Origin: Sphingobacteriaceae bacterium
GTDB taxonomy: Bacteria > Bacteroidota > Bacteroidia > B-17B0 > Aurantibacillaceae
DNA: 64,000 nucleotides
NCBI GenBank assembly: GCA_002319075.1
Contig: NVQB01000001.1
Coordinates: 186,001-250,000 of the forward strand
Direction: 5' to 3'
In this document: piece by piece, positions 1 to 64,000 of the stretch
Position numbering within the stretch: the stretch's first letter is position 1
Layout of the letters: every line of letters starts with the position of its first letter
Notes under the pieces: generated by a model
Databases searched by the model: none
Told to the model about the DNA's origin: nothing
The model's input: only the letters and a program-made list of their open reading frames with translations
Position numbers and translations under genes: made by a program

Positions 1-764
1 TGCTTAGTGGTAGTACTGTGATCCAGCACAAAAATCTCACTTAGGTTTCTATTGCTGATCACAACCTGGTCATAAGTTGCGTCGTAGGAAATAGAATTAA
101 AATGGAGCCAGTCTCTGTCAACAGTAGCCATAAAATTTATGTTCAGCAATTGCGGATTGTCTTCTACTTTACCGAAATTTTTTTTTGATTTATCAAAATC
201 CTGCACGAGGTGATCCCATACATGCCACTCCCATACTACGTTTGCCGAATTCTTTCCTTTAGGACGAAGCTCGACAATCTTTTCACTCCATAATAATTCT
301 CCCAGGAGTTTAGGATTGCGACCAGCTTTTATGGCCTCTTTTTTTGTTTTTACTTCCCAAACAAGCGCCAGTATATTTCCATTAGGAAGCGCACAAATAT
401 CGTGATGCCTGCGTTGCTTTTGGTCTGAAATAAGGAATGACCAAATAAGCTGATTATTCCAGTCAAATTCTTCTATCCAGCCGCCGCTTTTTGGAAAGTT
501 TGTATTAAACAGTGTATCAATCCCTGTTCTCAATAAATGCCCATTAGGCAGCAGGTAGGCTGATTGAGCTGGCAACCACTCACTTTTCCAGGTTTTTACT
601 TCCGTTCCAGCTTTGTCAATAAGGTAGGTTGTTTTCGATAAAAGAGGAGCAAAAAGAATATAGCCTTTTGTATTTGAAGAATCCGCCGAAATAACACCGC
701 TCTGCTGGGCAGTAGCAAATCCAACTGTCAGGATTAAAAAATTGAGACTGATAAAATATTTCAC
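1..764 (-). CDS. Arylsulfotransferase (ASST)-like secreted protein, N-terminal part, cut by window edge
   Basis: This reading frame is open from a GTG at 762-764 to the left edge, about 254 codons, so the C-terminus is missing. I chose the GTG because a clear signal peptide follows it (VKYFISLNFLILTVGFATAQ, ending in the A-Q pattern usual in Bacteroidota) and there is no ATG nearby. The body contains WLPAQSAYLLPNGHLLRTG and RRHHDICALPNGNILALVWE, the repeated HxD-LPNG blades of the arylsulfotransferase family, whose beta-propeller enzymes move a sulfuryl group between phenolic compounds through a catalytic His. The HHD pair fits that His, but the substrate cannot be inferred. Promoter not evident. 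Family call fairly good; true enzymatic activity uncertain. Confidence 0.7.
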   Translation of the reverse strand, partial: MKYFISLNFLILTVGFATAQQSGVISADSSNTKGYILFAPLLSKTTYLIDKAGTEVKTWKSEWLPAQSAYLLPNGHLLRTGIDTLFNTNFPKSGGWIEEFDWNNQLIWSFLISDQKQRRHHDICALPNGNILALVWEVKTKKEAIKAGRNPKLLGELLWSEKIVELRPKGKNSANVVWEWHVWDHLVQDFDKSKKNFGKVEDNPQLLNINFMATVDRDWLHFNSISYDATYDQVVISNRNLSEIFVLDHSTTTK

Positions 765-830
765 CTGGTAAATTTGACTGTTTAAACTGTAATTTTCAAG
801 AAATAATAAATCGCGGCAATATCGGTAAAA

Positions 831-858
831 AAAAAGCCGTCTTCCCAGACGGCTTTTT
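831..858 (-). terminator. Intrinsic terminator of the superoxide dismutase gene
   Basis: A perfect 12-bp inverted repeat (AAAAAGCCGTCT at 831-842 and its complement at 847-858) with a 4-nt loop ends in a T-run on the minus strand, 8 bases past the sod stop codon. Confidence 0.9.
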
Positions 859-866
859 AAAATTTA

Positions 867-1481
867 TTACTTTTTAGCCTTTAGATAAAGTTCATTTACT
901 TTATTCCAGTTGATGACATTAAAAAATGCCGCCATATAATCCGGACGTCTGTTTTGATAATTTAAATAATAAGCGTGCTCCCAAACATCCATTCCTAAAA
1001 TCGGAGTTCCTTTACAGTCGCTTCCCACGTCCATAAGAGGATTGTCCTGGTTAGCTGTGCTGCATATTGCAAGTTTTCCATCAGCTTTAACACATAACCA
1101 AGCCCATCCACTACCAAAACGTGTTGCACCAGCCTGAGAAAAATCTGTTTTAAATTTTTCAAACCCACCCAGATCAGTTTCAATTGCTTTAGCTACTTCA
1201 TTAGTTGGAACACCGCCAGCGTTTGGTGCCATAATTTCCCAAAATAATGAGTGATTGTAGTGTCCTCCGCCATTATTTCGTACAACCGGCTCATATTTTG
1301 AAATATTTTTGCAGATTTCTTCTATACTAAGCGCGTCAGCATCGGTGCCTTTAATAGCGTTATTTAAGTTGGTTACATAAGCCTGATGATGTTTATCATG
1401 GTGAATCTCCATGGTTTTAGCATCAATATGTGGTTCAAGCGCATTAAATGCGTGGTTTAATTTTGGTAATTCGAATGCCAT
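867..1481 (-). CDS. sodA: Superoxide dismutase, Mn/Fe family
   Basis: A 204-aa protein with the full Mn/Fe superoxide dismutase pattern; it dismutates superoxide to oxygen and hydrogen peroxide. Metal ligands visible are His27 (MEIHHDKHH), His77 (GGGHYNHS), Asp165 and His169 (DVWEHAYYL). The outer-sphere Gln lies in STANQDNP (Gln145) and Gly occupies the site where Fe enzymes carry Gln, which favours the Mn type, although Bacteroidota enzymes can be cambialistic. There is no signal peptide, so it is cytoplasmic. The ATG is supported by a -7 element TAAATTTG upstream. It is a single-gene unit with its own hairpin terminator. Confidence 0.95.
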
Positions 1482-1509
1482 AATATTAGTTTTAAGTTAA
1501 GTAATGCAG

Positions 1510-1517
1510 CAAATTTA
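1510..1517 (-). promoter_or_regulatory. -7 promoter element of sod
   Basis: TAAATTTG on the minus strand matches the Bacteroidota TAnnTTTG consensus, about 28 bases before the sod ATG. No good -33 TTG is seen at the usual distance. Confidence 0.5.
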
Positions 1518-1542
1518 GCATTTATGAATTGTTTTAAATAAA

Positions 1543-1569
1543 AAAAGCCCCCAAAAATTGGGGGCTTTT
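1543..1569 (-). terminator. Intrinsic terminator, beta-helix cargo copy 1
   Basis: Stem AAAAGCCCCCAA (1543-1554), AAA loop, complement at 1558-1569, with a T-run on the minus strand. The same hairpin with the same flanks follows copies 2 and 3. Confidence 0.92.
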
Positions 1570-1589
1570 AAAGATTTAGAGTTAAATAA

Positions 1590-4500
1590 CTATTGTTTTA
1601 CAACTTTAATTACTTCAGTAGCATTTTCAGATTTAACTTTTACATAATAAACACCATTAGCAAAAGTGCTGATGTTGATGTTAGTATTTAAATCAGAGTT
1701 AGTGTTTGTTAAGATTACTCTTCCTGTTAAATCTACAACTTCAATTGTTTTTACAGAAGTTGAGTTTGATTCTACCACGAAAGAAGCTGCAGTTGGATTT
1801 GGATAAAGTTTAATTCCGCTTGTAGCGTTTACTTTACTTAATCCTGTACATGCATCAACGTTTAACACATAAGTAGTTTTTCCTACACAACCGTTAGCTC
1901 CTGTTCCTGATACTGTATAAACAGTATTAGCTACCGGGTTAACCATGGCTACGTTAGACTGAATAAAACCAGTAGAAGAAGCCCATGCAAATGAAACAGC
2001 TCCGTTACCAGTTAAAGTAGCATACTCACCAACACAAATTTGATTTGAATTAGCAGTACTTGAAACTGTAATAGTTGGATTTGGATTTACAATTACTGAG
2101 TACTCAGTTGAAGTTGAACAACCTGCTGCGTTTGTACCTGTAACTGTGTAAGTTGTGCTTTGACCTGGAGTTACAGTAATTACTGCTCCTGTTGCATTGG
2201 TATTCCATACATAACTTGGTGCACCATTTGCCATTAAAGTAATGTTATCGCCTACACAAACCGCTGGTTTGCTACCAACAACAATTATTGCCGGACTTTG
2301 AAGTACAGTTACATATTGAGCGTTTAATGTTTGTGAACAACCACTTAAAGTGTTTGTTGCTACAACATAATACTGCATGTTTTGGTTAGGATACTCTGTG
2401 ATGTTTCCACCAGTTGCTCCATTGTTCCAGGTATACTCATCTGCTCCTGTAGCTGATAAATCAAGTGGCTGACCATTACAAAGAACATTTGTGCTGGTAG
2501 ATACCGTTACACTTGTAGTGTTTAAAGAACAAGGAATAATAATATCTAAATCATCCCATGACAAGTAATTAGTACCGTAACTACCATTAGTAGTAACTTG
2601 AAGAGATACATAATAAAGTCCTGAAGTTGCAACCACAAATGTATTAGTTAAAGGAGTGTAGATACCACTTGAAGCAGGACCACCGGTTGTAGCGATAGTT
2701 GTTAAACCTGTTTGAGATTGTGTAGTACCATATTTCATTGACAGATCAGTTACGTTAGTATAACCATAAAATTCTGTTTTCCACCATACAGATGCAGAAT
2801 AAGTTACACCTGCAATTAACTGAATACCGTTAGTATAATAAGCATTTGTTCCTGAAACATAAGAAGTAGCAAAAGCTCCAAATTTAGTACCTGTGCGGGC
2901 ACTTCTGTTTTGGTTGGCAGAACCTGTATAAGTAAGTGCTGTACCTCCCTGGTTAGGAGCGAACCATGAACAGTTTGGAAAGTCATTCGGCATATTGATA
3001 CCTTCAAAACCTTCGTGAACCGGAACTACACTAGTGCTTGTTCCTGCGATATTAATAACGTTAGCTACAGTTGCAGTTGTACCAACTAAAGTACAGCTCA
3101 CTGCTACTCCATAATAAGTAGTAGCATTTAAGTTTGGTGTTGTGTAATAAACAGAGTTAGCACCGCTAATAACTGTCCATGGACCTACTGAAGAAGTAGT
3201 AGAAGTTAACCATTGGTAAGTAACTCCTAAATCACTTGTATATCCATTTACTCCGATATCTGCATTTTTATTAGGACAAAGAGCATAAGTTGGAGTAACT
3301 ACTGATATATTAGTTGGAGTAGAAACACAAGTATTGCTTAAAAATTCTAAAGCCCCGATATCAGGATTGGTTTGGCTTCTTGGAGCTCCATCGTGGTCAG
3401 TACCAACATTTAAAGGAGTACCTGTGTTGTTAATGGTATTGTTAGTTGGATGTAAATCTCCCGCTGCAGAGTTAGTGTAAATAGGATCCACATTAAAACC
3501 ATTTGCCTCTACACTATAAGTTTGTAAAGAAGAAAATGAAGAAACGTTTGTTCCGTTTAATTGAGCAAAGTAATTATTTCCACCAAGACCATTAATATAC
3601 CAATCGTTATAATTGAATTGATGCCCTGTAAAAGTTGAGTTGTAGTCCCAGTATCCAATTTTTTGTCCTGAACCACCTCTGGTAATTGTAAAAATATTGT
3701 TTTTTACAGTTAATACTTGTCCACCACTACTGTAGCAGTAGTAAAACATATAAGTATAAGTGTTACCACCTGAAGCGGCAGTATGATCTAAATTGATAGT
3801 GTTATGTGAGATCTCAATACCACCATAGCAATACATAAACATATAAATGTAACCGTTAAACTGAATGTTACGAACGATGTTATTTGTAATTTTATTTGTA
3901 TTAGATGGATTTGGGTTACCACCCACATTGTAAAAGCAAATAAACTGGCCAGTACTTGACTGAGATGCATTCATTACTTTTTCGATAGTATTATTTACAA
4001 ACCTAAGACCTTGAGGGCCGTAACCATAAAACAAATAAGGGTAGTTATTTGTGGTTGAAGTTAAACGGTCAAATAAACAACCATCTACTTTCAGATTTCT
4101 TGAGTAATAAGCACTAATACCATATTGGTACCAATCTGAGATATGGCAATTTTTGAAAGTATTGTTAGTTGTACTTGCTCCACTGTAAGCACCATCAGCA
4201 TAAATACACATGTAGCCACCAATTAGTGTAGTGTTCTCTACCATATTGTAGCTACCAGCATTTCCACCAGACCAGTATGAGCTGTTTGAACTCAAAACAA
4301 ATGCCCCGGTATAATACCCAGTTGCATTTACAGGTACAGAAATCGTACATGTTGTAAAGGCATTGTAATTTGCCTGGTTAGTTAAAAAAACCGGCCATGC
4401 ATAATTGGTGTTAGTACCACGGATCTGAAGATTATTTACATAAAAATAATCAGTACCATCTAACTTCATTGTATGCATTGATCCCGAAGTGGCGTTGTAA

Positions 4501-4796
4501 GTCAATATATACCCGTTACCGTTAATAGTAATAGTATTAGTCGCGCTTGCTCCGGTAATCTGGCTAAAAGTTACCTGTTCGGTGTAAGGACCGGTACCGC
4601 CAACGTTTACCACAAGTGTTCCTGTTAAACCACCTGTATTTAAGGCGGCAGCAAAACTTGTAAAACTAGTGTAGTTAGTTGCGGAAGCCGCAATGGAATT
4701 GTTAATGGTCACTACTCCTGAAAGAGCTCCCATTTTTAGCGTTAGCATGCTTAGAAGCACAATAAACGCCGTGAGTGATTTGTAGTTTTTTTTCAT
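1590..4796 (-). CDS. T9SS-exported right-handed beta-helix surface protein, copy 1
   Basis: A 1068-aa secreted protein. Residues 1-25 form a signal peptide (KSLTAFIVLLSMLTLKMGA). Residues about 28-488 are Asn/Thr/Tyr-rich with recurring rungs such as NNTFKNCHI, NNIFTI and HNTINLDH, typical of a parallel right-handed beta-helix, closing with DLHPTNNTINNTG and NPDIGALEF. Then follow an Ig-like domain (about 491-585), a jelly-roll or MAM-like domain (about 590-756, HEGFEG to YLSWDDLDI), three Ig/PKD-like domains (about 760-990), and a T9SS type A sorting domain (994-1068, LYPNPTAAS to IKVVKQ). It is expected to cross the outer membrane by T9SS and become surface-attached or released. No catalytic residues are recognised; glycan binding or adhesion is a guess. 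First member of a five-gene array. Confidence 0.88.
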   Translation of the reverse strand: MKKNYKSLTAFIVLLSMLTLKMGALSGVVTINNSIAASATNYTSFTSFAAALNTGGLTGTLVVNVGGTGPYTEQVTFSQITGASATNTITINGNGYILTYNATSGSMHTMKLDGTDYFYVNNLQIRGTNTNYAWPVFLTNQANYNAFTTCTISVPVNATGYYTGAFVLSSNSSYWSGGNAGSYNMVENTTLIGGYMCIYADGAYSGASTTNNTFKNCHISDWYQYGISAYYSRNLKVDGCLFDRLTSTTNNYPYLFYGYGPQGLRFVNNTIEKVMNASQSSTGQFICFYNVGGNPNPSNTNKITNNIVRNIQFNGYIYMFMYCYGGIEISHNTINLDHTAASGGNTYTYMFYYCYSSGGQVLTVKNNIFTITRGGSGQKIGYWDYNSTFTGHQFNYNDWYINGLGGNNYFAQLNGTNVSSFSSLQTYSVEANGFNVDPIYTNSAAGDLHPTNNTINNTGTPLNVGTDHDGAPRSQTNPDIGALEFLSNTCVSTPTNISVVTPTYALCPNKNADIGVNGYTSDLGVTYQWLTSTTSSVGPWTVISGANSVYYTTPNLNATTYYGVAVSCTLVGTTATVANVINIAGTSTSVVPVHEGFEGINMPNDFPNCSWFAPNQGGTALTYTGSANQNRSARTGTKFGAFATSYVSGTNAYYTNGIQLIAGVTYSASVWWKTEFYGYTNVTDLSMKYGTTQSQTGLTTIATTGGPASSGIYTPLTNTFVVATSGLYYVSLQVTTNGSYGTNYLSWDDLDIIIPCSLNTTSVTVSTSTNVLCNGQPLDLSATGADEYTWNNGATGGNITEYPNQNMQYYVVATNTLSGCSQTLNAQYVTVLQSPAIIVVGSKPAVCVGDNITLMANGAPSYVWNTNATGAVITVTPGQSTTYTVTGTNAAGCSTSTEYSVIVNPNPTITVSSTANSNQICVGEYATLTGNGAVSFAWASSTGFIQSNVAMVNPVANTVYTVSGTGANGCVGKTTYVLNVDACTGLSKVNATSGIKLYPNPTAASFVVESNSTSVKTIEVVDLTGRVILTNTNSDLNTNINISTFANGVYYVKVKSENATEVIKVVKQ

Positions 4797-4822
4797 TTGG
4801 TGTGTTTTTTTTAGTTATTTAC

Positions 4823-4852
4823 CAAACTTATTAAAAAAAATGTTAAGTCCAA
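4823..4852 (-). promoter_or_regulatory. Promoter of beta-helix cargo copy 1
   Basis: On the minus strand TTG (4850-4852), 19 bp, then TAAGTTTG (4823-4830). This fits the Bacteroidota -33/-7 pattern and is repeated with the same spacing at copies 2 and 3. Confidence 0.75.
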
Positions 4853-4966
4853 CATTTATATTGATAAAAATCAACCAGAAACTCGAATTTAACAATTGAC
4901 TTGTAGTTGCAGTCATTACAAGTTCTACAAGCTAAGGCCTATTTGATCATGACGTAACAAAATAAA

Positions 4967-4993
4967 AAAAGCCCCCAAAAATTGGGGGCTTTT
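4967..4993 (-). terminator. Intrinsic terminator, beta-helix cargo copy 2
   Basis: Same hairpin as at 1543-1569: arms 4967-4978 and 4982-4993 around an AAA loop, with a T-run on the minus strand. Confidence 0.92.
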
Positions 4994-5013
4994 AAAGATT
5001 TAGAGTTTAATAA

Positions 5014-8000
5014 TTATTGTTTTACAACTTTAATTACTTCAGTAGCATTTTCAGATTTAACTTTTACATAATAAACACCATTAGCAAAAGTGCTGATGTT
5101 GATGTTAGTGTTTAAATCAGAGTTAGTGTTTGTTAAGATTACTCTTCCTGTTAAATCTACAACTTCAATTGTTTTTACAGAAGTTGAGTTTGATTCTACC
5201 ACGAAAGAAGCTGCAGTTGGATTTGGATAAAGTTTAATTCCGCTTGTAGCGTTTACTTTACTTAATCCTGTACATGCATCAACGTTTAACACATAAGTAG
5301 TTTTTCCTACACAACCGTTAGCTCCTGTTCCTGATACTGTATAAACAGTATTAGCTACCGGGTTAACCATGGCTACGTTAGACTGAATAAAACCAGTAGA
5401 AGAAGCCCATGCAAATGAAACAGCTCCGTTACCAGTTAAAGTAGCATACTCACCAACACAAATTTGATTTGAATTAGCAGTACTTGAAACTGTAATAGTT
5501 GGATTTGGATTTACAATTACTGAGTACTCAGTTGAAGTTGAACAACCTGCTGCGTTTGTACCTGTAACTGTGTAAGTTGTGCTTTGACCTGGAGTTACAG
5601 TAATTACTGCTCCTGTTGCATTGGTATTCCATACATAACTTGGTGCACCATTTGCCATTAAAGTAATGTTATCGCCTACACAAACCGCTGGTTTGCTACC
5701 AACAACAATTATTGCCGGACTTTGAAGTACAGTTACATATTGAGCGTTTAATGTTTGTGAACAACCACTTAAAGTGTTTGTTGCTACAACATAATACTGC
5801 ATGTTTTGGTTAGGATACTCTGTGATGTTTCCACCAGTTGCTCCATTGTTCCAGGTATACTCATCTGCTCCTGTAGCTGATAAATCAAGTGGCTGACCAT
5901 TACAAAGAACATTTGTGCTGGTAGATACCGTTACACTTGTAGTGTTTAAAGAACAAGGAATAATAATATCTAAATCATCCCATGACAAGTAATTAGTACC
6001 GTAACTACCATTAGTAGTAACTTGAAGAGATACATAATAAAGTCCTGAAGTTGCAACCACAAATGTATTAGTTAAAGGAGTGTAGATACCACTTGAAGCA
6101 GGACCACCGGTTGTAGCGATAGTTGTTAAACCTGTTTGAGATTGTGTAGTACCATATTTCATTGACAGATCAGTTACGTTAGTATAACCATAAAATTCTG
6201 TTTTCCACCATACAGATGCAGAATAAGTTACACCTGCAATTAACTGAATACCGTTAGTATAATAAGCATTTGTTCCTGAAACATAAGAAGTAGCAAAAGC
6301 TCCAAATTTAGTACCTGTGCGGGCACTTCTGTTTTGGTTGGCAGAACCTGTATAAGTAAGTGCTGTACCTCCCTGGTTAGGAGCGAACCATGAACAGTTT
6401 GGAAAGTCATTCGGCATATTGATACCTTCAAAACCTTCGTGAACCGGAACTACACTAGTGCTTGTTCCTGCGATATTAATAACGTTAGCTACAGTTGCAG
6501 TTGTACCAACTAAAGTACAGCTCACTGCTACTCCATAATAAGTAGTAGCATTTAAGTTTGGTGTTGTGTAATAAACAGAGTTAGCACCGCTAATAACTGT
6601 CCATGGACCTACTGAAGAAGTAGTAGAAGTTAACCATTGGTAAGTAACTCCTAAATCACTTGTATATCCATTTACTCCGATATCTGCATTTTTATTAGGA
6701 CAAAGAGCATAAGTTGGAGTAACTACTGATATATTAGTTGGAGTAGAAGCACAAGTATTGCTTAAAAATTCTAAAGCCCCGATATCAGGATTTGATTGAC
6801 TTCTTGGCGCATAATTATGATCAATACCAATGTTTAAAGGAGTACCTGTGTTGTTAATGGTATTGTTAGTTGGATGTAAATCTCCCACTGCAGGGTTCGT
6901 GTAAATAGGATCCACATTAAAACCATTTGCCTCTACACTATAAGTTTGTAAAGAAGAAAATGAAGAAATGTTTGTTCCGTTTAATTGAGCAAAGTCATTA
7001 TTTCCACCAAGACCATTAATATACCAATCATTGTAATCTATAACATTTCCGGTAAAAGTTGGATTGTAATCATAGTATCCGATTTTTTCGCCTGAACCAC
7101 CTCTGGTAATTGTAAAAATATTATTTCTTACATTTAATATTTGTCCACCACTACTGTAGCAATAGTAAAAGATGTAAGTGTCAGTGTTACCACCTGAAGC
7201 TGCTGCATGATCTAAACTGATAGTGTTATGTGATACATCAACACCACCGTAACAATACATAAACATATAGATGGAACCGTTAAACTGGATATCGCGAGCG
7301 ATGTTGTTCGTGATTTTGTTTGGATTAGATGGATTAGGATTACCACCAATATTATAAAAGCAAATAAATTGCCCTGTACTTGACTGAGTAGCATTCATAA
7401 CTTTTTCGATAGTGTTACCTGTAAAATTAAGACCCTGACAAGCATAACCGTACATCAAATAGGGATAGCTATTATTCGTTGCCGTTAAACGGTCAAATAA
7501 ACAACCTTCCATTTTGAGATTTTTTGAATATGGATTGAAAACACCATACTGATACCAATCAGCGATATGGCAATTTTTAAATGTATTGTTAGATGAAGTA
7601 GCTCCACTGTAAGCACCTTCAGCATAAACACACATGTAACCACCAATTAGTGTGGTGTTTTCCACCATATTGTAACTAGCTGAATTTCCACCACCCCAGT
7701 ATGAGTTGTTTGAACTCATAACGAATGCCCCGGTATAATATCCAGTTGCATTTACAGGGCAAGAAATAGTACATGTTGTAAATGCATTGTAATTTGCCTG
7801 GTTAGTTAAAAAAACCGGCCATGCATAATTGGTGTTAGTACCACGGATCTGAAGATTATTTACATAAAAATAATCAGTGCCATCTAACTTCATTGTATGC
7901 ATTGCTCCTGAAGTAGCATTAAAAGTTAGTATGCGACCATTACCGTTTATAGTAATAGTATTAGTAGCACTTGCTCCGGTAATCTGGCTAAAGCTAACCT

Positions 8001-8220
8001 GTTCCGTGTACGAAGCAGAGCCTCCTACGTTTACCACAAGTGTTCCTGTTAAACCACCTGTATTTAACGCGGCGGCAAAACTTGCAAAACTCGTGTAGTT
8101 AGTTGAAGAGGCGGGAATTGAATTGTCAATGGTTATTACTCCCGAAAGAGCTCCCATTTTTAGCGTTAGCATGCTTAGAAGCACAATAAACGCTGTAAGT
8201 GATTTGTAGTTTTTTTTCAT
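5014..8220 (-). CDS. T9SS-exported right-handed beta-helix surface protein, copy 2
   Basis: A 1068-aa protein of the same plan as copy 1: signal peptide, beta-helix head, Ig-like domain, jelly-roll-like domain, three Ig/PKD-like domains, T9SS type A sorting domain. The frame stays open upstream to 8301, but I start at the ATG ending at 8220. That start gives the same signal peptide as the paralogues, and the promoter (8248-8277) lies inside the longer version. From residue 492 onward the protein is identical to copy 1. The head differs at dozens of positions and shares CPVNATG, NPYSKNLKMEGC and YACQGLNFTGN with copy 3. Function unknown beyond surface display. Confidence 0.88.
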   Translation of the reverse strand: MKKNYKSLTAFIVLLSMLTLKMGALSGVITIDNSIPASSTNYTSFASFAAALNTGGLTGTLVVNVGGSASYTEQVSFSQITGASATNTITINGNGRILTFNATSGAMHTMKLDGTDYFYVNNLQIRGTNTNYAWPVFLTNQANYNAFTTCTISCPVNATGYYTGAFVMSSNNSYWGGGNSASYNMVENTTLIGGYMCVYAEGAYSGATSSNNTFKNCHIADWYQYGVFNPYSKNLKMEGCLFDRLTATNNSYPYLMYGYACQGLNFTGNTIEKVMNATQSSTGQFICFYNIGGNPNPSNPNKITNNIARDIQFNGSIYMFMYCYGGVDVSHNTISLDHAAASGGNTDTYIFYYCYSSGGQILNVRNNIFTITRGGSGEKIGYYDYNPTFTGNVIDYNDWYINGLGGNNDFAQLNGTNISSFSSLQTYSVEANGFNVDPIYTNPAVGDLHPTNNTINNTGTPLNIGIDHNYAPRSQSNPDIGALEFLSNTCASTPTNISVVTPTYALCPNKNADIGVNGYTSDLGVTYQWLTSTTSSVGPWTVISGANSVYYTTPNLNATTYYGVAVSCTLVGTTATVANVINIAGTSTSVVPVHEGFEGINMPNDFPNCSWFAPNQGGTALTYTGSANQNRSARTGTKFGAFATSYVSGTNAYYTNGIQLIAGVTYSASVWWKTEFYGYTNVTDLSMKYGTTQSQTGLTTIATTGGPASSGIYTPLTNTFVVATSGLYYVSLQVTTNGSYGTNYLSWDDLDIIIPCSLNTTSVTVSTSTNVLCNGQPLDLSATGADEYTWNNGATGGNITEYPNQNMQYYVVATNTLSGCSQTLNAQYVTVLQSPAIIVVGSKPAVCVGDNITLMANGAPSYVWNTNATGAVITVTPGQSTTYTVTGTNAAGCSTSTEYSVIVNPNPTITVSSTANSNQICVGEYATLTGNGAVSFAWASSTGFIQSNVAMVNPVANTVYTVSGTGANGCVGKTTYVLNVDACTGLSKVNATSGIKLYPNPTAASFVVESNSTSVKTIEVVDLTGRVILTNTNSDLNTNINISTFANGVYYVKVKSENATEVIKVVKQ

Positions 8221-8247
8221 TTTTATTATGTTGGTTAAGTTATTTTT

Positions 8248-8277
8248 CAAACATATTAAAAAAAAACTTTCCTTCAA
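8248..8277 (-). promoter_or_regulatory. Promoter of beta-helix cargo copy 2
   Basis: TTG (8275-8277), 19 bp, TATGTTTG (8248-8255) on the minus strand. Its position rules out the upstream in-frame start at 8301. Confidence 0.75.
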
Positions 8278-8436
8278 AAAATTAACTAAAAATTTAAGCA
8301 TATAATGGCCCTACGCTCTGTTAATTAACTTTTATCTTTTAACTAAAAAGGCCTTAGATTGAAAATAGACAGTTAAAAAATCCCTAATATAAAAAAAATA
8401 AATACGCGTGTTTATCTGCGAAGTATGGGTAATAAA

Positions 8437-8463
8437 AAAAGCCCCCAAAAATTGGGGGCTTTT
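8437..8463 (-). terminator. Intrinsic terminator, beta-helix cargo copy 3
   Basis: Third copy of the GCCCCC hairpin: arms 8437-8448 and 8452-8463, AAA loop, T-run on the minus strand. Confidence 0.92.
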
Positions 8464-8483
8464 AAAGATTTAGAGTTTAATAA

Positions 8484-11400
8484 TTATTGTTTTACAACTT
8501 TAATTACTTCAGTAGCATTTTCAGATTTAACTTTTACATAATAAACACCATTAGCAAAAGTGCTGATGTTGATGTTAGTATTTAAATCAGAGTTAGTGTT
8601 TGTTAAGATTACTCTTCCTGTTAAATCTACAACTTCAATTGTTTTTACAGAAGTTGAGTTTGATTCTACCACGAAAGAAGCTGCAGTTGGATTTGGATAA
8701 AGTTTAATTCCGCTTGTAGCATTTACTTTACTTAATCCTGTACATGCATCAACGTTTAACACATAAGTAGTTTTTCCTACACAACCGTTAGCTCCTGTTC
8801 CTGATACTGTATAAACAGTATTAGCTACCGGGTTAACCATGGCTACGTTAGACTGAATAAAACCAGTAGAAGAAGCCCATGCAAATGAAACAGCTCCGTT
8901 ACCAGTTAAAGTAGCATACTCACCAACACAAATTTGATTTGAATTAGCAGTACTTGAAACTGTAATAGTTGGATTTGGATTTACAATTACTGAGTACTCA
9001 GTTGAAGTTGAACAACCTGCTGCGTTTGTACCTGTAACTGTATAAGTTGTACTTTGACCTGGAGTTACAGTAATTACTGCTCCTGTTGCATTGGTATTCC
9101 ATACATAACTTGGTGCACCATTTGCCATTAAAGTAATGTTATCGCCTACACAAACCGCTGGTTTGCTACCAACAACTACTAAAGCAGGACTAGGAAGTAC
9201 AGTTACATATTGAGCGTTTAATGTTTGTGAACAACCACTTAAAGTGTTTGTTGCTACAACATAATACTGCATGTTTTGGTTAGGATACTCTGTGATGTTT
9301 CCACCAGTTGCTCCATTGTTCCAGGTATACTCATCTGCTCCTGTAGCTGATAAATCAAGTGGCTGACCATTACAAAGAACATTTGTGCTGGTAGATACCG
9401 TTACACTTGTAGTGTTTAAAGAACAAGGAATAATAATATCTAAATCATCCCATGACAAGTAATTAGTACCGTAACTACCGTTAGTAGTAACTTGAAGAGA
9501 TACATAATAAAGCCCTGAAGTTGCAACCACGAATGTATTAGTTAAAGGAGTGTAGATACCACTTGAAGCAGGACCACCGGTTGTAGCGATAGTTGTTAAA
9601 CCTGTTTGAGATTGTGTAGTACCATATTTCATTGACAGATCAGTTACGTTAGTATAACCATTAAAATCTGTTTTCCACCATACAGATGCAGAATAAGTAA
9701 TACCTGCAATTAACTGAATACCGTTAGTGTAATAAGCATTTGTTCCTGAAACATAAGAAGTAGCAAAAGCTCCAAACTTAGTACCTGTGCGGGCACTTCT
9801 GTTTTGGTTGGCAGAACCTGTATAAGTAAGTGCTGTACCTCCCTGGTTAGGAGCGAACCATGAACAGTTTGGAAAGTCATTCGGCATATTGATACCTTCA
9901 AAACCCTCATGAACCGGAACTACACTAGTGCTTGTTCCCGCGATATTAATAACGTTAGCTACAGTTGCAGTTGTACCAACTAAAGTACAGCTCACTGCTA
10001 CTCCATAATAAGTAGTAGCATTTAAGTTTGGTGTTGTGTAATAAACAGAGTTAGCACCGCTAATAACTGTCCATGGACCTACTGAAGAAGTAGTAGAAGT
10101 TAACCATTGGTAAGTAACTCCTAAATCACTTGTATATCCATTTACTCCGATATCTGCATTTTTATTAGGACAAAGAGCATAAGTTGGAGTAACTACTGAT
10201 ATATTAGTTGGAGTAGAAGCACAAGTATTGCTTAAAAATTCTAAAGCCCCGATATCAGGATTTGATTGACTTCTTGGTGCATTATCATGATCAATACCAA
10301 TGTTTAAAGGAGTACCTGTGTTGTTAATGGTATTGTTAGTTGGATGTAAATCTCCAGCTGCAGGATTCGTGTAAATAGGATCCACATTAAAACCATTTGC
10401 CTCTACACTATAAGTTTGTAAAGAAGAAAATGTAGAAATGTTTGTTCCGTTTAATTGAGCAAAGTAATTATTTCCACCAAGACCATTAATATACCAATCG
10501 TTATAATTCAACACATTTCCGGTAAAAGTTGAATTGTAATCATAATATCCAATTTTTTGCCCTGAACCACCTCTGGTAATTGTAAAAATATTATTTCTTA
10601 CATTTAAAATTTGTCCACCATTACTGTAGCAATAGTAAAAGATGTAAGTATAAGTGTTACCACCTGAAGCTGCTGTATGATCTAAATTGATTGTGTTGTG
10701 TGATACCTCAACACCACCATAACAATACATAAACATATAAATGTAACCGTTAAACTGAATATCGCGAACGATATTATTCGTGATTTTATTTGTATTAGAT
10801 GGATTTGGATTACCGCCAATATTATAAAAGCCAATAAACTGCCCTGTACTTGACTGAGTAGCATTCATAACTTTTTCGATAGTGTTACCTGTAAAATTAA
10901 GCCCCTGACAAGCATAACCATACATCAAATAAGGATAGCTATTATTCGTTGCCGTTAAACGGTCAAATAAACAACCTTCCATTTTGAGATTTTTCGAGTA
11001 AGGATTATAAACACCATACTGATACCAATCAGCGATATGGCAATTTTTGAATGTATTGTTAGATGAACTAGCTCCACTGTATGCACCTTCAGCGTAAACA
11101 CACATGTACCCACCAATTAAAGTGGAATTTTGAACCATGTTATAGCTACCTGCATTTCCACCAGACCAGTATGAGCTGTTTGAACTCATAACGAATGCTC
11201 CGGTATAATACCCAGTTGCGTTTACAGGACAAGAAATCGTACAAGTTGTGAATGCATTGTAATTTGCCTGGTTAGTTAAAAAAACAGGCCATGCATAATT
11301 GGTGTTAGTACCACGGATCTGAAGATTATTTACATACAAATAATCAGTACCATCTAACTTCATTGTATGCATTGATCCTGAAGTGGCGTTGTAGGTCAAT

Positions 11401-11690
11401 ATATACCCGTTACCGTTAATAGTAATAGTATTAGTAGCGCTTGCTCCGGTGATCTGACTAAAAGTTACCTGTTCGGTGTAAGGACCGGTACCGCCAACGT
11501 TTACCACAAGTGTTCCTGTTAAACCACCTGTATTTAAGGCGGCAGCAAAACTTGTAAAACTTGTGTAGTTAGTTGCGGAAGCCGCAATGGAATTGTCAAT
11601 GGTCACTACTCCAGAAAGAGCTCCCATTTTTAGCGTTAGCATGCTTAGAAGCACAATAAACGCTGTAAGTGATTTGTAGTTTTTTTTCAT
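8484..11690 (-). CDS. T9SS-exported right-handed beta-helix surface protein, copy 3
   Basis: A 1068-aa paralogue with the same domain order and sorting domain (994-1068). It is a mosaic. Roughly the first 115 residues match copy 1 (TGPYTEQVTF, GYILTYNATSGSMHT), and residues about 150-480 mostly match copy 2 (CPVNATG, MEGCLFDRLTATNNSYPYLM). The stalk is the shared cassette with a few private changes (GITYSASVWWKTDFNG, VLPSPALVVVGS). The start is the ATG ending at 11690, behind the same TTG-N19-TAAGTTTG promoter. All three copies lack the Gln seen after MGA in the related gene at 14533, so their signal-peptide cleavage site differs from the usual A-Q. Confidence 0.88.
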   Translation of the reverse strand: MKKNYKSLTAFIVLLSMLTLKMGALSGVVTIDNSIAASATNYTSFTSFAAALNTGGLTGTLVVNVGGTGPYTEQVTFSQITGASATNTITINGNGYILTYNATSGSMHTMKLDGTDYLYVNNLQIRGTNTNYAWPVFLTNQANYNAFTTCTISCPVNATGYYTGAFVMSSNSSYWSGGNAGSYNMVQNSTLIGGYMCVYAEGAYSGASSSNNTFKNCHIADWYQYGVYNPYSKNLKMEGCLFDRLTATNNSYPYLMYGYACQGLNFTGNTIEKVMNATQSSTGQFIGFYNIGGNPNPSNTNKITNNIVRDIQFNGYIYMFMYCYGGVEVSHNTINLDHTAASGGNTYTYIFYYCYSNGGQILNVRNNIFTITRGGSGQKIGYYDYNSTFTGNVLNYNDWYINGLGGNNYFAQLNGTNISTFSSLQTYSVEANGFNVDPIYTNPAAGDLHPTNNTINNTGTPLNIGIDHDNAPRSQSNPDIGALEFLSNTCASTPTNISVVTPTYALCPNKNADIGVNGYTSDLGVTYQWLTSTTSSVGPWTVISGANSVYYTTPNLNATTYYGVAVSCTLVGTTATVANVINIAGTSTSVVPVHEGFEGINMPNDFPNCSWFAPNQGGTALTYTGSANQNRSARTGTKFGAFATSYVSGTNAYYTNGIQLIAGITYSASVWWKTDFNGYTNVTDLSMKYGTTQSQTGLTTIATTGGPASSGIYTPLTNTFVVATSGLYYVSLQVTTNGSYGTNYLSWDDLDIIIPCSLNTTSVTVSTSTNVLCNGQPLDLSATGADEYTWNNGATGGNITEYPNQNMQYYVVATNTLSGCSQTLNAQYVTVLPSPALVVVGSKPAVCVGDNITLMANGAPSYVWNTNATGAVITVTPGQSTTYTVTGTNAAGCSTSTEYSVIVNPNPTITVSSTANSNQICVGEYATLTGNGAVSFAWASSTGFIQSNVAMVNPVANTVYTVSGTGANGCVGKTTYVLNVDACTGLSKVNATSGIKLYPNPTAASFVVESNSTSVKTIEVVDLTGRVILTNTNSDLNTNINISTFANGVYYVKVKSENATEVIKVVKQ

Positions 11691-11718
11691 TTTTATTATG
11701 TTGGTTTAAGTTATATTC

Positions 11719-11748
11719 CAAACTTATTAAAAAAAAACCTCGGTTCAA
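11719..11748 (-). promoter_or_regulatory. Promoter of beta-helix cargo copy 3
   Basis: TTG (11746-11748), 19 bp, TAAGTTTG (11719-11726) on the minus strand, identical spacing to copies 1 and 2. Confidence 0.75.
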
Positions 11749-12044
11749 CATAACCAAAATAAAAAATAAAAGAAAAATAATTCAGGCACTGTAAATTTAT
11801 TCCCATTAAAAAAAGAAATTTAAATCCCTGATAGCCCGACTTTTAAAAAAAAAATAATTTTAGATCCTTGGTAGTGCCCGAAAATGCAACAAAAAAAACA
11901 CTTTTGACACCTATGTCTTTTTAGAGAACTACGAAAAATTTTCACGTTTTAATACACCGGAAGCTAACCTTTTCGAAAAAAAATATGCTATAAAAACATA
12001 TCAACACATATTTAAAAAAGATAAAAACTTGATAAAAATCAATA
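11749..12044. other. AT-rich intergenic stretch without a gene
   Basis: Between the copy 3 promoter and the terminator of the next gene lie about 300 bases of A-tract-rich DNA with no usable reading frame, no repeat shared with the other spacers and no RNA gene I recognise. It may hold upstream control sites, but I see nothing specific. Confidence 0.5.
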
Positions 12045-12078
12045 AAAAAAGCCTTTCCACTTCTGGAAAGGCTTTTTT
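12045..12078 (-). terminator. Intrinsic terminator of the 786-aa cargo gene
   Basis: A perfect 15-bp stem (AAAAAAGCCTTTCCA at 12045-12059, complement at 12064-12078) with loop CTTC, ending in a T-run on the minus strand. Confidence 0.93.
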
Positions 12079-12094
12079 ACTGCATTCAGACTTT

Positions 12095-14455
12095 TTAATT
12101 CTTTACAACTTTTACAACTTCCGTTGTATTGTCGGATTGAATTTTTACGTAATAAATACCTTTAGACAGATGTGAAATATTAATTTTAAAAGATTTCAAA
12201 GTGCTGGTACCTGAATATACAAGTTTACCCATAACATCTGATACTAAAATTACTTTTTCTTCTCCATTCTGGGTAGAAATGTTTATATCACCTGAAGTTG
12301 GATTAGGATAGATAGTTAAAGCCGATAGTTTATTATCTTTCAAACCCAGGCAAGCACTTACATTCTGTGTTACGCTGCTTCTGTTTATACAGCCGTTAGC
12401 ATCACTACCAGTTACAGTATAAACAGTATTCACAACAGGGTTTATGATAATTGAAGATCCCTGGTAAATACCGCCACCGCTGGAAATCCACTGGTAAGAT
12501 AAGCCGCCGTCTGCCGTCAAGGTTTGAGTTTCACCAGCGCACATCATAGGTTGTTGACCTGAAATACTCACATTTGGCGCACTCAAAACAGTAACGGTTT
12601 GCATGGCCGATGCAGTACACCCAACACCGTTAGTGCCCGTTACTGTATAAACAGTTGTAACACTTGGACTAACAGACATAAATGCTCCTGATGCTCCTCC
12701 TACCCAATTATAAGTAATTGCATTTCCTACAGCAATGAGGTTAGCCGATTTACCTGGGCAAATAACCAAACTGTTGGTTGTAATGTAAACTTCTGGTTGA
12801 GGGTTAACCGTTATCATTTGTGAAACTGTAGTAGTACAACCACTTAAAGAATTAGTTCCCACAACTTCATAAGTAGTGGAATAGGCAGGCATTTCGTTAA
12901 GCGACGCATCCGTTGAGCCTGTACTCCATGTGTAAGAGTCTGCTCCGGAAGCTGTAAGACTCACGGTGCTATTACTACATATTACAGTAGAATTCGTGGC
13001 TATTGCCATACTAGGAGCGTTAAAAGAGCAGGGAATTGTAATGGAAAGATCATCCCATGTTAAATACTGAGCAGATCCAGAACCAGAGGTTGCGCGAATT
13101 GCCACATAATAAAGCCCGGAAGTAGCTACCGTAAAGGTATTGGACAATGACTTGTAAATATTACTTACAGCTGGTCCATTTGAATTAGCTATAGAAATGA
13201 GGCCCGTTGTGCTCTGTGCAGCTCCATACAAAATTGAAAGGTCAGACCAATTGGTATACCCGTAGTATTCTGTTTCATACCAGAGTGCAGCTGAATAGGT
13301 AATACCTGCGTTTAAATAAATGCCATTTGTATAAAAATGATTTACACCAGCAGGACTATAATAAAAAGAAGCAAATTTGGTTCCGGTACGGGCTATTCTT
13401 CCCAAAGTGTTACTGGATGTGTAGGTAAGAGAAGCACTACCAAGGTTAGTGGCTGACCAGGAGCAATTAGGTAACTTGTTTTCACTTGTTATTCCTTCAA
13501 ACCCTTCATAATAAGGAACATTAGAGGTAATTACAGGCGATACAGTTACCATGCCAACGCTGGCCGTTGTTGTGATATTGCTAACCGTGCAGGTAATAAC
13601 AGCCTGAAAATAAGTAGAGGTAGTTAAATTAGGTGAAGCAATAACAGGATTAATACCTGGAATTTGTGTAAAAGGCCCTACAGATGAAGTAGAAGAAGCA
13701 TACCACGCGTAAGTTAAGCCTCCAACCGTATAATTATTTGCCAGGCTTAAATTTGCAGACGAATTCGGACATATCTGGAAAGTGGGTGTAATTATCGAGT
13801 TGGCAGCAGGAGTACCACTACAAGGCGTTGGATTGATCCACTCAAACCGAATGTTAGGACGGGTGGTAGCGGATGTTGAAGTACTTGGATCTGTGCAGTT
13901 AGTAGAAATATCTGCATTTCTCCAGCGTGTTTTAATCGAAGTTCCACTTAGGTTAGTAGTCCAATAAGTAGAATAATTATAAGTATAGGATGAATTATTA
14001 AAACAAGTTTCAATGACAAGGTTATCGGCACCATTCCATATGAATGGAGTCACTAAAGCTGTTTGATTCCAGCCGGTAGTACCAGTAGCAGTTATTGGTG
14101 ATGTTTGAGCCACGAGACCAGTGCTCACCCATCCGCTAAGCAAAGGGTCTGTAGAACTTGTAGTATACACTTTCACATTCCAGCCAACATGATTTGCAGC
14201 CGAATTCGTTGAAAAAATATTAAAACCAATGGTGTTAATTTGGGCTCCGCCAGAAATACCTGCCGCAGAAAGTTCAGCAGCGGTGATAAACATTTGGTGC
14301 CTGGCTCCCCACCAAAAATTTCCATAAGGGGAAGGGAATGATGTGTTGGTATTATAGGTGGTGCCGGTACCAACCGCGCTAAACACTTGAGCGCTCAGGC
14401 TGGCCGTAAAAATGCTGGATAAAAATAAGCAAAGATTTAGTAGTTTTTTTTTCAT
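12095..14455 (-). CDS. T9SS cargo protein: different head on the same stalk architecture
   Basis: A 786-aa secreted protein with a signal peptide (LFLSSIFTASLSAQ) and a type A sorting domain (about 710-786, LTIYPNPTSGD to VVKVVKN). The first ~205 residues are not a beta-helix. They form a compact domain with GNFWWGARHQMFITAAEL and FIWNGADNLVIETCFNN, a pattern I have seen in Bacteroidota secreted proteins but cannot name. From about residue 210 the order matches the neighbouring paralogues: Ig-like, jelly-roll or MAM-like (YEGFEG to YLTWDDLSITIPC), three Ig/PKD-like domains, sorting domain. The stalk sequence is clearly related to that of the neighbours but much diverged. Only ~77 bases separate it from the upstream gene, with a terminator between; I see no convincing promoter. 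Confidence 0.85.
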   Translation of the reverse strand: MKKKLLNLCLFLSSIFTASLSAQVFSAVGTGTTYNTNTSFPSPYGNFWWGARHQMFITAAELSAAGISGGAQINTIGFNIFSTNSAANHVGWNVKVYTTSSTDPLLSGWVSTGLVAQTSPITATGTTGWNQTALVTPFIWNGADNLVIETCFNNSSYTYNYSTYWTTNLSGTSIKTRWRNADISTNCTDPSTSTSATTRPNIRFEWINPTPCSGTPAANSIITPTFQICPNSSANLSLANNYTVGGLTYAWYASSTSSVGPFTQIPGINPVIASPNLTTSTYFQAVITCTVSNITTTASVGMVTVSPVITSNVPYYEGFEGITSENKLPNCSWSATNLGSASLTYTSSNTLGRIARTGTKFASFYYSPAGVNHFYTNGIYLNAGITYSAALWYETEYYGYTNWSDLSILYGAAQSTTGLISIANSNGPAVSNIYKSLSNTFTVATSGLYYVAIRATSGSGSAQYLTWDDLSITIPCSFNAPSMAIATNSTVICSNSTVSLTASGADSYTWSTGSTDASLNEMPAYSTTYEVVGTNSLSGCTTTVSQMITVNPQPEVYITTNSLVICPGKSANLIAVGNAITYNWVGGASGAFMSVSPSVTTVYTVTGTNGVGCTASAMQTVTVLSAPNVSISGQQPMMCAGETQTLTADGGLSYQWISSGGGIYQGSSIIINPVVNTVYTVTGSDANGCINRSSVTQNVSACLGLKDNKLSALTIYPNPTSGDINISTQNGEEKVILVSDVMGKLVYSGTSTLKSFKINISHLSKGIYYVKIQSDNTTEVVKVVKN

Positions 14456-14487
14456 TGACTTTAATTTAGTTAGTTTAAAATTGGTCT

Positions 14488-14520
14488 AAAAAAAGAAACC
14501 ATGCCGTTTGGCATGGTTTC
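14488..14520 (-). terminator. Intrinsic terminator of the 1069-aa beta-helix cargo gene
   Basis: Arms GAAACCATGCC (14495-14505) and its complement (14510-14520) around GTTT, followed on the minus strand by seven T (14488-14494). Confidence 0.9.
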
Positions 14521-14532
14521 TAAGGGGAAAGA

Positions 14533-17500
14533 TTAGTGTTTTACTATCTTAACAACTTCCGAAGAGGAGTTGGATTGTATTTTGACATAATAAATTCCAT
14601 TTGCAAAATTTGAAAGATCAATTTTAGTAGACTCTTTCGAACTTGAATTTGAAGAAAGTACACGGCCAGTTAAATCTATTACAGTGATAATTTTATCAGA
14701 ATTATCAGGTAAAGTAACCGTTAGTTCGCTTGAAGCTGGATTAGGGTAAACACTTAAACCTTTTAAGCCGTTAACTTTTAAACCTAAACACTGACTCACA
14801 TTTTGAGTAATAGCTGCTTTACTAGTGCAACCATTAGCATCGGTACCTGTTACACTGTAAACAGTAGATACAAGAGGGCTGATAACGATGGATGCACCTT
14901 GAGAGATAGCACCTGTTCCACCTGAAACCCATTGATAAGAAACACCACCACCTGCAGTTAAAGTTTGTGGCTCACCAGCACACATTTCATTAGGCTGAGA
15001 AGTTGAAACCGTAATAACCGGAGCATTTTTTACTGTAATCATAACAGAAGCTTCTGTATCGCATCCATAATTGTTAGTACCTGTAACACTGTAATTAGTG
15101 GTAACTGTTGGACTCACAGAAATATTTGGACTTGTGTTGTTGTTACTCCATACGTAACTGATAGCATTACCAATCGCATTTAGATTAGCAACTTGTCCTG
15201 CACAAATACTCATTGAATTTGCAGTAATAAACACTGAAGGAGCTGGATTTACATTAACCATTTGAGTGATAGTACTTGTACAACCACTTAATGCATTCGT
15301 AGACCAAAGTGTGTAAGCTATGTTGCTAGCTGGTGTCTCACTGATACTGTTCGAGTTTGATCCATTGCTCCATGTATAAGTATCTGCTCCACTAGCTGTA
15401 GATGTAAACTCATCACCTGCACAAATAGTTGTTGTATTTGTGTTTAATGTAACAGTTGGTTGGTTTAAAGCACAAGGAATAGTAATTGATAAATCATCCC
15501 AGCTTAAATAGTATGCGTAGCTACCAGATGCTGAAGTTGCTCTAACATCGATATAATACATGCCAGAAGTAGCTACAGTAAATGTATTCGACAATTGTTT
15601 GTATACATTACTGATGGCAGGGCCACCTGTACTAGCAATAGAAACTGCTCCTGTTGTAGTTTGTGTAGTACTGTAAAGAATAGAAAGATCTGTCCAGTTG
15701 TTGTATCCATAATATTCTGTTTGATACCATACAGAAGCTGAATAAGTAACACCTGCATTTAAATAGATACCGTTAGTGTAAACATGGGCTTGTCCGTAAG
15801 GCATATAATTAAATACGCCAAATTTTGTGCCTGTACGAGGGTTTCTTCCCTGTGTATTTGAAGATGTATAAGTGTTAAGAGACGGACCTGTACCTGGTGC
15901 ATACCAAGAACAATTAGGAAGTTCATCTGCTTTGTTAATTCCTTCAAAACTTTCAAAATACGGAACTACACTTGTAGTAGTAGCTGCAATATTAATAACG
16001 TTTGCCACAGTTGCAGTAGTTCCCACAAGAGTACAGCTAACTGCTACTCCATAGAAGGTAGTTGCATTTAAATTTGGTGTAGTGTAAAGCACTGTGTTAG
16101 CACCGCTTACAACTGTCCACGGACCAACTGAAGAACTTGTAGAACTTAACCATTGGTAAGTAACTCCAAGATCACTTGTATACCCATTTACGTTGATATT
16201 CGCACTGCTGCCAGGGCAAATTGCGTAGGTTGGTGTATTTACAGAAATATTTGTAGGGGTAGCAGCACAAACGTTGCTTAAAAATTCATAAGCCCCAACA
16301 TCCGGAGTTTGTTGACTTCTAGGAGCACCAAGAACATCCATTGCAACACCTACCGGCGCGCCTGTGTTGTTCATAGTTGCATTTGTAGGATGTAAATCTC
16401 CTGTTGCAAGACTCACATACTGCGGATCTAAATTTGATCCATTAGCATCAACACCTTGTGTTGTCCAAGTTCCCATTGAATTTGCCTGAGCCGTTACATA
16501 TCCTATGTAGTTATTTCCGCCAAGACTATTTACGTAATAATTGTTATTGTTTACTACTACTCCTGTTAAGGATGTTCCACCATTGTAGAAACCGTATTTA
16601 GTACCAGTTCCACCTCTTGTAATTGAAATATTATTATTCATTACAGACGCATACATACCATTACCACCGTAGATGTAATAAAATCCATAAGTAGAACCAC
16701 CAGTTGCTGCAGTATGATCAAAAGATAAAGTATTGTGTAAGAATTTTGTGTCAGAATAATAAGAATAATAGAACGCATAAATTGTTCCGTTAAAATTGAT
16801 ATCTCTGAAAACGTTGTTTGTAACACGGCAAGGATTCACATCCTGAGCCATTGGGTTATAAGACCCCACATAAGCTAAACCATATAAAGTTCCAGTGTAG
16901 GCGGTATTTCCGTTATATAATTTTTCATAAATGTTACCGTCAAGTACCATCCCTTGAGATCCGTAACCATAAAGTAAATAAGTAGTTGTGAAAGTTGTTC
17001 TGGTTAAACGGTCAATTTTACACCCTTTAATAGTGAGGTTTTTAGAGTAATAGCAATAAACGCCATAGTAGTAAAAATCAGTCATGTAACAATTTAAGAA
17101 ACTGTTATCATGTGTGTATGCACCTGAACTAGCTCCGTAGTGATAAATACCGTAATAACCACCCACCAAAGTAGAAGTTTTAACCGTATTGTTATTTCCC
17201 GGATCTCCGCAGCAGCTGATACCTGTAGCCGAAGAGCTAAAAGCAAAAGGACATTGCGAAGAACTTGTGCCGTTTGCAGGAGCAGAGAACGTACAAGCCG
17301 TAAAATTGTTGTAGTTCGCCTGATTAGTTAATAAGGCAATAATTGCGTAAGTAGTATTTGTACCCATCATGTGCAGATTGTTCACATTAAGGTAATCTGT
17401 ACCATTCAACAATAAAGTATGCGGCGCAGTAGAAGTCGAGTTAAACGTCAAAATACTGTTGTTACCATTTATTGTAATGGTATTTGTAGCCGAGGCACCT

Positions 17501-17742
17501 GTAATCTGATTAAAAGTTACTTGTTCGGTATAGGTTCCGTTGGTAACGTTCACAGTAAGAGGGCCATTGATTCCACCTGAATTCAAGGTAGTAGCCAGAC
17601 TCGTAAAACTTGTGTAATTGGTAGCAGATGCAGGGGCAGCGGCGTTAATAGTAACAATGCCGGAGATTTGCGCTCCCATCTTCAACGTGATCATGCTTAG
17701 TAGCACAATAAACGTGGTGACTAATTGGTAACTTTTTTTCAT
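14533..17742 (-). CDS. T9SS-exported right-handed beta-helix surface protein, diverged paralogue
   Basis: A 1069-aa protein of the same plan as the triplicated genes: signal peptide (VTTFIVLLSMITLKMGAQ, with the usual A-Q cleavage), beta-helix head to about residue 490 (DLHPTNATMNNTGAP, TPDVGAYEF), Ig-like, jelly-roll-like (FESFEG to YLSWDDLSITIPC), three Ig/PKD-like domains, and a type A sorting domain (LSVYPNPASSELTV to VVKIVKH). Ig-1 is close to the triplicated copies, whereas the region from the jelly-roll domain on is closer to the 12095 gene (the AQP/SQP...MCAGE...QTLTA and TDANGC motifs), so domain blocks look exchanged. It is the most upstream gene of the array and may be nearest the ancestral form. 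Ligand unknown. Confidence 0.87.
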   Translation of the reverse strand: MKKSYQLVTTFIVLLSMITLKMGAQISGIVTINAAAPASATNYTSFTSLATTLNSGGINGPLTVNVTNGTYTEQVTFNQITGASATNTITINGNNSILTFNSTSTAPHTLLLNGTDYLNVNNLHMMGTNTTYAIIALLTNQANYNNFTACTFSAPANGTSSSQCPFAFSSSATGISCCGDPGNNNTVKTSTLVGGYYGIYHYGASSGAYTHDNSFLNCYMTDFYYYGVYCYYSKNLTIKGCKIDRLTRTTFTTTYLLYGYGSQGMVLDGNIYEKLYNGNTAYTGTLYGLAYVGSYNPMAQDVNPCRVTNNVFRDINFNGTIYAFYYSYYSDTKFLHNTLSFDHTAATGGSTYGFYYIYGGNGMYASVMNNNISITRGGTGTKYGFYNGGTSLTGVVVNNNNYYVNSLGGNNYIGYVTAQANSMGTWTTQGVDANGSNLDPQYVSLATGDLHPTNATMNNTGAPVGVAMDVLGAPRSQQTPDVGAYEFLSNVCAATPTNISVNTPTYAICPGSSANINVNGYTSDLGVTYQWLSSTSSSVGPWTVVSGANTVLYTTPNLNATTFYGVAVSCTLVGTTATVANVINIAATTTSVVPYFESFEGINKADELPNCSWYAPGTGPSLNTYTSSNTQGRNPRTGTKFGVFNYMPYGQAHVYTNGIYLNAGVTYSASVWYQTEYYGYNNWTDLSILYSTTQTTTGAVSIASTGGPAISNVYKQLSNTFTVATSGMYYIDVRATSASGSYAYYLSWDDLSITIPCALNQPTVTLNTNTTTICAGDEFTSTASGADTYTWSNGSNSNSISETPASNIAYTLWSTNALSGCTSTITQMVNVNPAPSVFITANSMSICAGQVANLNAIGNAISYVWSNNNTSPNISVSPTVTTNYSVTGTNNYGCDTEASVMITVKNAPVITVSTSQPNEMCAGEPQTLTAGGGVSYQWVSGGTGAISQGASIVISPLVSTVYSVTGTDANGCTSKAAITQNVSQCLGLKVNGLKGLSVYPNPASSELTVTLPDNSDKIITVIDLTGRVLSSNSSSKESTKIDLSNFANGIYYVKIQSNSSSEVVKIVKH

Positions 17743-17770
17743 AGGTAATTGTGTTAGATTGTTATAAAAA

Positions 17771-17803
17771 CAAACATAATAAAAAAGATTAAAAGTTTAA
17801 CAA
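17771..17803 (-). promoter_or_regulatory. Possible promoter of the 1069-aa cargo gene
   Basis: TATGTTTG (17771-17778) on the minus strand is a good -7 element 28 bases before the ATG. The nearest TTG (17801-17803) is 22 bp away, slightly long. Confidence 0.5.
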
Positions 17804-17988
17804 ATATTTACAACAAGCGTAACGATTAGATAACCTGAATAGATTTAGACTTTAAACCTTAAAATAGGCGAAAACCCCTTATTGGCAAAGGATAGCAGCG
17901 CGAAAAACACAAAATTTATTATAACATGCCCCGTTTATTTGAGGCGAATAAAGGTATCTTTGAGGTAAATAACCTAAAAATATATTTT

Positions 17989-18903
17989 CTAAAAGTAGAG
18001 GTTCAAGCGCAGGGAAGCCGAAAGTCCTCCTAAAAGATTGGTATTATCCGTATCAATTCCCACATGATTAGAGGCGCCCCCATCAATAGTTGTACTTTTT
18101 ACAGAGGCTCCCGTAGAACCTTGTATATTCGATTGTCCAATGGACTCAAGTTTCGTTTCAGACCTTCCGGAAGTTGAAAATGCGGCACCCCATCCAAACT
18201 CTCCGCCTATACTCATCTTTGGCAGTACAAAATATTCTGCCCCAACAAATACACGCGCGCCAATCGTTAATGCCAGGCCGTTTTTCCTTTCTGTTACACG
18301 CGCCGATCCTTGCACACCTTGTATCCTTGGAACGGTGTCTACATTGTTTGCGTTACCGAAAATGGGGCTAGACATGGCGTCTCCCGCAGGATCAATAACC
18401 AATTGAGGAGAAGAGGAAACGTTTAATTTGTTTCCGTATGTAAATTTATCGTTCGTAGTGGAAAGATAAACACCGCCTTCAACACCATAAACGCCTTGCA
18501 AACGCGTTGCTCCACGACGTTTTTCAATTCCAAAACTTAATCCGATGGATGTAGATGCTCTTCTCCAACTATTTTCTTTAGAAGGAACAGCCGCAGGATA
18601 AGCTATAATGGTGCTTGATGCCGCTGCGCGGTCTGTTACCATGGCTTTAGTAGTCCAACTGTTAACCCCTATTCTAACTCCTATTCTGTAGGCTGTAGAC
18701 GCATCCTTAAAATATTTACCAGTGATAGCTTGTGAAGTAGAAACAAAATCAAAACTGGCATTTTTTATCAGGCGTGTGGCATCTAAGCCTATGCTCCAGT
18801 CTTTGGCTTGAGGCAAGATAGCCTCCCCATTTTTGGAGGTTAAGTCTTGTGCAAAAGTAGCACCACTAATACATATGGATAAGGCAAGAAGTAAATTTTT
18901 CAT
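17989..18903 (-). CDS. Outer-membrane beta-barrel-like protein
   Basis: A 304-aa protein with a signal peptide (LLLALSICISGATFAQ) and alternating hydrophobic/polar strands (RIGVRIGVNSW, SIGLSFGIEKRRG, GLALTIGARVFVGAEYF, KMSIGGEFGWGAAFS) ending in LSASLRLNLYF. A terminal aromatic after alternating strands is typical of outer-membrane barrels recognised by the Bam complex. No family is recognised, and pore or structural roles are both possible. A -7 element TAAATTTG lies at 18924-18931. It stands alone between the cargo array and pcm. Confidence 0.7.
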   Translation of the reverse strand: MKNLLLALSICISGATFAQDLTSKNGEAILPQAKDWSIGLDATRLIKNASFDFVSTSQAITGKYFKDASTAYRIGVRIGVNSWTTKAMVTDRAAASSTIIAYPAAVPSKENSWRRASTSIGLSFGIEKRRGATRLQGVYGVEGGVYLSTTNDKFTYGNKLNVSSSPQLVIDPAGDAMSSPIFGNANNVDTVPRIQGVQGSARVTERKNGLALTIGARVFVGAEYFVLPKMSIGGEFGWGAAFSTSGRSETKLESIGQSNIQGSTGASVKSTTIDGGASNHVGIDTDNTNLLGGLSASLRLNLYF

Positions 18904-18923
18904 AGTTGGATTCTATTTCGTGA

Positions 18924-18931
18924 CAAATTTA
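18924..18931 (-). promoter_or_regulatory. -7 promoter element of the barrel protein gene
   Basis: TAAATTTG on the minus strand, 20 bases before the ATG. The closest TTG is 23 bp upstream of it, so the -33 part is weak. Confidence 0.45.
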
Positions 18932-19051
18932 AAGGTAATATAAATAGTATGGTACAATTAAACGCAAATAAAATTACTTTAGTGTAGACAGAAACTTATT
19001 TTTATGCTTCATAAAGCGAGAACATGCAAACCTATTTCTCTGTTGATTTTA

Positions 19052-19735
19052 TTAACTCCCTGATTTATTCTGCAACAAGGGCACAAATTTAAAACTACCC
19101 AGAACTTTCTTGTCGAAGTTGCTTTCACTCATTTTTTTTAGCCACACCATTTCTTGCGTTTGCCCTTCACCAAGAGGGATAAGGAGAATGCCGCCAACTT
19201 TTAATTGTTGTAATAAATCGTTTGGAATGTAAGGTGCTCCCGCGGTAACAATAATTTTATCGTAGGGAGCATATAATGGCAAGCCTTTGTACCCATCGCC
19301 ATAAATTAATTTTGCGCCACTGTAACCTATATAGGGCAGAAATAATTTTGTTTTATCAAAAAGGGTTTTCTGGCGTTCAATACTATAAACCTTCGCCCCT
19401 ACTTCCAGTAATACAGCAGTCTGGTAACCACAGCCGGTGCCTATTTCAAGAACTTTCTCCCCTGGCTTTATTTCTAATTGCTCGGTTTGAAAGGCAACTG
19501 TGTAAGGCTGCGAAATGGTTTGTCCGGCTCCAATAGGTAAAGCTTTATCGCTGTATGCGTGATCCAGTAGGGCCGGACGGGCGGTACTGGTGTCAAAAAA
19601 TAAATGTCTTGGAATTTTTTCTATAGCCGACAAAACCTTTGAATCCTTTATTCCTTTTGTTTTTAGCACATCGACCAAACGTCGCCGTTTGCCCTGGAAC
19701 AGGTATTCATCTTCTTTAGAAACGTTGTAAAACAC
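19052..19735 (-). CDS. pcm: Protein-L-isoaspartate O-methyltransferase
   Basis: Methylates isoaspartyl residues in aged proteins using S-adenosylmethionine, starting their repair. The class I methyltransferase motif LEIGTGCGY lies at about 96-104, preceded by the family signature IGAGQTISQPYTVAFQTEQL; the post-I acidic residue is in VYSIER, and LLIPLGEG is near the end. The frame is open to a TTG at 19774, but I prefer the GTG at 19733-19735, which gives MFYNVSKEDEYLFQGKRRRL and 227 aa, close to the usual length; no ATG is available. It is divergent from the Gfo/Idh gene. Start uncertain, product sure. Confidence 0.9.
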   Translation of the reverse strand: MFYNVSKEDEYLFQGKRRRLVDVLKTKGIKDSKVLSAIEKIPRHLFFDTSTARPALLDHAYSDKALPIGAGQTISQPYTVAFQTEQLEIKPGEKVLEIGTGCGYQTAVLLEVGAKVYSIERQKTLFDKTKLFLPYIGYSGAKLIYGDGYKGLPLYAPYDKIIVTAGAPYIPNDLLQQLKVGGILLIPLGEGQTQEMVWLKKMSESNFDKKVLGSFKFVPLLQNKSGS

Positions 19736-19840
19736 GGGTAGTAATTTGAACAGTAAATCTAGAGTAATAAACAAGGGGTGTTTTAAAATTAAATTTTAAT
19801 TACCAACAGCCGGTTTTTAAAAGAAGTAGTTTTAGGGACT

Positions 19841-20806
19841 ATGATAAAAGATATCGCCTTAATAGGATTAGGGTACATTGGGAAGATCCACCTGCGTTTA
19901 TTGAAAGAAAACCCGAACTGGAATTTGGTGGGAGTGTTTGATATAGATCAAAAAATAACGAAAGATCTCGCTCTTCAATACAACGTTAAAGCATACCATT
20001 CTCTGGAAGAAACTCTGCTAGAGTGTGAAGTTGTAGACATTACCACGCCAAGCAGCACCCATTTTGACATCGCCAAACAAGCCATAATTGCCGGCAAACA
20101 TATTTTTATTGAAAAACCAGTAACCTCCACACTTAAAGAATCAAAACAGCTTCAAAACCTTATCAAGGAAGCAGGAGTTATCTTCCAGGTCAGCCAGGTT
20201 GAGCGCTACAATCCTGCTTTTATAGCTGCCCTGCCCTACACCAAAAATCCGGTTTTTATTGAGGTACATCGCCTGGCCCAATATAACTCCAGGGGGACAG
20301 ATGTTTCGGTTGTGTTGGATCTTATGATGCACGACCTGGACCTTATATTAAACATTGTAAAATCAAATGTCAGAAAAATACATGTTTCCGGAGGTAACCT
20401 TGTAAGTGCTGCCGCTGATATTGTGAATGCAAGAATAGAATTTGAAAATTCGGTTGTTGCAAATATTACCACTAACCGTATGGCTTTTAAAAACAGTCGC
20501 AAGTTTAGGGTATTTACTAAAGACAACCTTGTGAGTATTAATTTATTAGATAAAATTACGGAAGTAATTAAATTAAAACCTGCAGTAGCCAATACCAAAA
20601 ACCTCGTATTAGATCCGGGCAGAGGTTTGCCAAAAAAAGAAATTGTTTTCGAGCATCCAATTATTTTACCAACAAACGCAATAAATGAAGAGTTAAATAC
20701 GTTCCATAATAACGTTAATTCAAATAAGGTTATAAAAGCCGGCATCGACGATGCTATTCAAACCCTCGAACTGGCGTTTGATATAGAAGAAAAATTGAAT
20801 TTGTAA
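19841..20806 (+). CDS. Gfo/Idh/MocA-family NAD(P)-dependent oxidoreductase
   Basis: A 321-aa cytoplasmic enzyme with an N-terminal Rossmann fold (GLGYIGKIH at about 9-17) and the family motif EKPV (91-94), followed by the C-terminal domain with HDLDLIL. Members oxidise or reduce sugars and sugar nucleotides with NAD(P). The next two genes are a lipoprotein and a glycosyl-phosphate transferase on the same strand, so a role in making a nucleotide sugar for surface polysaccharide is plausible but not shown. Spacing to the next gene is 76 bases, so co-transcription is possible. Confidence 0.88.
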   Translation: MIKDIALIGLGYIGKIHLRLLKENPNWNLVGVFDIDQKITKDLALQYNVKAYHSLEETLLECEVVDITTPSSTHFDIAKQAIIAGKHIFIEKPVTSTLKESKQLQNLIKEAGVIFQVSQVERYNPAFIAALPYTKNPVFIEVHRLAQYNSRGTDVSVVLDLMMHDLDLILNIVKSNVRKIHVSGGNLVSAAADIVNARIEFENSVVANITTNRMAFKNSRKFRVFTKDNLVSINLLDKITEVIKLKPAVANTKNLVLDPGRGLPKKEIVFEHPIILPTNAINEELNTFHNNVNSNKVIKAGIDDAIQTLELAFDIEEKLNL

Positions 20807-20882
20807 AGTTCTTTTTTTTAAGTCTGAACCGTTTTATTTCATTATTTTTGAAACGACGCAAGACAGATTTTATTGGCATTGT

Positions 20883-21734
20883 ATGAGATTACTTTTACTT
20901 TTTTGTTTATTGGTTAACCTGTTTTTGCTCAGTTCCTGTAAAAAATACCAAGCGGCAAATTCATCTTTTTTTATTAAGTCTGATGTTATTTCGGTAACAA
21001 CCGCTTCTGCATCTGAAGGTTCGGGCAGTCATAAAATTACAGACCTATGGCTCTATGTTAACGGCAAATACCAGGGAACCTATCCTGTTGGCAGTCTTAT
21101 GCCCATTGCTAATAAAGACCAGGCAACCACAATTAACGTATTTGCCGGGATTAAAAATAATGGCATTTCAGACACTCGTATTTTTTACCCTTTTTACCAA
21201 TTTCTCACACTTGATACGTTTGTAACGGCAGGAAAAACAATTTCAAGGTCTTTTAGCTTTAACTACAAACCGAATACACAGTTTCTTTGGATGGAAAATT
21301 TTGAAAATTCGGTGGGCTACTCCCTTAAAACTTCCGATAATAATGTGGGCACACTGCAGTATGCCAGCGCTGGCGATAATTTTGAAGGTAAGTCAATTCT
21401 AGCTTCTTTAACCGGCAGCCAGAACTATGCCAGGTTTGAATCGACGGGCAGCGGCTTCGAACTAAAAACCGGGGTGAGCGACATTTTTCTTGAACTTAAT
21501 TATAAATCCAATGTAGCCTTTACGGTTGGCCTTGCTGATCTCGCAGGCACGCAGGAAGCAGAAGCTGTAGTTGTAAATCCCCAGGCAAGCTGGAATAAAA
21601 TTTACATTCAGCTTGCCAGCTCTGTAAACGCAATAACTGCAAACAAATACAAAGTATATTTCAAGTTTGTAAAGACCGATGATATTGACAAACAAGTATT
21701 TATAGATAACGTTAAACTGCTTTATCTGCCCTAA
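20883..21734 (+). CDS. Lipoprotein with C-terminal jelly-roll-like domain
   Basis: A 283-aa lipoprotein: the signal sequence ends in LFLLSSC, with Cys19 as the lipidation site followed by KK. The C-terminal half (MENFENSVGYSL, FEGKSILASLTG, DIFLELNYKSN, QVFIDNVKLLYLP) looks like the beta-sandwich carbohydrate-binding fold seen in other Bacteroidota secreted proteins. It ends 3 bases before the sugar transferase starts, so the two are probably translated together. A role at the envelope in handling the polysaccharide made by the next gene is inferred from position only; I recognise no named family. Confidence 0.75.
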   Translation: MRLLLLFCLLVNLFLLSSCKKYQAANSSFFIKSDVISVTTASASEGSGSHKITDLWLYVNGKYQGTYPVGSLMPIANKDQATTINVFAGIKNNGISDTRIFYPFYQFLTLDTFVTAGKTISRSFSFNYKPNTQFLWMENFENSVGYSLKTSDNNVGTLQYASAGDNFEGKSILASLTGSQNYARFESTGSGFELKTGVSDIFLELNYKSNVAFTVGLADLAGTQEAEAVVVNPQASWNKIYIQLASSVNAITANKYKVYFKFVKTDDIDKQVFIDNVKLLYLP

Positions 21735-21737
21735 CGT

Positions 21738-23162
21738 ATGAGTCGGAAATTACGAACCCTTTATTATATCCTAACGGATTTTTTGTCAGCGGCTCTGGCA
21801 TGGACACTGTTTAATTATTACAGGAAGACTCAAATTGATATTTTAAAAACCGGTGGACAGCAGCAAGGGTCTATATTTGATGATCAGTATTTTATCAGTA
21901 TAAGTATTTTACCTTTAATCTGGGTACTTGTTTATTATTTATCTGGCTCCTACAACAATGTGCTTCGTAAATCGCGTATCAATGAGTTTGTTCAGTTATT
22001 GGCCACTTCTATTATTGGTGTAACTGTTTTATTCTTTGTGTTGTTATTGGATGATTCTGTGGTGTCTTACAGACTATATTACAAACTTTATTTTGTTCTT
22101 TTTACTTCTCATTTTATAATCACCGCATTTTTCAGATTGCTATTGTCGAGTAATACGAATAAAAAAATACACAAACGCGAATTTGGTTTTAATACGGTTA
22201 TCATTGGAAGCAACGAGCGTGCTTTAAAAATGTTTAAGGAAATTAACGCGCTTAAATATGGCATTGGGAACAAATTTATCGGCTTCATTCACATAGAAGG
22301 AAAAAACGGCTACTCGGAACAATTAAGAAAAGAACTTCCGCATTTGGGGGAATACCACGAAGTGAAAAGCATTATCGAGAGGCACCAGATCGAAGAAGTG
22401 ATCATTGCCCTCGAAAGCTGGGAACACGAATACATTAAAAACATTGTAAACGATTTAGGTGATCTTGGTGTCATCATAAAAATCATTCCCGATATGTATG
22501 ATATTTTGAGCGGACACGTGAAGATGACCAGTATTCTTGGAACGCCGCTTATCGAGATAAAAAACCAGATCATTCCGGAGTGGCAGATTTCTGTAAAACG
22601 CTTTATTGATGTGAGTGTTTCCATCGTCGTAATTATCTTTTTCAGCTGGCTATATGTGCTTATCGGCATCATTGTAAGACTTGGCTCCAAAGGCCCCATG
22701 TTCTTCAGACAGGAGCGTATCGGCATTCATGGTAAACCTTTTTATATTTTTAAATACAGAACAATGGAGATTGACGCCGAAAAAGATGGTCCATCGCTTT
22801 CCAGCGCAAACGATCCCAGGGTTACTTCTTTCGGAAGATTTCTTCGTAAAGTGCGGCTCGATGAAATGCCTCAGTTCTTTAATGTAATTATCGGAGATAT
22901 GAGTTTAGTAGGTCCGAGACCCGAACGTAAATATTACATTGAACGTATAGTTCTAAAGGCACCACATTACAAACATTTACATAAAATTCGCCCTGGTATT
23001 ACCAGCTGGGGACAAGTAAAATTCGGTTACGCAGAAAATGTGGACGAGATGATTGATCGTTTAAAATTTGATATTCTGTATGTGGAGAACATGAGTTTGC
23101 TTCTGGATTTTAAGATCCTGGTGCATACTATTTTGATTGTTTTGCAAGGGAGAGGGAAGTAG
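21738..23162 (+). CDS. Polyprenyl-phosphate glycosyl-1-phosphate transferase (exopolysaccharide initiation)
   Basis: A 474-aa membrane enzyme. An N-terminal block of transmembrane helices (about 1-135) is followed by a cytosolic nucleotide-binding-like region (VIIGSNERALKMF) and the C-terminal bacterial sugar transferase domain: KRFIDVSVS, a membrane segment, PMFFRQERIGIHGKPFYIFKYRTM, RLDEMPQFFNVIIGDMSLVG, PRPE and RPGITSWGQV. Such enzymes transfer a sugar-1-phosphate from a nucleotide sugar to undecaprenyl phosphate, the first step of capsule or exopolysaccharide repeat synthesis. Length and motif order are as in the WbaP/WcaJ group. No glycosyltransferase, Wzx or Wzy genes follow here, so the rest of the pathway must lie elsewhere. 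Confidence 0.92.
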   Translation: MSRKLRTLYYILTDFLSAALAWTLFNYYRKTQIDILKTGGQQQGSIFDDQYFISISILPLIWVLVYYLSGSYNNVLRKSRINEFVQLLATSIIGVTVLFFVLLLDDSVVSYRLYYKLYFVLFTSHFIITAFFRLLLSSNTNKKIHKREFGFNTVIIGSNERALKMFKEINALKYGIGNKFIGFIHIEGKNGYSEQLRKELPHLGEYHEVKSIIERHQIEEVIIALESWEHEYIKNIVNDLGDLGVIIKIIPDMYDILSGHVKMTSILGTPLIEIKNQIIPEWQISVKRFIDVSVSIVVIIFFSWLYVLIGIIVRLGSKGPMFFRQERIGIHGKPFYIFKYRTMEIDAEKDGPSLSSANDPRVTSFGRFLRKVRLDEMPQFFNVIIGDMSLVGPRPERKYYIERIVLKAPHYKHLHKIRPGITSWGQVKFGYAENVDEMIDRLKFDILYVENMSLLLDFKILVHTILIVLQGRGK

Positions 23163-23166
23163 TTCT

Positions 23167-23723
23167 CGACTACGCTCGAACTGACATCGACTACGCTCGA
23201 ACTGACATCGACTGCGCACAGGCTGGCCTTAACATCCACTGGATGTTAATCCTGCTCGAACTGACATCGACTGCGCACAGGCTGGCCTTAACATCCACTG
23301 GATGTTAATCCTGATCGAACTGACATCGACTGCGCACAGGCTGGCCTTAACATCCACTGGATGTTAATCCTGCTCGAAATGACATCGACTGCGCACAGGC
23401 TGGCCTTAACATCCACTGGATGTTAATCCTGCTCGAACTGACATCGACTGCGCACAGGCTGGCCTTAACATCCACTGGATGTTAATCCTGCTCGAACTGA
23501 CATTCTTCCAAGCTTGAGCTGACATTTCTTTCGCGACTGCCGGCCTTAACATCCACTGGATGTTAATCCTGCTCGAACTGACAGCGACTACGCACAGGCT
23601 GGCCTTAACATCCACTGGATGTTAATCCTGCTCGAACTGACATCGACTACGCACAGGCTGGCCTTAACATCCACTGGATGTTAATCCTGCTCGAACTGAC
23701 AGCGACTAGGCTCGAACTGACAG
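23167..23723. repeat. Tandem array: 21-bp units and 59-bp hairpin-bearing composite units
   Basis: Starts 4 bases after the sugar transferase stop. Two simple 21-bp units (23167-23187, 23188-23208; CGACTACG then CTCGAACTGACAT) are followed by 59-bp units at 23209, 23268, 23327, 23386 and 23445, a degenerate stretch (23504-23533), a shortened unit (from 23534), two more 59-bp units (23585, 23644) and a last simple unit (23703-23723). Each 59-bp unit is the 21-bp unit split after CGACT(G/A)CG by 38 bp holding a perfect palindrome (arms TTAACATCCA and TGGATGTTAA around one C). Open frames through it are products of the repeat. It fills most of the 656-base gene-free stretch before the prenyltransferase. 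Confidence 0.93.
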
Positions 23724-23779
23724 CGAAAACTCCAACTAACAGAGTACATTTCAACTAAAAAGGAGGATTACAGCGTTTC

Positions 23780-23810
23780 TTGTTTCTTGTTTACTGTATC
23801 CATATCTTTG
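23780..23810 (+). promoter_or_regulatory. Promoter of the prenyltransferase gene, predicted near-leaderless
   Basis: TTG (23780-23782), 20 bp, TATCTTTG (23803-23810). The ATG follows only 8 bases later (23819), so the expected transcript start falls within a few bases of the start codon. Confidence 0.65.
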
Positions 23811-23818
23811 CGGTGCTT

Positions 23819-24679
23819 ATGATCAAGTCCATCAACAATTATTTATCCCTTATAAAATTCTCTCACAGCATCTTTGCATTGCCCTTTGCTGTTATTGGTT
23901 TTTCTCTGGCGGTTCAATCGGGTAAAGCCGAATTTAGCTGGGAAAAATTTATGCTGGTAATTTTATGTATGCTCTTTGCGAGAAGTGCGGCTATGGCTTT
24001 TAACCGTTACATCGACCGTAAATTCGATGCTAAAAACCCAAGAACAGCGGTACGCGAAATTCCTGCGGGAACAATCGCTCCAGGCTCTGCTTTGGCAATG
24101 GTTATTATTTGCTCTACTGGGTTTGTAGTTTGCACCTGGCTCATTAATCCACTTTGTTTTTACCTTTCGCCTGTGGCCTTATTAGTCATTCTTGGTTACA
24201 GTTATACTAAACGTTTTACTCCATTGTGTCACTTAATTCTGGGTGTGGGACTGGCCCTGGCGCCAATTGGCGCTTATATCGCGTTAACTGAGGAGTTTGA
24301 CCTTATTCCTGTATTACTAAGTGTTGTTGTTTTTTTATGGGTGAGTGGTTTTGATATTATTTACGCTTTGCAAGATGATGAATTCGATAAAAGCCAGAAC
24401 TTAAAATCTATTCCTGTTTTTTTGGGAAGAAAAAATGCTTTACGTCTTTCTGAATTTTTGCACCTGATCGCAGGGTGTTTAGTTGTTGCCGGTTATTTTT
24501 CCGGACTCTTTGGATGGCTCTACGTTATTGGCGCATTAGGCTTTGTAGCATTGTTGATTTACCAGCATTTACTTGTTAAACCAGACGATCTGAGTAAGGT
24601 CACTTTAGCATTTGGAACTACTAATGGTGTTGCCAGTGTTGTATTTTGCGCTTTTGTATGCGCGGATATTTTCCTTTGA
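23819..24679 (+). CDS. UbiA-family prenyltransferase, probably quinone biosynthesis (MqnP/UbiA-like)
   Basis: A 286-aa polytopic inner-membrane enzyme that attaches a polyprenyl chain to an aromatic ring. Both Asp-rich motifs are present: NRYIDRKFDAKNPRTA (Asn62, Asp66, Asp70) and YALQDDEFDKSQ (Asp186, Asp187, Asp190). KFSHSIFALPFA near the start and the DAKNPRTA form resemble the prenyltransferase of the futalosine menaquinone route (MqnP) more than classical MenA, but I cannot separate MqnP from UbiA firmly. The frame extends upstream to a TTG at 23780; I take the ATG at 23819 because the promoter lies inside the longer version. It stands alone after the repeat array. Confidence 0.85.
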   Translation: MIKSINNYLSLIKFSHSIFALPFAVIGFSLAVQSGKAEFSWEKFMLVILCMLFARSAAMAFNRYIDRKFDAKNPRTAVREIPAGTIAPGSALAMVIICSTGFVVCTWLINPLCFYLSPVALLVILGYSYTKRFTPLCHLILGVGLALAPIGAYIALTEEFDLIPVLLSVVVFLWVSGFDIIYALQDDEFDKSQNLKSIPVFLGRKNALRLSEFLHLIAGCLVVAGYFSGLFGWLYVIGALGFVALLIYQHLLVKPDDLSKVTLAFGTTNGVASVVFCAFVCADIFL

Positions 24680-24844
24680 GGCCTAAGTTTAAAATCATGC
24701 ACAAAATTTGAGATTTAAAAACTTCGCCCGGTTTTAAATTTGATTAATTTTTAAACGCCTCCCCTCAAACAATTTATAAATCGAAAAATGAAAGGCAGTT
24801 AGTACGACTGATCTCTTGAGAAAATTCTTACTTTATTGCAACAT

Positions 24845-25675
24845 TTAATTATGTGATTCAAACCTCAGGCCTATAGTTGCCGTTACCTGAGCTGTGAAGA
24901 AATGGTGATTAGCATTGCCGTTGCCGCGACCAAGAATGAAACATCTTCTGTAATCCGCATAGGAACCTTTGGCAACAAGTTCGAATAAACCATATTTCAA
25001 AAATTCGATTCGTAAACCACTCTCCACACCTACTATCCAACCGGCTACATGCCAATCGTTATTTAATTCCTGTCCGAAAATAGTGACATCTGTTCTGGGA
25101 AAAACAACTCCCGCGCCTGGTTTAATAACTGCTGATGCAGAAAAATTTTTATTCGGTTTATAAAACTCAATTTTTCTTACAGCGTTTAACATCCAGAAAT
25201 TTGCGCCATCGGTATGTTCAAAATGTAAAAAGCGATCCGGATTCAAGATTGTGTCTTTGTCTATAGGTTCTCCATCGATCTGACCTTTTATGCGCACTTT
25301 CTGCCAATCATTAACGACATATTTTGTATGATCGTAATTCATCTCAATACCCCATTTATCGTTTATCATAAAACCAACTCTTCCAACAAACTGAGGAATA
25401 GTTACGTTGATGACGTCCTTAATTTTATCCAAATCGGGACGATCAGAAGCATGCACATTATAAATAGTAAAATCGTAATTATCTGGTTTACCCCTATACT
25501 CATTGGGTTTCATGGAAGTATTCTTAAAATGAATGGTGCTTTTACTATAGGCCGCTTTAGTGTAGCCCCAGGATAAGTAAAATTGTCTGAATTTTTTTTT
25601 CGGTAAAAGAGAATCCTTTTGAGCAAACAGACATCCTGAAATCAGAATTGTTGTAAGCAATAAAAAATAGCGCAT
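24845..25675 (-). CDS. Outer-membrane beta-barrel-like protein, last gene of the porX operon
   Basis: A 276-aa exported protein with a signal peptide (YFLLLTTILISGCLFAQ). The body has alternating beta-strand patterns (QFYLSWGYTKAAYS, VGRVGFMINDKWGIEMNYDH, SASAVIKPGAGVVFP, WIVGVESGLRIEFL) and ends in FFTAQVTATIGLRFESHN, as in small barrel proteins of the Bacteroidota porin-family type. No ligand can be inferred. Its ATG is 7 bases from the tsaE stop, so it is very likely co-transcribed with porX and tsaE. The Cys before LFAQ could be read as a lipobox, but A-Q cleavage fits better. Confidence 0.68.
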   Translation of the reverse strand: MRYFLLLTTILISGCLFAQKDSLLPKKKFRQFYLSWGYTKAAYSKSTIHFKNTSMKPNEYRGKPDNYDFTIYNVHASDRPDLDKIKDVINVTIPQFVGRVGFMINDKWGIEMNYDHTKYVVNDWQKVRIKGQIDGEPIDKDTILNPDRFLHFEHTDGANFWMLNAVRKIEFYKPNKNFSASAVIKPGAGVVFPRTDVTIFGQELNNDWHVAGWIVGVESGLRIEFLKYGLFELVAKGSYADYRRCFILGRGNGNANHHFFTAQVTATIGLRFESHN

Positions 25676-25682
25676 GAATCAA

Positions 25683-26108
25683 CTAAAAGTGTGAAGCGCG
25701 AAGGTAACGATTATTTTCGGTTACTTCTATCTCCATTTTCAGGTAGTCTGACCCTATCAAATTCTCTACGAGCTCGGGCCACTCAAAAAAACAGTAATTT
25801 CCAAAACTTAGATGTTCTTCGATGCCAAGATCCAATAACTCCTCCTGACTTTTAAGACGGTAAAGGTCGAAGTGATAAATTTTTCCCTCTGGATAATCGT
25901 ATTCGTTGATGATTGAATAGGTTGGACTACTGAACTGATCAACACTTCCCAACTGAATACAAAGCTCTTTTATTAGCGTAGTTTTACCCGCTCCCATAGG
26001 TGCATAAAGCAAAAACAATTTAGTGTCGGGCGCGAAATCAAGAATTGCCTTCGCGTGTGAAGAAATATCATTGATATCTGAAATATCAAGTTCTAGTGCA
26101 GCTTTCAT
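25683..26108 (-). CDS. tsaE: tRNA threonylcarbamoyladenosine biosynthesis ATPase TsaE
   Basis: A 141-aa P-loop ATPase needed, with TsaB and TsaD, for the t6A37 modification of tRNAs that read ANN codons. Visible are Walker A APMGAGKTT (36-44), SSPTYSIINEY, the family HFDLYRL motif and the CFFEWPE motif. Length is normal. The ATG overlaps the stop of the preceding thioredoxin-like gene by 4 bases (ATGA), showing translational coupling. From memory, tsaE next to porX is a recurring arrangement in Bacteroidota. Confidence 0.95.
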   Translation of the reverse strand: MKAALELDISDINDISSHAKAILDFAPDTKLFLLYAPMGAGKTTLIKELCIQLGSVDQFSSPTYSIINEYDYPEGKIYHFDLYRLKSQEELLDLGIEEHLSFGNYCFFEWPELVENLIGSDYLKMEIEVTENNRYLRASHF

Positions 26109-26746
26109 TTTTTCTGAGTTTTTAGATAATGGATCCAGGCAATTTCATTTTCAGTAAGAGTAGATGTCTTATCGAAAAAATCAATTTGCCGGTTTGGGTC
26201 GAGATAATACATCACGTTATCCCCCAGGCCCAAAGAGATAAGCTCTTTGGTATCTTCGTTTATAAATCCAATTAAAACCTTGTCGTCATAATTTTTTAAA
26301 TCACTTGTCTCTTTTTGATAAACATCTGAAAACAGCAAAAGGAACTTTACTTCGCGGTGCTTCAACAAAAACAAAGTACTGTCAACTCGGCCGAGACAAG
26401 GTTGACAATAAAGGTAATTGTAGTTTACTACCATTTCTTTTCCTGAAAAATCAGACAGGGCATAGACTTTGTTTTCGGCATCTACAAAATTAATATCCGG
26501 AAAATTCATATTAGCTAACTTACCGGTTAAAGGACTTAAACTGTCTTTGAAAAAAAGAGCGCTTCTAACCTGTAATTCTTTAAAGGCAGAAGTATCTTTC
26601 CGTTTGATAACCTGTACTTCATGAGAATCAGCTACTTTTTGTCTTTTTAAAATAGCATCAATCTTGTTATGAATACTAAAAAAGTCATCCTGCGAATAGG
26701 CAAGATGACTAAAAACAAAAAAGGATATGAAAACTACTACCTTCAT
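26105..26746 (-). CDS. Exported thioredoxin-like (TlpA/redoxin fold) protein
   Basis: A 213-aa protein with a signal peptide (VVVFISFFVFSHLAYSQ) and a redoxin-like domain: PDINFVDAENKVYALSDFSG, a strand, then YLYCQPCLGRVD with a CxxC pair at Cys114 and Cys117, and a C-terminal part predicting the rest of the fold. It probably acts in the periplasm in thiol-disulfide exchange; CQPC is an unusual pair (TlpA proteins usually have CxPC). I start at the ATG (26744-26746) rather than the TTG three codons upstream. It lies 15 bases after porX and overlaps tsaE by 4 bases. A substrate among T9SS or envelope proteins is possible but only inferred. Confidence 0.72.
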   Translation of the reverse strand: MKVVVFISFFVFSHLAYSQDDFFSIHNKIDAILKRQKVADSHEVQVIKRKDTSAFKELQVRSALFFKDSLSPLTGKLANMNFPDINFVDAENKVYALSDFSGKEMVVNYNYLYCQPCLGRVDSTLFLLKHREVKFLLLFSDVYQKETSDLKNYDDKVLIGFINEDTKELISLGLGDNVMYYLDPNRQIDFFDKTSTLTENEIAWIHYLKTQKK

Positions 26747-26761
26747 TCCAGTCAAAAAAAA

Positions 26762-28321
26762 TTATTTAGCGCTTAATACAATATAAGGAATAATAACTTC
26801 CTCAAGACTAACGCCGCCATGCTGAAATGTATTCTTATAATAATTCACGTAGTGATTAAAATTATTTGGGTATGCAAAAAAACGATCTTCCCTTGCGAAC
26901 ACAAAACGTGTGCTGGGATGCTGTTTCGGTAAAAATGCATCAGCAGGATTTTTAATTTCAAAAACCTCTTTAGCATTGTATTCGAGTGCCTTACCTTGTT
27001 TGTAGCGGAGATTCGAATTAACATTTTTATCGCCAAGAATCTTAGTCGGTTCATGAACATGCACTGTTCCATGATCGGTAGTGATCACAATCTTTACTTT
27101 TTTAGCTGATAATTGTTTTATAATATCAAATAAAGGCGAATGTTCAAACCAACTGTAGGTTATACTTCTATAAGAGGTTTCGTTCTCTGCCAATTCGCGA
27201 ATCACTTCCATTTCGGTGCGGGCGTGACTTAACATGTCTACAAAATTATAAACAATCACGTTTAATTTATTCTGAAATAAATTATTGATGTTATCAGAAA
27301 GTTTTTTGCCGGCATTAAAATTGGTGATCTTATTGTAACTGATTTTAATATCCTTACCTAAACGTTTAATTTGATTTTGGATAAAGGCTTCTTCGTGAAG
27401 ATTTTTTCCACCTTCTTCTTCATCGTTCAGCCACTGATCCGGAAAACGTTTTTCAATCTCACTTGGCATTAATCCGCTGAAGATCGCATTGCGTGCATAT
27501 TGAGTAGCGGTAGGCAAAATACTGTAGTATGATTCTTCTTTATCTACTTTATAATATTCCTGAATTAAAGGCTGAATAATTTTCCATTGATCGAAACGCA
27601 AATTATCGATGAGTATAAAAAACACGGGCTCTGGTCCATTGCCTAACTCCTGCAAAAAACGATTTTTTACAAGTGTATGACTCATGATTGGAGGATTTGG
27701 ATCTTTGCCGTTTAACCAATTGATGTAATGCTTTTCGATAAATTTAAAGAACTGGTTGTTGGCGTCAGATTTCTGCATCTTTAATACATCGAGCATACTT
27801 TTGTCCTGAAGTTTGTCCATCTCCAACTCCCAGTAAATAATTTTTTTGTAAAGGTCTGCCCATTCGTCCCAGCTCAAATTTTCGTTGATGGTCATTCCAA
27901 TTTGTCCGAATTCCTTACGGTAATCGGTGTTGGTTTTTTCACTTATAAGACGCCTGTTATCCAATGCCTTTTTAAGAGACAACAAAATTTGATTTGGATT
28001 CACCGGTTTAATAAGATAATCGGCAATCTTACCTCCAATAGCATCATCCATAATGTGCTCTTCCTCACTTTTGGTGATCATAATCACCGGTAAATCAGAA
28101 TTAAGTTGTTTAATTTTCAATAAAGTTTCGAGTCCTGAAATTCCTGGCATGTTCTCATCCAATAAAACGGCATTGATACTGCGGTCTTCTCTAACAATAT
28201 CAATAGCTTCATCTCCGCTCAGTGCCGGTACAACTTCATAGCCTTTTCCATCCAAAAACAAAATGTGTGGTTTTAAAAGTGCTATTTCATCATCGGCCCA
28301 TAATATTTTTATTTTATCCAT
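26762..28321 (-). CDS. porX: T9SS response regulator PorX (CheY-like receiver plus PglZ domain)
   Basis: A 519-aa protein equal in length to known PorX. The receiver domain has Asp10/Asp11, phospho-acceptor Asp55 (AVLLDENMPG) and Lys84 (MITKSE). After a helical linker (about 125-225) comes the alkaline-phosphatase-superfamily PglZ domain with metal and nucleophile positions Asp239 (ILIDNLRFDQW), Thr271 (ILPTATQ), Asp362/His366 (NFVDMLSH), Asp416-His417 (TTDHG) and His501 (QHGGVSLEE). PorX controls T9SS genes together with the PorY kinase and an ECF sigma factor, and its PglZ domain is reported to be a Zn phosphodiesterase acting on oligonucleotides. It heads an operon with the thioredoxin-like gene, tsaE and a barrel protein. 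Its presence agrees with the many T9SS cargo genes here. Confidence 0.95.
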   Translation of the reverse strand: MDKIKILWADDEIALLKPHILFLDGKGYEVVPALSGDEAIDIVREDRSINAVLLDENMPGISGLETLLKIKQLNSDLPVIMITKSEEEHIMDDAIGGKIADYLIKPVNPNQILLSLKKALDNRRLISEKTNTDYRKEFGQIGMTINENLSWDEWADLYKKIIYWELEMDKLQDKSMLDVLKMQKSDANNQFFKFIEKHYINWLNGKDPNPPIMSHTLVKNRFLQELGNGPEPVFFILIDNLRFDQWKIIQPLIQEYYKVDKEESYYSILPTATQYARNAIFSGLMPSEIEKRFPDQWLNDEEEGGKNLHEEAFIQNQIKRLGKDIKISYNKITNFNAGKKLSDNINNLFQNKLNVIVYNFVDMLSHARTEMEVIRELAENETSYRSITYSWFEHSPLFDIIKQLSAKKVKIVITTDHGTVHVHEPTKILGDKNVNSNLRYKQGKALEYNAKEVFEIKNPADAFLPKQHPSTRFVFAREDRFFAYPNNFNHYVNYYKNTFQHGGVSLEEVIIPYIVLSAK

Positions 28322-28415
28322 TCTCTGATTGTTTTATTAAGATATAACGTATTAAATTTATCTCTATTATTTTAATTGACGAATATATTAACGAATTTTG
28401 GAGTTTTAGATTTTA

Positions 28416-29654
28416 ATGTACACAAACAAACGCAAAATCATTAACGATCCCATTTATGGTTTTGTTACAATACCCAACGATCTTATTTACGATCTTATCA
28501 ATCACCCTTATTTTCAACGCCTGCGAAGAATTAAGCAATTAGGTCTTACCAATTTGGTTTATCCCGGTGCTTTACACACGCGTTTTCATCATGCGGTAGG
28601 TGCCATGCATTTAATGCAGGAGGCGGTTCTAACTTTGCGACAAAAAGACATTAGTATTACAGATAGTGAAGAGCAGGCGGTTTTAATTGCCATATTATTG
28701 CACGATATAGGACACGGTCCGTTTTCACACGCGCTTGAACATAGCATTGTTAAAGGAGTAAGTCACGAAGCCATCAGTACTCTTTTTATGGACAAGCTCA
28801 ATGAAGAATTTGGAGGTCAGTTAACTCTTGCCCTTGAAATTTTCAACGACCGTTACCCGAAAAAATTCCTGCATCAATTGGTGAGTTCTCAATTGGATAT
28901 GGACCGTCTCGATTATTTAAAGAGAGATAGTTTTTTTACAGGCGTTAGTGAAGGGGTTATTAGTAGTGACCGAATTATTAAGATGCTTAATGTGGTTAAT
29001 AACGAATTAGTAGTTGAGCACAAAGCCATTTACAGTATTGAAAAATTTCTTATCGCCAGGCGTTTGATGTATTGGCAGGTGTATTTACACAAAACTGTTT
29101 TAAGCGGTGAAACTTTACTGGTAAACATTTTGAAACGTGCAAAAGAACTTTCAGCAGAAGGAAAAGAATTGTTTGCTACACCGAATCTCTCGTTATTTCT
29201 GAAAAACAATTTCACGCAAGAAGATTTTAAAAAAGATGACAAGCTGCTGGCAAAATTTGCCAAGCTTGACGATAGTGATCTGGATGCTGCAATAAAAGTC
29301 TGGAGCGAGAACGACGATAAAATTCTCTCTAAACTCTGTCAGAATCTTTTAGATCGAAAATTATTTAAGATCGAGATTCGCAACGAACCTTTTAGCGATG
29401 CCTATATAAACGGTTTTACCGAAAGAGTGTGCGAACTTTACAATATTAATAAAAGAGAAGCCTCTTACTTTGTTTTGACTGATGTAGTGAATAACAGCGC
29501 TTACAATGCCAATCAATTCAATATAAATATTTTAATGAGCAATGGCGATCTTATTGATGTTGCTGAGGCAAGCGATCAACTGAATATACAGAGTTTAAGT
29601 AAAACGGTGAGCAAATATTTTATTTGTTATCCGAAAGAATTGAGACTTCCTTAA
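28416..29654 (+). CDS. HD-domain phosphohydrolase, dNTPase/SAMHD1-like
   Basis: A 412-aa cytoplasmic protein starting MYTNKRKIINDPIYGFV. Family motifs are present: HPYFQRLRRIKQLGL, LHTRFHHAVGAMHL (first metal His), ILLHDIGHGPFSH (HD pair at 96-97) and SQLDMDRLDYLKRDS. This is the conserved HD family related to dGTP triphosphohydrolases and SAMHD1, found in most Bacteroidota and often annotated simply as HD domain protein. The true substrate is unproven. Divergent from porX with 94 bases between. No defence genes are nearby, so I read it as housekeeping. Confidence 0.88.
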   Translation: MYTNKRKIINDPIYGFVTIPNDLIYDLINHPYFQRLRRIKQLGLTNLVYPGALHTRFHHAVGAMHLMQEAVLTLRQKDISITDSEEQAVLIAILLHDIGHGPFSHALEHSIVKGVSHEAISTLFMDKLNEEFGGQLTLALEIFNDRYPKKFLHQLVSSQLDMDRLDYLKRDSFFTGVSEGVISSDRIIKMLNVVNNELVVEHKAIYSIEKFLIARRLMYWQVYLHKTVLSGETLLVNILKRAKELSAEGKELFATPNLSLFLKNNFTQEDFKKDDKLLAKFAKLDDSDLDAAIKVWSENDDKILSKLCQNLLDRKLFKIEIRNEPFSDAYINGFTERVCELYNINKREASYFVLTDVVNNSAYNANQFNINILMSNGDLIDVAEASDQLNIQSLSKTVSKYFICYPKELRLP

Positions 29655-29699
29655 ATTGAAACTTTGCTGATTCAGGTTATAGTGTTTGACTTTTTACCG

Positions 29700-29730
29700 T
29701 TGCAAACCCAGCAAATAAATACTAAACTTG
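29700..29730 (+). promoter_or_regulatory. Promoter of the M49 peptidase gene
   Basis: TTG (29700-29702), 20 bp, TAAACTTG (29723-29730), one mismatch from TAnnTTTG, 21 bases before the chosen ATG. Confidence 0.55.
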
Positions 29731-29751
29731 TATCCTTATAAAAAAACCAGC

Positions 29752-31842
29752 ATGAAAAATTATCTTACCGTAGCGGCCCTGGCTGCTGTATTAGTCTCCT
29801 GCAAATCTTCAGATAATGAACTTGCAGCTTTAGAAAACGCAAAAAAAGACAGCGTTGCTGTTGATTCTGTAAAACCTATGGATGATTTTAAATATGTATC
29901 CGAACAGTTCGCAGACCTAAGAGTTTTGCGTTACAATGTTCCTGGATTTGAAAAATTAGATCTCAAAACCAAAACTTTACTTTATTATTTATCGGAAGCC
30001 GCTTTATGCGGGCGTGATATTAATTTCGATCAAAACTATAAATACAATTTAGTTATCCGTAAAACTTTAGAAGCTATTTTGAGTACGAGTAGTCACGATA
30101 GCAACAGCGAAGATTTTAAAAAATTAGAATTGTATGCAAAACGCGTGTGGTTTAGCAATGGAATTCACCATCACTACAACAATGATAAATTTGTTCCTGA
30201 ATGTTCACAAGATTTCTTCACACATGTTTTATCACACGTTGATGAAGCTAAACTTCCAATGCAGACAGGACAGACAAAGGCAGACTTCATTAAGTTTGTA
30301 ACTCCTTTGATTTTTGATGCGAATATCGCTGCTAAAAAAGTGAGTTTAGATTCTAAAACGGATCTGGTTAAATCATCAGCGGTTAATTTCTACGAAGGCG
30401 TAACTCAGAAAGAAGCTGTGGCTTTTTACGCAGCCCAGGTTAATAAAAAAAGCAATGAAAACCCAATGTACGGTTTGAACAGTAAATTGGTAAAAGAAAA
30501 CGGAAAGCTGGTTGAGAAGGTATATAAAGTTGGAGGCATGTACACACAGGCTATTGAAAAAATTGTTTATTGGTTAGAAAAAGCAATTACAGTAGCGGAA
30601 AACGACAAGCAAAAAGCTTCTTTAGAAGCACTCGTAAAGTTTTATAAATCAGGTGACCTTGTCGATTTCGACTTGTATAATATTGCCTGGGTAAAAGACA
30701 CTGAAAGCGCTGTAGATGTGGTGAATGGATTTATCGAAGTTTATGAAGATCCGTTAGGTAAGAAAGGGTCCTTTGAATCGGTTGTCTCTATAAAAGATTT
30801 TGAGGCCAGTAAACGCATTGCAACAATTGGTGCAAACGCACAATGGTTTGAAGACAACTCAACTCTTTTACCTCAACATAAAAAGAAAGACGTAAAAGGA
30901 ATCTCTGCCAAAGTAATCAATGCAGTGATGGAAAGCGGCGATGCTGCGCCAAGCACTCCAATTGGCATCAACCTTCCTAACAACGAATGGATTCGCGAAG
31001 TACACGGAAGTAAGTCGGTAAACTTAGGAAACATTGTAGAAGCTTACGACCAGGCAGCAGGTGGAAGTGTGGTAAATGAATTTTACTACAACGATGAAAT
31101 TAAACAACGTGTAATTAAATATGCCGCTTTAGCAGATAAACTTCATACCGACATGCACGAGGTAATCGGTCATGCGAGTGGAATTATCGAAGAAGGTGTG
31201 GGCGCTTCTTCAGAAACCCTTAAAAATTATGCAAGCGCTTTAGAAGAAGGTCGCGCCGACTTAGTTGCACTTTATTATTTAATGGATCCAAAATTGATTG
31301 AACTAGGAGTAATGCCAAATTTAGAATGTGGAAAATCTGCTTATGATGAGTACATTACCAAGGGCCTGATCGTTCAGCTCTCACGCATTAAACCGGGCAA
31401 GGAAATTGAAGAAGCGCATATGCGTAACCGTAAAATGATCTCTGCATGGGTTCTTGAGAAAGGAGCTAAAGAAAATGTGGTTGAGAAAAAAGTAGAAGGC
31501 GGAAAAACATATTACGTCATAAATGACTACAACAAACTCCGTATTTTATTCGGGGAGCTGTTAAGAGAGATTCAACGCATTAAATCACAGGGCGACTACA
31601 AAGCCGGACATGATTTGATCGAAAATTACGGTGTTAAAATTGATCCAAGCCTTCATGCCGAAATCATTGAAAGATATTCTAAATTGAATATTGCACCTTA
31701 CCAGGGCTTCATTCAACCGAAGCTGGTTCCTGTGATGGAAGGTGATAAAATCATTGATGTTCAGATCTTCTATCCGGAGAGCTTTAAAACACAAATGATG
31801 GAATACGGCAGAGATTACGGGTATTTACCTGCTTATAACTAA
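29752..31842 (+). CDS. M49-family zinc peptidase (dipeptidyl peptidase III-like) lipoprotein
   Basis: A 696-aa protein with lipoprotein signal LAALAAVLVSC followed by KSSDNE. It carries the M49 hallmark HEVIGH (His469, Glu470, His474; family HExxGH with the extra residue) and EEGRAD (498-503), which supplies the third zinc ligand, matching family EECRAE/D. M49 enzymes remove dipeptides from the N-terminus of oligopeptides. The lipobox places this copy in the periplasm or on the outer membrane, whereas eukaryotic relatives are cytosolic, so it probably works in peptide scavenging. I start at the ATG 29752 rather than the TTG at 29728, because the promoter overlaps the latter. Ends at a hairpin at 31872. 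Confidence 0.92.
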   Translation: MKNYLTVAALAAVLVSCKSSDNELAALENAKKDSVAVDSVKPMDDFKYVSEQFADLRVLRYNVPGFEKLDLKTKTLLYYLSEAALCGRDINFDQNYKYNLVIRKTLEAILSTSSHDSNSEDFKKLELYAKRVWFSNGIHHHYNNDKFVPECSQDFFTHVLSHVDEAKLPMQTGQTKADFIKFVTPLIFDANIAAKKVSLDSKTDLVKSSAVNFYEGVTQKEAVAFYAAQVNKKSNENPMYGLNSKLVKENGKLVEKVYKVGGMYTQAIEKIVYWLEKAITVAENDKQKASLEALVKFYKSGDLVDFDLYNIAWVKDTESAVDVVNGFIEVYEDPLGKKGSFESVVSIKDFEASKRIATIGANAQWFEDNSTLLPQHKKKDVKGISAKVINAVMESGDAAPSTPIGINLPNNEWIREVHGSKSVNLGNIVEAYDQAAGGSVVNEFYYNDEIKQRVIKYAALADKLHTDMHEVIGHASGIIEEGVGASSETLKNYASALEEGRADLVALYYLMDPKLIELGVMPNLECGKSAYDEYITKGLIVQLSRIKPGKEIEEAHMRNRKMISAWVLEKGAKENVVEKKVEGGKTYYVINDYNKLRILFGELLREIQRIKSQGDYKAGHDLIENYGVKIDPSLHAEIIERYSKLNIAPYQGFIQPKLVPVMEGDKIIDVQIFYPESFKTQMMEYGRDYGYLPAYN

Positions 31843-31871
31843 GTTGATAACCCATTTTAGGGTAATGAATT

Positions 31872-31921
31872 CATCCCCGGTAGATTCTTAAATTTAAAGA
31901 AACTTACCGGGGATGTTTTTT
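31872..31921 (+). terminator. Terminator-like hairpin that overlaps the next start codon
   Basis: A perfect 11-bp inverted repeat (CATCCCCGGTA at 31872-31882, complement at 31905-31915) with an inner AT-rich stem (TTCTT/AAGAA) is followed directly by a T-run. It sits 30 bases after the peptidase stop. The ATG of the next gene (31913-31915) forms the end of its right arm. Confidence 0.75.
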
Positions 31922-32629
31922 AAACAATCGGCACTCTTTGTTCTTCTTGCTTTCGTTTTAGGATTTAAATCAGATCCTGCATTTCTTCATATTGAAGGTC
32001 TGGTAACAGTTGATGGAAAGCCAGCTCAAGCACAGATTGAAATTAATTCTGTGCAGAAAAATGCGGTTGAACGTATTACTGCCGAGGCAAAAAAAGAGGA
32101 CGGTAATTTTATTTCGCGCTTGCCCGCAGGCAGCGAATACGAAATCGTTGTGCGGGTAGATCACTTTCCTCAACAGGTCATTATTTTAAATACCATACGC
32201 TTAACTTCCGATCAGGCGCTGAGTGTTTTTGCCGACTTTACTTCCCCCGAATATGATAAAAAACTGGAAGAACTAATTACTTCAACAAAGGAACTCTTAA
32301 AAAACAAATCTTTCGATACCCGGAGTTTTGCATCCAAATACGGTAGTGCTAAAAAAGAAGATCTTCTATACAAAGTACAGATTGGTGCTTATAAATTTTA
32401 TGAAAATTTTAATTACAACAACGTCCTTGGACTTCCTAAAATAATTCGCAAAGTAGAAAACGATCAGATCACACGTTTTACCATGGGTGGCTATGGCACG
32501 TATAATGAGGCTAAACTACTTTTAGAAAAACTACAAAAAGCAAATGTTAAAGATGCTTTTATAGTGGCAGTTTACAAAGACGAACGTAAAGTTCTACAAC
32601 AATTGATTGACGAGAATATTCTGGAGTAA
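31913..32629 (+). CDS. Exported protein with C-terminal SPOR-like domain
   Basis: A 238-aa protein with a signal peptide (SALFVLLAFVLGFKS), a small beta domain (about 25-100: IEGLVTVDGKPAQAQIEINS, carboxypeptidase-regulatory-like) and a C-terminal SPOR-like repeat (about 155-230: YKVQIGAYKFYENF, TRFTMGGYGTYNEAKLLLEKLQ, AFIVAVYKDERK). SPOR domains bind denuded peptidoglycan. The ATG lies inside the hairpin described at 31872, which could either stop transcripts from upstream or shield the start. Its stop directly abuts the stop of the convergent gene (no base between). Confidence 0.75.
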   Translation: MFFKQSALFVLLAFVLGFKSDPAFLHIEGLVTVDGKPAQAQIEINSVQKNAVERITAEAKKEDGNFISRLPAGSEYEIVVRVDHFPQQVIILNTIRLTSDQALSVFADFTSPEYDKKLEELITSTKELLKNKSFDTRSFASKYGSAKKEDLLYKVQIGAYKFYENFNYNNVLGLPKIIRKVENDQITRFTMGGYGTYNEAKLLLEKLQKANVKDAFIVAVYKDERKVLQQLIDENILE

Positions 32630-33043
32630 TTATCTTCTTTTTTTCTTATCACAATTTTCACATTCAGGAAACCAGGTTTCAATTATGTCGGGCAGTTTTA
32701 CAATGTGGCCGTCTTCTTCTTCGGCAGAAATTTCAGTAAAGAATAGTTTTGCAGCAGTACTTTGTTTATTAAGGTATTTGATCATCTCTGCATTGAGTCT
32801 ATTACTATAGCCAGTAAACTCTTTGGTTTCTCTTTTTCCTTTTACGTACAATTTATACGAAAGAATTTTATTCTCCCGGGGATTTCCAAAACGGTCTACT
32901 ACAAAAAGTCTGGTTTCTGTATTATCAAAAACTGCTTTTACCAGGTTTGACTCCCTTTTTATGCGAATAGTCTGAGGTTCTTGCGCACGAAGCGTAAGAA
33001 AAGAAATACTGATAAATAAACACTGAAACAGGAAAGACTTCAT
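32630..33043 (-). CDS. Small exported protein of unknown function
   Basis: A 137-aa protein with a signal peptide (FLFQCLFISISFLTLRAQ). The mature part has one beta-rich domain (RLFVVDRFGNPRENKILSYKLYVKG ... KLFFTEISAEEEDGHIVKLPDI), reminiscent of the C-terminal Ig-like domains of GldM-type proteins, and a tail CENCDKKKRR with a CxxC pair. I do not recognise a family and would not assign a role. Its position just downstream of the SpoIID gene (37 bases) suggests co-transcription with the lpxB operon. Confidence 0.65.
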   Translation of the reverse strand: MKSFLFQCLFISISFLTLRAQEPQTIRIKRESNLVKAVFDNTETRLFVVDRFGNPRENKILSYKLYVKGKRETKEFTGYSNRLNAEMIKYLNKQSTAAKLFFTEISAEEEDGHIVKLPDIIETWFPECENCDKKKRR

Positions 33044-33080
33044 AATTTAAATTTAAGTAATTTGAACGAAAAAGAAAATC

Positions 33081-34277
33081 CTACTCATCCTTAAAAAAGC
33101 TTAGTTTATGCAGGTCGATCAACTGAATATCCTGATAATAAAAATTGAGTACATCCGTATAAGAGTACCCCAGCTTTACCATGCGCATCGCACCTTCCTG
33201 ACACATTCCCAACCCGTGGCCGTACCCACGTCCTCTAAAGAGAATTGTATCCTTATTAATTTCACTGATGCTGAAAAAAGTAGATTTTAATTGCAAGTCG
33301 AGGCGCACATTTTTTAAGGGCACTTTCGAATTATTGCATTCTAAAAAAATCTTTCTTGTTTCCTGGGTGAAATGCAAAGCCGCATCTTTTTCTTCTTCAT
33401 TCTCGATAGGAAAATTATGTTTCAGTTTTAAATAACTTAGCCAGTCTTCTTTGAGCATGCGACGCTCCCAGCGGGCGTTTGGCATCTTCGTACTAAAAGT
33501 ATCCACAATGCTTCTCAAGTAAGTAGTACGGGAGCCCCACACATCCTCGCTATTTGCGGTTTGCCCTCCACTATTGCTATGAAAGGCTGCAACAATTAAA
33601 TTCAGATTTTCGTCTACAACAACCTTACCTCTTGTTCCCGCCATTGCTTTGTAAATATTCTGATCGCGTGGTTTTCCGTAATAAGCCTGGCAGTGTACCT
33701 GGTCGCAGAGACTGAATCCTTCCAGGGCGTGTTTATTTACATGTGCTAAGGCGAAAGTTCTTGCAAGAATAGCCTGTACTTTGTAAAACTCCATTGCAGA
33801 GCGGGATCCGGCTTCTGCTTCGGTTACTCCGGCAATATAATTATCCAGTACTATCTGGTTAATAATTTTCATAGCACCTTCACTCACAGAAAAGCTGAGA
33901 TCATCCTGGTACGTTCTTACTTTGCGATCAGGACTAGTTAATTTCAATTTTAATTCACTGTCGTTGTCGCTTACAAATTTTATATATTTAAAAACGCCCA
34001 TGAGAATGTCGTTTTTTCTCACTTCAATGCTATCGCCGTTTACAGAGAGTTTAAAATCCATTAGGGGGCGACAATCCGCTATCATAAGACCATCGCCCAG
34101 TAATTGATAAGTACCAAGATTAATAATTGTGTGTAGCTCAGTAACCTTTAGATGGGCAAAGACCCGAATTTGAATACTTTCAGCCGGGACAAAAAACGAA
34201 GTCGAACCCGCAAAGGCTAAAATGGGGATTAGTAAAAACTTTATTTTCGCCGTGGCGAATGCCTTTAATTTTTTCAT
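33081..34277 (-). CDS. SpoIID/LytB-domain protein
   Basis: A 398-aa protein with an N-terminal signal/anchor (FLLIPILAFAGSTSFFVPA) and the SpoIID domain in its second half: YIAGVTEAEAGS, FYKVQAILARTFAL, QVHCQAYYG, AFHSNSGGQTA, EDVWGSRTTYLRSIVD, GRGYGHGLGMCQEGAMRMV and FYYQDI. In Bacillus, SpoIID is a lytic transglycosylase cutting denuded peptidoglycan; the HSxxGGxT and GHGxGxxQxGA motifs are intact, so an active cell-wall enzyme is likely. It starts 2 bases after the lpxB stop, so it is translated with lpxB. Confidence 0.9.
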   Translation of the reverse strand: MKKLKAFATAKIKFLLIPILAFAGSTSFFVPAESIQIRVFAHLKVTELHTIINLGTYQLLGDGLMIADCRPLMDFKLSVNGDSIEVRKNDILMGVFKYIKFVSDNDSELKLKLTSPDRKVRTYQDDLSFSVSEGAMKIINQIVLDNYIAGVTEAEAGSRSAMEFYKVQAILARTFALAHVNKHALEGFSLCDQVHCQAYYGKPRDQNIYKAMAGTRGKVVVDENLNLIVAAFHSNSGGQTANSEDVWGSRTTYLRSIVDTFSTKMPNARWERRMLKEDWLSYLKLKHNFPIENEEEKDAALHFTQETRKIFLECNNSKVPLKNVRLDLQLKSTFFSISEINKDTILFRGRGYGHGLGMCQEGAMRMVKLGYSYTDVLNFYYQDIQLIDLHKLSFFKDE

Positions 34278-34279
34278 TC

Positions 34280-35407
34280 TTAATTTTTCTCTTTAGCATC
34301 AAGTACCAGGTGTTCTGCAATTCTTGCAGATGCACCTCCACCTCCGAGATGTTTTATAAGTTCGTCGTACTCATGAAGCATGTTATTACGATAAGTTGTA
34401 TCGTGAAGCAACAATTTTAATTCCTCTGAGATATTTTTAGCTGTAAGCTCTTCCTGCATTAACTCTTTAACGATGAGCCTATCCATAATAAGATTCACCA
34501 GGCTGATGTATTTTACGTTCACCAAACGTTTCCCAATAGCAAAAGACAGTTTTCCTGTTTTATAACAAACAACTTGAGGGAGTCTGAACAAAGCACTTTC
34601 GAGTGTGGAGGTGCCTGATTTTATAATTCCTGCTTTTGCATAGGTCATTAATTCGTAGGTCTGGTTAAACACTACTTTGATATGATGTTTTTGAAGCGCA
34701 TCATAATTTGATTTTGGAAGATTCGTAGAGCCAGCCACCACAAATTGATAGTCTTTAAAATGGTTTGTAACCTCAAGCATGATCCCCAACATGCGTTCAA
34801 TTTCCTGAACGCGACTTCCGGGAAGCACGGCAATAATAGGTTTTCCAGATAAACCATTGTCTTTGATAAAATCTTCCAGCGCTCTGAACTTCGGTTTCTG
34901 CTGTTCGATGGCATCAATCAGCGGGTGTCCGGTAAAATAGACTTTGTGATTGTGTTTTTGATAAAAAGCTTCTTCAAAAGGAAGAATAACAAAAAGTTTA
35001 TGGGTATATTTTTTAATCTGTTCTACCCGCCCCTCTTTCCACGCCCACACAGTAGGAGAAATATAATAGTCTACCTTTATGCCCTGCTCTGTTGCCCATT
35101 TGGCCATGCGCAAGTTAAAGCCCGGGTAATCCACCAATATTAAAAGGTCAGGTTTAAATTTTAAAATCTCCTGTTTAACTATTTTAAAATTTTTATTGAT
35201 GGTTTTTATATTTTTAAGCACATCAATAAAGCCCATAAAAGCCATTTGCTTGATGTGAATTCCAGCCTTAACTTTTGTCACTTCTTCCATCAAATCACCA
35301 CCTGTAAAAGCAAATTCCGCCTGAGGATCACGTTTCAGGATCTCTCTCATGCAATTGCTTCCGTGAAGATCACCACTTGCTTCGCCCGCTATAAAATAGT
35401 ACTTCAT
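34280..35407 (-). CDS. lpxB: Lipid-A-disaccharide synthase
   Basis: A 375-aa inner-membrane-associated glycosyltransferase (GT19) that joins UDP-diacylglucosamine and lipid X to make the lipid A disaccharide. Visible are IAGEASGDLHGSNCM at the start, the VDYPGFNLRMAKWA motif, YYISPTVWAWKEGRV, PFEEAFY, FTGHPLID, AVLPGSRVQEIERM and IKSGTSTLESAL. Length is normal. It is the third gene of surE-membrane protein-lpxB-SpoIID, with 2-base gaps on both sides. The surE-lpxB pairing is common in Bacteroidota. Confidence 0.97.
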   Translation of the reverse strand: MKYYFIAGEASGDLHGSNCMREILKRDPQAEFAFTGGDLMEEVTKVKAGIHIKQMAFMGFIDVLKNIKTINKNFKIVKQEILKFKPDLLILVDYPGFNLRMAKWATEQGIKVDYYISPTVWAWKEGRVEQIKKYTHKLFVILPFEEAFYQKHNHKVYFTGHPLIDAIEQQKPKFRALEDFIKDNGLSGKPIIAVLPGSRVQEIERMLGIMLEVTNHFKDYQFVVAGSTNLPKSNYDALQKHHIKVVFNQTYELMTYAKAGIIKSGTSTLESALFRLPQVVCYKTGKLSFAIGKRLVNVKYISLVNLIMDRLIVKELMQEELTAKNISEELKLLLHDTTYRNNMLHEYDELIKHLGGGGASARIAEHLVLDAKEKN

Positions 35408-35409
35408 GT

Positions 35410-35727
35410 TTAAATGTATTCGGGTTCAAGATAATAGGTAACGTAAGCAATGAGCAATACATAAGCTATTACTGAAATAATAATACCTCTGTTAAATCGA
35501 TCAATCTTTGCATTCAGACCTAAATAGAAAATCAATAAATTACCAAGTCCGCAAATTTTAATCACATTACTCAACAGGTATCCATTTTTAAGGTACCTGA
35601 TAAAACGGTGAGGAAAAGTAATATTGTGGTGAAAAAAGAGCCAGTAAAAAAAGAACATGATCGCAGGAAATAATAATCCTGCTAATAAGCCAATCCACCA
35701 TTTATCCGCTTTTTGTATCCAGGTCAT
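35410..35727 (-). CDS. Small membrane protein between surE and lpxB
   Basis: A 105-aa protein with about three membrane segments (WWIGLLAGLLFPAIMFFFYW, a shorter one around NVIKICGLGNLLIFYLGL, and IIISVIAYVLLIAYVTYYL). Family not recognised with certainty; similar small membrane proteins sit between surE and lpxB in other Bacteroidota, from memory. Its ATG overlaps the surE stop by 4 bases (ATGA) and it ends 2 bases before lpxB, so it belongs to this operon and may assist in lipid A or envelope work. Confidence 0.78.
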   Translation of the reverse strand: MTWIQKADKWWIGLLAGLLFPAIMFFFYWLFFHHNITFPHRFIRYLKNGYLLSNVIKICGLGNLLIFYLGLNAKIDRFNRGIIISVIAYVLLIAYVTYYLEPEYI

Positions 35728-36503
35728 AATGTTTCAAAATGTTTTAAGTGTGATAAAGAACTATGCGCTGTTAAATCAGCCTGAGTCGGCACTACCGAAA
35801 TGTAACCGTTGGCAAGGGCCCATTCATCCGTATCTGTAGATTCCGGTTCAAAATTTACAAATTCTCCTGTAAGCCAGTAATAATTTCTTCCATAAGGATC
35901 TTTGCGTTCTTCAAAACGCTCTACCCAATTGGCTCTTGCCTGACGTACAACCTTTATGCCTTTAAAATCTGCCGCTTTTAACTTTGGAATATTTACATTG
36001 AGACAAACTCCCTTAGGCATTTTATTTTTCAAGGCTTCTTCAATAATGCTGGACACGAATTTTTCAGCTTGTTCGAAATCAGCTTCCATGGCGTAATCGC
36101 AAAGACTAAACCCAATGCTTGGCGTTCCTTCCAAGGCACCTTCAATAGCAGCACTCATGGTACCACTGTAAATAACGTTGATCGAACTATTGCTTCCGTG
36201 ATTTACACCGCTTACTACAAGATCGGGACGTTTTTTTAGAATATGGTTTACAGCCATTTTTACGCAATCCACGGGTGTTCCACTGCAGGCGTATTCTATC
36301 TCAGCATTGTGATAATTTGTTTTTTGAATACGAAGTGTTGCATTTATGGTGATAGCATGCCCCATTCCACTTTGTGGTTTGTCTGGCGCTACCACAATGA
36401 TACGGCCGAATTTAGAAGCAACTTTTGCAAGAAAAGTTATTCCCGGTGCAAAAATGCCGTCATCGTTGGTTACTAATATTACAGGTTGTTCAGAGCTTTC
36501 CAT
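35724..36503 (-). CDS. surE: 5'/3'-nucleotidase SurE
   Basis: A 259-aa phosphatase that removes phosphate from nucleoside monophosphates, linked to stationary-phase survival. Metal-binding motif VTNDDGIFAPGI (Asn13, Asp14, Asp15), APDKPQSGMGHAIT, SGTPVDCV, VSGVNHGSN and YSGTMSAAIEG are all present. Length is normal. It is the first gene of the operon leading to lpxB. It diverges from the zinc protease gene with 188 bases between. Confidence 0.96.
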   Translation of the reverse strand: MESSEQPVILVTNDDGIFAPGITFLAKVASKFGRIIVVAPDKPQSGMGHAITINATLRIQKTNYHNAEIEYACSGTPVDCVKMAVNHILKKRPDLVVSGVNHGSNSSINVIYSGTMSAAIEGALEGTPSIGFSLCDYAMEADFEQAEKFVSSIIEEALKNKMPKGVCLNVNIPKLKAADFKGIKVVRQARANWVERFEERKDPYGRNYYWLTGEFVNFEPESTDTDEWALANGYISVVPTQADLTAHSSLSHLKHFETL

Positions 36504-36691
36504 ATTTTTATTAAAACTAAGGGAAAGATCGCAGAATTAGGGTGAACAGCTGTTAAACTTACTAAAGCTATTTTGTTAATCTCTTTGCACTTTTCTGCGC
36601 CACTTTTTCACTTAAATGCCTTTATCTATGCAATTTTGACAGGGTTGTGAAGTGGCATAACACTTGTTTCCTTATCCCTAAAAAAGACACA

Positions 36692-37393
36692 ATGTTTGAT
36701 ATAGGACTAATAGTAATTGCCGGAATTTTTATGTTGATTGGACTTTTAGTAAGTTCTCAGCTAAAGGCAAGATTTAAAAAATACTCTCAGGAGCGTTTGA
36801 GTTCAGGTTTGAGCGGAAAAGAAATAGCTGAGAAAATGTTACGTGAAAATGGAATTTACGACGTAAGGGTTACCAGTGTGGAGGGGTCATTAACCGACCA
36901 TTATAACCCTGCAAACAAAACAGTGAATTTAAGTCACGAGGTTTACAGTCAGAGAACCGTAGCGGCAGCGGCGATTGCAGCGCACGAATGCGGTCACGCC
37001 GTGCAGCACAGCACCGCATATGCCTGGTTAAAAATGCGAAGTGCGTTAGTGCCAGCTGTGCAAATAGCTAGCCAGGTGATGAGCTTTTTATCTTTTGGGT
37101 TGCTTCTTGTAGGTGTAGGTTTACCGCATTTAGGAAACACGATGCTATTACTTTTTATTGTTTTACAGGCAGCGATCACATTATTCAGTGTGGTGACTTT
37201 ACCTGTTGAAATTGATGCAAGTAGGCGTGCATTAGTATGGCTAAACCATTCTGGAATTACTTACCGCCAGGAACACGAAGACGCTAAAGATGCTTTGAAA
37301 TGGGCTGCCTATACGTATGTAGTGAGCGCTTTAAGCGCGATAGCCACATTGCTTTATTTTATCTGGAGATTCACGGCTAATAACCGCGATTAG
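36692..37393 (+). CDS. Zinc membrane metallopeptidase, YugP-like
   Basis: A 233-aa membrane protein with an N-terminal helix (IGLIVIAGIFMLIGLLV), the zinc motif HECGH (His98, Glu99, His102) inside AAIAAHECGHAVQH, two further helices and a last helix near the C-terminus. This matches the neutral zinc metallopeptidase group typified by B. subtilis YugP, whose substrates are unknown. I start at the ATG 36692; the frame runs on to a GTG at 36647, but the longer N-terminus (MKWHNTCFLIPKK) is not typical and would precede the membrane helix with no purpose I can see. It converges on the 25-bp repeat array. Confidence 0.85.
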   Translation: MFDIGLIVIAGIFMLIGLLVSSQLKARFKKYSQERLSSGLSGKEIAEKMLRENGIYDVRVTSVEGSLTDHYNPANKTVNLSHEVYSQRTVAAAAIAAHECGHAVQHSTAYAWLKMRSALVPAVQIASQVMSFLSFGLLLVGVGLPHLGNTMLLLFIVLQAAITLFSVVTLPVEIDASRRALVWLNHSGITYRQEHEDAKDALKWAAYTYVVSALSAIATLLYFIWRFTANNRD

Positions 37394-37420
37394 AAATTTT
37401 AATAAGATGGCGGGTTGCTT

Positions 37421-37920
37421 TCTCGACTACGCTTGAAATACCATTTCTCGACTACGCTCGAAATGACAAGTCTCGACTACGCTCGAAATGACATTTCTCG
37501 ACTACGCTCGAAATGACAAGTCTCGACTATGCTTGAAATGACAAGTCTCGACTATGCTTGAAATGACAAGTCTCGACTATGCTTGAAATGACAGAGCTCG
37601 GGTACGCTCGAAATGACAAGCCTCGACTACACTCGAAAAGACATTTCTCGACTACGCTCGAAATGACAAGCCTCTACTATGCTTGAAATGACATTTCTCG
37701 ACTACGCTCGAAATACCATTTCTCGACTATGCTTGAAATGACAAGTCTCGACTACGCTCGAAATGACAGAGCTCGGGTACGCTCGAAAAGACAAGCCTCT
37801 ACTACGCTCGAAATGACGGAGCTCGGCTACGCTTGAAATGACAGAGCTCGGGTACGCTCGAAATGACAAGCCTCGGCTATACTCGAAATGACAGAGCTCT
37901 ACTACTATTGAAAGAACACC
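37421..37920. repeat. Twenty tandem 25-bp repeats in exact register
   Basis: Twenty units start every 25 bases from 37421 to 37896 without any insertion or deletion. The shared core is TCGACTACGCTCGAAATGAC, followed by a short variable joint (AAG, ATT, AGA or GGA). Ten units read TACGCTCG and five read TATGCTTG, two C-to-T changes at CpG steps that occur together. The array lies between the convergent ends of the zinc protease gene and fbp, taking up most of a 606-base gene-free stretch. The core is the same family as the 21-bp unit of the 23167 array. Confidence 0.95.
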
Positions 37921-37955
37921 CCTTGAAATATCCTGTCGGGCGAGGTCGAAACATA

Positions 37956-37987
37956 AAAAAACCGGAACATTTCTGTTCCGGTTTTTT
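37956..37987 (-). terminator. Intrinsic terminator of fbp
   Basis: Arms AAAAAACCGGAACA (37956-37969) and the complement (37974-37987) around TTTC, giving a T-run on both strands; it can also end transcripts coming through the repeat array. Confidence 0.92.
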
Positions 37988-37999
37988 GTTTAAGATTAT

Positions 38000-39013
38000 T
38001 TAAACCTTCTCTATGGAATATTTTGTCATAAACTCCATGGCTTTATCCACCATCTCTGAGCTTCCTAAGAATAAAGGCGTACGTTGGTGTAATTCTGTAA
38101 TAGGAATTTCCATGATACGTTTTCCACCAGTAGTGGCTTTGCCTCCAGCTTGTTCAATAATGTAGGCCAAAGGATTACATTCGTAAAGCAAACGTAATTT
38201 CCCATTAGGAGATTTGGTTGTAGTTGGATAAATGTAAACTCCACCGGTAATTAAGTTACGGTGAATATCTGCAACACCCGAACCAATATAACGTGAAGAA
38301 TAGGGACGATTTGTGGCCTTGTCTTCTTCCTGGCAATATTTTAAGTATTTTTTTACACCATCAGGAAAATGCAAATAGTTTCCTTCATTTATAGAATATA
38401 CTTTTCCTTGTTTAGGAGTTTGCATGTTTGGATGCGATAAACAAAACTCTCCAATACTAGGATCGAGTGTAAATCCGTTAACTCCCTTGCCTGTTGTGTA
38501 AACCAGCATACAGCTTGACCCGTAAATAATGTAACCCGCAGCAACCTGTTCGGTGCCACGTTGCATAAAATCTTCAAGAGTACCAGGACCACTTAAACTT
38601 ACCCGGCGGTAAACCGAAAAAATGGTTCCAATAGAAACGTTTACATCTATATTGGAAGAACCATCCAATGGATCCATCGCAACAACATATTTTGCGCTCT
38701 TTGAAATTTCTGAATCAATAGGAATAATATCATCGTTTTCTTCGCTGGCAATTGCACAAACTTCACCTCCGGCTTTAAAAGCGGCGATAAACTGTTCATT
38801 GGCATAAATGTCTAATTTTTTTACGCGTTCGCCCTGAATGTTTGTCTCACCGGTCTCTCCTAAAACATCTACAAGTCCCGCTTTATTTACTTCGCGGTTC
38901 ACGATTTTTGCAGCAATACCCAAATCGCGCAAAAGTCTTGATAATTCTCCTTTTGCATAGGGAAAATCAGCTTGTTTCTCAATAATAAATTGACCTAATG
39001 TTTTAACGTTCAT
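38000..39013 (-). CDS. fbp: Fructose-1,6-bisphosphatase, class I
   Basis: A 337-aa cytoplasmic enzyme hydrolysing fructose 1,6-bisphosphate to fructose 6-phosphate in gluconeogenesis. Class I motifs are present: SEEND (90-94), [12 protein letters not shown] (113-124), [29 protein letters not shown] and [19 protein letters not shown]. Length is normal. A -7 element TAAATTTG is seen upstream (39032-39039) and a strong terminator downstream, so it is a single-gene unit. Confidence 0.97.
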
Positions 39014-39031
39014 AAATTAAATTTTGGAACC

Positions 39032-39039
39032 CAAATTTA
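39032..39039 (-). promoter_or_regulatory. -7 promoter element of fbp
   Basis: TAAATTTG on the minus strand, 18 bases before the ATG; no clear -33 TTG at 18-21 bp. Confidence 0.5.
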
Positions 39040-39079
39040 GGTAAATTAAACGTAAAGAAAATGATTTTTTTAGGAAATA

Positions 39080-39352
39080 TTAGCTAGCAAAGTCCTCTTT
39101 AAGGAACTCTTTCCAATCACTAAGATTGGCTATTACCTGAATCTGGCGGTATTTGTAGTGGAATTTTTGCTCGTCGGTTTGCGAATTCAAAACGGTAATT
39201 CTGTATTTATCAAAATTAGACAAAGCAGTTTTTTCTTCTCCAGTTAATTTTATACCACTGAATTCCTTGTCGCGCAGATCATTGATGCTAACAACAAGTC
39301 CAGTAGTTTTCTTATTTAAAAGCGCTGATAAAAAATCTGTTTTATAATCCAC
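39080..39352 (-). CDS. Small hypothetical protein, GTG start
   Basis: A 90-aa soluble protein (GTG start read as Met, DYKTDFLSALLNKKTTGLVV) with no signal peptide, membrane segment or recognised motif. Composition and codon use resemble those of the real neighbours, and it fills the space between fbp and the next gene without overlap, so I accept it as a gene with moderate confidence. It could be the first gene of a unit with fbp (66 bases apart), but fbp has its own -7 element. Confidence 0.6.
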   Translation of the reverse strand: MDYKTDFLSALLNKKTTGLVVSINDLRDKEFSGIKLTGEEKTALSNFDKYRITVLNSQTDEQKFHYKYRQIQVIANLSDWKEFLKEDFAS

Positions 39353-39450
39353 AAAGTAAAAATAATCTAAACGCCAGCAAGTATAAAGCTATTTCCATTT
39401 ATTATACTAACATTGCGCTGTTAATTGTCATTTTTTAAGAAATGTAATGC

Positions 39451-40056
39451 ATGCTTCAAAAGTTCCTGCTACTGTTTGTACTTTTTAATTTCACCTTAGG
39501 GGCACAATCTCCTAAAGTCAGTGGACCAGAATTGGGTTGGGCCCTGGCTCACCCTTTTGCAGCTATAAAGATTAAACGGCTGACAAACACATGCAACCAA
39601 CTGAACTCCGTTAGTAAGCCAACACTACAACTGGATAGCTTTAGTAATGGGGGCAAAGCAGATGCCTACCGACATGCATTCTATATGGCTGCATATGCGC
39701 AGAAAATAACGATTCGTAAATTAAGAAAACTTGGCAGAGCTCATGAAAAGGCAAACTACCAGCAATTTCTTAAAGCGAAAAAAGAAGATGGTGAAGTGGC
39801 TGATAGTTTAAGCTGCGTTATGGACCTGGCAAATAATGAATTAGGATTTAAAATTGGATCTGAGCATAAAAAAAACGCTTTAAAGGAATTAAGTCTGATT
39901 ACCATTAAAGAAATTCAAAATGGACAAGCCATTATTATGAAGCGCGATGGGCAGGGAAACTATTTGATGTGTGATGGCAGGAGAATTAACTTGAGTTTGT
40001 ACAGAGGAGTATGGTATGTGCCTAAGTGTTTAGTGAAATCTTCGGATGGAAAGTAG
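39451..40056 (+). CDS. Exported DUF6973-like protein
   Basis: A 201-aa protein with a signal peptide (FLLLFVLFNFTLGAQ). The core GGKADAYRHAFYMAAYAQKI, LGRAHEKAN and VMDLANNELGFKIG matches, from memory, a Bacteroidota domain of unknown function whose pattern is DA(F/Y)RHAYW...AHE...MDLxNNxxG, often listed as DUF6973. Conserved His and Asp/Asn residues suggest a small hydrolase-like or binding fold, but no activity is known to me. It stands alone on the plus strand. Confidence 0.7.
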   Translation: MLQKFLLLFVLFNFTLGAQSPKVSGPELGWALAHPFAAIKIKRLTNTCNQLNSVSKPTLQLDSFSNGGKADAYRHAFYMAAYAQKITIRKLRKLGRAHEKANYQQFLKAKKEDGEVADSLSCVMDLANNELGFKIGSEHKKNALKELSLITIKEIQNGQAIIMKRDGQGNYLMCDGRRINLSLYRGVWYVPKCLVKSSDGK

Positions 40057-40269
40057 CGGCAGGTTTCAACGATTGTTTTTGCTGCCTAAAGAATTAAGAC
40101 TTTATTTGTTTAAAATGAATTGTGAGATGATGTCTAACTACTGATTCTTTCATTGAGACTACTCAATGAAAGATTTTTCCATCCCTGAATTTGAAAAAAT
40201 ACTGCTCAAAATTGTCGGCCGCTGAAATCTGTTTAATCTGTCTGTTTTTTTTCTACACCTTTAGAATAC

Positions 40270-40737
40270 CTAAGACTTTTGCAATTGCATATCGCTCAAC
40301 TTACAGTTAATCCACTCGCCATCAAAATTAGCCTTGTATTTTTTATAGAATTCAATAGCGGGCGTATTCCAATCTAAAACCTGCCACTCCATGCGGCGGA
40401 CTTTTTCTTCTTTAGCAACCTTTACAACTTCATTGAATAATAATTTTCCAAAACCATTCTGACGTTCTTTTTCCGTGACAATGAGATCCTCTAAAAATAA
40501 ACATTTCCCTTTCCATGTTGAATATTTGTAATAGTAGAGTGCCATACCAACGATGACGTTTTCTTTTTCAAGGACAAAAAAATCGAAAAGTTTATTTGGA
40601 CCGAAGCCCCAGTTGCGCATTTCTGTGGATGTAACTTCCACCTCAGCAGGAGCTTTTTCAAACACAGCAAGTTCCTTCACTAAATTTAGCGCTGCCTCTA
40701 AATCTTTTTCTGTTCCTTTTCTTAAAACAACTGACAT
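40270..40737 (-). CDS. GNAT-family N-acetyltransferase
   Basis: A 155-aa acetyl-CoA-dependent acetyltransferase. The fold markers are LRKGTEKDLEAALNLVKELA at the start, VGMALYYYKYSTWKGKCLFLEDLIV, the acetyl-CoA-binding loop RQNGFGKLLFNEV, and DWNTPAIEFYKKYKANF near the end. The pattern resembles spermidine/diamine acetyltransferase-type members, but the substrate is not decided. Third gene of an operon behind the 2Fe-2S ferredoxin and a hypothetical gene, 1 base from the latter. Confidence 0.9.
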   Translation of the reverse strand: MSVVLRKGTEKDLEAALNLVKELAVFEKAPAEVEVTSTEMRNWGFGPNKLFDFFVLEKENVIVGMALYYYKYSTWKGKCLFLEDLIVTEKERQNGFGKLLFNEVVKVAKEEKVRRMEWQVLDWNTPAIEFYKKYKANFDGEWINCKLSDMQLQKS

Positions 40738-40738
40738 A

Positions 40739-41086
40739 TTATGACGAAAATTTTTTTCTTAAAATAACCTTTTGCAAAACCCGTTTGATAATAAGTTCAG
40801 CCAATACTTCTTCAAAATCCATGGTCTTATTTTCCTGTTGATACCTTCGTAGTTGAAAATCACTAATATCTATACGGTAGAGCAATCCGGGAAGAGCAGA
40901 AGCATTTCGTTGAGACAACCTAACTAATTCGTGATGGATTTTCTCTTTCAGACTTTCAAATGCAGGAGGAAGAGTTTCTGCAAAATCTCCGTTCAGACCA
41001 GAGCCTTCAAAATCTTTTTTGAGTTGAACTTTAAACAATTCAAAAAAATCTTCTTTGAGAAGCTGTTTATTTACATCTATTTCCAA
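40739..41086 (-). CDS. Conserved-looking hypothetical protein in the ferredoxin operon
   Basis: A 115-aa soluble, mostly helical protein (KEDFFELFKVQLKKDFEGSG ... ELIIKRVLQKVILRKKFSS) with no recognised motif. It overlaps the ferredoxin gene by 10 bases and lies 1 base from the GNAT gene, so it is certainly part of one transcript. The overlap and normal codon use support it as real. Function unknown. Confidence 0.72.
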   Translation of the reverse strand: MEIDVNKQLLKEDFFELFKVQLKKDFEGSGLNGDFAETLPPAFESLKEKIHHELVRLSQRNASALPGLLYRIDISDFQLRRYQQENKTMDFEEVLAELIIKRVLQKVILRKKFSS

Positions 41087-41391
41087 TCCTTCAACAATAA
41101 ACGCTCTACCGGAATTTTATTCACTATATGTGATTGTATAATTTCTTTCACATCTTCCTTTTTAACACCCACATAGAATGTCCCTTCCGGATAAATGGCC
41201 ACAGTAGGACCAAAATCGCAAATACCAAGGCAGCCGCTTTTATTAGCTCTTGTTTTTAAACCTATGTTGAGATCCTTTAATTGCTTTTTGAATTCGCCTG
41301 CTAACTCCAGACCATGCGCCTCACCACAACTTAATTTCTCACTGCCTGTGCGTTGGTTGTTACAGACAAAAATATGAACATCAAAAATCAT
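41077..41391 (-). CDS. Thioredoxin-like [2Fe-2S] ferredoxin
   Basis: A 104-aa protein of the shethna/NuoE-like thioredoxin-fold [2Fe-2S] type. The four cluster cysteines are Cys10 (VHIFVCNNQR), Cys22 (KLSCGEAHG), Cys54 and Cys58 (KSGCLGICDFGP), followed by VAIYPEGTFYVGVKKEDV. It serves as a small electron carrier; the partner is unknown. It is the first gene of a three-gene operon (ferredoxin, hypothetical, GNAT) and divergent from the TIGR01777 epimerase gene. Confidence 0.92.
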   Translation of the reverse strand: MIFDVHIFVCNNQRTGSEKLSCGEAHGLELAGEFKKQLKDLNIGLKTRANKSGCLGICDFGPTVAIYPEGTFYVGVKKEDVKEIIQSHIVNKIPVERLLLKDWK

Positions 41392-41427
41392 AAACTTTTT
41401 GTAATTTAAACTGTTAGTAAAAATACT

Positions 41428-42357
41428 ATGGCAAAGATATTAATTACCGGCGGAAGTGGTTTGGTTGGAAAAGCTATTTCTGATTTATTACTAACTCAGG
41501 GGCACGAGGTTCGCTGGTTAAGTCGCGAAGCGTCACAAAGTCCTTCAGGATCAGGAAAAATTGTAAGTTTTAAATGGGATATCAAAACCGCTTACATCGA
41601 TGAAAAAGCGATGGAGGGTTTAGACCATATCATTCATTTGTCAGGTGCTGGTATTATTGACAAACGCTGGACCGAAGCTTACAAGAGAGAACTCGTTGAC
41701 TCACGGGTAAAGAGCACCGAGCTCCTATTTAAAACCATTTCTAAACGGGCACCTAAATTAAAATCCTTTATAGGAGCAAGCGCTGTGGGGTATTACGGCA
41801 GTGATGTAACAGATCATGTATTTACTGAAACAGATGAAGCGGTTCTTGATAACTCCCGGCATGATTTTCTAGCCGAAGTTTGCATTGCCTGGGAGAACAG
41901 TTATAAACCCATCGCTCAAACTGGCCTGCGCACAGCAATTATCCGTACAGGAATTGTTTTGAGTAAAGAAGGAGGCGCTTATGCGAAAATGGTTACACCC
42001 TTTAAGTTTGGTTTGGGTGCAGCGATCGCAAGCGGCAAACAGTACTTTCCCTGGATTCACATAAAAGATCTGGCACAAATTTATGTCTATGCTTTGTTTC
42101 AGGATAACGTTAGCGGCGCCTACAATGCAGTAAGTTCTGTGTCTATAAACAATGACAATTTTTCCAGAGCATTAGCAAAAAGTTTAAACAAAGCTTTTTT
42201 TCTCCCGAATGTTCCGGAGTTCGCTCTAAAACTGGCACTTGGAGAGCGCGCTGTGACTATAACGCGGGGTGTGCAAATTTCAAATGAAAAAATCAAAGCG
42301 GCGGGCTATAATTTTGCGTTTGATGATCTTGAAGAAGCTTTAAGGAGTTTAAACTAA
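41428..42357 (+). CDS. TIGR01777-family epimerase (SDR superfamily)
   Basis: A 309-aa NAD(P)-binding protein with Rossmann motif GGSGLVG (8-14), DHIIHLSGAGIIDKRWTEAYKRE, GASAVGYYGSD and the C-terminal extension GERAVTITRGVQISNEKIKAAG typical of this family (E. coli YfcH, human SDR39U1). The catalytic activity of the family has not been settled. It converges with birA, 2 bases separating the two stops. Confidence 0.92.
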   Translation: MAKILITGGSGLVGKAISDLLLTQGHEVRWLSREASQSPSGSGKIVSFKWDIKTAYIDEKAMEGLDHIIHLSGAGIIDKRWTEAYKRELVDSRVKSTELLFKTISKRAPKLKSFIGASAVGYYGSDVTDHVFTETDEAVLDNSRHDFLAEVCIAWENSYKPIAQTGLRTAIIRTGIVLSKEGGAYAKMVTPFKFGLGAAIASGKQYFPWIHIKDLAQIYVYALFQDNVSGAYNAVSSVSINNDNFSRALAKSLNKAFFLPNVPEFALKLALGERAVTITRGVQISNEKIKAAGYNFAFDDLEEALRSLN

Positions 42358-42359
42358 GA

Positions 42360-43118
42360 TCAGTAGATCCATTTAATATCCTTAACATCCATTTCTCTTT
42401 CTCCACCAGCTGAATCTTGCAACACCAGCAGACCGCTCTCACCTACTCCTTTCACACAAAAACTTTCCGTCTTTCCATTCAACTCAAAGTCGCGGAATGT
42501 ATTTAAGCCGAAAAGATTTTTCAGGTAAGACGAGGTAATGTTTTCTTTTTTTGAATTTAACAATGCCAGGTAGTGTTTCTCCAGCTGCTGGCAAAGTATC
42601 TCCAAAACATACTGGATAGAATAAGTTCTTCCGGTAATACTTTTAAGAGACGCGGCTTTTAAATTTTCTCCAAAAAATTCCTGGTTTACGTTTATTCCAA
42701 TACCCGCTACACACCAACTTATTTGTCCATTGTGAATGGTATTTTCAATTAAGATTCCCGCAATTTTTTTCTGATTTACCAATATGTCATTTGGCCATTT
42801 TATTTTAATGTCAATTTGGCTACTATCCAATATTTGCGCCATTGCGTCATAACAAGCTAAAGCGGCAACCTGGTATAAAAAAAATTGATTTTTAAGTTCC
42901 AGAAAAGTAGGACGTAAAATAAACGAAGCCGTCATATTCCGCTCTGGCTCTGCGGTCCAGAGTGAGCCACGCTGACCCTTACCATGCGTTTGATTTAGAG
43001 CATGCACCACTGTGCCCTCAGGAAGGTTAACGTTCTTTAACAAGTCTATGGCATAAGAATTGGTACTCTCTATCTCAGGTAAAAAAATGATGTTTTTCCC
43101 AATAAATAATGTTTCCAT
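42360..43118 (-). CDS. birA: Biotin-[acetyl-CoA-carboxylase] ligase
   Basis: A 252-aa enzyme that activates biotin with ATP and attaches it to biotin-carrier proteins. Visible are ESTNSYA, HALNQTHGKGQRGSLWTAEPERNMT (read here as HGKGQRG for the biotinyl-AMP loop), IKWPNDILVNQKKIAGILIE, and GIGINVNQE. There is no N-terminal winged helix, so it is a short, non-repressor BirA as usual in Bacteroidota. Divergent from rsfS-ftsH. Confidence 0.95.
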   Translation of the reverse strand: METLFIGKNIIFLPEIESTNSYAIDLLKNVNLPEGTVVHALNQTHGKGQRGSLWTAEPERNMTASFILRPTFLELKNQFFLYQVAALACYDAMAQILDSSQIDIKIKWPNDILVNQKKIAGILIENTIHNGQISWCVAGIGINVNQEFFGENLKAASLKSITGRTYSIQYVLEILCQQLEKHYLALLNSKKENITSSYLKNLFGLNTFRDFELNGKTESFCVKGVGESGLLVLQDSAGGEREMDVKDIKWIY

Positions 43119-43131
43119 TACGCCAAATAAG

Positions 43132-43139
43132 TTAAATTT
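43132..43139 (+). promoter_or_regulatory. Possible -7 promoter element of rsfS-ftsH
   Basis: TAAATTTG on the plus strand, 57 bases before the rsfS ATG. No good -33 TTG at the usual spacing. Confidence 0.4.
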
Positions 43140-43196
43140 GTTGTTTAGTGTAAACCTAAGAAAATTAATTAAAAGCTAAGCAAAATAAATATCTTC

Positions 43197-43814
43197 ATGG
43201 CCAAAAAACCAGTAACAAAAATCGCTGCAAAAAAAACTTCAAAATCACCAGCAAAAAAAACAACTGCTAAAAGTTCAGGTTCTTCAAAAAAAGTTCTGGT
43301 AAAAAAATCAGTAGGAGGAGCAGGCGCTAAAAAATCCGCAGTAAAGGTAAAAAAGCCATTAACAGATAAAGAACGTGAATTGCGCGAAGCAAACGTTATA
43401 GCGAATTCTGAGAACAAGAAAAAACCTTCAACTACAAAAAGGCCAAAAAAAACCAGCACCGCTAAACAAACCACAGGTTTGCTTGATTCGATTGTAGAAG
43501 GGATGCAGGAGCGCAAAGCTAAAAACATTCAGATTTTAAACCTGCAAGGTCTCGAAAACCGTGTAACAGATTATTTCGTTATATGCGATGCCGAGAGTAA
43601 TACACACGTTAACTCTATTGCCGACAGCGTAGAGGAAACGGTTGAAAAAATGACCAGTGAAAGACCGTACCACTCCGAAGGCCAGCAAAATGGCGAATGG
43701 ATTCTGATCGATTACATCAACATTGTAGTACACGTTTTTTTACGTGAAGCAAGAGAGCATTACAATATTGAAGGTTTGTGGGGTGATGCGGAAATTACAG
43801 AGGTTAAAGATTAA
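43197..43814 (+). CDS. rsfS: Ribosome silencing factor RsfS with Lys-rich N-terminal extension
   Basis: A 205-aa protein. Residues about 94-205 are the RsfS domain (LLDSIVEGMQERKAKNIQIL, VTDYFVICDAESNTHVNSIAD, GEWILIDYINIVVHVFLREA), which binds ribosomal protein L14 and blocks subunit joining in starvation. Residues 1-91 are an added basic, low-complexity tail (26 Lys in 91; repeated KKTS, AKK and KKP) like histone-H1-type tails, with a more mixed piece at 55-72 (LTDKERELREANVIANSE). The tail starts at the only sensible ATG and ftsH follows 20 bases downstream. The rsfS-ftsH pair is standard in Bacteroidota. Confidence 0.93.
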   Translation: MAKKPVTKIAAKKTSKSPAKKTTAKSSGSSKKVLVKKSVGGAGAKKSAVKVKKPLTDKERELREANVIANSENKKKPSTTKRPKKTSTAKQTTGLLDSIVEGMQERKAKNIQILNLQGLENRVTDYFVICDAESNTHVNSIADSVEETVEKMTSERPYHSEGQQNGEWILIDYINIVVHVFLREAREHYNIEGLWGDAEITEVKD

Positions 43815-43834
43815 TCTAAATTAGAACTTACAAA

Positions 43835-45937
43835 ATGAGCGACGAACAAAAACAGGAACCAACACAAAATACAAACAGCAACGATCAACCTTCTTCGCAA
43901 GAGGAAGAAAGAAAGAAGCAGTTTGAACGCATGAAAGAAAAATTCGGGCGTCAGAACTCTCCTTTTGGAGGAAACAAAGGTGGTAACGGTGGCAATAATT
44001 TCTATTGGATCTACGGTGCCGTTGTAGCTATTTTACTTTTTATTGTTTTTTACGGAAATGATTTTAGTTCCCGTTTAAAAGAAGTGCCACAAAGCAAATT
44101 TTATCATGACATGCTCTTAAAAGGGGATGTGCAGGAAGTAGTGATCGTAAATAAAAACATTGCCCGTATTACCGTAAATCCGGATAGCGCGGCAACACTC
44201 GACCGATACAAAGATCCTAAAACAGGGCAATCCTATTTCCCGGATAAAAAATTTAAAGGCCCTCAATTCTTTGTAACCATTCCTTCGATTGATTATTTCT
44301 TATCGAGTATGGAAAAAGTGCAAACAGATGCGGGGATTCCTAAAGACAGACAAGTGTCGGCACGCAGTGTGGAAGAAACAAACTGGATGACAGATAATTT
44401 GTCTTTTATCATTCCAATTTTATTAATGCTGGTTATCTGGATAGTAATGATGCGCCGCATGGGCGGTGGTGGAAGCGGTGGTCCGGGACAGATCTTTAAT
44501 ATTGGAAAATCGAAAGCGACTTTATTTGATAAAGACACCCATGTAAATATCACCTTTAACGATGTGGCCGGCTTAGACGGTGCAAAAATGGAGGTTATGG
44601 AAATTGTAGACTTTTTAAAGAATCCGAAAAAATATACAGACCTGGGTGCGAAAATTCCGAAAGGAGCCTTATTAGTAGGACCTCCGGGTACAGGTAAAAC
44701 TTTACTGGCTAAAGCAGTTGCCGGTGAAGCAAAAGTTCCGTTCTTTTCTTTAAGCGGATCTGATTTTGTGGAAATGTTCGTAGGAGTTGGAGCTTCACGT
44801 GTACGTGATCTATTCAGACAAGCGAAAGAAAAAGCACCTTGTATCATTTTTATCGATGAGATAGATGCTATCGGACGTGCTCGTGGTAAAAGCGCTTCAG
44901 CTGGTGCCAACGATGAACGTGAAAACACTTTAAATCAATTGCTAACGGAAATGGACGGTTTCGGAACTAATAGCGGTGTTATTATTTTAGCGGCTACTAA
45001 CCGTGCGGATATCTTAGACAGAGCGTTAATGCGCGCCGGCCGTTTTGATAGGCAGATTTATGTAGATATGCCCGACTTAAATGAACGTAAGGAAATTTTC
45101 GCGGTGCATTTAAAGAAAATTAAAATCGACGATACTGTAAATATTGATTTCCTTGCCAAACAAACACCTGGATTTAGCGGGGCCGACATTGCTAATATTT
45201 GTAATGAGGCAGCTTTAATTGCAGCCCGTTCAAACAAGAAAAATGTTCAGAAACAAGATTTCTTAGATGCTGTTGATAGAATTATCGCAGGTCTTGAAAA
45301 GAAAAATAAAATTATCACTGTTGGAGAAAAACGTGTGATCGCGTTTCACGAAGCTGGTCACGCTACTGTGAGCTGGATGTTGGAACATGCCAGTCCTCTG
45401 GTTAAAGTAACTATTGTACCTCGCGGTAAGTCTTTGGGTGCTGCCTGGTATTTACCGGAAGAGCGCCAGATTACTACGCTTGACCAGATTTTTGATGAGA
45501 TGTGCGCTGCTTTAGGCGGACGTGCTGCAGAAGAAATCGTTTTTGGAAAAGTAAGTACGGGTGCATTGAGTGATCTTGAAAAAATAACCAAACAAGCTTA
45601 TGCCTGTATCGTGTATTACGGTTTAAATGAAAAGATCGGTAACATAAGTTACTACGACAGCTCAGGACAAAGTGAATATAACTTCAGCAAACCTTACAGC
45701 GAAAGCACTGCTAAAACCATTGATGAAGAAGTTAAGAAAATGACGGATATTGCTTATGCAAAAACGAAACAAATCTTAATGAGCAATAAGGATAAGCTGA
45801 CTATGTTAGCAGAGAAATTGCTTGAGAAAGAAGTGATCTTTAAAGAAGATTTAGAAGAGATCTTTGGTAAACGTCCATTCGATAAACACGAAGAGGCAAT
45901 GAAACCACAGATTGATATTCCACCAATTTCAATTTAA
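43835..45937 (+). CDS. ftsH: ATP-dependent zinc metalloprotease FtsH
   Basis: A 700-aa inner-membrane AAA protease for quality control of membrane and soluble proteins. Membrane helices lie at about 58-74 and 188-206 with the FtsH extracellular domain between. The AAA module has Walker A GPPGTGKT (282-289), Walker B IIFIDEID (337-344), second region of homology (about 386-406, [20 protein letters not shown]) and pore motif MFVGVG. Protease zinc motif HEAGH is at 505-509. The cytosolic N-terminus (1-57) is long, polar and Gly/Asn-rich ([12 protein letters not shown]), as in other Bacteroidota FtsH. Followed by a terminator. Confidence 0.98.
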
Positions 45938-45951
45938 TCTGAATGAAAATA

Positions 45952-45984
45952 AAAAAACGCAATCTCAAAAGGGTTGCGTTTTTT
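45952..45984 (+). terminator. Intrinsic terminator of rsfS-ftsH
   Basis: Arms AAAAAACGCAA (45952-45962) and complement (45974-45984) with an 11-nt loop and a T-run on the plus strand, 14 bases after the ftsH stop. Confidence 0.9.
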
Positions 45985-46172
45985 GTTTAAGGTCTAAACT
46001 ACTTTTCCAAAAAACCGGAAAAGGTTATGCGATGTTTTCGAATAAATTTTTAAGTAGTGGCTCAGGTTAATTAAAGCCTTTTTTGATTGTCTGAAAATGC
46101 CGACTGTTCTATGCGCCACCGAAGAGCGATCCTGGTAAAGTTGCCATAAGAATTCACGAAAAAAATTGCTAA

Positions 46173-46601
46173 TTAACCAATATCTGAAGGATGTTCACAG
46201 TGCATCCAATAGGTAATAATGCTTTTTATTTGTTCTTTAATGATAGAATAGTTGTGCTCTTTCTTAAAAAAGCCCTGAATAGTTAAGTCCTCATAAGCTT
46301 TTGTGACCACGTATTTGTCAACAGCAGTGGAGTAAAATATAAATGGAATACTTTTTCTTCTTAAGTGTTCATTAGCCTCTATTTCGTGTTTAAAGGCAAT
46401 TCCATTTTGTTTTGGGAGATTTACATCACATACAATCAGGAAGGGTTGTCCACTGCTGTTAGTAAGGTAATCCATTGCAGTTTGAGTGTCTGAAAACCAC
46501 AACAAATTATTCCCAATTTCAAGCTCGAGCAATACCGTTTTAAAAAGTTCGGCATCATCTTCATCATCTTCTATTAATACTATAGGTCCAGTCTTAGCCA
46601 T
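46173..46601 (-). CDS. Single-domain response regulator (receiver only)
   Basis: A 142-aa CheY-like receiver without output domain. Acidic pocket EDDEDD (11-16), phospho-acceptor Asp59 (IVCDVNLPKQNG), Ser91/Thr92 (FYSTAVD) and a Lys-Lys pair (FFKKEH) fit the Rcp1-like group that includes long insertions around the beta-2 strand. It probably passes phosphate from a hybrid kinase located elsewhere; no kinase gene adjoins it. It stands alone with ~190 bases of gene-free DNA on its 3' side before the ftsH terminator. Confidence 0.92.
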   Translation of the reverse strand: MAKTGPIVLIEDDEDDAELFKTVLLELEIGNNLLWFSDTQTAMDYLTNSSGQPFLIVCDVNLPKQNGIAFKHEIEANEHLRRKSIPFIFYSTAVDKYVVTKAYEDLTIQGFFKKEHNYSIIKEQIKSIITYWMHCEHPSDIG

Positions 46602-46759
46602 GCAGCATGTATGAAAATACTGTGCCTATTGCCTTCTCCTTTGTATTGCCTGTTCTGAGATATTCTATGTGAAAGCATCACCAATTAGTGTAATTAAGAC
46701 CTCACTTTGAGTCTTAGGGTTTGAATTTTATTATTACGCCAGAACACTTATTTTTGCTT

Positions 46760-47119
46760 ATGGCCTATGCAGAACATATTGCAGATCGTATTCGCGAAGC
46801 ATTAGTAGATCTTCCGCTTGTGGATGAGAAAAAAATGTTTGGTGGCGTTTGTTTTATGGTGGATGGAAAAATGTGTGTGGGCGTTATTAAGGACGAAATG
46901 ATGTGCCGCATTGATCCGGAAATAGAGGAAATGGCTTTAGAACAAACGGGTTGCCGGCAAATGGATTTCCAGACCAAACACATGAAAGGGTACGTTTACA
47001 TCAGCGACGAGGGTATGCGATCCAAAAAAAAATTCGATTATTGGATAGATTTATGTCTTGATTTTAATAAAAGAGTTCAGCCCTCAAAAAAATCAGCTAA
47101 AAAAAAGAAGCAGGGGTGA
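46760..47119 (+). CDS. TfoX N-terminal-domain protein
   Basis: A 119-aa small protein with the TfoX-N pattern KKMFGGVCFMVDGKMCVGV, MMCRIDPE and KGYVYISDEGM, ending in a Lys-rich tail (KKSAKKKKQG). Related to the N-terminal half of the competence regulator TfoX/Sxy, but single-domain versions are widespread and of unproven role. The frame reaches back to a TTG at 46721; I start at the ATG 46760, whose sequence MAYAEHIADRIREAL matches the family. A TATTTTTG element (46749-46756) lies just 3 bases before this ATG. Confidence 0.85.
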   Translation: MAYAEHIADRIREALVDLPLVDEKKMFGGVCFMVDGKMCVGVIKDEMMCRIDPEIEEMALEQTGCRQMDFQTKHMKGYVYISDEGMRSKKKFDYWIDLCLDFNKRVQPSKKSAKKKKQG

Positions 47120-47239
47120 CATTTCATAAAGCTTACTAGTTGAATTTTAAACGCTAACCAGCGAAAAATAAACGCAATTCTTAAGATGCATACCCTTGCC
47201 GATAGAGTTTCAACTATAAACTTTCGACTATACCCTTTA

Positions 47240-50200
47240 CTACTGAATCACCAGCTTCCTTACTTCATGCTTAAACAAATTAGAAGTATAAGAAATAAAA
47301 TAAACCCCCGGTTTTAATTTTACAGGTACCAATATAAAATTAGTTCCCTTCTTTAGATCCATTTTTTCAGAATGGCACAGTCTACCGAGATTATCGGTAA
47401 TAGAAAAAGTACCGTCTAAATCACTTGCTGAAACATTAAAAACAAGATTTATTTCGTTGCGGGCTGGATTTGGGAAAAACCGAAACTCGTTCTGAGCAAG
47501 ATGACATTGACTCACAACAGTTTTAAGCATCTCTTTGTGTTGATCTTTATCTACTTGCCACAATCGGTAATAAGATGTTTCATCGGCAAAATTATTATCT
47601 GTCATAACATAAGTTTTCTTTAACGCAGAATTAGCTCCAGAATATTTTTTTGCTATCTCTACCCACTCTTTTCCGTCAACACTTCGCTCGATATAAAAAT
47701 AATCGTTGTTTCTTTCGCTTGCCGTAGTCCAGTTAAGCTGTACCCCTTCCTGAACACAAACTGCCGTAAAATCCAGTAATTCAATAGGCAAAGGATTTAA
47801 ATTTGTTTTAGATCCGAGAGTAAAAGGACTAAATACCGTAACCGGAGAACTACTTTGCATAGAACCTGCAGCGTTAGTGCCGGTTACATTTATCGCTCCG
47901 TGATCTTTCCATTTCACCTGGCCAGCGTCCCAACGGGCAATAACAAGGTCGGTGTAAGTGGTAATACCGCAACTATTTGCAGCCCATGTTAAATTAACAT
48001 TCACGATAGACGATCCTCCTGTTCTGTTTAAAATCCAATGCTCGCAACTACTAATATGATCAATGGTTGCATCTTTAGAAGTGCTTGTATACGGAGGACT
48101 AGGATTCGAATAAAAATATTGTGCTGTGAAATTATCACTTGTATTTACCGGCGCTGAAATGGATACAGGTCTGTATAAATCATTTAAACCAATTGGAAAA
48201 GTAAAAGCCTGATTTCCGAATTTAACAACGGGTCCTTCGACATAACTCACATCACTTGCATTAGTAGCGGTGGCTCCATTAAGAAACTGCAATGTTCCTG
48301 TAGATACAACTACTCCATTTTGAAAATCCATGTTAGAAGTAATTCTGTGAATAGTTGGAGATAATGTTACATCACCCACATTATTTATAACCAGCCTGTT
48401 AAAAGTTTGAGTGGTATTGCAACTCATTGTTTTTGCACCCGTTCCCAATATACTTACTGTTCCCGTTCCAGCATTAAAAAATCCCCGGTTAATCCAGTCA
48501 CCATACACCGTTAGGCCAAAAGCGCCACTTACTACAAGACTCGCTGCAGGAATTGCAGCGCTTGTGGCTGTTGCGGCCGCAGCGCCAAAAATTGTAAGAT
48601 CCAGGCAGGTAGCGCCTGAAGCTCCTATAACAGGTTGAAATGCGGTACCTGAATTAAAGATGATGGCGTCATCTGTAACGCTCGGTGTATTTGATCCGCA
48701 CCAGTTGGCGGCATTAAACCAATCTGAACTAACGGCTCCGGACCAAACGGCAACGGAAGAAGTTATTGAAGCTGGTACAAAAGCGATATTCAAACTGGCA
48801 GTAGAAGTATTCTGAAGTAACCTTATTTCTACCGTAGTTAAGTTAGAAAGTACACCTACCCAAAGAACAACGCTGGCGCTTGATGTTGCGCGCGTAGCTA
48901 CCTGCGTTCCATTTATATTCACATAAACGTTGTCGTCGTTACCGAGGGCTATTATCGAATAGGTGTTGCATGTAAAGCCGGTGCGCTTGAAACTCATAGT
49001 GTAAGCGCTTGTAGGCATGGTACACCCTTGATATGCCAGGCCATTGGTGGCATTAGCCGTTGACGGTGCGGCATTCGCTGCCCAGCGGGTAGTGGTATTA
49101 AAATCGTAACCACTGGCTCCCCCACCGTCTTCTGTATAATAGCCATAATAATTCGTATACGTGGTGCTATTAAAACAATAAGCATTCCAGGTACCTGTAG
49201 GAAAGACAGTGGGATTAATTAAAGGCACAACCATTACAGTAGCACTTGAAACAACTGCAGTACAATTATTACTTCCTGTTACGGTGTAAATTGTATTTGC
49301 GGTGGGTGAAGCAATAACCGAATAGCCTGTAGTGGCACTGAGTCCTGCTGAAGGCGCCCAGGAATATGTATTTGCCCCGCCTGCAGTAAGGGTGGTGGAT
49401 TCTGCAGCGCAGTTAAGAGTAGAACTAAGCGGCGTAACACTTGTAGTAGGCAGAGGGTTGATAGTAAGTGAGGTAGTGGAAGCAGATGTGCAACCTGTTA
49501 AAGTATCAGTGATTGTGCAGGTATAATTTGTACTTACAGTGGCAGAAGATGTTGTAACGGTTCCTGTAGTTGAACTCAGATTCGTTGCGGGTGCCCACAG
49601 ATAAGTAGCCCCTGTAATGGCGGCAGCTGTAAAGGTTGTACTTGTACCTAAACAAATGGTAACAGGCGGACTTAATACCGGTGCCGGCACAGCAACAAAG
49701 GTAGCTGTAATATATCCTCCCGAAGAAACATTTACGTAACGTATTTCAACAGTCGATGAGCTCCCCAGAAAGCCGGTCCATACGCCTCCCGCAACACCAG
49801 AATGAACATCCCCACCAGTGAGATGCTGAAATACCTGTACATTGTTTATAAGAATGGTAACGTAATCATCGTGGGCGGTTTCTATTCTGTAATAACCACA
49901 TGGAAAATTAGTTCTCTTAGAAATTGTACCATGTGTTGCAGGAATAAGGTTGCAACCAGAATAGCCAGTGCCAGCTGTAGTTGTTAATGCTACGCTGGGG
50001 GTTGAAGAAACCGCCCATCTGTTACGACTATCGAAACTTAAATTATTTTCCGTATAAAAACCATAAAAGTCCGTCAGCGCTGTGTTGTTGTAGCAGTATA
50101 CATTCCAAACATTATTACCAAAAACACTGGGAGAAATGGTGGGCGTATTTCTTACTGTTACCACCCTGGTGGCTATGGATGTTGTGCAATTATTAGAACC

Positions 50201-51793
50201 CGTTATAGTATAGGTTGTAGTGATTGTAGGTGTAGCGGTAACTATAGTTCCGGTAGTAGCACTCAATCCGGCCGGAGGCGCCCAGGAATAGGTATTGGCG
50301 CCGGATACCGTTATAACTGTATTGTTAAAGCCGTTGCAAATGTTACCACCGGCGGTGATAGAGGAACTGGTTGCCGCCGTTGCGCTCACTGTTACTACAA
50401 CACTATTACTAAATACAGCACAGCCTGTAACCGGATCTGTCCCGGTAACAACATACGTAGTAGTGGCAGCCGGAGTGGCTATGGTTGTGGGTGATCCTGT
50501 ACTCGGGCTCACCGAACCTGCAGGCGTCCACGAATAATCGATCGGCAATGTCCCCGTATTTGCACTGGTGAGGGTTGCCGTAGTTAAAGAGCAAACCCGC
50601 ACAGGGGCGCTGATTACCAACTGATTTAGTTTTGTAAATGTAGCTTGCAGTAAACCATTGCTCGGAGTGTTGGAACAACGTAATTCAATTTCGTCTGTAG
50701 CCTCTATCACGCCCCTCCACGCGTTGGTATGACTGTCACAACATCCGTTGGTATGAGTAAATACGGCTACTCCATTTATGATAAAATAAACTTCCTGGCG
50801 GTGATTGGGAATATCTAACTGATAATAACCACAGGGTATATTTGTTCTTTTATAAACGAACGAATACATCGCAGGATTAATCACGCATCCGCTATAGCCG
50901 CTGGCGGCACTCGGACTGGCGGTATTAGCCCAGCGGGTAGTGGTTGTAAAACTTAAGCTGGTTTCGGTATAAGTACCTACATAATTGGTTGTGTAATTAT
51001 TATCGGCTGCATAACAATAAACATTCCATCTTCCATTTCCAAAAACGGTGGGCGTTCCTACAGGCGCGATTATGCTCAGGTTAGAGCCGTTATCGGGACC
51101 AATCACGGAAGGGTTGGACGCGACAACACGCATACGGTAACCCGTACCCTGCGCAGTTCCTCCTGGAATAGTGCAGGTAATGGGGCCAGGCACAACGGCC
51201 GTGTAGGTACCTATCACAACAGGACTTGTAAAACTTCCGGCAGCGTTTGAAAGTTCAACAGAATAAACATTGGTACTCGGAGTGCTCATAAAGGCACAAG
51301 AGGTTTGTGTAAATGTTAAACTGAATACTTCCGTCTGACAAAATGAACTCTGCGTTACCGTGGGAGAATTGAGTGTTATAGCATAAATAAGCTGATCGGC
51401 GCCGTTATCAGATCCATTAATTGCGGGATTATTACTGATAACACGGTACCTGTAAAGATTACTCGTTAATAACGTGGAAGGAAGCGTGCAGGTGATCGTG
51501 CCACCTGCAGTAGCAGTGAGGGTTCCTATAGTAACCGGACTACCCCCAAAACTGCCTATCGCATCAGATACCTGTGCAGAAAAGACGTTTACAGAAGGGG
51601 TATTTGAAAATGTACCTGTAGTAGTAAAGGTAATGTTCAAAGTTGTTCCAGCGCATATTGAGCCAGAAGCAGCGGGTGCTGTTACACCAATTGCCTGAGC
51701 ATAAAATCTGGAAGGAAAAAGAAAAACCAGGAGAACGACAAAGCGCAAAATAGCATCGACCAATGAAGGAAAATTATTGATTAACTTATTCAT
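47240..51793 (-). CDS. Large T9SS cargo protein with three repeated ~145-aa modules
   Basis: A 1517-aa secreted protein. The start is the ATG at 51791-51793 (signal peptide FVVLLVFLFPSRFYAQA); the frame runs on to a TTG at 51847. Order: two ~100-aa beta repeats (SICAGTTLNITFTTTG..., SFCQTEVFSLTFTQTS...), then three ~145-aa modules of one type (FGNGRWNVYCYAADNN, FGNNVWNVYCYNNTAL, FPTGTWNAYCFNSTTY), each with a Y.G.YTE...RW block, KRT.(F/I)(P/T)C, and an INGVxVF-like strand before a V/IEIR segment. The shape recalls PA14-type domains. Ig/PKD-like domains alternate with them. A G8-like or stalk region (SSDWFNAANWCG) follows, then a final type A sorting domain (FRFFPNPARNEINL to HEVRKLVIQ). Likely surface adhesin or glycan binder; role unproven. 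Confidence 0.85.
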   Translation of the reverse strand: MNKLINNFPSLVDAILRFVVLLVFLFPSRFYAQAIGVTAPAASGSICAGTTLNITFTTTGTFSNTPSVNVFSAQVSDAIGSFGGSPVTIGTLTATAGGTITCTLPSTLLTSNLYRYRVISNNPAINGSDNGADQLIYAITLNSPTVTQSSFCQTEVFSLTFTQTSCAFMSTPSTNVYSVELSNAAGSFTSPVVIGTYTAVVPGPITCTIPGGTAQGTGYRMRVVASNPSVIGPDNGSNLSIIAPVGTPTVFGNGRWNVYCYAADNNYTTNYVGTYTETSLSFTTTTRWANTASPSAASGYSGCVINPAMYSFVYKRTNIPCGYYQLDIPNHRQEVYFIINGVAVFTHTNGCCDSHTNAWRGVIEATDEIELRCSNTPSNGLLQATFTKLNQLVISAPVRVCSLTTATLTSANTGTLPIDYSWTPAGSVSPSTGSPTTIATPAATTTYVVTGTDPVTGCAVFSNSVVVTVSATAATSSSITAGGNICNGFNNTVITVSGANTYSWAPPAGLSATTGTIVTATPTITTTYTITGSNNCTTSIATRVVTVRNTPTISPSVFGNNVWNVYCYNNTALTDFYGFYTENNLSFDSRNRWAVSSTPSVALTTTAGTGYSGCNLIPATHGTISKRTNFPCGYYRIETAHDDYVTILINNVQVFQHLTGGDVHSGVAGGVWTGFLGSSSTVEIRYVNVSSGGYITATFVAVPAPVLSPPVTICLGTSTTFTAAAITGATYLWAPATNLSSTTGTVTTSSATVSTNYTCTITDTLTGCTSASTTSLTINPLPTTSVTPLSSTLNCAAESTTLTAGGANTYSWAPSAGLSATTGYSVIASPTANTIYTVTGSNNCTAVVSSATVMVVPLINPTVFPTGTWNAYCFNSTTYTNYYGYYTEDGGGASGYDFNTTTRWAANAAPSTANATNGLAYQGCTMPTSAYTMSFKRTGFTCNTYSIIALGNDDNVYVNINGTQVATRATSSASVVLWVGVLSNLTTVEIRLLQNTSTASLNIAFVPASITSSVAVWSGAVSSDWFNAANWCGSNTPSVTDDAIIFNSGTAFQPVIGASGATCLDLTIFGAAAATATSAAIPAASLVVSGAFGLTVYGDWINRGFFNAGTGTVSILGTGAKTMSCNTTQTFNRLVINNVGDVTLSPTIHRITSNMDFQNGVVVSTGTLQFLNGATATNASDVSYVEGPVVKFGNQAFTFPIGLNDLYRPVSISAPVNTSDNFTAQYFYSNPSPPYTSTSKDATIDHISSCEHWILNRTGGSSIVNVNLTWAANSCGITTYTDLVIARWDAGQVKWKDHGAINVTGTNAAGSMQSSSPVTVFSPFTLGSKTNLNPLPIELLDFTAVCVQEGVQLNWTTASERNNDYFYIERSVDGKEWVEIAKKYSGANSALKKTYVMTDNNFADETSYYRLWQVDKDQHKEMLKTVVSQCHLAQNEFRFFPNPARNEINLVFNVSASDLDGTFSITDNLGRLCHSEKMDLKKGTNFILVPVKLKPGVYFISYTSNLFKHEVRKLVIQ

Positions 51794-52171
51794 TTTTAAG
51801 AAAAAGTTAAAAGTAGTAAATAAAATGCTAAAATTGATTTTAATCAAAGTTTATCCGGGTAAATCAGGATGGCAACACTAATTTGGGTGTAGCTTCATTT
51901 GTAAGATTTGAAAATAAGCCGGAACATTCCAAAACTTAACCAAAACTTAAACACACTAAGGTCTGATTTTTTGATACAGCTCTGGCATACTATTTTAAGG
52001 TAAAACCGTTAACCTCATCCAACTATTAAACGAGCAGAAATCAAAACAAAAATTACTTCGTCGAAATTCAAGAGCTTTAGCCAGGAAAAAACCATGGCTC
52101 TTGTGGGTCATGAAAAGATTATTACCTTTAAAACCTAATCAACCCTTGCAAATAATTTAAAAAACTAACTT
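51794..52171. other. Divergent intergenic region without a gene
   Basis: About 378 bases between the divergent cargo gene and the coiled-coil lipoprotein gene. It should hold both promoters, but I see no clean TTG/TAnnTTTG pair. An imperfect hairpin (CAAGAG near 52068 pairing with CTCTTG near 52097, plus GCCA/TGGC inside) is present. No RNA gene is recognised. Confidence 0.45.
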
Positions 52172-53053
52172 ATGAAATCACTTACCAGGAATCTCCTAGT
52201 ATTAACCCTAGCAGTGGGAATGTCATTTACGTCCTGCACCAATAAAGAAAAAGAAGAAGCTGCGTTAGAGCAGGTTCAGGTTATGAGCTCTTCTAAAGAT
52301 TCTATTGAAAATGAAATGGTAAAAACCATGGATGAGATCAACAAGAACTTAGATATGATCCGTGATAAACAAGGCATGGTAGCAAACACATCGGCTGCCG
52401 AAAGCATGACTAAAAAAGAAGAAATTCTTCACAACATCAGCCTTATCAATGCTTTATTAGAAGACAACAAATTTAAGATCGAACAACTTACCAAACAATC
52501 CAAAAAATTAGGTAAGGAGAACAGCGCTATGAAGAAAATAGCGAAACAAACCAAAGAGCGAATTGAAAAACAAGAGCAGGAAATTGCCATGTTAAAAGAG
52601 CAATTGGCACAAGCTGAATTTAAGATCGCTGATCTGAATAATAAATTAGACGAATCACAAATGGCTAACGAAGTTTTATCGTCAGAAAAAGCTTTATTAA
52701 CTGAAACTAATTCTAAACTGGATAAAGACTTAAACAAGGCATATTTTACTTACGGTACTTATAAAGAATTAAAAGAGAAAAGTATCGTAGAGAAAAAAGG
52801 TGGTTTTCTGGGTGTTGGTAAAAAAGAAGCCCTTGCAAGTGCTTTTACAAAAAACAGATCTTCGTTTACCGAAGTGGATATTCGCGAAGCTAAATCCATT
52901 CCTATTCAAGGTAAAAAACCAAAATTGGTAACTCACCATCCAGAGGGGTCTTACTCGTGGACAGAAGGTGAAAATGGTTTTGCCACTTTAAATATTACAA
53001 AGCCGGAAGAATTCTGGAGCACATCTAAATTCCTGGTAGTGGAAATTAAATAA
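52172..53053 (+). CDS. Coiled-coil lipoprotein of unknown function
   Basis: A 293-aa lipoprotein: the signal ends in VGMSFTSC with TNKEKEE after the Cys. Residues about 50-195 are a long predicted coiled coil (heptad patterns such as EILHNISLINALLEDNKFKI and EKQEQEIAMLKEQLAQAEF). The C-terminal ~95 residues are a separate globular part (GGFLGVGKKEALASAFTKN ... GSYSWTEGENGFATLNITKP) of a Bacteroidota family I cannot name. It is probably an envelope spacer or scaffold. It has its own terminator and stands alone. Confidence 0.8.
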   Translation: MKSLTRNLLVLTLAVGMSFTSCTNKEKEEAALEQVQVMSSSKDSIENEMVKTMDEINKNLDMIRDKQGMVANTSAAESMTKKEEILHNISLINALLEDNKFKIEQLTKQSKKLGKENSAMKKIAKQTKERIEKQEQEIAMLKEQLAQAEFKIADLNNKLDESQMANEVLSSEKALLTETNSKLDKDLNKAYFTYGTYKELKEKSIVEKKGGFLGVGKKEALASAFTKNRSSFTEVDIREAKSIPIQGKKPKLVTHHPEGSYSWTEGENGFATLNITKPEEFWSTSKFLVVEIK

Positions 53054-53071
53054 TCTTAAAAATCACTTACC

Positions 53072-53106
53072 AAAAGGCTTTCCCAAAAGGAGGGCCTTTT
53101 TTTTTG
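53072..53106 (+). terminator. Intrinsic terminator of the coiled-coil lipoprotein gene
   Basis: Arms AAAAGGC (53072-53078) and GCCTTTT (53094-53100), with a long T-run through about 53105. Confidence 0.85.
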
Positions 53107-53232
53107 GGAAAAATTTTCCTGATGGGCTCCTTTTACCCAATTGGTAAAGCGAAAAAACACTTATTCCTTTCACTATTAGCAAGATAGACTGTTGGCATAA
53201 TATTTTCTCCCTAAAAGTAAAAGAAAAAAACC

Positions 53233-53730
53233 ATGACAACATCAAAATTTTCATCCCTTTGCCTTGGATTGGCAGTTGTAGGATCCAGCTTATTTTTTAC
53301 GAACTGTAAAAAAGACGAAAAGGATCCGGAACCAGAACCAACTCCCACACCGGTAGTACAAACAAATACTGAAAAACTAACCGGCAAAAACTATAAAATG
53401 ACAGCCGCGACAGTAGAACCAGCAATTTTTGGTATCACTGATTTTTACGGACAAATGACAGACTGTGAAAAGGACGATTTAGTACGTTTTGACACGCCAA
53501 ACATTTATAAAGATGATGAAGGTCCGACAAAATGTAATACCAATGATCCTCAAACCACTTCCGGAACATGGGTGTGGAACACGGACGAAACTATTCTTAC
53601 TATCACCAGTGGAAGCGAAAATACAAGCTACAATGTTCTTCAGAATGATGGAACTACTTTAAAAGTGAAGTACACGGAAAACATTAACGGTACTAATTAT
53701 GCACTTACCGCAACTTATGTAAAACAGTAA
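53233..53730 (+). CDS. Lipocalin-like lipoprotein
   Basis: A 165-aa lipoprotein with signal ending VGSSLFFTNC then KKDEKD. A short Pro/Glu linker (DPEPEPTPTPVV) is followed by a small beta-barrel-type domain: LTGKNYKMTAATVEPA, CEKDDLVRFDTPNIY, TTSGTWVWNTDETILTITSG, TTLKVKYTENINGTNYALTATY. This matches the lipocalin-like domain common in Bacteroidota lipoproteins. Two Cys in the domain could form a disulfide. Ligand unknown. The gene ends just before a bidirectional terminator. Confidence 0.85.
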   Translation: MTTSKFSSLCLGLAVVGSSLFFTNCKKDEKDPEPEPTPTPVVQTNTEKLTGKNYKMTAATVEPAIFGITDFYGQMTDCEKDDLVRFDTPNIYKDDEGPTKCNTNDPQTTSGTWVWNTDETILTITSGSENTSYNVLQNDGTTLKVKYTENINGTNYALTATYVKQ

Positions 53731-53751
53731 TTTATTAGTCTTTTACATAAC

Positions 53752-53785
53752 AAAAAAAGAGCGGGATTAATTCCGCTCTTTTTTT
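53752..53785. terminator. Bidirectional intrinsic terminator
   Basis: Stem AAAAAAAGAGCGG (53752-53764) with complement at 53773-53785; T-runs on both strands, between the convergent ends of the lipocalin-like gene and the helicase gene. Confidence 0.93.
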
Positions 53786-53799
53786 TCTCGCTATTTTCA

Positions 53800-55125
53800 T
53801 CAACGCTTGCGCATGCTCCTGCTTTTCTCAAGAGCGCGTCTTTGTTTTTCCTGGCGGCGTTTTCCGCCTAATTGTACCTTGGCATTTTTTGCTTTTTTCT
53901 CATGGAAGGCTCCGGTAGGAATGACTAATTTCTTTCCTTTTTTAAGGTTTTTATCACGAACTGCAGGAATTTCATCGGGTGTAAGATCTTCTGAAATCTC
54001 AACATCTTCCGGTAAATCGAGTACCGTTATTTTTTTTGCCATGAGTTCTTCGATGGCTTCCTGCATTTCGAGTTCTTTATCGGTTATAAAACTTAAGGCA
54101 ATACCAGTTTTATCTGCCCTACCCGTTCTACCAATACGGTGAATGTAAGAGCTGGGATCTTTTGGAGTATCAAAATTTATAACGTGAGTTACGTCTTGCA
54201 AATCGAGTCCGCGGGCAATTACATCTGTAGCAATCAATAAACGGTGCGTACCTTCCTGGAATTGTTTTACCGCATTAAAACGGTGGGGCTGCGACTTATT
54301 GGAGTGAATGATGCCAATGTCGTCGCTAAAGGCTTCGAGCTCTTTTTCAAGATCATCGGCTATTTTTTTATTTTTCACAAACAACAATACTTTGCTCATG
54401 CTGGCATCATTCTCTAAAAGCCATTTCAGCGTGTTAACCTTCGTGTAAAAATTCGGAATGTGATAAGCTTGCTGAATGATTTTCTCTAAAGGCGTTCCGC
54501 GGGTTATGACCTCTATGTATTCGGGAGCGTTAAAATATTTTTCAATCATCGCTTCCACATCTTCGGTAAGGGTTGCCGAAAACATTAAATTCTGACGTTT
54601 TGGTGGAAGAACTTCTAAAATTTGTTTGAGTTGGGGCCTGAATCCTAGATTCAGCATTTCATCCACTTCATCGATCACCAGTTTTTTTACAGCACTGAAT
54701 TGTAAAGTGCGGCTCAAAGTAAGATCGATCAATCGTCCGGGAGTTGCCACTAAAATATCGAGACCATCATATACTTTTTGTTTTTGTGTATTGATATTGG
54801 AAGCACCATAAACTCCGAAAACGCGAAGACTCATGTACTTTGCAAGCTTTTCAATTTCTGTTACTACCTGCACCACCAGCTCACGTGTTGGAACCACAAT
54901 GAGCACGCGCGGGTGACGTTGTTCTGAATAAGTAAGCTGACGTAAGATCGGAATTAAATAAGCAAATGTTTTTCCAGTACCGGTTTGCGCAATCCCCACA
55001 GCATCTTTGCCCGACATAATGATCGGGAAAGCTTTTTCCTGAATAGGTGTTGGATTTTCCAGCTCCAGATCCTGTAAAGCTTTTACAAGTGGTTTAGAAA
55101 GGTTGAGATCGTTAAAGGAAGTCAT
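53800..55125 (-). CDS. DEAD-box RNA helicase (RhlE-like)
   Basis: A 441-aa ATP-dependent RNA helicase. Motifs in order: Q motif NPTPIQEKAFP, I AQTGTGKT (46-53), Ia PTRELV, Ib TPGRLID, II DEVD (152-155; DEVD instead of DEAD), III SAT (183-185), V ATDVIARGLD, VI HRIGRTGRA. The C-terminal tail is basic (KKGKKLVIPTG ... GGKRRQEKQRRALEKSRSM) and should bind RNA. Probably used in ribosome assembly or RNA turnover, as for other RhlE-type helicases. Divergent from the PIG-L gene across a 647-base hairpin-rich region. Confidence 0.94.
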   Translation of the reverse strand: MTSFNDLNLSKPLVKALQDLELENPTPIQEKAFPIIMSGKDAVGIAQTGTGKTFAYLIPILRQLTYSEQRHPRVLIVVPTRELVVQVVTEIEKLAKYMSLRVFGVYGASNINTQKQKVYDGLDILVATPGRLIDLTLSRTLQFSAVKKLVIDEVDEMLNLGFRPQLKQILEVLPPKRQNLMFSATLTEDVEAMIEKYFNAPEYIEVITRGTPLEKIIQQAYHIPNFYTKVNTLKWLLENDASMSKVLLFVKNKKIADDLEKELEAFSDDIGIIHSNKSQPHRFNAVKQFQEGTHRLLIATDVIARGLDLQDVTHVINFDTPKDPSSYIHRIGRTGRADKTGIALSFITDKELEMQEAIEELMAKKITVLDLPEDVEISEDLTPDEIPAVRDKNLKKGKKLVIPTGAFHEKKAKNAKVQLGGKRRQEKQRRALEKSRSMRKR

Positions 55126-55772
55126 ATGGCTATTTTACGCGAAGATACTTAAATCTTAGGCATTTAAGGCTTTAATTTTATGGCCTAAACGTAAGGCAGG
55201 CTTGCAGAGCTGCTAAAAAAAACCGAACCCAGGGCAATTAAACCACATAGAAGCATAGAACGCATAGAAAAACGCCTAGAACGCAGAAAGTCATGCATAG
55301 GAAATATTTCGCTTTGCGAAATATTTATAAACTGCAGCTCAGAGAAATTCGGCGCTTACTAGAACCATGGATTTTCTAACGTTTCCATAAGCTCTAAAAA
55401 AACCGAAACCCACTACAGGAAATTGAAACACATAGACATAGAGAGATAGAAAGAGACTAACACAGTAAGTTACACACATAACATATTTCGCAAAGCGAAA
55501 TATTTTGTTGGGTTGCCAATGTTTCGCAAAGCGAAACATTCCTATGTGCGCCTGAACTATGCGCTTAGAAGATCCTCTATCCCTCTCTATGTTTCTATGT
55601 GGTTATGTGCTAAAAACAGCCCAACTGATTTTTTTTTGGCGGTTAAAAAGCATAACTCAAAACTTCCAAACCCTGACAAATATCTGTTTTTAACCAATTT
55701 TGCATTTCATACAATTCATAAATAGGTATCTTCAAAACCGGTTAAAAAATCCTTCTTCTTTAAATTTTTGAT
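55126..55772. repeat. Hairpin-rich intergenic region with direct and inverted repeat copies
   Basis: No gene in 647 bases. Three short perfect hairpins have TTTCGC/GCGAAA at the loop base: 55302-55326 (11-bp arms, TTT loop), 55483-55503 (9-bp arms, AAA loop) and 55518-55540 (10-bp arms, AAA loop). A longer repeat (AAAAAAACCGAA... CACATAGA...ATAGA) occurs at about 55211-55290 and again at 55391-55455, and inverted at 55575-55616 (TCTCTATGTTTCTATGTGGT). It looks like REP/MITE-type DNA without a transposase here. Both neighbouring genes diverge from it, so their promoters must be inside or at the edges. Confidence 0.85.
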
Positions 55773-58265
55773 ATGAAAAAACATTTTAGACTTTTCATCA
55801 TAGCGCTGTTTTATGTCCTCGTTGGTCACGCACAGACAACACAAACCATGAATTCTGCGGAAATTCTTCAGGGTTTAAAAAAATTAAATACTGTAGGCGC
55901 AGTGCTTTATGTAGCGGCGCACCCGGATGATGAGAACACCCGTCTTCTGGCTTATCTTGCTAATGAAAGAAAAGTGCGCACGGGTTATCTTTCACTTACG
56001 CGGGGAGACGGCGGCCAAAATCTAATTGGTAAAGAGCAAGGTGAGTTGTTAGGTTTAATTCGCACCCAGGAATTGCTTGCTGCCAGAAGAACGGATGGCG
56101 CAGAACAATTTTTTACACGCGCTAATGATTTCGGGTATTCTAAAAATCCGGAAGAGACTTTTAGCATCTGGAACAAGGATAGCATTTTATCGGATGTTGT
56201 TTTGACTATCCGCCGGTTTAAACCGGATGTGATCATTTGCCGTTTTCCTACAACGGGAGAAGGTGGGCATGGTCACCATACGGCATCTGCTATACTTGCG
56301 TTGGAAGCTTTTGACGCAGCGGCTGATCCCACGAAATTTCCTGAACAATTAAAGTATACACAAGTTTGGAAGGCAAAACGTATCTTTTTCAACTCTTTTA
56401 ATTTCGGATCTACAAACACTACTTCACCCGATCAATTAAAAATAGACGTAGGCGTGTTTAATCCTTTATTGGGAAAAAGTTATGGAGAGATTGCTTCTGA
56501 AAGCCGCTCTATGCATAAGAGTCAGGGTTTTGGTTCTGCGAAACAACGGGGTTCTGCTACTGAGTTTTTTAAATTCTTGAAGGGCGACAGTACAAAAGCT
56601 GATATTCTGGCCGGTGTAAATACCAAATGGGACCGTATGCGCGGAACAGAAAAATTACAGAATACTATCGAAGAATGCATTAAATATTTCGATGCCCAGG
56701 CTCCCGAAAAAAGTGTGACTGCTTTGGTTTCTATTTACAAACAATTGCAGGCTTTGGATTCTAAAAACGAGCAATTGAATTACTGGAAACAACAAAAACT
56801 AAAAGAGACGGAAAATTTACTTTTTGCCTGTTCAGGATTATGGTTAGAAAGTTTTGCCGGAGACTACATTGGTATTCCTGAAAAAGACGCTCAGATAACT
56901 GTAAATGTTGTAACCAGAAATAAATCGGACATAAAATTAAACCGCATTTCTTATGTGGGGATGAGTGACACGAGCATGTCTTTAATTCTAAAACAAAACG
57001 AATTATACACTTTTAAACGTAAACAAAAATTAGCTGCGGATCTGCCCTACTCCACACCCTATTGGTTAAGTGAGAAACATGAGCCCGGTTTGTACATGGT
57101 TAGAAATAAATCTTTGATTGGAAAACCAGAAAATGAATCCGCTTTGAAAGTTGAATTTAACCTCAGCATCCAGGATCTTGCGTTAAAAGTGGAACGTTCG
57201 CTGGTTTATAAATATACCGATCCGGTTAAAGGAGAAATTTACAGACCATTTGAAGTGCTTCCTCCTGTAACGATTACTATTCCGGAAAAAGTTTTTGTGT
57301 TTACGGATGCAAATCCAAGAACACTTCTTATAACGGTTAAAGCAAATGCTGCAAACATAACAGGCAATTTACAAATCAAAGCCAGTGAAGGCTGGAATAT
57401 CACTATTAAAGACCCTGCACTTAAATTAAGCAATAAAGGAGACGAACAAATTTTTGAAGTCAGCATAGTAGCCGGAAAGGGTGCTAAGGACGGCAAGTTT
57501 GAAGCTTCTGTAATTTCAGATTCGAAAATCTACAACAAAAGCATTAAACGTATTGAGTACGATCATATTCCTTACCAATTTACTTTAAGCGATGCTGAAG
57601 CAGGACTGGTAAACGTAGATTTAAAAAAATCGGGAACTAACATCGGGTATATTCCAGGTGCGGGTGATGATGTGGCGGCCTGTTTAAAACAAGTTGGTTA
57701 TAATGTTACAATTCTCAGCGACGAACTATTGACTAACAGTGATCTTTCCAAATACTCCAGTATAGTTACGGGAGTGCGTGCTTATAACACAAGCGATCGT
57801 TTACAAGTGCACTACACAAAACTAATGGATTACGTAAAAAATGGTGGTAACTTAGTTGTGCAATACAACACCAATAGCCGCGTTGGCCCGTTGCAGGCAA
57901 AGATGGGACCTTTTCCTTTTTCTATTTCGCGTGATCGCGTAACGAATGAAAAAGCAGAAATTCGTTTTGTAAATGAAAAACATGCCGCTTTAAATTTTCC
58001 TAACAAGATTGAACAAAAAGATTTCGATGGATGGATCCAGGAGCGTGGAATTTATTTCGCAGAAGACATTGACAAAAATTACGAAACTATTTTTAGTATA
58101 AATGATCCGAAAGAAAAAGCAAGTGAGGGCAGTTTGATCATTGCAAAATATGGGACAGGTAATTTTGTTTACACGGGACTGGTTTTCTTTAGGGAGTTAC
58201 CTGCCGGAGTGCCGGGAGCGTACCGCTTATTTGTGAATCTATTAAGTTTACCACAGAATAAATAA
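55773..58265 (+). CDS. PIG-L family deacetylase with large C-terminal extension
   Basis: An 830-aa exported protein (signal LFIIALFYVLVGHAQ). Residues about 40-260 are the PIG-L/LmbE metal-dependent deacetylase domain, with the zinc motif AHPDDE (49-54) and a second motif GEGGHGHHTAS (His165-169 region). The remaining ~570 residues are beta-rich (VTITIPEKVFVFTDANPRTLL, a Rossmann-like IPGAGDDVAACLKQVGYNVTIL and VVQYNT region as in glutamine-amidotransferase-like tails) and are typical of the large periplasmic members of this family in Bacteroidota. It should remove N-acetyl groups from a sugar-containing substrate. The next two genes (a 41-aa membrane peptide and a sodium symporter) follow directly, suggesting that the product is imported. 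Confidence 0.92.
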   Translation: MKKHFRLFIIALFYVLVGHAQTTQTMNSAEILQGLKKLNTVGAVLYVAAHPDDENTRLLAYLANERKVRTGYLSLTRGDGGQNLIGKEQGELLGLIRTQELLAARRTDGAEQFFTRANDFGYSKNPEETFSIWNKDSILSDVVLTIRRFKPDVIICRFPTTGEGGHGHHTASAILALEAFDAAADPTKFPEQLKYTQVWKAKRIFFNSFNFGSTNTTSPDQLKIDVGVFNPLLGKSYGEIASESRSMHKSQGFGSAKQRGSATEFFKFLKGDSTKADILAGVNTKWDRMRGTEKLQNTIEECIKYFDAQAPEKSVTALVSIYKQLQALDSKNEQLNYWKQQKLKETENLLFACSGLWLESFAGDYIGIPEKDAQITVNVVTRNKSDIKLNRISYVGMSDTSMSLILKQNELYTFKRKQKLAADLPYSTPYWLSEKHEPGLYMVRNKSLIGKPENESALKVEFNLSIQDLALKVERSLVYKYTDPVKGEIYRPFEVLPPVTITIPEKVFVFTDANPRTLLITVKANAANITGNLQIKASEGWNITIKDPALKLSNKGDEQIFEVSIVAGKGAKDGKFEASVISDSKIYNKSIKRIEYDHIPYQFTLSDAEAGLVNVDLKKSGTNIGYIPGAGDDVAACLKQVGYNVTILSDELLTNSDLSKYSSIVTGVRAYNTSDRLQVHYTKLMDYVKNGGNLVVQYNTNSRVGPLQAKMGPFPFSISRDRVTNEKAEIRFVNEKHAALNFPNKIEQKDFDGWIQERGIYFAEDIDKNYETIFSINDPKEKASEGSLIIAKYGTGNFVYTGLVFFRELPAGVPGAYRLFVNLLSLPQNK

Positions 58266-58267
58266 AT

Positions 58268-58393
58268 ATGCAGGAACCAGAAAACGAAAATTCACCCATT
58301 TTAGGAACCTGGCGCAATGTTTACATTCTTGTGATTGTTGTGGAAGTAATCGTTGTAGGTTTTCTTTATTTTTTTACACAGTATTTTAAATGA
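58268..58393 (+). CDS. 41-aa single-pass membrane peptide between PIG-L gene and symporter
   Basis: ATG at 58268, 41 codons, stop TGA (58391-58393) overlapping the symporter ATG by 4 bases (ATGA). It begins 2 bases after the PIG-L stop. The peptide has a short polar N-terminus (QEPENENSPILGTWRN), one strongly hydrophobic helix (VYILVIVVEVIVVGFLYFF) and a TQYFK tail. Other SSS symporters have small membrane partners (YjcH with ActP, YhdT with PanF), so an accessory subunit is a reasonable guess, though this sequence is not of those families. Confidence 0.8.
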   Translation: MQEPENENSPILGTWRNVYILVIVVEVIVVGFLYFFTQYFK

Positions 58394-60117
58394 GTCAGAT
58401 TGATTGGATAGTTCTTGCTCTCACGTTAGTGTCCATCGTTTTGTATGGTGTTTGGAAAAGTCGCGGTACCAATAACCTGGATGGATACCTTCTTGCCGAT
58501 AAAAAAATGCCCTGGTACCAGGTAGGATTCTCGGTAATGGCAACGCAGGCAAGCGCCATTACTTTTCTTTCGGCACCCGGACAAAGTTATAATGACGGCT
58601 TACGCTTTATACAATTTTATTTTGGTTTGCCATTGGCAATGATCGTTTTGTGTATCACGTTTATTCCCATCTTTAGAAAATTAAATGTTTTTACGGCTTA
58701 CGAATACTTAGAAAAACGCTTCGACAATAAAACGCGCTCACTAACCGCTTTTTTATTTTTATTACAACGTGGGCTTTCTACCGGAATCACCATGTATGCT
58801 CCTGCCATCATTCTCTCTACTATTTTACATACAGACATTAATTACATGATTGTGTTTACCGGATTCGTTGTAATTGGCTACACCGTTTATGGTGGCGCTA
58901 AAGCTGTTTCGCACACACAATTGCTTCAAATGAGCGTTATTTTTGCGGGACTATTTTTGTCAGCTTACCTGGTTTTAAAAATGCTTCCAGGCGATATAGG
59001 ATTTATAGAGGCATTGGACATTGCCGGTAAAATGAATAAGCTTAATGCCATAGATACCCATTTTGACCTTAATAACCGTTACACCATTTGGTCAGGAATT
59101 ATTGGCGGATTTTTTTTACAGCTCTCTTATTTTGGAACAGACCAATCGCAGGTGGGAAGATATTTAACCGGCAAATCAACCTCTGAAAGTCGCATGGGCC
59201 TTGTTATGAACGGCCTTTTAAAAATACCGATGCAGTTTATGATTTTAATGATCGGCGTTTTGGTTTTTGTTTTTTACCAGTTTCATCAGGCCCCTATTTT
59301 TTTTAATAAAGTAGAAGTAGACCGTATTGAAAACAGTGCCTATAAAGAAGAGTTCAAAAAACTCAACGATGATTATGAAGTTGTGGGAATTGAAAAACAG
59401 TATCAACTTAATAAACTTGTTGCGGCTTTAAAAGAAAAAAACGAAGCGGAAATAAGCAGCACAAGAACGCGGTTACAGGAAGCTGATCAACGCTCGATCG
59501 AAATTCGCAAAAAAGTTCCGGCGCTCATTGAAAAAAACAATAAGAAGGCTGACAGCAATGATGGCAATTATATTTTTTTACGTTTTGTTACTGAGCAATT
59601 TCCAGTAGGAGTAATTGGCCTGCTTATTGCCATTATATTTCTTGCAGCTATGGGTTCTATGGCTAGCGGATTAAACTCACTGGCTTCCACAACGGTTGTA
59701 GATTTTTATAAACGTATTATTAAGAAAGATCAAAGTGAGACCCACTATCTTTCGGCATCGCGCTGGGCAACTGTTGCCTGGGGAGTGTTTTGTATCGTTG
59801 TGGGCATCTATGCCAGCAAGTTGGGAAATCTCATTGAAGCCGTAAATATTCTCGGATCCTTATTTTATGGCACCATCCTTGGGATTTTTTTAGTGGCCTT
59901 TTATATGAAGAAGATAAATGGCAATTCCGTTTTCCTTGCAGCAATTATAGTAGAAATTTTTATCATCTTCGCCTGGCTGACTGAGCTTACGGCTTTTTTA
60001 TGGCTAAATGTTATTGGCTGTTTGCTGGTTATGGTTCTCGCTTATATTATTCAATTTTTCGGCACCACTAAAAAAGATGCATCCGGTGTTAGTGTGAGCG
60101 CTCCCTCACAAGACTAA
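58390..60117 (+). CDS. Sodium:solute symporter (SSS family) with cytosolic-type coiled insertion
   Basis: A 575-aa polytopic inner-membrane transporter. The N-terminal YLLADKKMPWYQVGFSVMATQASAITFL and the GTDQSQVGRYLTGKS region are classical SSS signatures, and GSMASGLNSLASTTVVDFY is the conserved Na-site region near the end of the core. About 13 helices. An insertion at about 305-393 (polar, highly charged, coiled-coil-like: IEKQYQLNKLVAALKEKNE, TRTRLQEADQRSIEIRKKV) separates two helices and is not found in most SSS members. Substrate unknown; operon context (PIG-L deacetylase) suggests a sugar or sugar acid derived from a deacetylated glycan. Confidence 0.93.
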   Translation: MSQIDWIVLALTLVSIVLYGVWKSRGTNNLDGYLLADKKMPWYQVGFSVMATQASAITFLSAPGQSYNDGLRFIQFYFGLPLAMIVLCITFIPIFRKLNVFTAYEYLEKRFDNKTRSLTAFLFLLQRGLSTGITMYAPAIILSTILHTDINYMIVFTGFVVIGYTVYGGAKAVSHTQLLQMSVIFAGLFLSAYLVLKMLPGDIGFIEALDIAGKMNKLNAIDTHFDLNNRYTIWSGIIGGFFLQLSYFGTDQSQVGRYLTGKSTSESRMGLVMNGLLKIPMQFMILMIGVLVFVFYQFHQAPIFFNKVEVDRIENSAYKEEFKKLNDDYEVVGIEKQYQLNKLVAALKEKNEAEISSTRTRLQEADQRSIEIRKKVPALIEKNNKKADSNDGNYIFLRFVTEQFPVGVIGLLIAIIFLAAMGSMASGLNSLASTTVVDFYKRIIKKDQSETHYLSASRWATVAWGVFCIVVGIYASKLGNLIEAVNILGSLFYGTILGIFLVAFYMKKINGNSVFLAAIIVEIFIIFAWLTELTAFLWLNVIGCLLVMVLAYIIQFFGTTKKDASGVSVSAPSQD

Positions 60118-60313
60118 ATTACTTACTTCTTTTTTATCTTTTATTTTCTTTAAAGTACACAAGCCTTAAAAAACGAAATCATTTTTTCGCTGCGTGAAAC
60201 TTTATTATCGGTGAGTGAATAAAAATTCACTTAGTGAGATTTAGAATTGAATGAGTGAGAGTGCTTGCTAATTGAGGCTTTCGCACGGTACCTTTATCGA
60301 AACTAAACGTGCT

Positions 60314-63300
60314 ATGAAAAATCTACTCATCACCCTGTTGCTCCTTCTGAGTATTTTAGAAACAAACTTATATTCACAAACAGATAGAAATTCTGCGATC
60401 CAGAATACTTCTGTGGACGCGAAGGCAAGCTATATTTCAAATCAGAGCTATTTATCTGCAAGCACTGTAAAAGATTACAAAAACTTTTATGGAGATTCCT
60501 TAAAAGGATTTAATGAAGCCGCGGTTAAAACCGAACTCCTGGCGCGCTTATATGTTGGTGAGGAGTTTATAAATGTGATGGCAATACGCAAAAGAGAATA
60601 TATTAATCAGAAATATAAGCTGGGACGATTTGCTCCTAATCAACAAACCACACAAACGCAAACTACACCTAAAGGCAAAACATCAGGAGCCGGAGCAAGC
60701 ATCAATGGAGCTCCTTGTACTAACGAAGACTTTGAAAGTACTACTCCCGGAACTTATAACACTTCCAATGCTGTATCTGGCTGGGTGGTTGAAAGCACCA
60801 GTTCTTCTACCTGCCAGGTTACCTGTAATAACCCGGCCCCTATCTGGGTAGGAGGAAGTCCGGAGTTTTCAATTGTAAGCACACCTATATTAGGACATCC
60901 CTATATTGGAAATATTGGCGCATCACCTCTGGGAGGCACCAATGTTGCAGTATTAAACGATGTTGTTCCAGGTTTCACAGTAACAAGAATCAGTACTACT
61001 TTTCCCGTTACAACTCAAAACTCTCTTTTTCAATTTGCTTATGCTGGCTCCTGGGATGGTTCGGGGCATCTCTGTTGCGACCAACCATTTTTCACAATCA
61101 ATATGTTTGACTGTAACGGCGCGGCTTTGGGTTGTTCGTCAGTAAGCTTAACCCCGTCCGGACCAAGTTGTAATAGCGGTAATAACGGCTATACTGTTAC
61201 CAATAATGTTTCATGGACTAACTGGCAGATACAGTATATTGATTTAACACCCTATATAGGAAGTTGCGTTACGATGCAGATAGTTAACGGCGACTGCACT
61301 GGCGGGGCTCACCACGGATCATTGTATTTCGATGCCAAGTGCGGAGGTTCTATACTTTGCGGTAATTGCTCACCTCCGACCACCAACACAATTTCTATCG
61401 CCGGTCCTGTAAGTTTTTGTTCCGGCAGCGGAGTGGCGCAGATTGCGGCACCCTTAGGCTATGCCACTTATTCCTGGGTAGCTCCTGCTTCCGGTCCAAC
61501 GCTTTCGCCCGCCATGTCAACGATGCAAGTCATTTCAATCTCTAATCCGGTAGCTAATTCGGTTTACACTTTATATCTAACTTCTTTTTCAGGATGTCAA
61601 TTTGTATCCACCAACACAATTGCTCCCAGCTCCGTTAACATTGCAGGACTTGCCTCAGCACCGTCCTGTGCTGGCGGTGCCAGCGGTACAGCCACTGTAG
61701 TTGGAAACGGCAGTGGAAGTGGTTATAACTACACCTGGCTGAATAGTGCCAACCTTGTAGTGGGAACAGCCTCTATAGTTACAGGTTTACCCGCGGGAAT
61801 TTATTCAATTGTTCTCACTGGCTTAGGTGCGGCAGGCTGTGGATCGGCAGTAGCTACCACAACCATTGGAACAGCCGCTCCTGCTGTACAAAGCATTCTT
61901 AAACCTTTTTGTGGAAACGTAGCTCCAATACTTACGAATGGCGGAAGTAATTTTCAGTGGTACAGTGGTACCAGCGCTATCACAGCAAGTCTGGGAGGTA
62001 ACTCTCCAACTATTGCGATACAAAATCCTGTCAACGGGCAAACTATTTCTGTAACGTATATAAGCAATCAGGGTTGTCAGGATTCTGTGCAGTATATTCT
62101 AGCATCTACAACACCCGGATTTCTTATGGCAACGGGTATTACCTCTGTATGTTTAAATGGAACCAATGGCACGGGCCAAATAAACCTGGCAACCGCGCAA
62201 GGAGCGCCTTCAGGATTTAATTACATCAATGTCGCCTCAAGCGGCAGCAATACCCCAGCGTACAACACAAGTACTTCTGCAGGAACTGCGACCAATCTTA
62301 CTTTAAGCGGGCTTGCAGCAGGCACTTACAGTGTGAACGCATTTGATGGTGCCTGTTATTATACCAGCACTTTTGTAGTGAACACACATGTTTTTAATTA
62401 TACGTTAACACCATCCTCACCCACTCTTTGTCCTGGTAACAGCCTGGCAGCTTCGGTCAACTTCGGTTATGCGCCCGGCGGCATGTATACTTATCAATGG
62501 TCTCCTTCTACCTGGCTTATCGGTACAACATCTGCCAATTCTATCGTTAGTCCCACTGTAGTGCCAGGAACTCAGGCTACAATAGTTTATACTGTAGTTG
62601 TTACCCCAACTCTGATTAATTGTCCTCTTGTAAAACACATGACCATTACTGCTGTTAATCCCGGAACTCCTACTTTTAGTGTTATTCCAGCCTTGTGTAA
62701 TAATTCTTCTGCTTATCAAATTCTTACTAATCTTCCTGGTGGTAGTTTTTCAACGAGCTTTTCTGGTACTGCGAGTCCGGTAAGTGCAGGTGGACTTATT
62801 ACTCCTTCTCATACAAACATTGTATTTGGAGTGAATACATTTACTTATTCAACATCCGTTTATACCTGCGCGGCAAGCAATACCGGTACTTATGAAGTTT
62901 CTGAATTCCGGACTGCCGCTTTAAGTGCTGGGGTTCCGGCCCTTTGTGTTACCAGCCCTGCATTTAACCTGATGACTATCGTTCAGGGTACCGCTGGCGG
63001 CAGTTGGAATGGAACAAATGTAAATGCAAACCAATTCAGTCCTGCTAACCTTCTTAGTGGTAATTATACTCTAACTTATTCCAGAACGTCTTCTCCGAAT
63101 ACACTCGCCTGTCCTTCAAACACAAGTATTAATGTTGCTGTAACAAACACGCTTATACCAACTATTACTCAAGTATCTGAATTCTGCACGAACGCTGCCC
63201 CTTTTTCTTTAACTGCTAATCCAGCAGGTGGCGGATGGTCGGCGGCTATGGGCGTTACGAATAGCGGACTGGTTATGCCGGCCAACATCACAAGTCCTAA

Positions 63301-64000
63301 TCTTACGGTGACCTATACTTTGGTTGACGGACCTTGTTTAGACATGTCCAGCACTGTGCTACAAATTTCGAAATTTATTCCTGCCACCTTAACCGGACCT
63401 GCTCCTGATTTTTGTTATTCGACTCCCGCATTCAATCTCATGAGCTTAGTATTAAATACAAGCGGAACATGGACTGCAGCGAGCGGTGTTGCCACCAATT
63501 CTTTTTTTCCAAATGGTTTGGCTACTAACACCTACGCCTTAACTTACAACACCACTTCAGTACCGAATGCACTTTTGTGTCCGGATAGCCAAACACTTTT
63601 TGTATCTGTATTAAATCCAGCACAACCCACCATTACTCCGGTTTCGACTTTGTGTAATAATGTAAATCCATTTCAATTAAGCGTCAGCCCGAATACAGGC
63701 CAATGGAGCACAACTGCTTATTTGTCGGACAATGGGTTGTTTTCGCCGGCCCTCAGCTCTATTGGAAATAACTTAATTCAGTACAGTATTGGAACTCCTA
63801 CTTGTAACCGACACCAGGCCATGAACATTAACGTAGAAGCATTTGTTCCAGCTACGATTACAGGAAATATTCCTGATCTGTGCAACAACAGTCCGGTTAT
63901 TAACTTATCTCCATTTACTTCAAATAACCTGGGACACTGGACGGGAACAGGGATCAGTGGCACTGATTTTAATCCTGCCGTTGCCGGTGCAGGAAGTGTT
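60314..64000 (+). CDS. Giant repetitive surface protein (SprB-like repeats), 3' end outside window
   Basis: ATG at 60314 with signal peptide (LLITLLLLLSILETNLYSQ). The frame has no stop to the window edge (1229 codons). Residues about 130-360 form a jelly-roll-like domain (NEDFESTTPGTYNTSN ... LYFDAKCGGS), followed by Ig/PKD-like domains and then tandem ~85-aa repeats with the pattern LC.N.......L......G.W......V....F.P......N.YTLTY (for example CVTSPAFNLMTIVQGTAGGS, CTNAAPFSLTANPAGGGWS, CYSTPAFNLMSLVLNTSGTW, CNNSPVINLSPFTSNNLGHW). Such repeats fill gliding-motility adhesins like SprB. A T9SS sorting domain is expected downstream but cannot be seen. Confidence 0.82.
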   Translation, partial: MKNLLITLLLLLSILETNLYSQTDRNSAIQNTSVDAKASYISNQSYLSASTVKDYKNFYGDSLKGFNEAAVKTELLARLYVGEEFINVMAIRKREYINQKYKLGRFAPNQQTTQTQTTPKGKTSGAGASINGAPCTNEDFESTTPGTYNTSNAVSGWVVESTSSSTCQVTCNNPAPIWVGGSPEFSIVSTPILGHPYIGNIGASPLGGTNVAVLNDVVPGFTVTRISTTFPVTTQNSLFQFAYAGSWDGSGHLCCDQPFFTINMFDCNGAALGCSSVSLTPSGPSCNSGNNGYTVTNNVSWTNWQIQYIDLTPYIGSCVTMQIVNGDCTGGAHHGSLYFDAKCGGSILCGNCSPPTTNTISIAGPVSFCSGSGVAQIAAPLGYATYSWVAPASGPTLSPAMSTMQVISISNPVANSVYTLYLTSFSGCQFVSTNTIAPSSVNIAGLASAPSCAGGASGTATVVGNGSGSGYNYTWLNSANLVVGTASIVTGLPAGIYSIVLTGLGAAGCGSAVATTTIGTAAPAVQSILKPFCGNVAPILTNGGSNFQWYSGTSAITASLGGNSPTIAIQNPVNGQTISVTYISNQGCQDSVQYILASTTPGFLMATGITSVCLNGTNGTGQINLATAQGAPSGFNYINVASSGSNTPAYNTSTSAGTATNLTLSGLAAGTYSVNAFDGACYYTSTFVVNTHVFNYTLTPSSPTLCPGNSLAASVNFGYAPGGMYTYQWSPSTWLIGTTSANSIVSPTVVPGTQATIVYTVVVTPTLINCPLVKHMTITAVNPGTPTFSVIPALCNNSSAYQILTNLPGGSFSTSFSGTASPVSAGGLITPSHTNIVFGVNTFTYSTSVYTCAASNTGTYEVSEFRTAALSAGVPALCVTSPAFNLMTIVQGTAGGSWNGTNVNANQFSPANLLSGNYTLTYSRTSSPNTLACPSNTSINVAVTNTLIPTITQVSEFCTNAAPFSLTANPAGGGWSAAMGVTNSGLVMPANITSPNLTVTYTLVDGPCLDMSSTVLQISKFIPATLTGPAPDFCYSTPAFNLMSLVLNTSGTWTAASGVATNSFFPNGLATNTYALTYNTTSVPNALLCPDSQTLFVSVLNPAQPTITPVSTLCNNVNPFQLSVSPNTGQWSTTAYLSDNGLFSPALSSIGNNLIQYSIGTPTCNRHQAMNINVEAFVPATITGNIPDLCNNSPVINLSPFTSNNLGHWTGTGISGTDFNPAVAGAGSV

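Follow-up and report, generated by a model that had tools for sequence, protein, structure and literature searches.

What process could leave neighbouring genes with practically the same DNA in their 3' parts beneath 5' parts that differ at many synonymous sites? The question is raised by five genes in a 64-kb window (the whole stretch of DNA that was analysed, C1:186001-250000) of a 5.65-Mb host genome, here called G000. An earlier note on this stretch had read the array as what one would look for in a surface-diversification system, with changing heads on constant stalks.

Layout of the array

The five open reading frames lie side by side on the minus strand, span 1590-17742 and all encode a C-terminal T9SS type A sorting domain (TIGR04183, 52.0-54.3 bits against a cut-off of 23), which bears out their earlier description as adjoining same-strand T9SS type A cargo genes. 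The N-termini of the proteins look hydrophobic when the sequence is read, and T9SS machinery is represented in the host genome by a SprA match of 2339 bits and two Peptidase_C25 genes. The features are given in order of coordinates.

867-1481, minus strand: downstream marker gene, presumably superoxide-dismutase-like, as named from its sequence; in 40 of 40 genus genomes
1543-1569, minus strand: terminator hairpin of g1, with identical copies after g2 and g3
1543-3320, minus strand: homogenised tract of g1 (stalk and terminator)
1590-4796, minus strand: g1, T9SS type A cargo; head 3321-4796 (beta-helix), stalk 1590-3320
4823-4830, minus strand: TANNTTTG before g1
4967-4993, minus strand: terminator hairpin of g2, identical to that of g1
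4967-6744, minus strand: homogenised tract of g2
5014-8220, minus strand: g2, architecture as g1; head 6745-8220, stalk 5014-6744
8248-8255, minus strand: TANNTTTG before g2
8437-8463, minus strand: terminator hairpin of g3, identical to that of g1
8437-10214, minus strand: homogenised tract of g3, dS 0.04 to g1 and g2
8484-11690, minus strand: g3, architecture as g1; head 10215-11690, stalk 8484-10214
11719-11726, minus strand: TANNTTTG before g3
12045-12078, minus strand: terminator hairpin of g4
12095-14455, minus strand: g4, short unrelated head 13814-14455 (type A), stalk 12095-13813
14494-14521, minus strand: terminator hairpin of g5
14533-17742, minus strand: g5, older helix-headed paralogue; head 16261-17742, stalk 14533-16260
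17771-17778, minus strand: TANNTTTG before g5
17989-18903, minus strand: upstream marker gene, 304 aa, without a Pfam match; at a guess, an outer-membrane protein

The start of g2 was taken at the homologous ATG (8220); the longest listed open reading frame begins at 8301. The g4 head is quite different from the others, as had been claimed: it is short and unrelated, and has a relative in G013 (L081). A head-only helix search (E 1e-15) matched the four other window genes. Judged by its divergence from g1-g3 (about 55% identity in head and stalk alike, dS >1), g5 is a far older paralogue. The constancy that the earlier note had ascribed to the stalk holds among g1-g3 and is lost beyond them, the g4 stalk being 46-54% identical to the other array stalks and that of g5 about 55%. 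An alignment of 27 helix-headed genes from across the genus gives a mean column identity of 0.45 in the stalk and 0.41 in the head; genus-wide, the stalk is thus hardly more conserved than the head and is not constant by nature.

A strong terminator-like hairpin stands 3' of each of the five genes, and TANNTTTG, which we take to be the Bacteroidota -7 box, lies 34-36 nt 5' of four of the starts (g1, g2, g3 and g5); a search of the 110 nt upstream of g4 gave none. The suggestion that every unit has its own terminator and promoter therefore stands for the terminators and, as far as this element goes, for four of the promoters. Of 59 such genes in other genus genomes, 18 have TANNTTTG in the 100 nt upstream, compared with 103 of 2000 pieces drawn at random from like loci. 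A sigma-70 scan of the sequence was uninformative (49 sites against 64.6 in shuffles), and a two-part Bacteroidota-like promoter pattern occurred at chance level in the window (6 against 6.28).

Some further observations concern the host genome. A g5 query gave 239 matches within it: proteins that combine related Ig-like repeats with sorting domains are very numerous here. Outside the array, the window holds another large T9SS cargo gene (47240-51847, minus strand, 1535 aa), whose Por_Secre_tail match is barely over the cut-off. Identical matches at a constant offset lie near both ends of the main contig (C1, ~8.2-10.4 kb and 5,632-5,634 kb), and this contig is probably an unjoined circular chromosome with overlapping ends.

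Divergence of heads and stalks

Synonymous and non-synonymous divergence among g1-g3 was calculated by the Nei-Gojobori method over 492 head codons and 576 aligned stalk codons. For g1/g2, dS was 0.422 in the head and 0.002 in the stalk, where a single synonymous site differs; the corresponding values were 0.319 and 0.038 for g1/g3, and 0.298 and 0.040 for g2/g3. Head dN for the three pairs was 0.083, 0.058 and 0.036, and the split of synonymous differences between head and stalk had binomial p values of 1e-36, 1e-16 and 4e-15, respectively. The near-identical stalks under differing heads that the earlier note described are thus confirmed (stalk dS 0.002-0.040, head dS 0.30-0.42), and the uniform divergence that would have told against the note did not occur: the synonymous comparison it proposed comes out as its reading would predict. 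A 7- to 200-fold synonymous difference inside one gene requires recombination, as selection on the stalk protein would not suffice.

Alignment of whole units places the start of the near-identical tract near the head-stalk junction and its end just beyond the terminator. The spacers 5' of g1-g3 are mostly unalignable, except for the last ~60 nt before the start, which are alike. The heads are 85-92% identical in pairs and vary at 79 of 492 positions; that of g3 is a mosaic, its first ~186 codons being closer to g1 and the rest closer to g2 (0 of 2000 shuffles).

We consider it probable that the C-terminal stalks of this tandem T9SS type A array evolve in concert by ectopic gene conversion, perhaps together with unequal crossing-over, and that the N-terminal heads keep older differences. 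Stalk DNA would be copied from gene to gene, presumably by RecA-type recombination, while the heads would retain what they had accumulated earlier. Homology between the units ends where the tract does, shortly beyond the terminator. This reading draws on what is seen in the sequence, namely the synonymous contrast, the tract limits and the mosaic g3 head, together with the decoupling of head and stalk elsewhere and the conflicting histories of the two parts described below.

The genus-wide picture and rival explanations

Of the 40 genus genomes (G000 counted), 22 have the 264-residue stalk module and 15 the helix head. For 15 of the stalk-bearing 22, regions were retrieved that together contain 67 genes, 62 of which were used; L068_12, L090_2385, L095_1099, L095_2618 and L098_1107, with heads absent or very short, were left out of the tree, and stalks longer than 700 residues (G020:C99) were trimmed to 450. 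Among the matches listed in a genome-contig scan, 80 of 307 confirmed relatives were kept. The relatives among these matches carry labels such as Bacteroidia and Sphingobacteriaceae and are MAGs, so that bench work would need a surrogate host.

By coordinates, 11 of the 22 genomes with the stalk have a stalk gene next to one marker or both (G000, G001, G009, G010, G011, G013, G017, G018, G020, G023 and G060). The 304-aa marker of G060 lies 42 kb away and a methyltransferase-like gene takes its place; G036, where a weaker relative of this marker lies ~5 kb from the stalk gene on the opposite strand, was left out of the 11. The slot in G006, G007, G019, G034 and G061 holds one to five other genes, some bearing a C or F head, which we call cargo-like because of weak stalk matches and the form of their C-termini. 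No reference-set match was found beside the dismutase-like gene in G002, G005, G014, G015, G016, G022, G033 and G035, where some stretches hit contig ends. Related species differ at this locus in the number of genes and in their heads, and head and stalk act as modules of their own; to this extent the reading of the earlier note is supported.

At least seven head types sit on one stalk family across the genus. Among the 62 genes, 30 are of type H, eight of F, six each of B and C, four each of D and E and two of A, with two single types besides; types A to F rest on an HMM check for helix heads and on sequence reading, and were assigned partly by eye. One type C example has a GEVED domain (PF20009, over the cut-off), and one of type E resembles CUB below the Pfam cut-off. 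A clustering of heads by BLAST was discarded, as it merged helix with short heads, probably an effect of low-complexity stretches and signal peptides. The junction of head and stalk is a Cys-x-x-x-Pro motif in 59 of the 62 genes, the exceptions being two H genes and one F gene.

On the stalk tree (62 rows), head types need 21 changes, against a minimum of 7 and a mean of 30.4 with shuffled labels. AU tests, which used a quick tree and groups picked after it was seen, reject the grouping of all stalks of one head type into a single clade, for types B, C, D and E alike (p 4e-6 to 5e-49). The histories of head and stalk conflict. Sister stalks (SH-aLRT 100) occur beneath different heads side by side in G009:C15, G018:C21, G020:C55 and G020:C99. 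Measured by plain identity at the species level, with one genome per species, 17 of the 36 comparable genes have a stalk nearer to that of a neighbour with another head than to that of a like-headed gene in another genome, the rest of the 62 having no different-headed neighbour or no same-headed relative elsewhere. This applies to 15 of 20 genes with A-E heads and 2 of 16 with H or F heads, which suggests that genes with short heads exchange stalks readily with one another and little with helix or F genes. The F stalks are largely grouped together on the tree, and four G004/G005 genes retain their own stalks. As a separate observation, two adjoining genes of G020:C99 (L078:241-8364), 42 nt apart, carry unrelated heads on a common stalk of ~1,020 residues (80% identical).

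Helix genes of other genomes are less uniform. G001 has three, up to 2.7 Mb apart, with stalk dS of 0.28-0.47 and head dS of 1.38-1.45. Two of these loci, L202:222-6451 (1.28 Mb) and L181:397-6623 (2.52 Mb), have three downstream cargo-like genes in common, in reversed order with orientation kept (dS 0.05, 0.07 and 0.33; two are 98% identical), which speaks for patchy exchange between distant sites. The heads of a G011 pair are 48% identical and the stalks 70%. In the helix pairs of G009 and G010, the heads are more alike in protein and dS is similar in both parts; here selection alone explains the pattern, and the head is the more constrained part.

A broader proposal, which we regard as unlikely, is that the slot between both markers is a genus-wide surface-protein exchange locus, where recombination at Cys-x-x-x-Pro would reassort at least seven unrelated heads on a common T9SS stalk and let each species display a combination of its own, which might serve against phages or suit different polysaccharides. 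Head swapping might also account for the array itself, newly duplicated stalks having gained different heads and promoters through the conserved junction, from paralogues or other strains. The frequency of the junction motif, the mostly unalignable upstream spacers and the presence of C and F heads on other stalks in G009, G019, G034 and G061 all favor this; however, the similarity of the g1-g3 heads and of the ~60 nt before their starts makes them look like old copies of each other, and in G001 dS declines gradually along the stalk rather than at a single point, so that we think swapping quite improbable as the origin of g1-g3. It is very unlikely that assembly or polishing merged three truly different stalks. 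Long identical tracts do trouble assemblers, and several draft contigs of relatives stop inside such genes, but a less extreme decoupling is present in G001 on one contig, with stalk divergence of ~9-14%.

Two further explanations would make the heads the active part, and we give each of them hardly any weight. Recent tandem duplication followed by fast head evolution, through diversifying selection or targeted mutation, would fit the number of variable head positions, but it is largely refuted by the synonymous sites, which are themselves 7- to 200-fold more divergent in the head, and by a head dN/dS of ~0.12-0.20 among g1-g3. Averaged dN/dS gives no sign of diversifying selection on heads in these sequences; in sister-species pairs of G004 and G005 (types B, D and H) it is 0.06, 0.15 and 0.19 in heads and 0.17, 0.11 and 0.11 in stalks. 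A diversity-generating retroelement has a reverse transcriptase beside its variable gene; none lies beside the array, and the sole RVT_1 match in the host genome is at C1:5,380,727. A silent-cassette or invertible switch for antigenic variation would suit repeated surface genes and the mosaic g3 head. Silent-cassette variation of the vlsE/pilE type relies on silent partial copies of the variable part, but in G000 a head-only query at E 1e-15, which shorter or weaker copies would escape, matched just the four intact window genes with helix heads and no silent partial copies. Inverted repeats near the starts, terminators aside, are weak and A+T-rich (e.g. 27 nt at 74%, 24 nt at 83% and 11 nt at 91%), so promoter inversion is unsupported. 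Rhs/CDI-type proteins, which have variable toxin tips, were dropped as a model since the variable part of the array is N-terminal; the five window proteins (E 1) and ten relatives (E 0.01), when scanned against Pfam and NCBIfam, showed no recognisable toxin domain. Concerted stalks under older heads remain our preferred reading. The visible pattern is stalk homogenisation with reassortment of heads and stalks over species time, with no sign in these sequences of an active head-diversifying mechanism; the earlier proposal of such a system is not upheld, given the low head dN/dS, the lack of extra head copies in the head-only search of G000 and the distant reverse transcriptase.

Predicted function and known systems

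A model of g1 from 12 sequences (mean pLDDT 72.3, pTM 0.47) shows the head as a right-handed parallel beta-helix at residues ~26-435. VIA-align matched this helix to the RbmB polysaccharide lyase (Z 26.8, rmsd 3.2, 308 aligned), AlgE4 (Z 26.4, rmsd 3.0, 319 aligned), the phage tailspike 6f7k (Z 25.6, rmsd 3.3, 326 aligned) and the adhesin PfbA (Z 23.5, rmsd 3.2, 328 aligned). The fold is alike at an identity of just 10-14%, and such likeness does not by itself establish what a protein does; going by the fold, the helix heads may bind or cleave polysaccharide. Seven of the best eight Foldseek matches of the full-length g1 model are fragments of GhpA, the grappling hook protein A of Aureispira (PDB 9flw, 9flp, 9fly and others; E 2.7e-15 to 2.4e-10), at low TM-scores of 0.15-0.45, and most likely reflect Ig-like stalk repeats, not a common function. 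A search of a viral structure library gave low-TM matches only, many with Ig-like names, and one scan of viral contigs confirmed no relative. For the g4 head, the model is poor (pLDDT 57.2, five sequences) and matched nothing in the PDB at E 0.001, and no fold is claimed.

The array proteins would be exported via Sec and the T9SS, cleaved at the sorting domain and anchored at the surface. Their likely role is in surface adhesion or in acting on carbohydrates; a single type of secretion-and-anchor stalk would carry the various heads, which are kept by purifying selection.

The closest known case is that of homA/homB and babA/babB of Helicobacter pylori. According to the available part of PMC2795765, the 3' segment of homA/homB is concerted within a genome and the 5' segment divergent, Ka/Ks is below 1 and gene conversion is proposed; babA/babB are called alike there, with reference to Pride and Blaser 2002. 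The earlier statement that no system of this form had been described was therefore too strong. As far as that part of the source goes, these genes resemble g1-g3 in their homogenised 3' part, divergent 5' part and Ka/Ks below 1, but they are two-gene outer-membrane families and not T9SS cargo, their common part is not a secretion stalk, and no single locus is described at which one stalk bears a range of unrelated heads. The homA/homB evidence in that portion comes from comparison between strains, whereas ours lies between paralogues and species.

The T9SS cargo of Porphyromonas gingivalis (gingipains and HagA) undergoes domain rearrangement and allelic exchange, as set out in the accessible portion of PMC5266723. 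It is thus like the array in comprising T9SS surface proteins diversified by rearrangement and exchange; it differs in consisting of allelic strain variants with repeated adhesin domains, and a tandem array of different heads on a constant stalk is not described in that portion. No study of T9SS cargo with concerted evolution or gene conversion of this form was found in the open-licence literature.

The array would extend to T9SS cargo the concerted evolution that is known for adhesin-like paralogues of H. pylori. It also suggests how a single working module for secretion and anchoring could let Bacteroidota keep many different surface domains. Head turnover between strains could be measured simply at such a slot, where the heads vary and the flanking markers are fixed. 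On this comparison, the array combines the H. pylori and P. gingivalis patterns and adds to them a recurring locus at which one stalk bears several unrelated heads.
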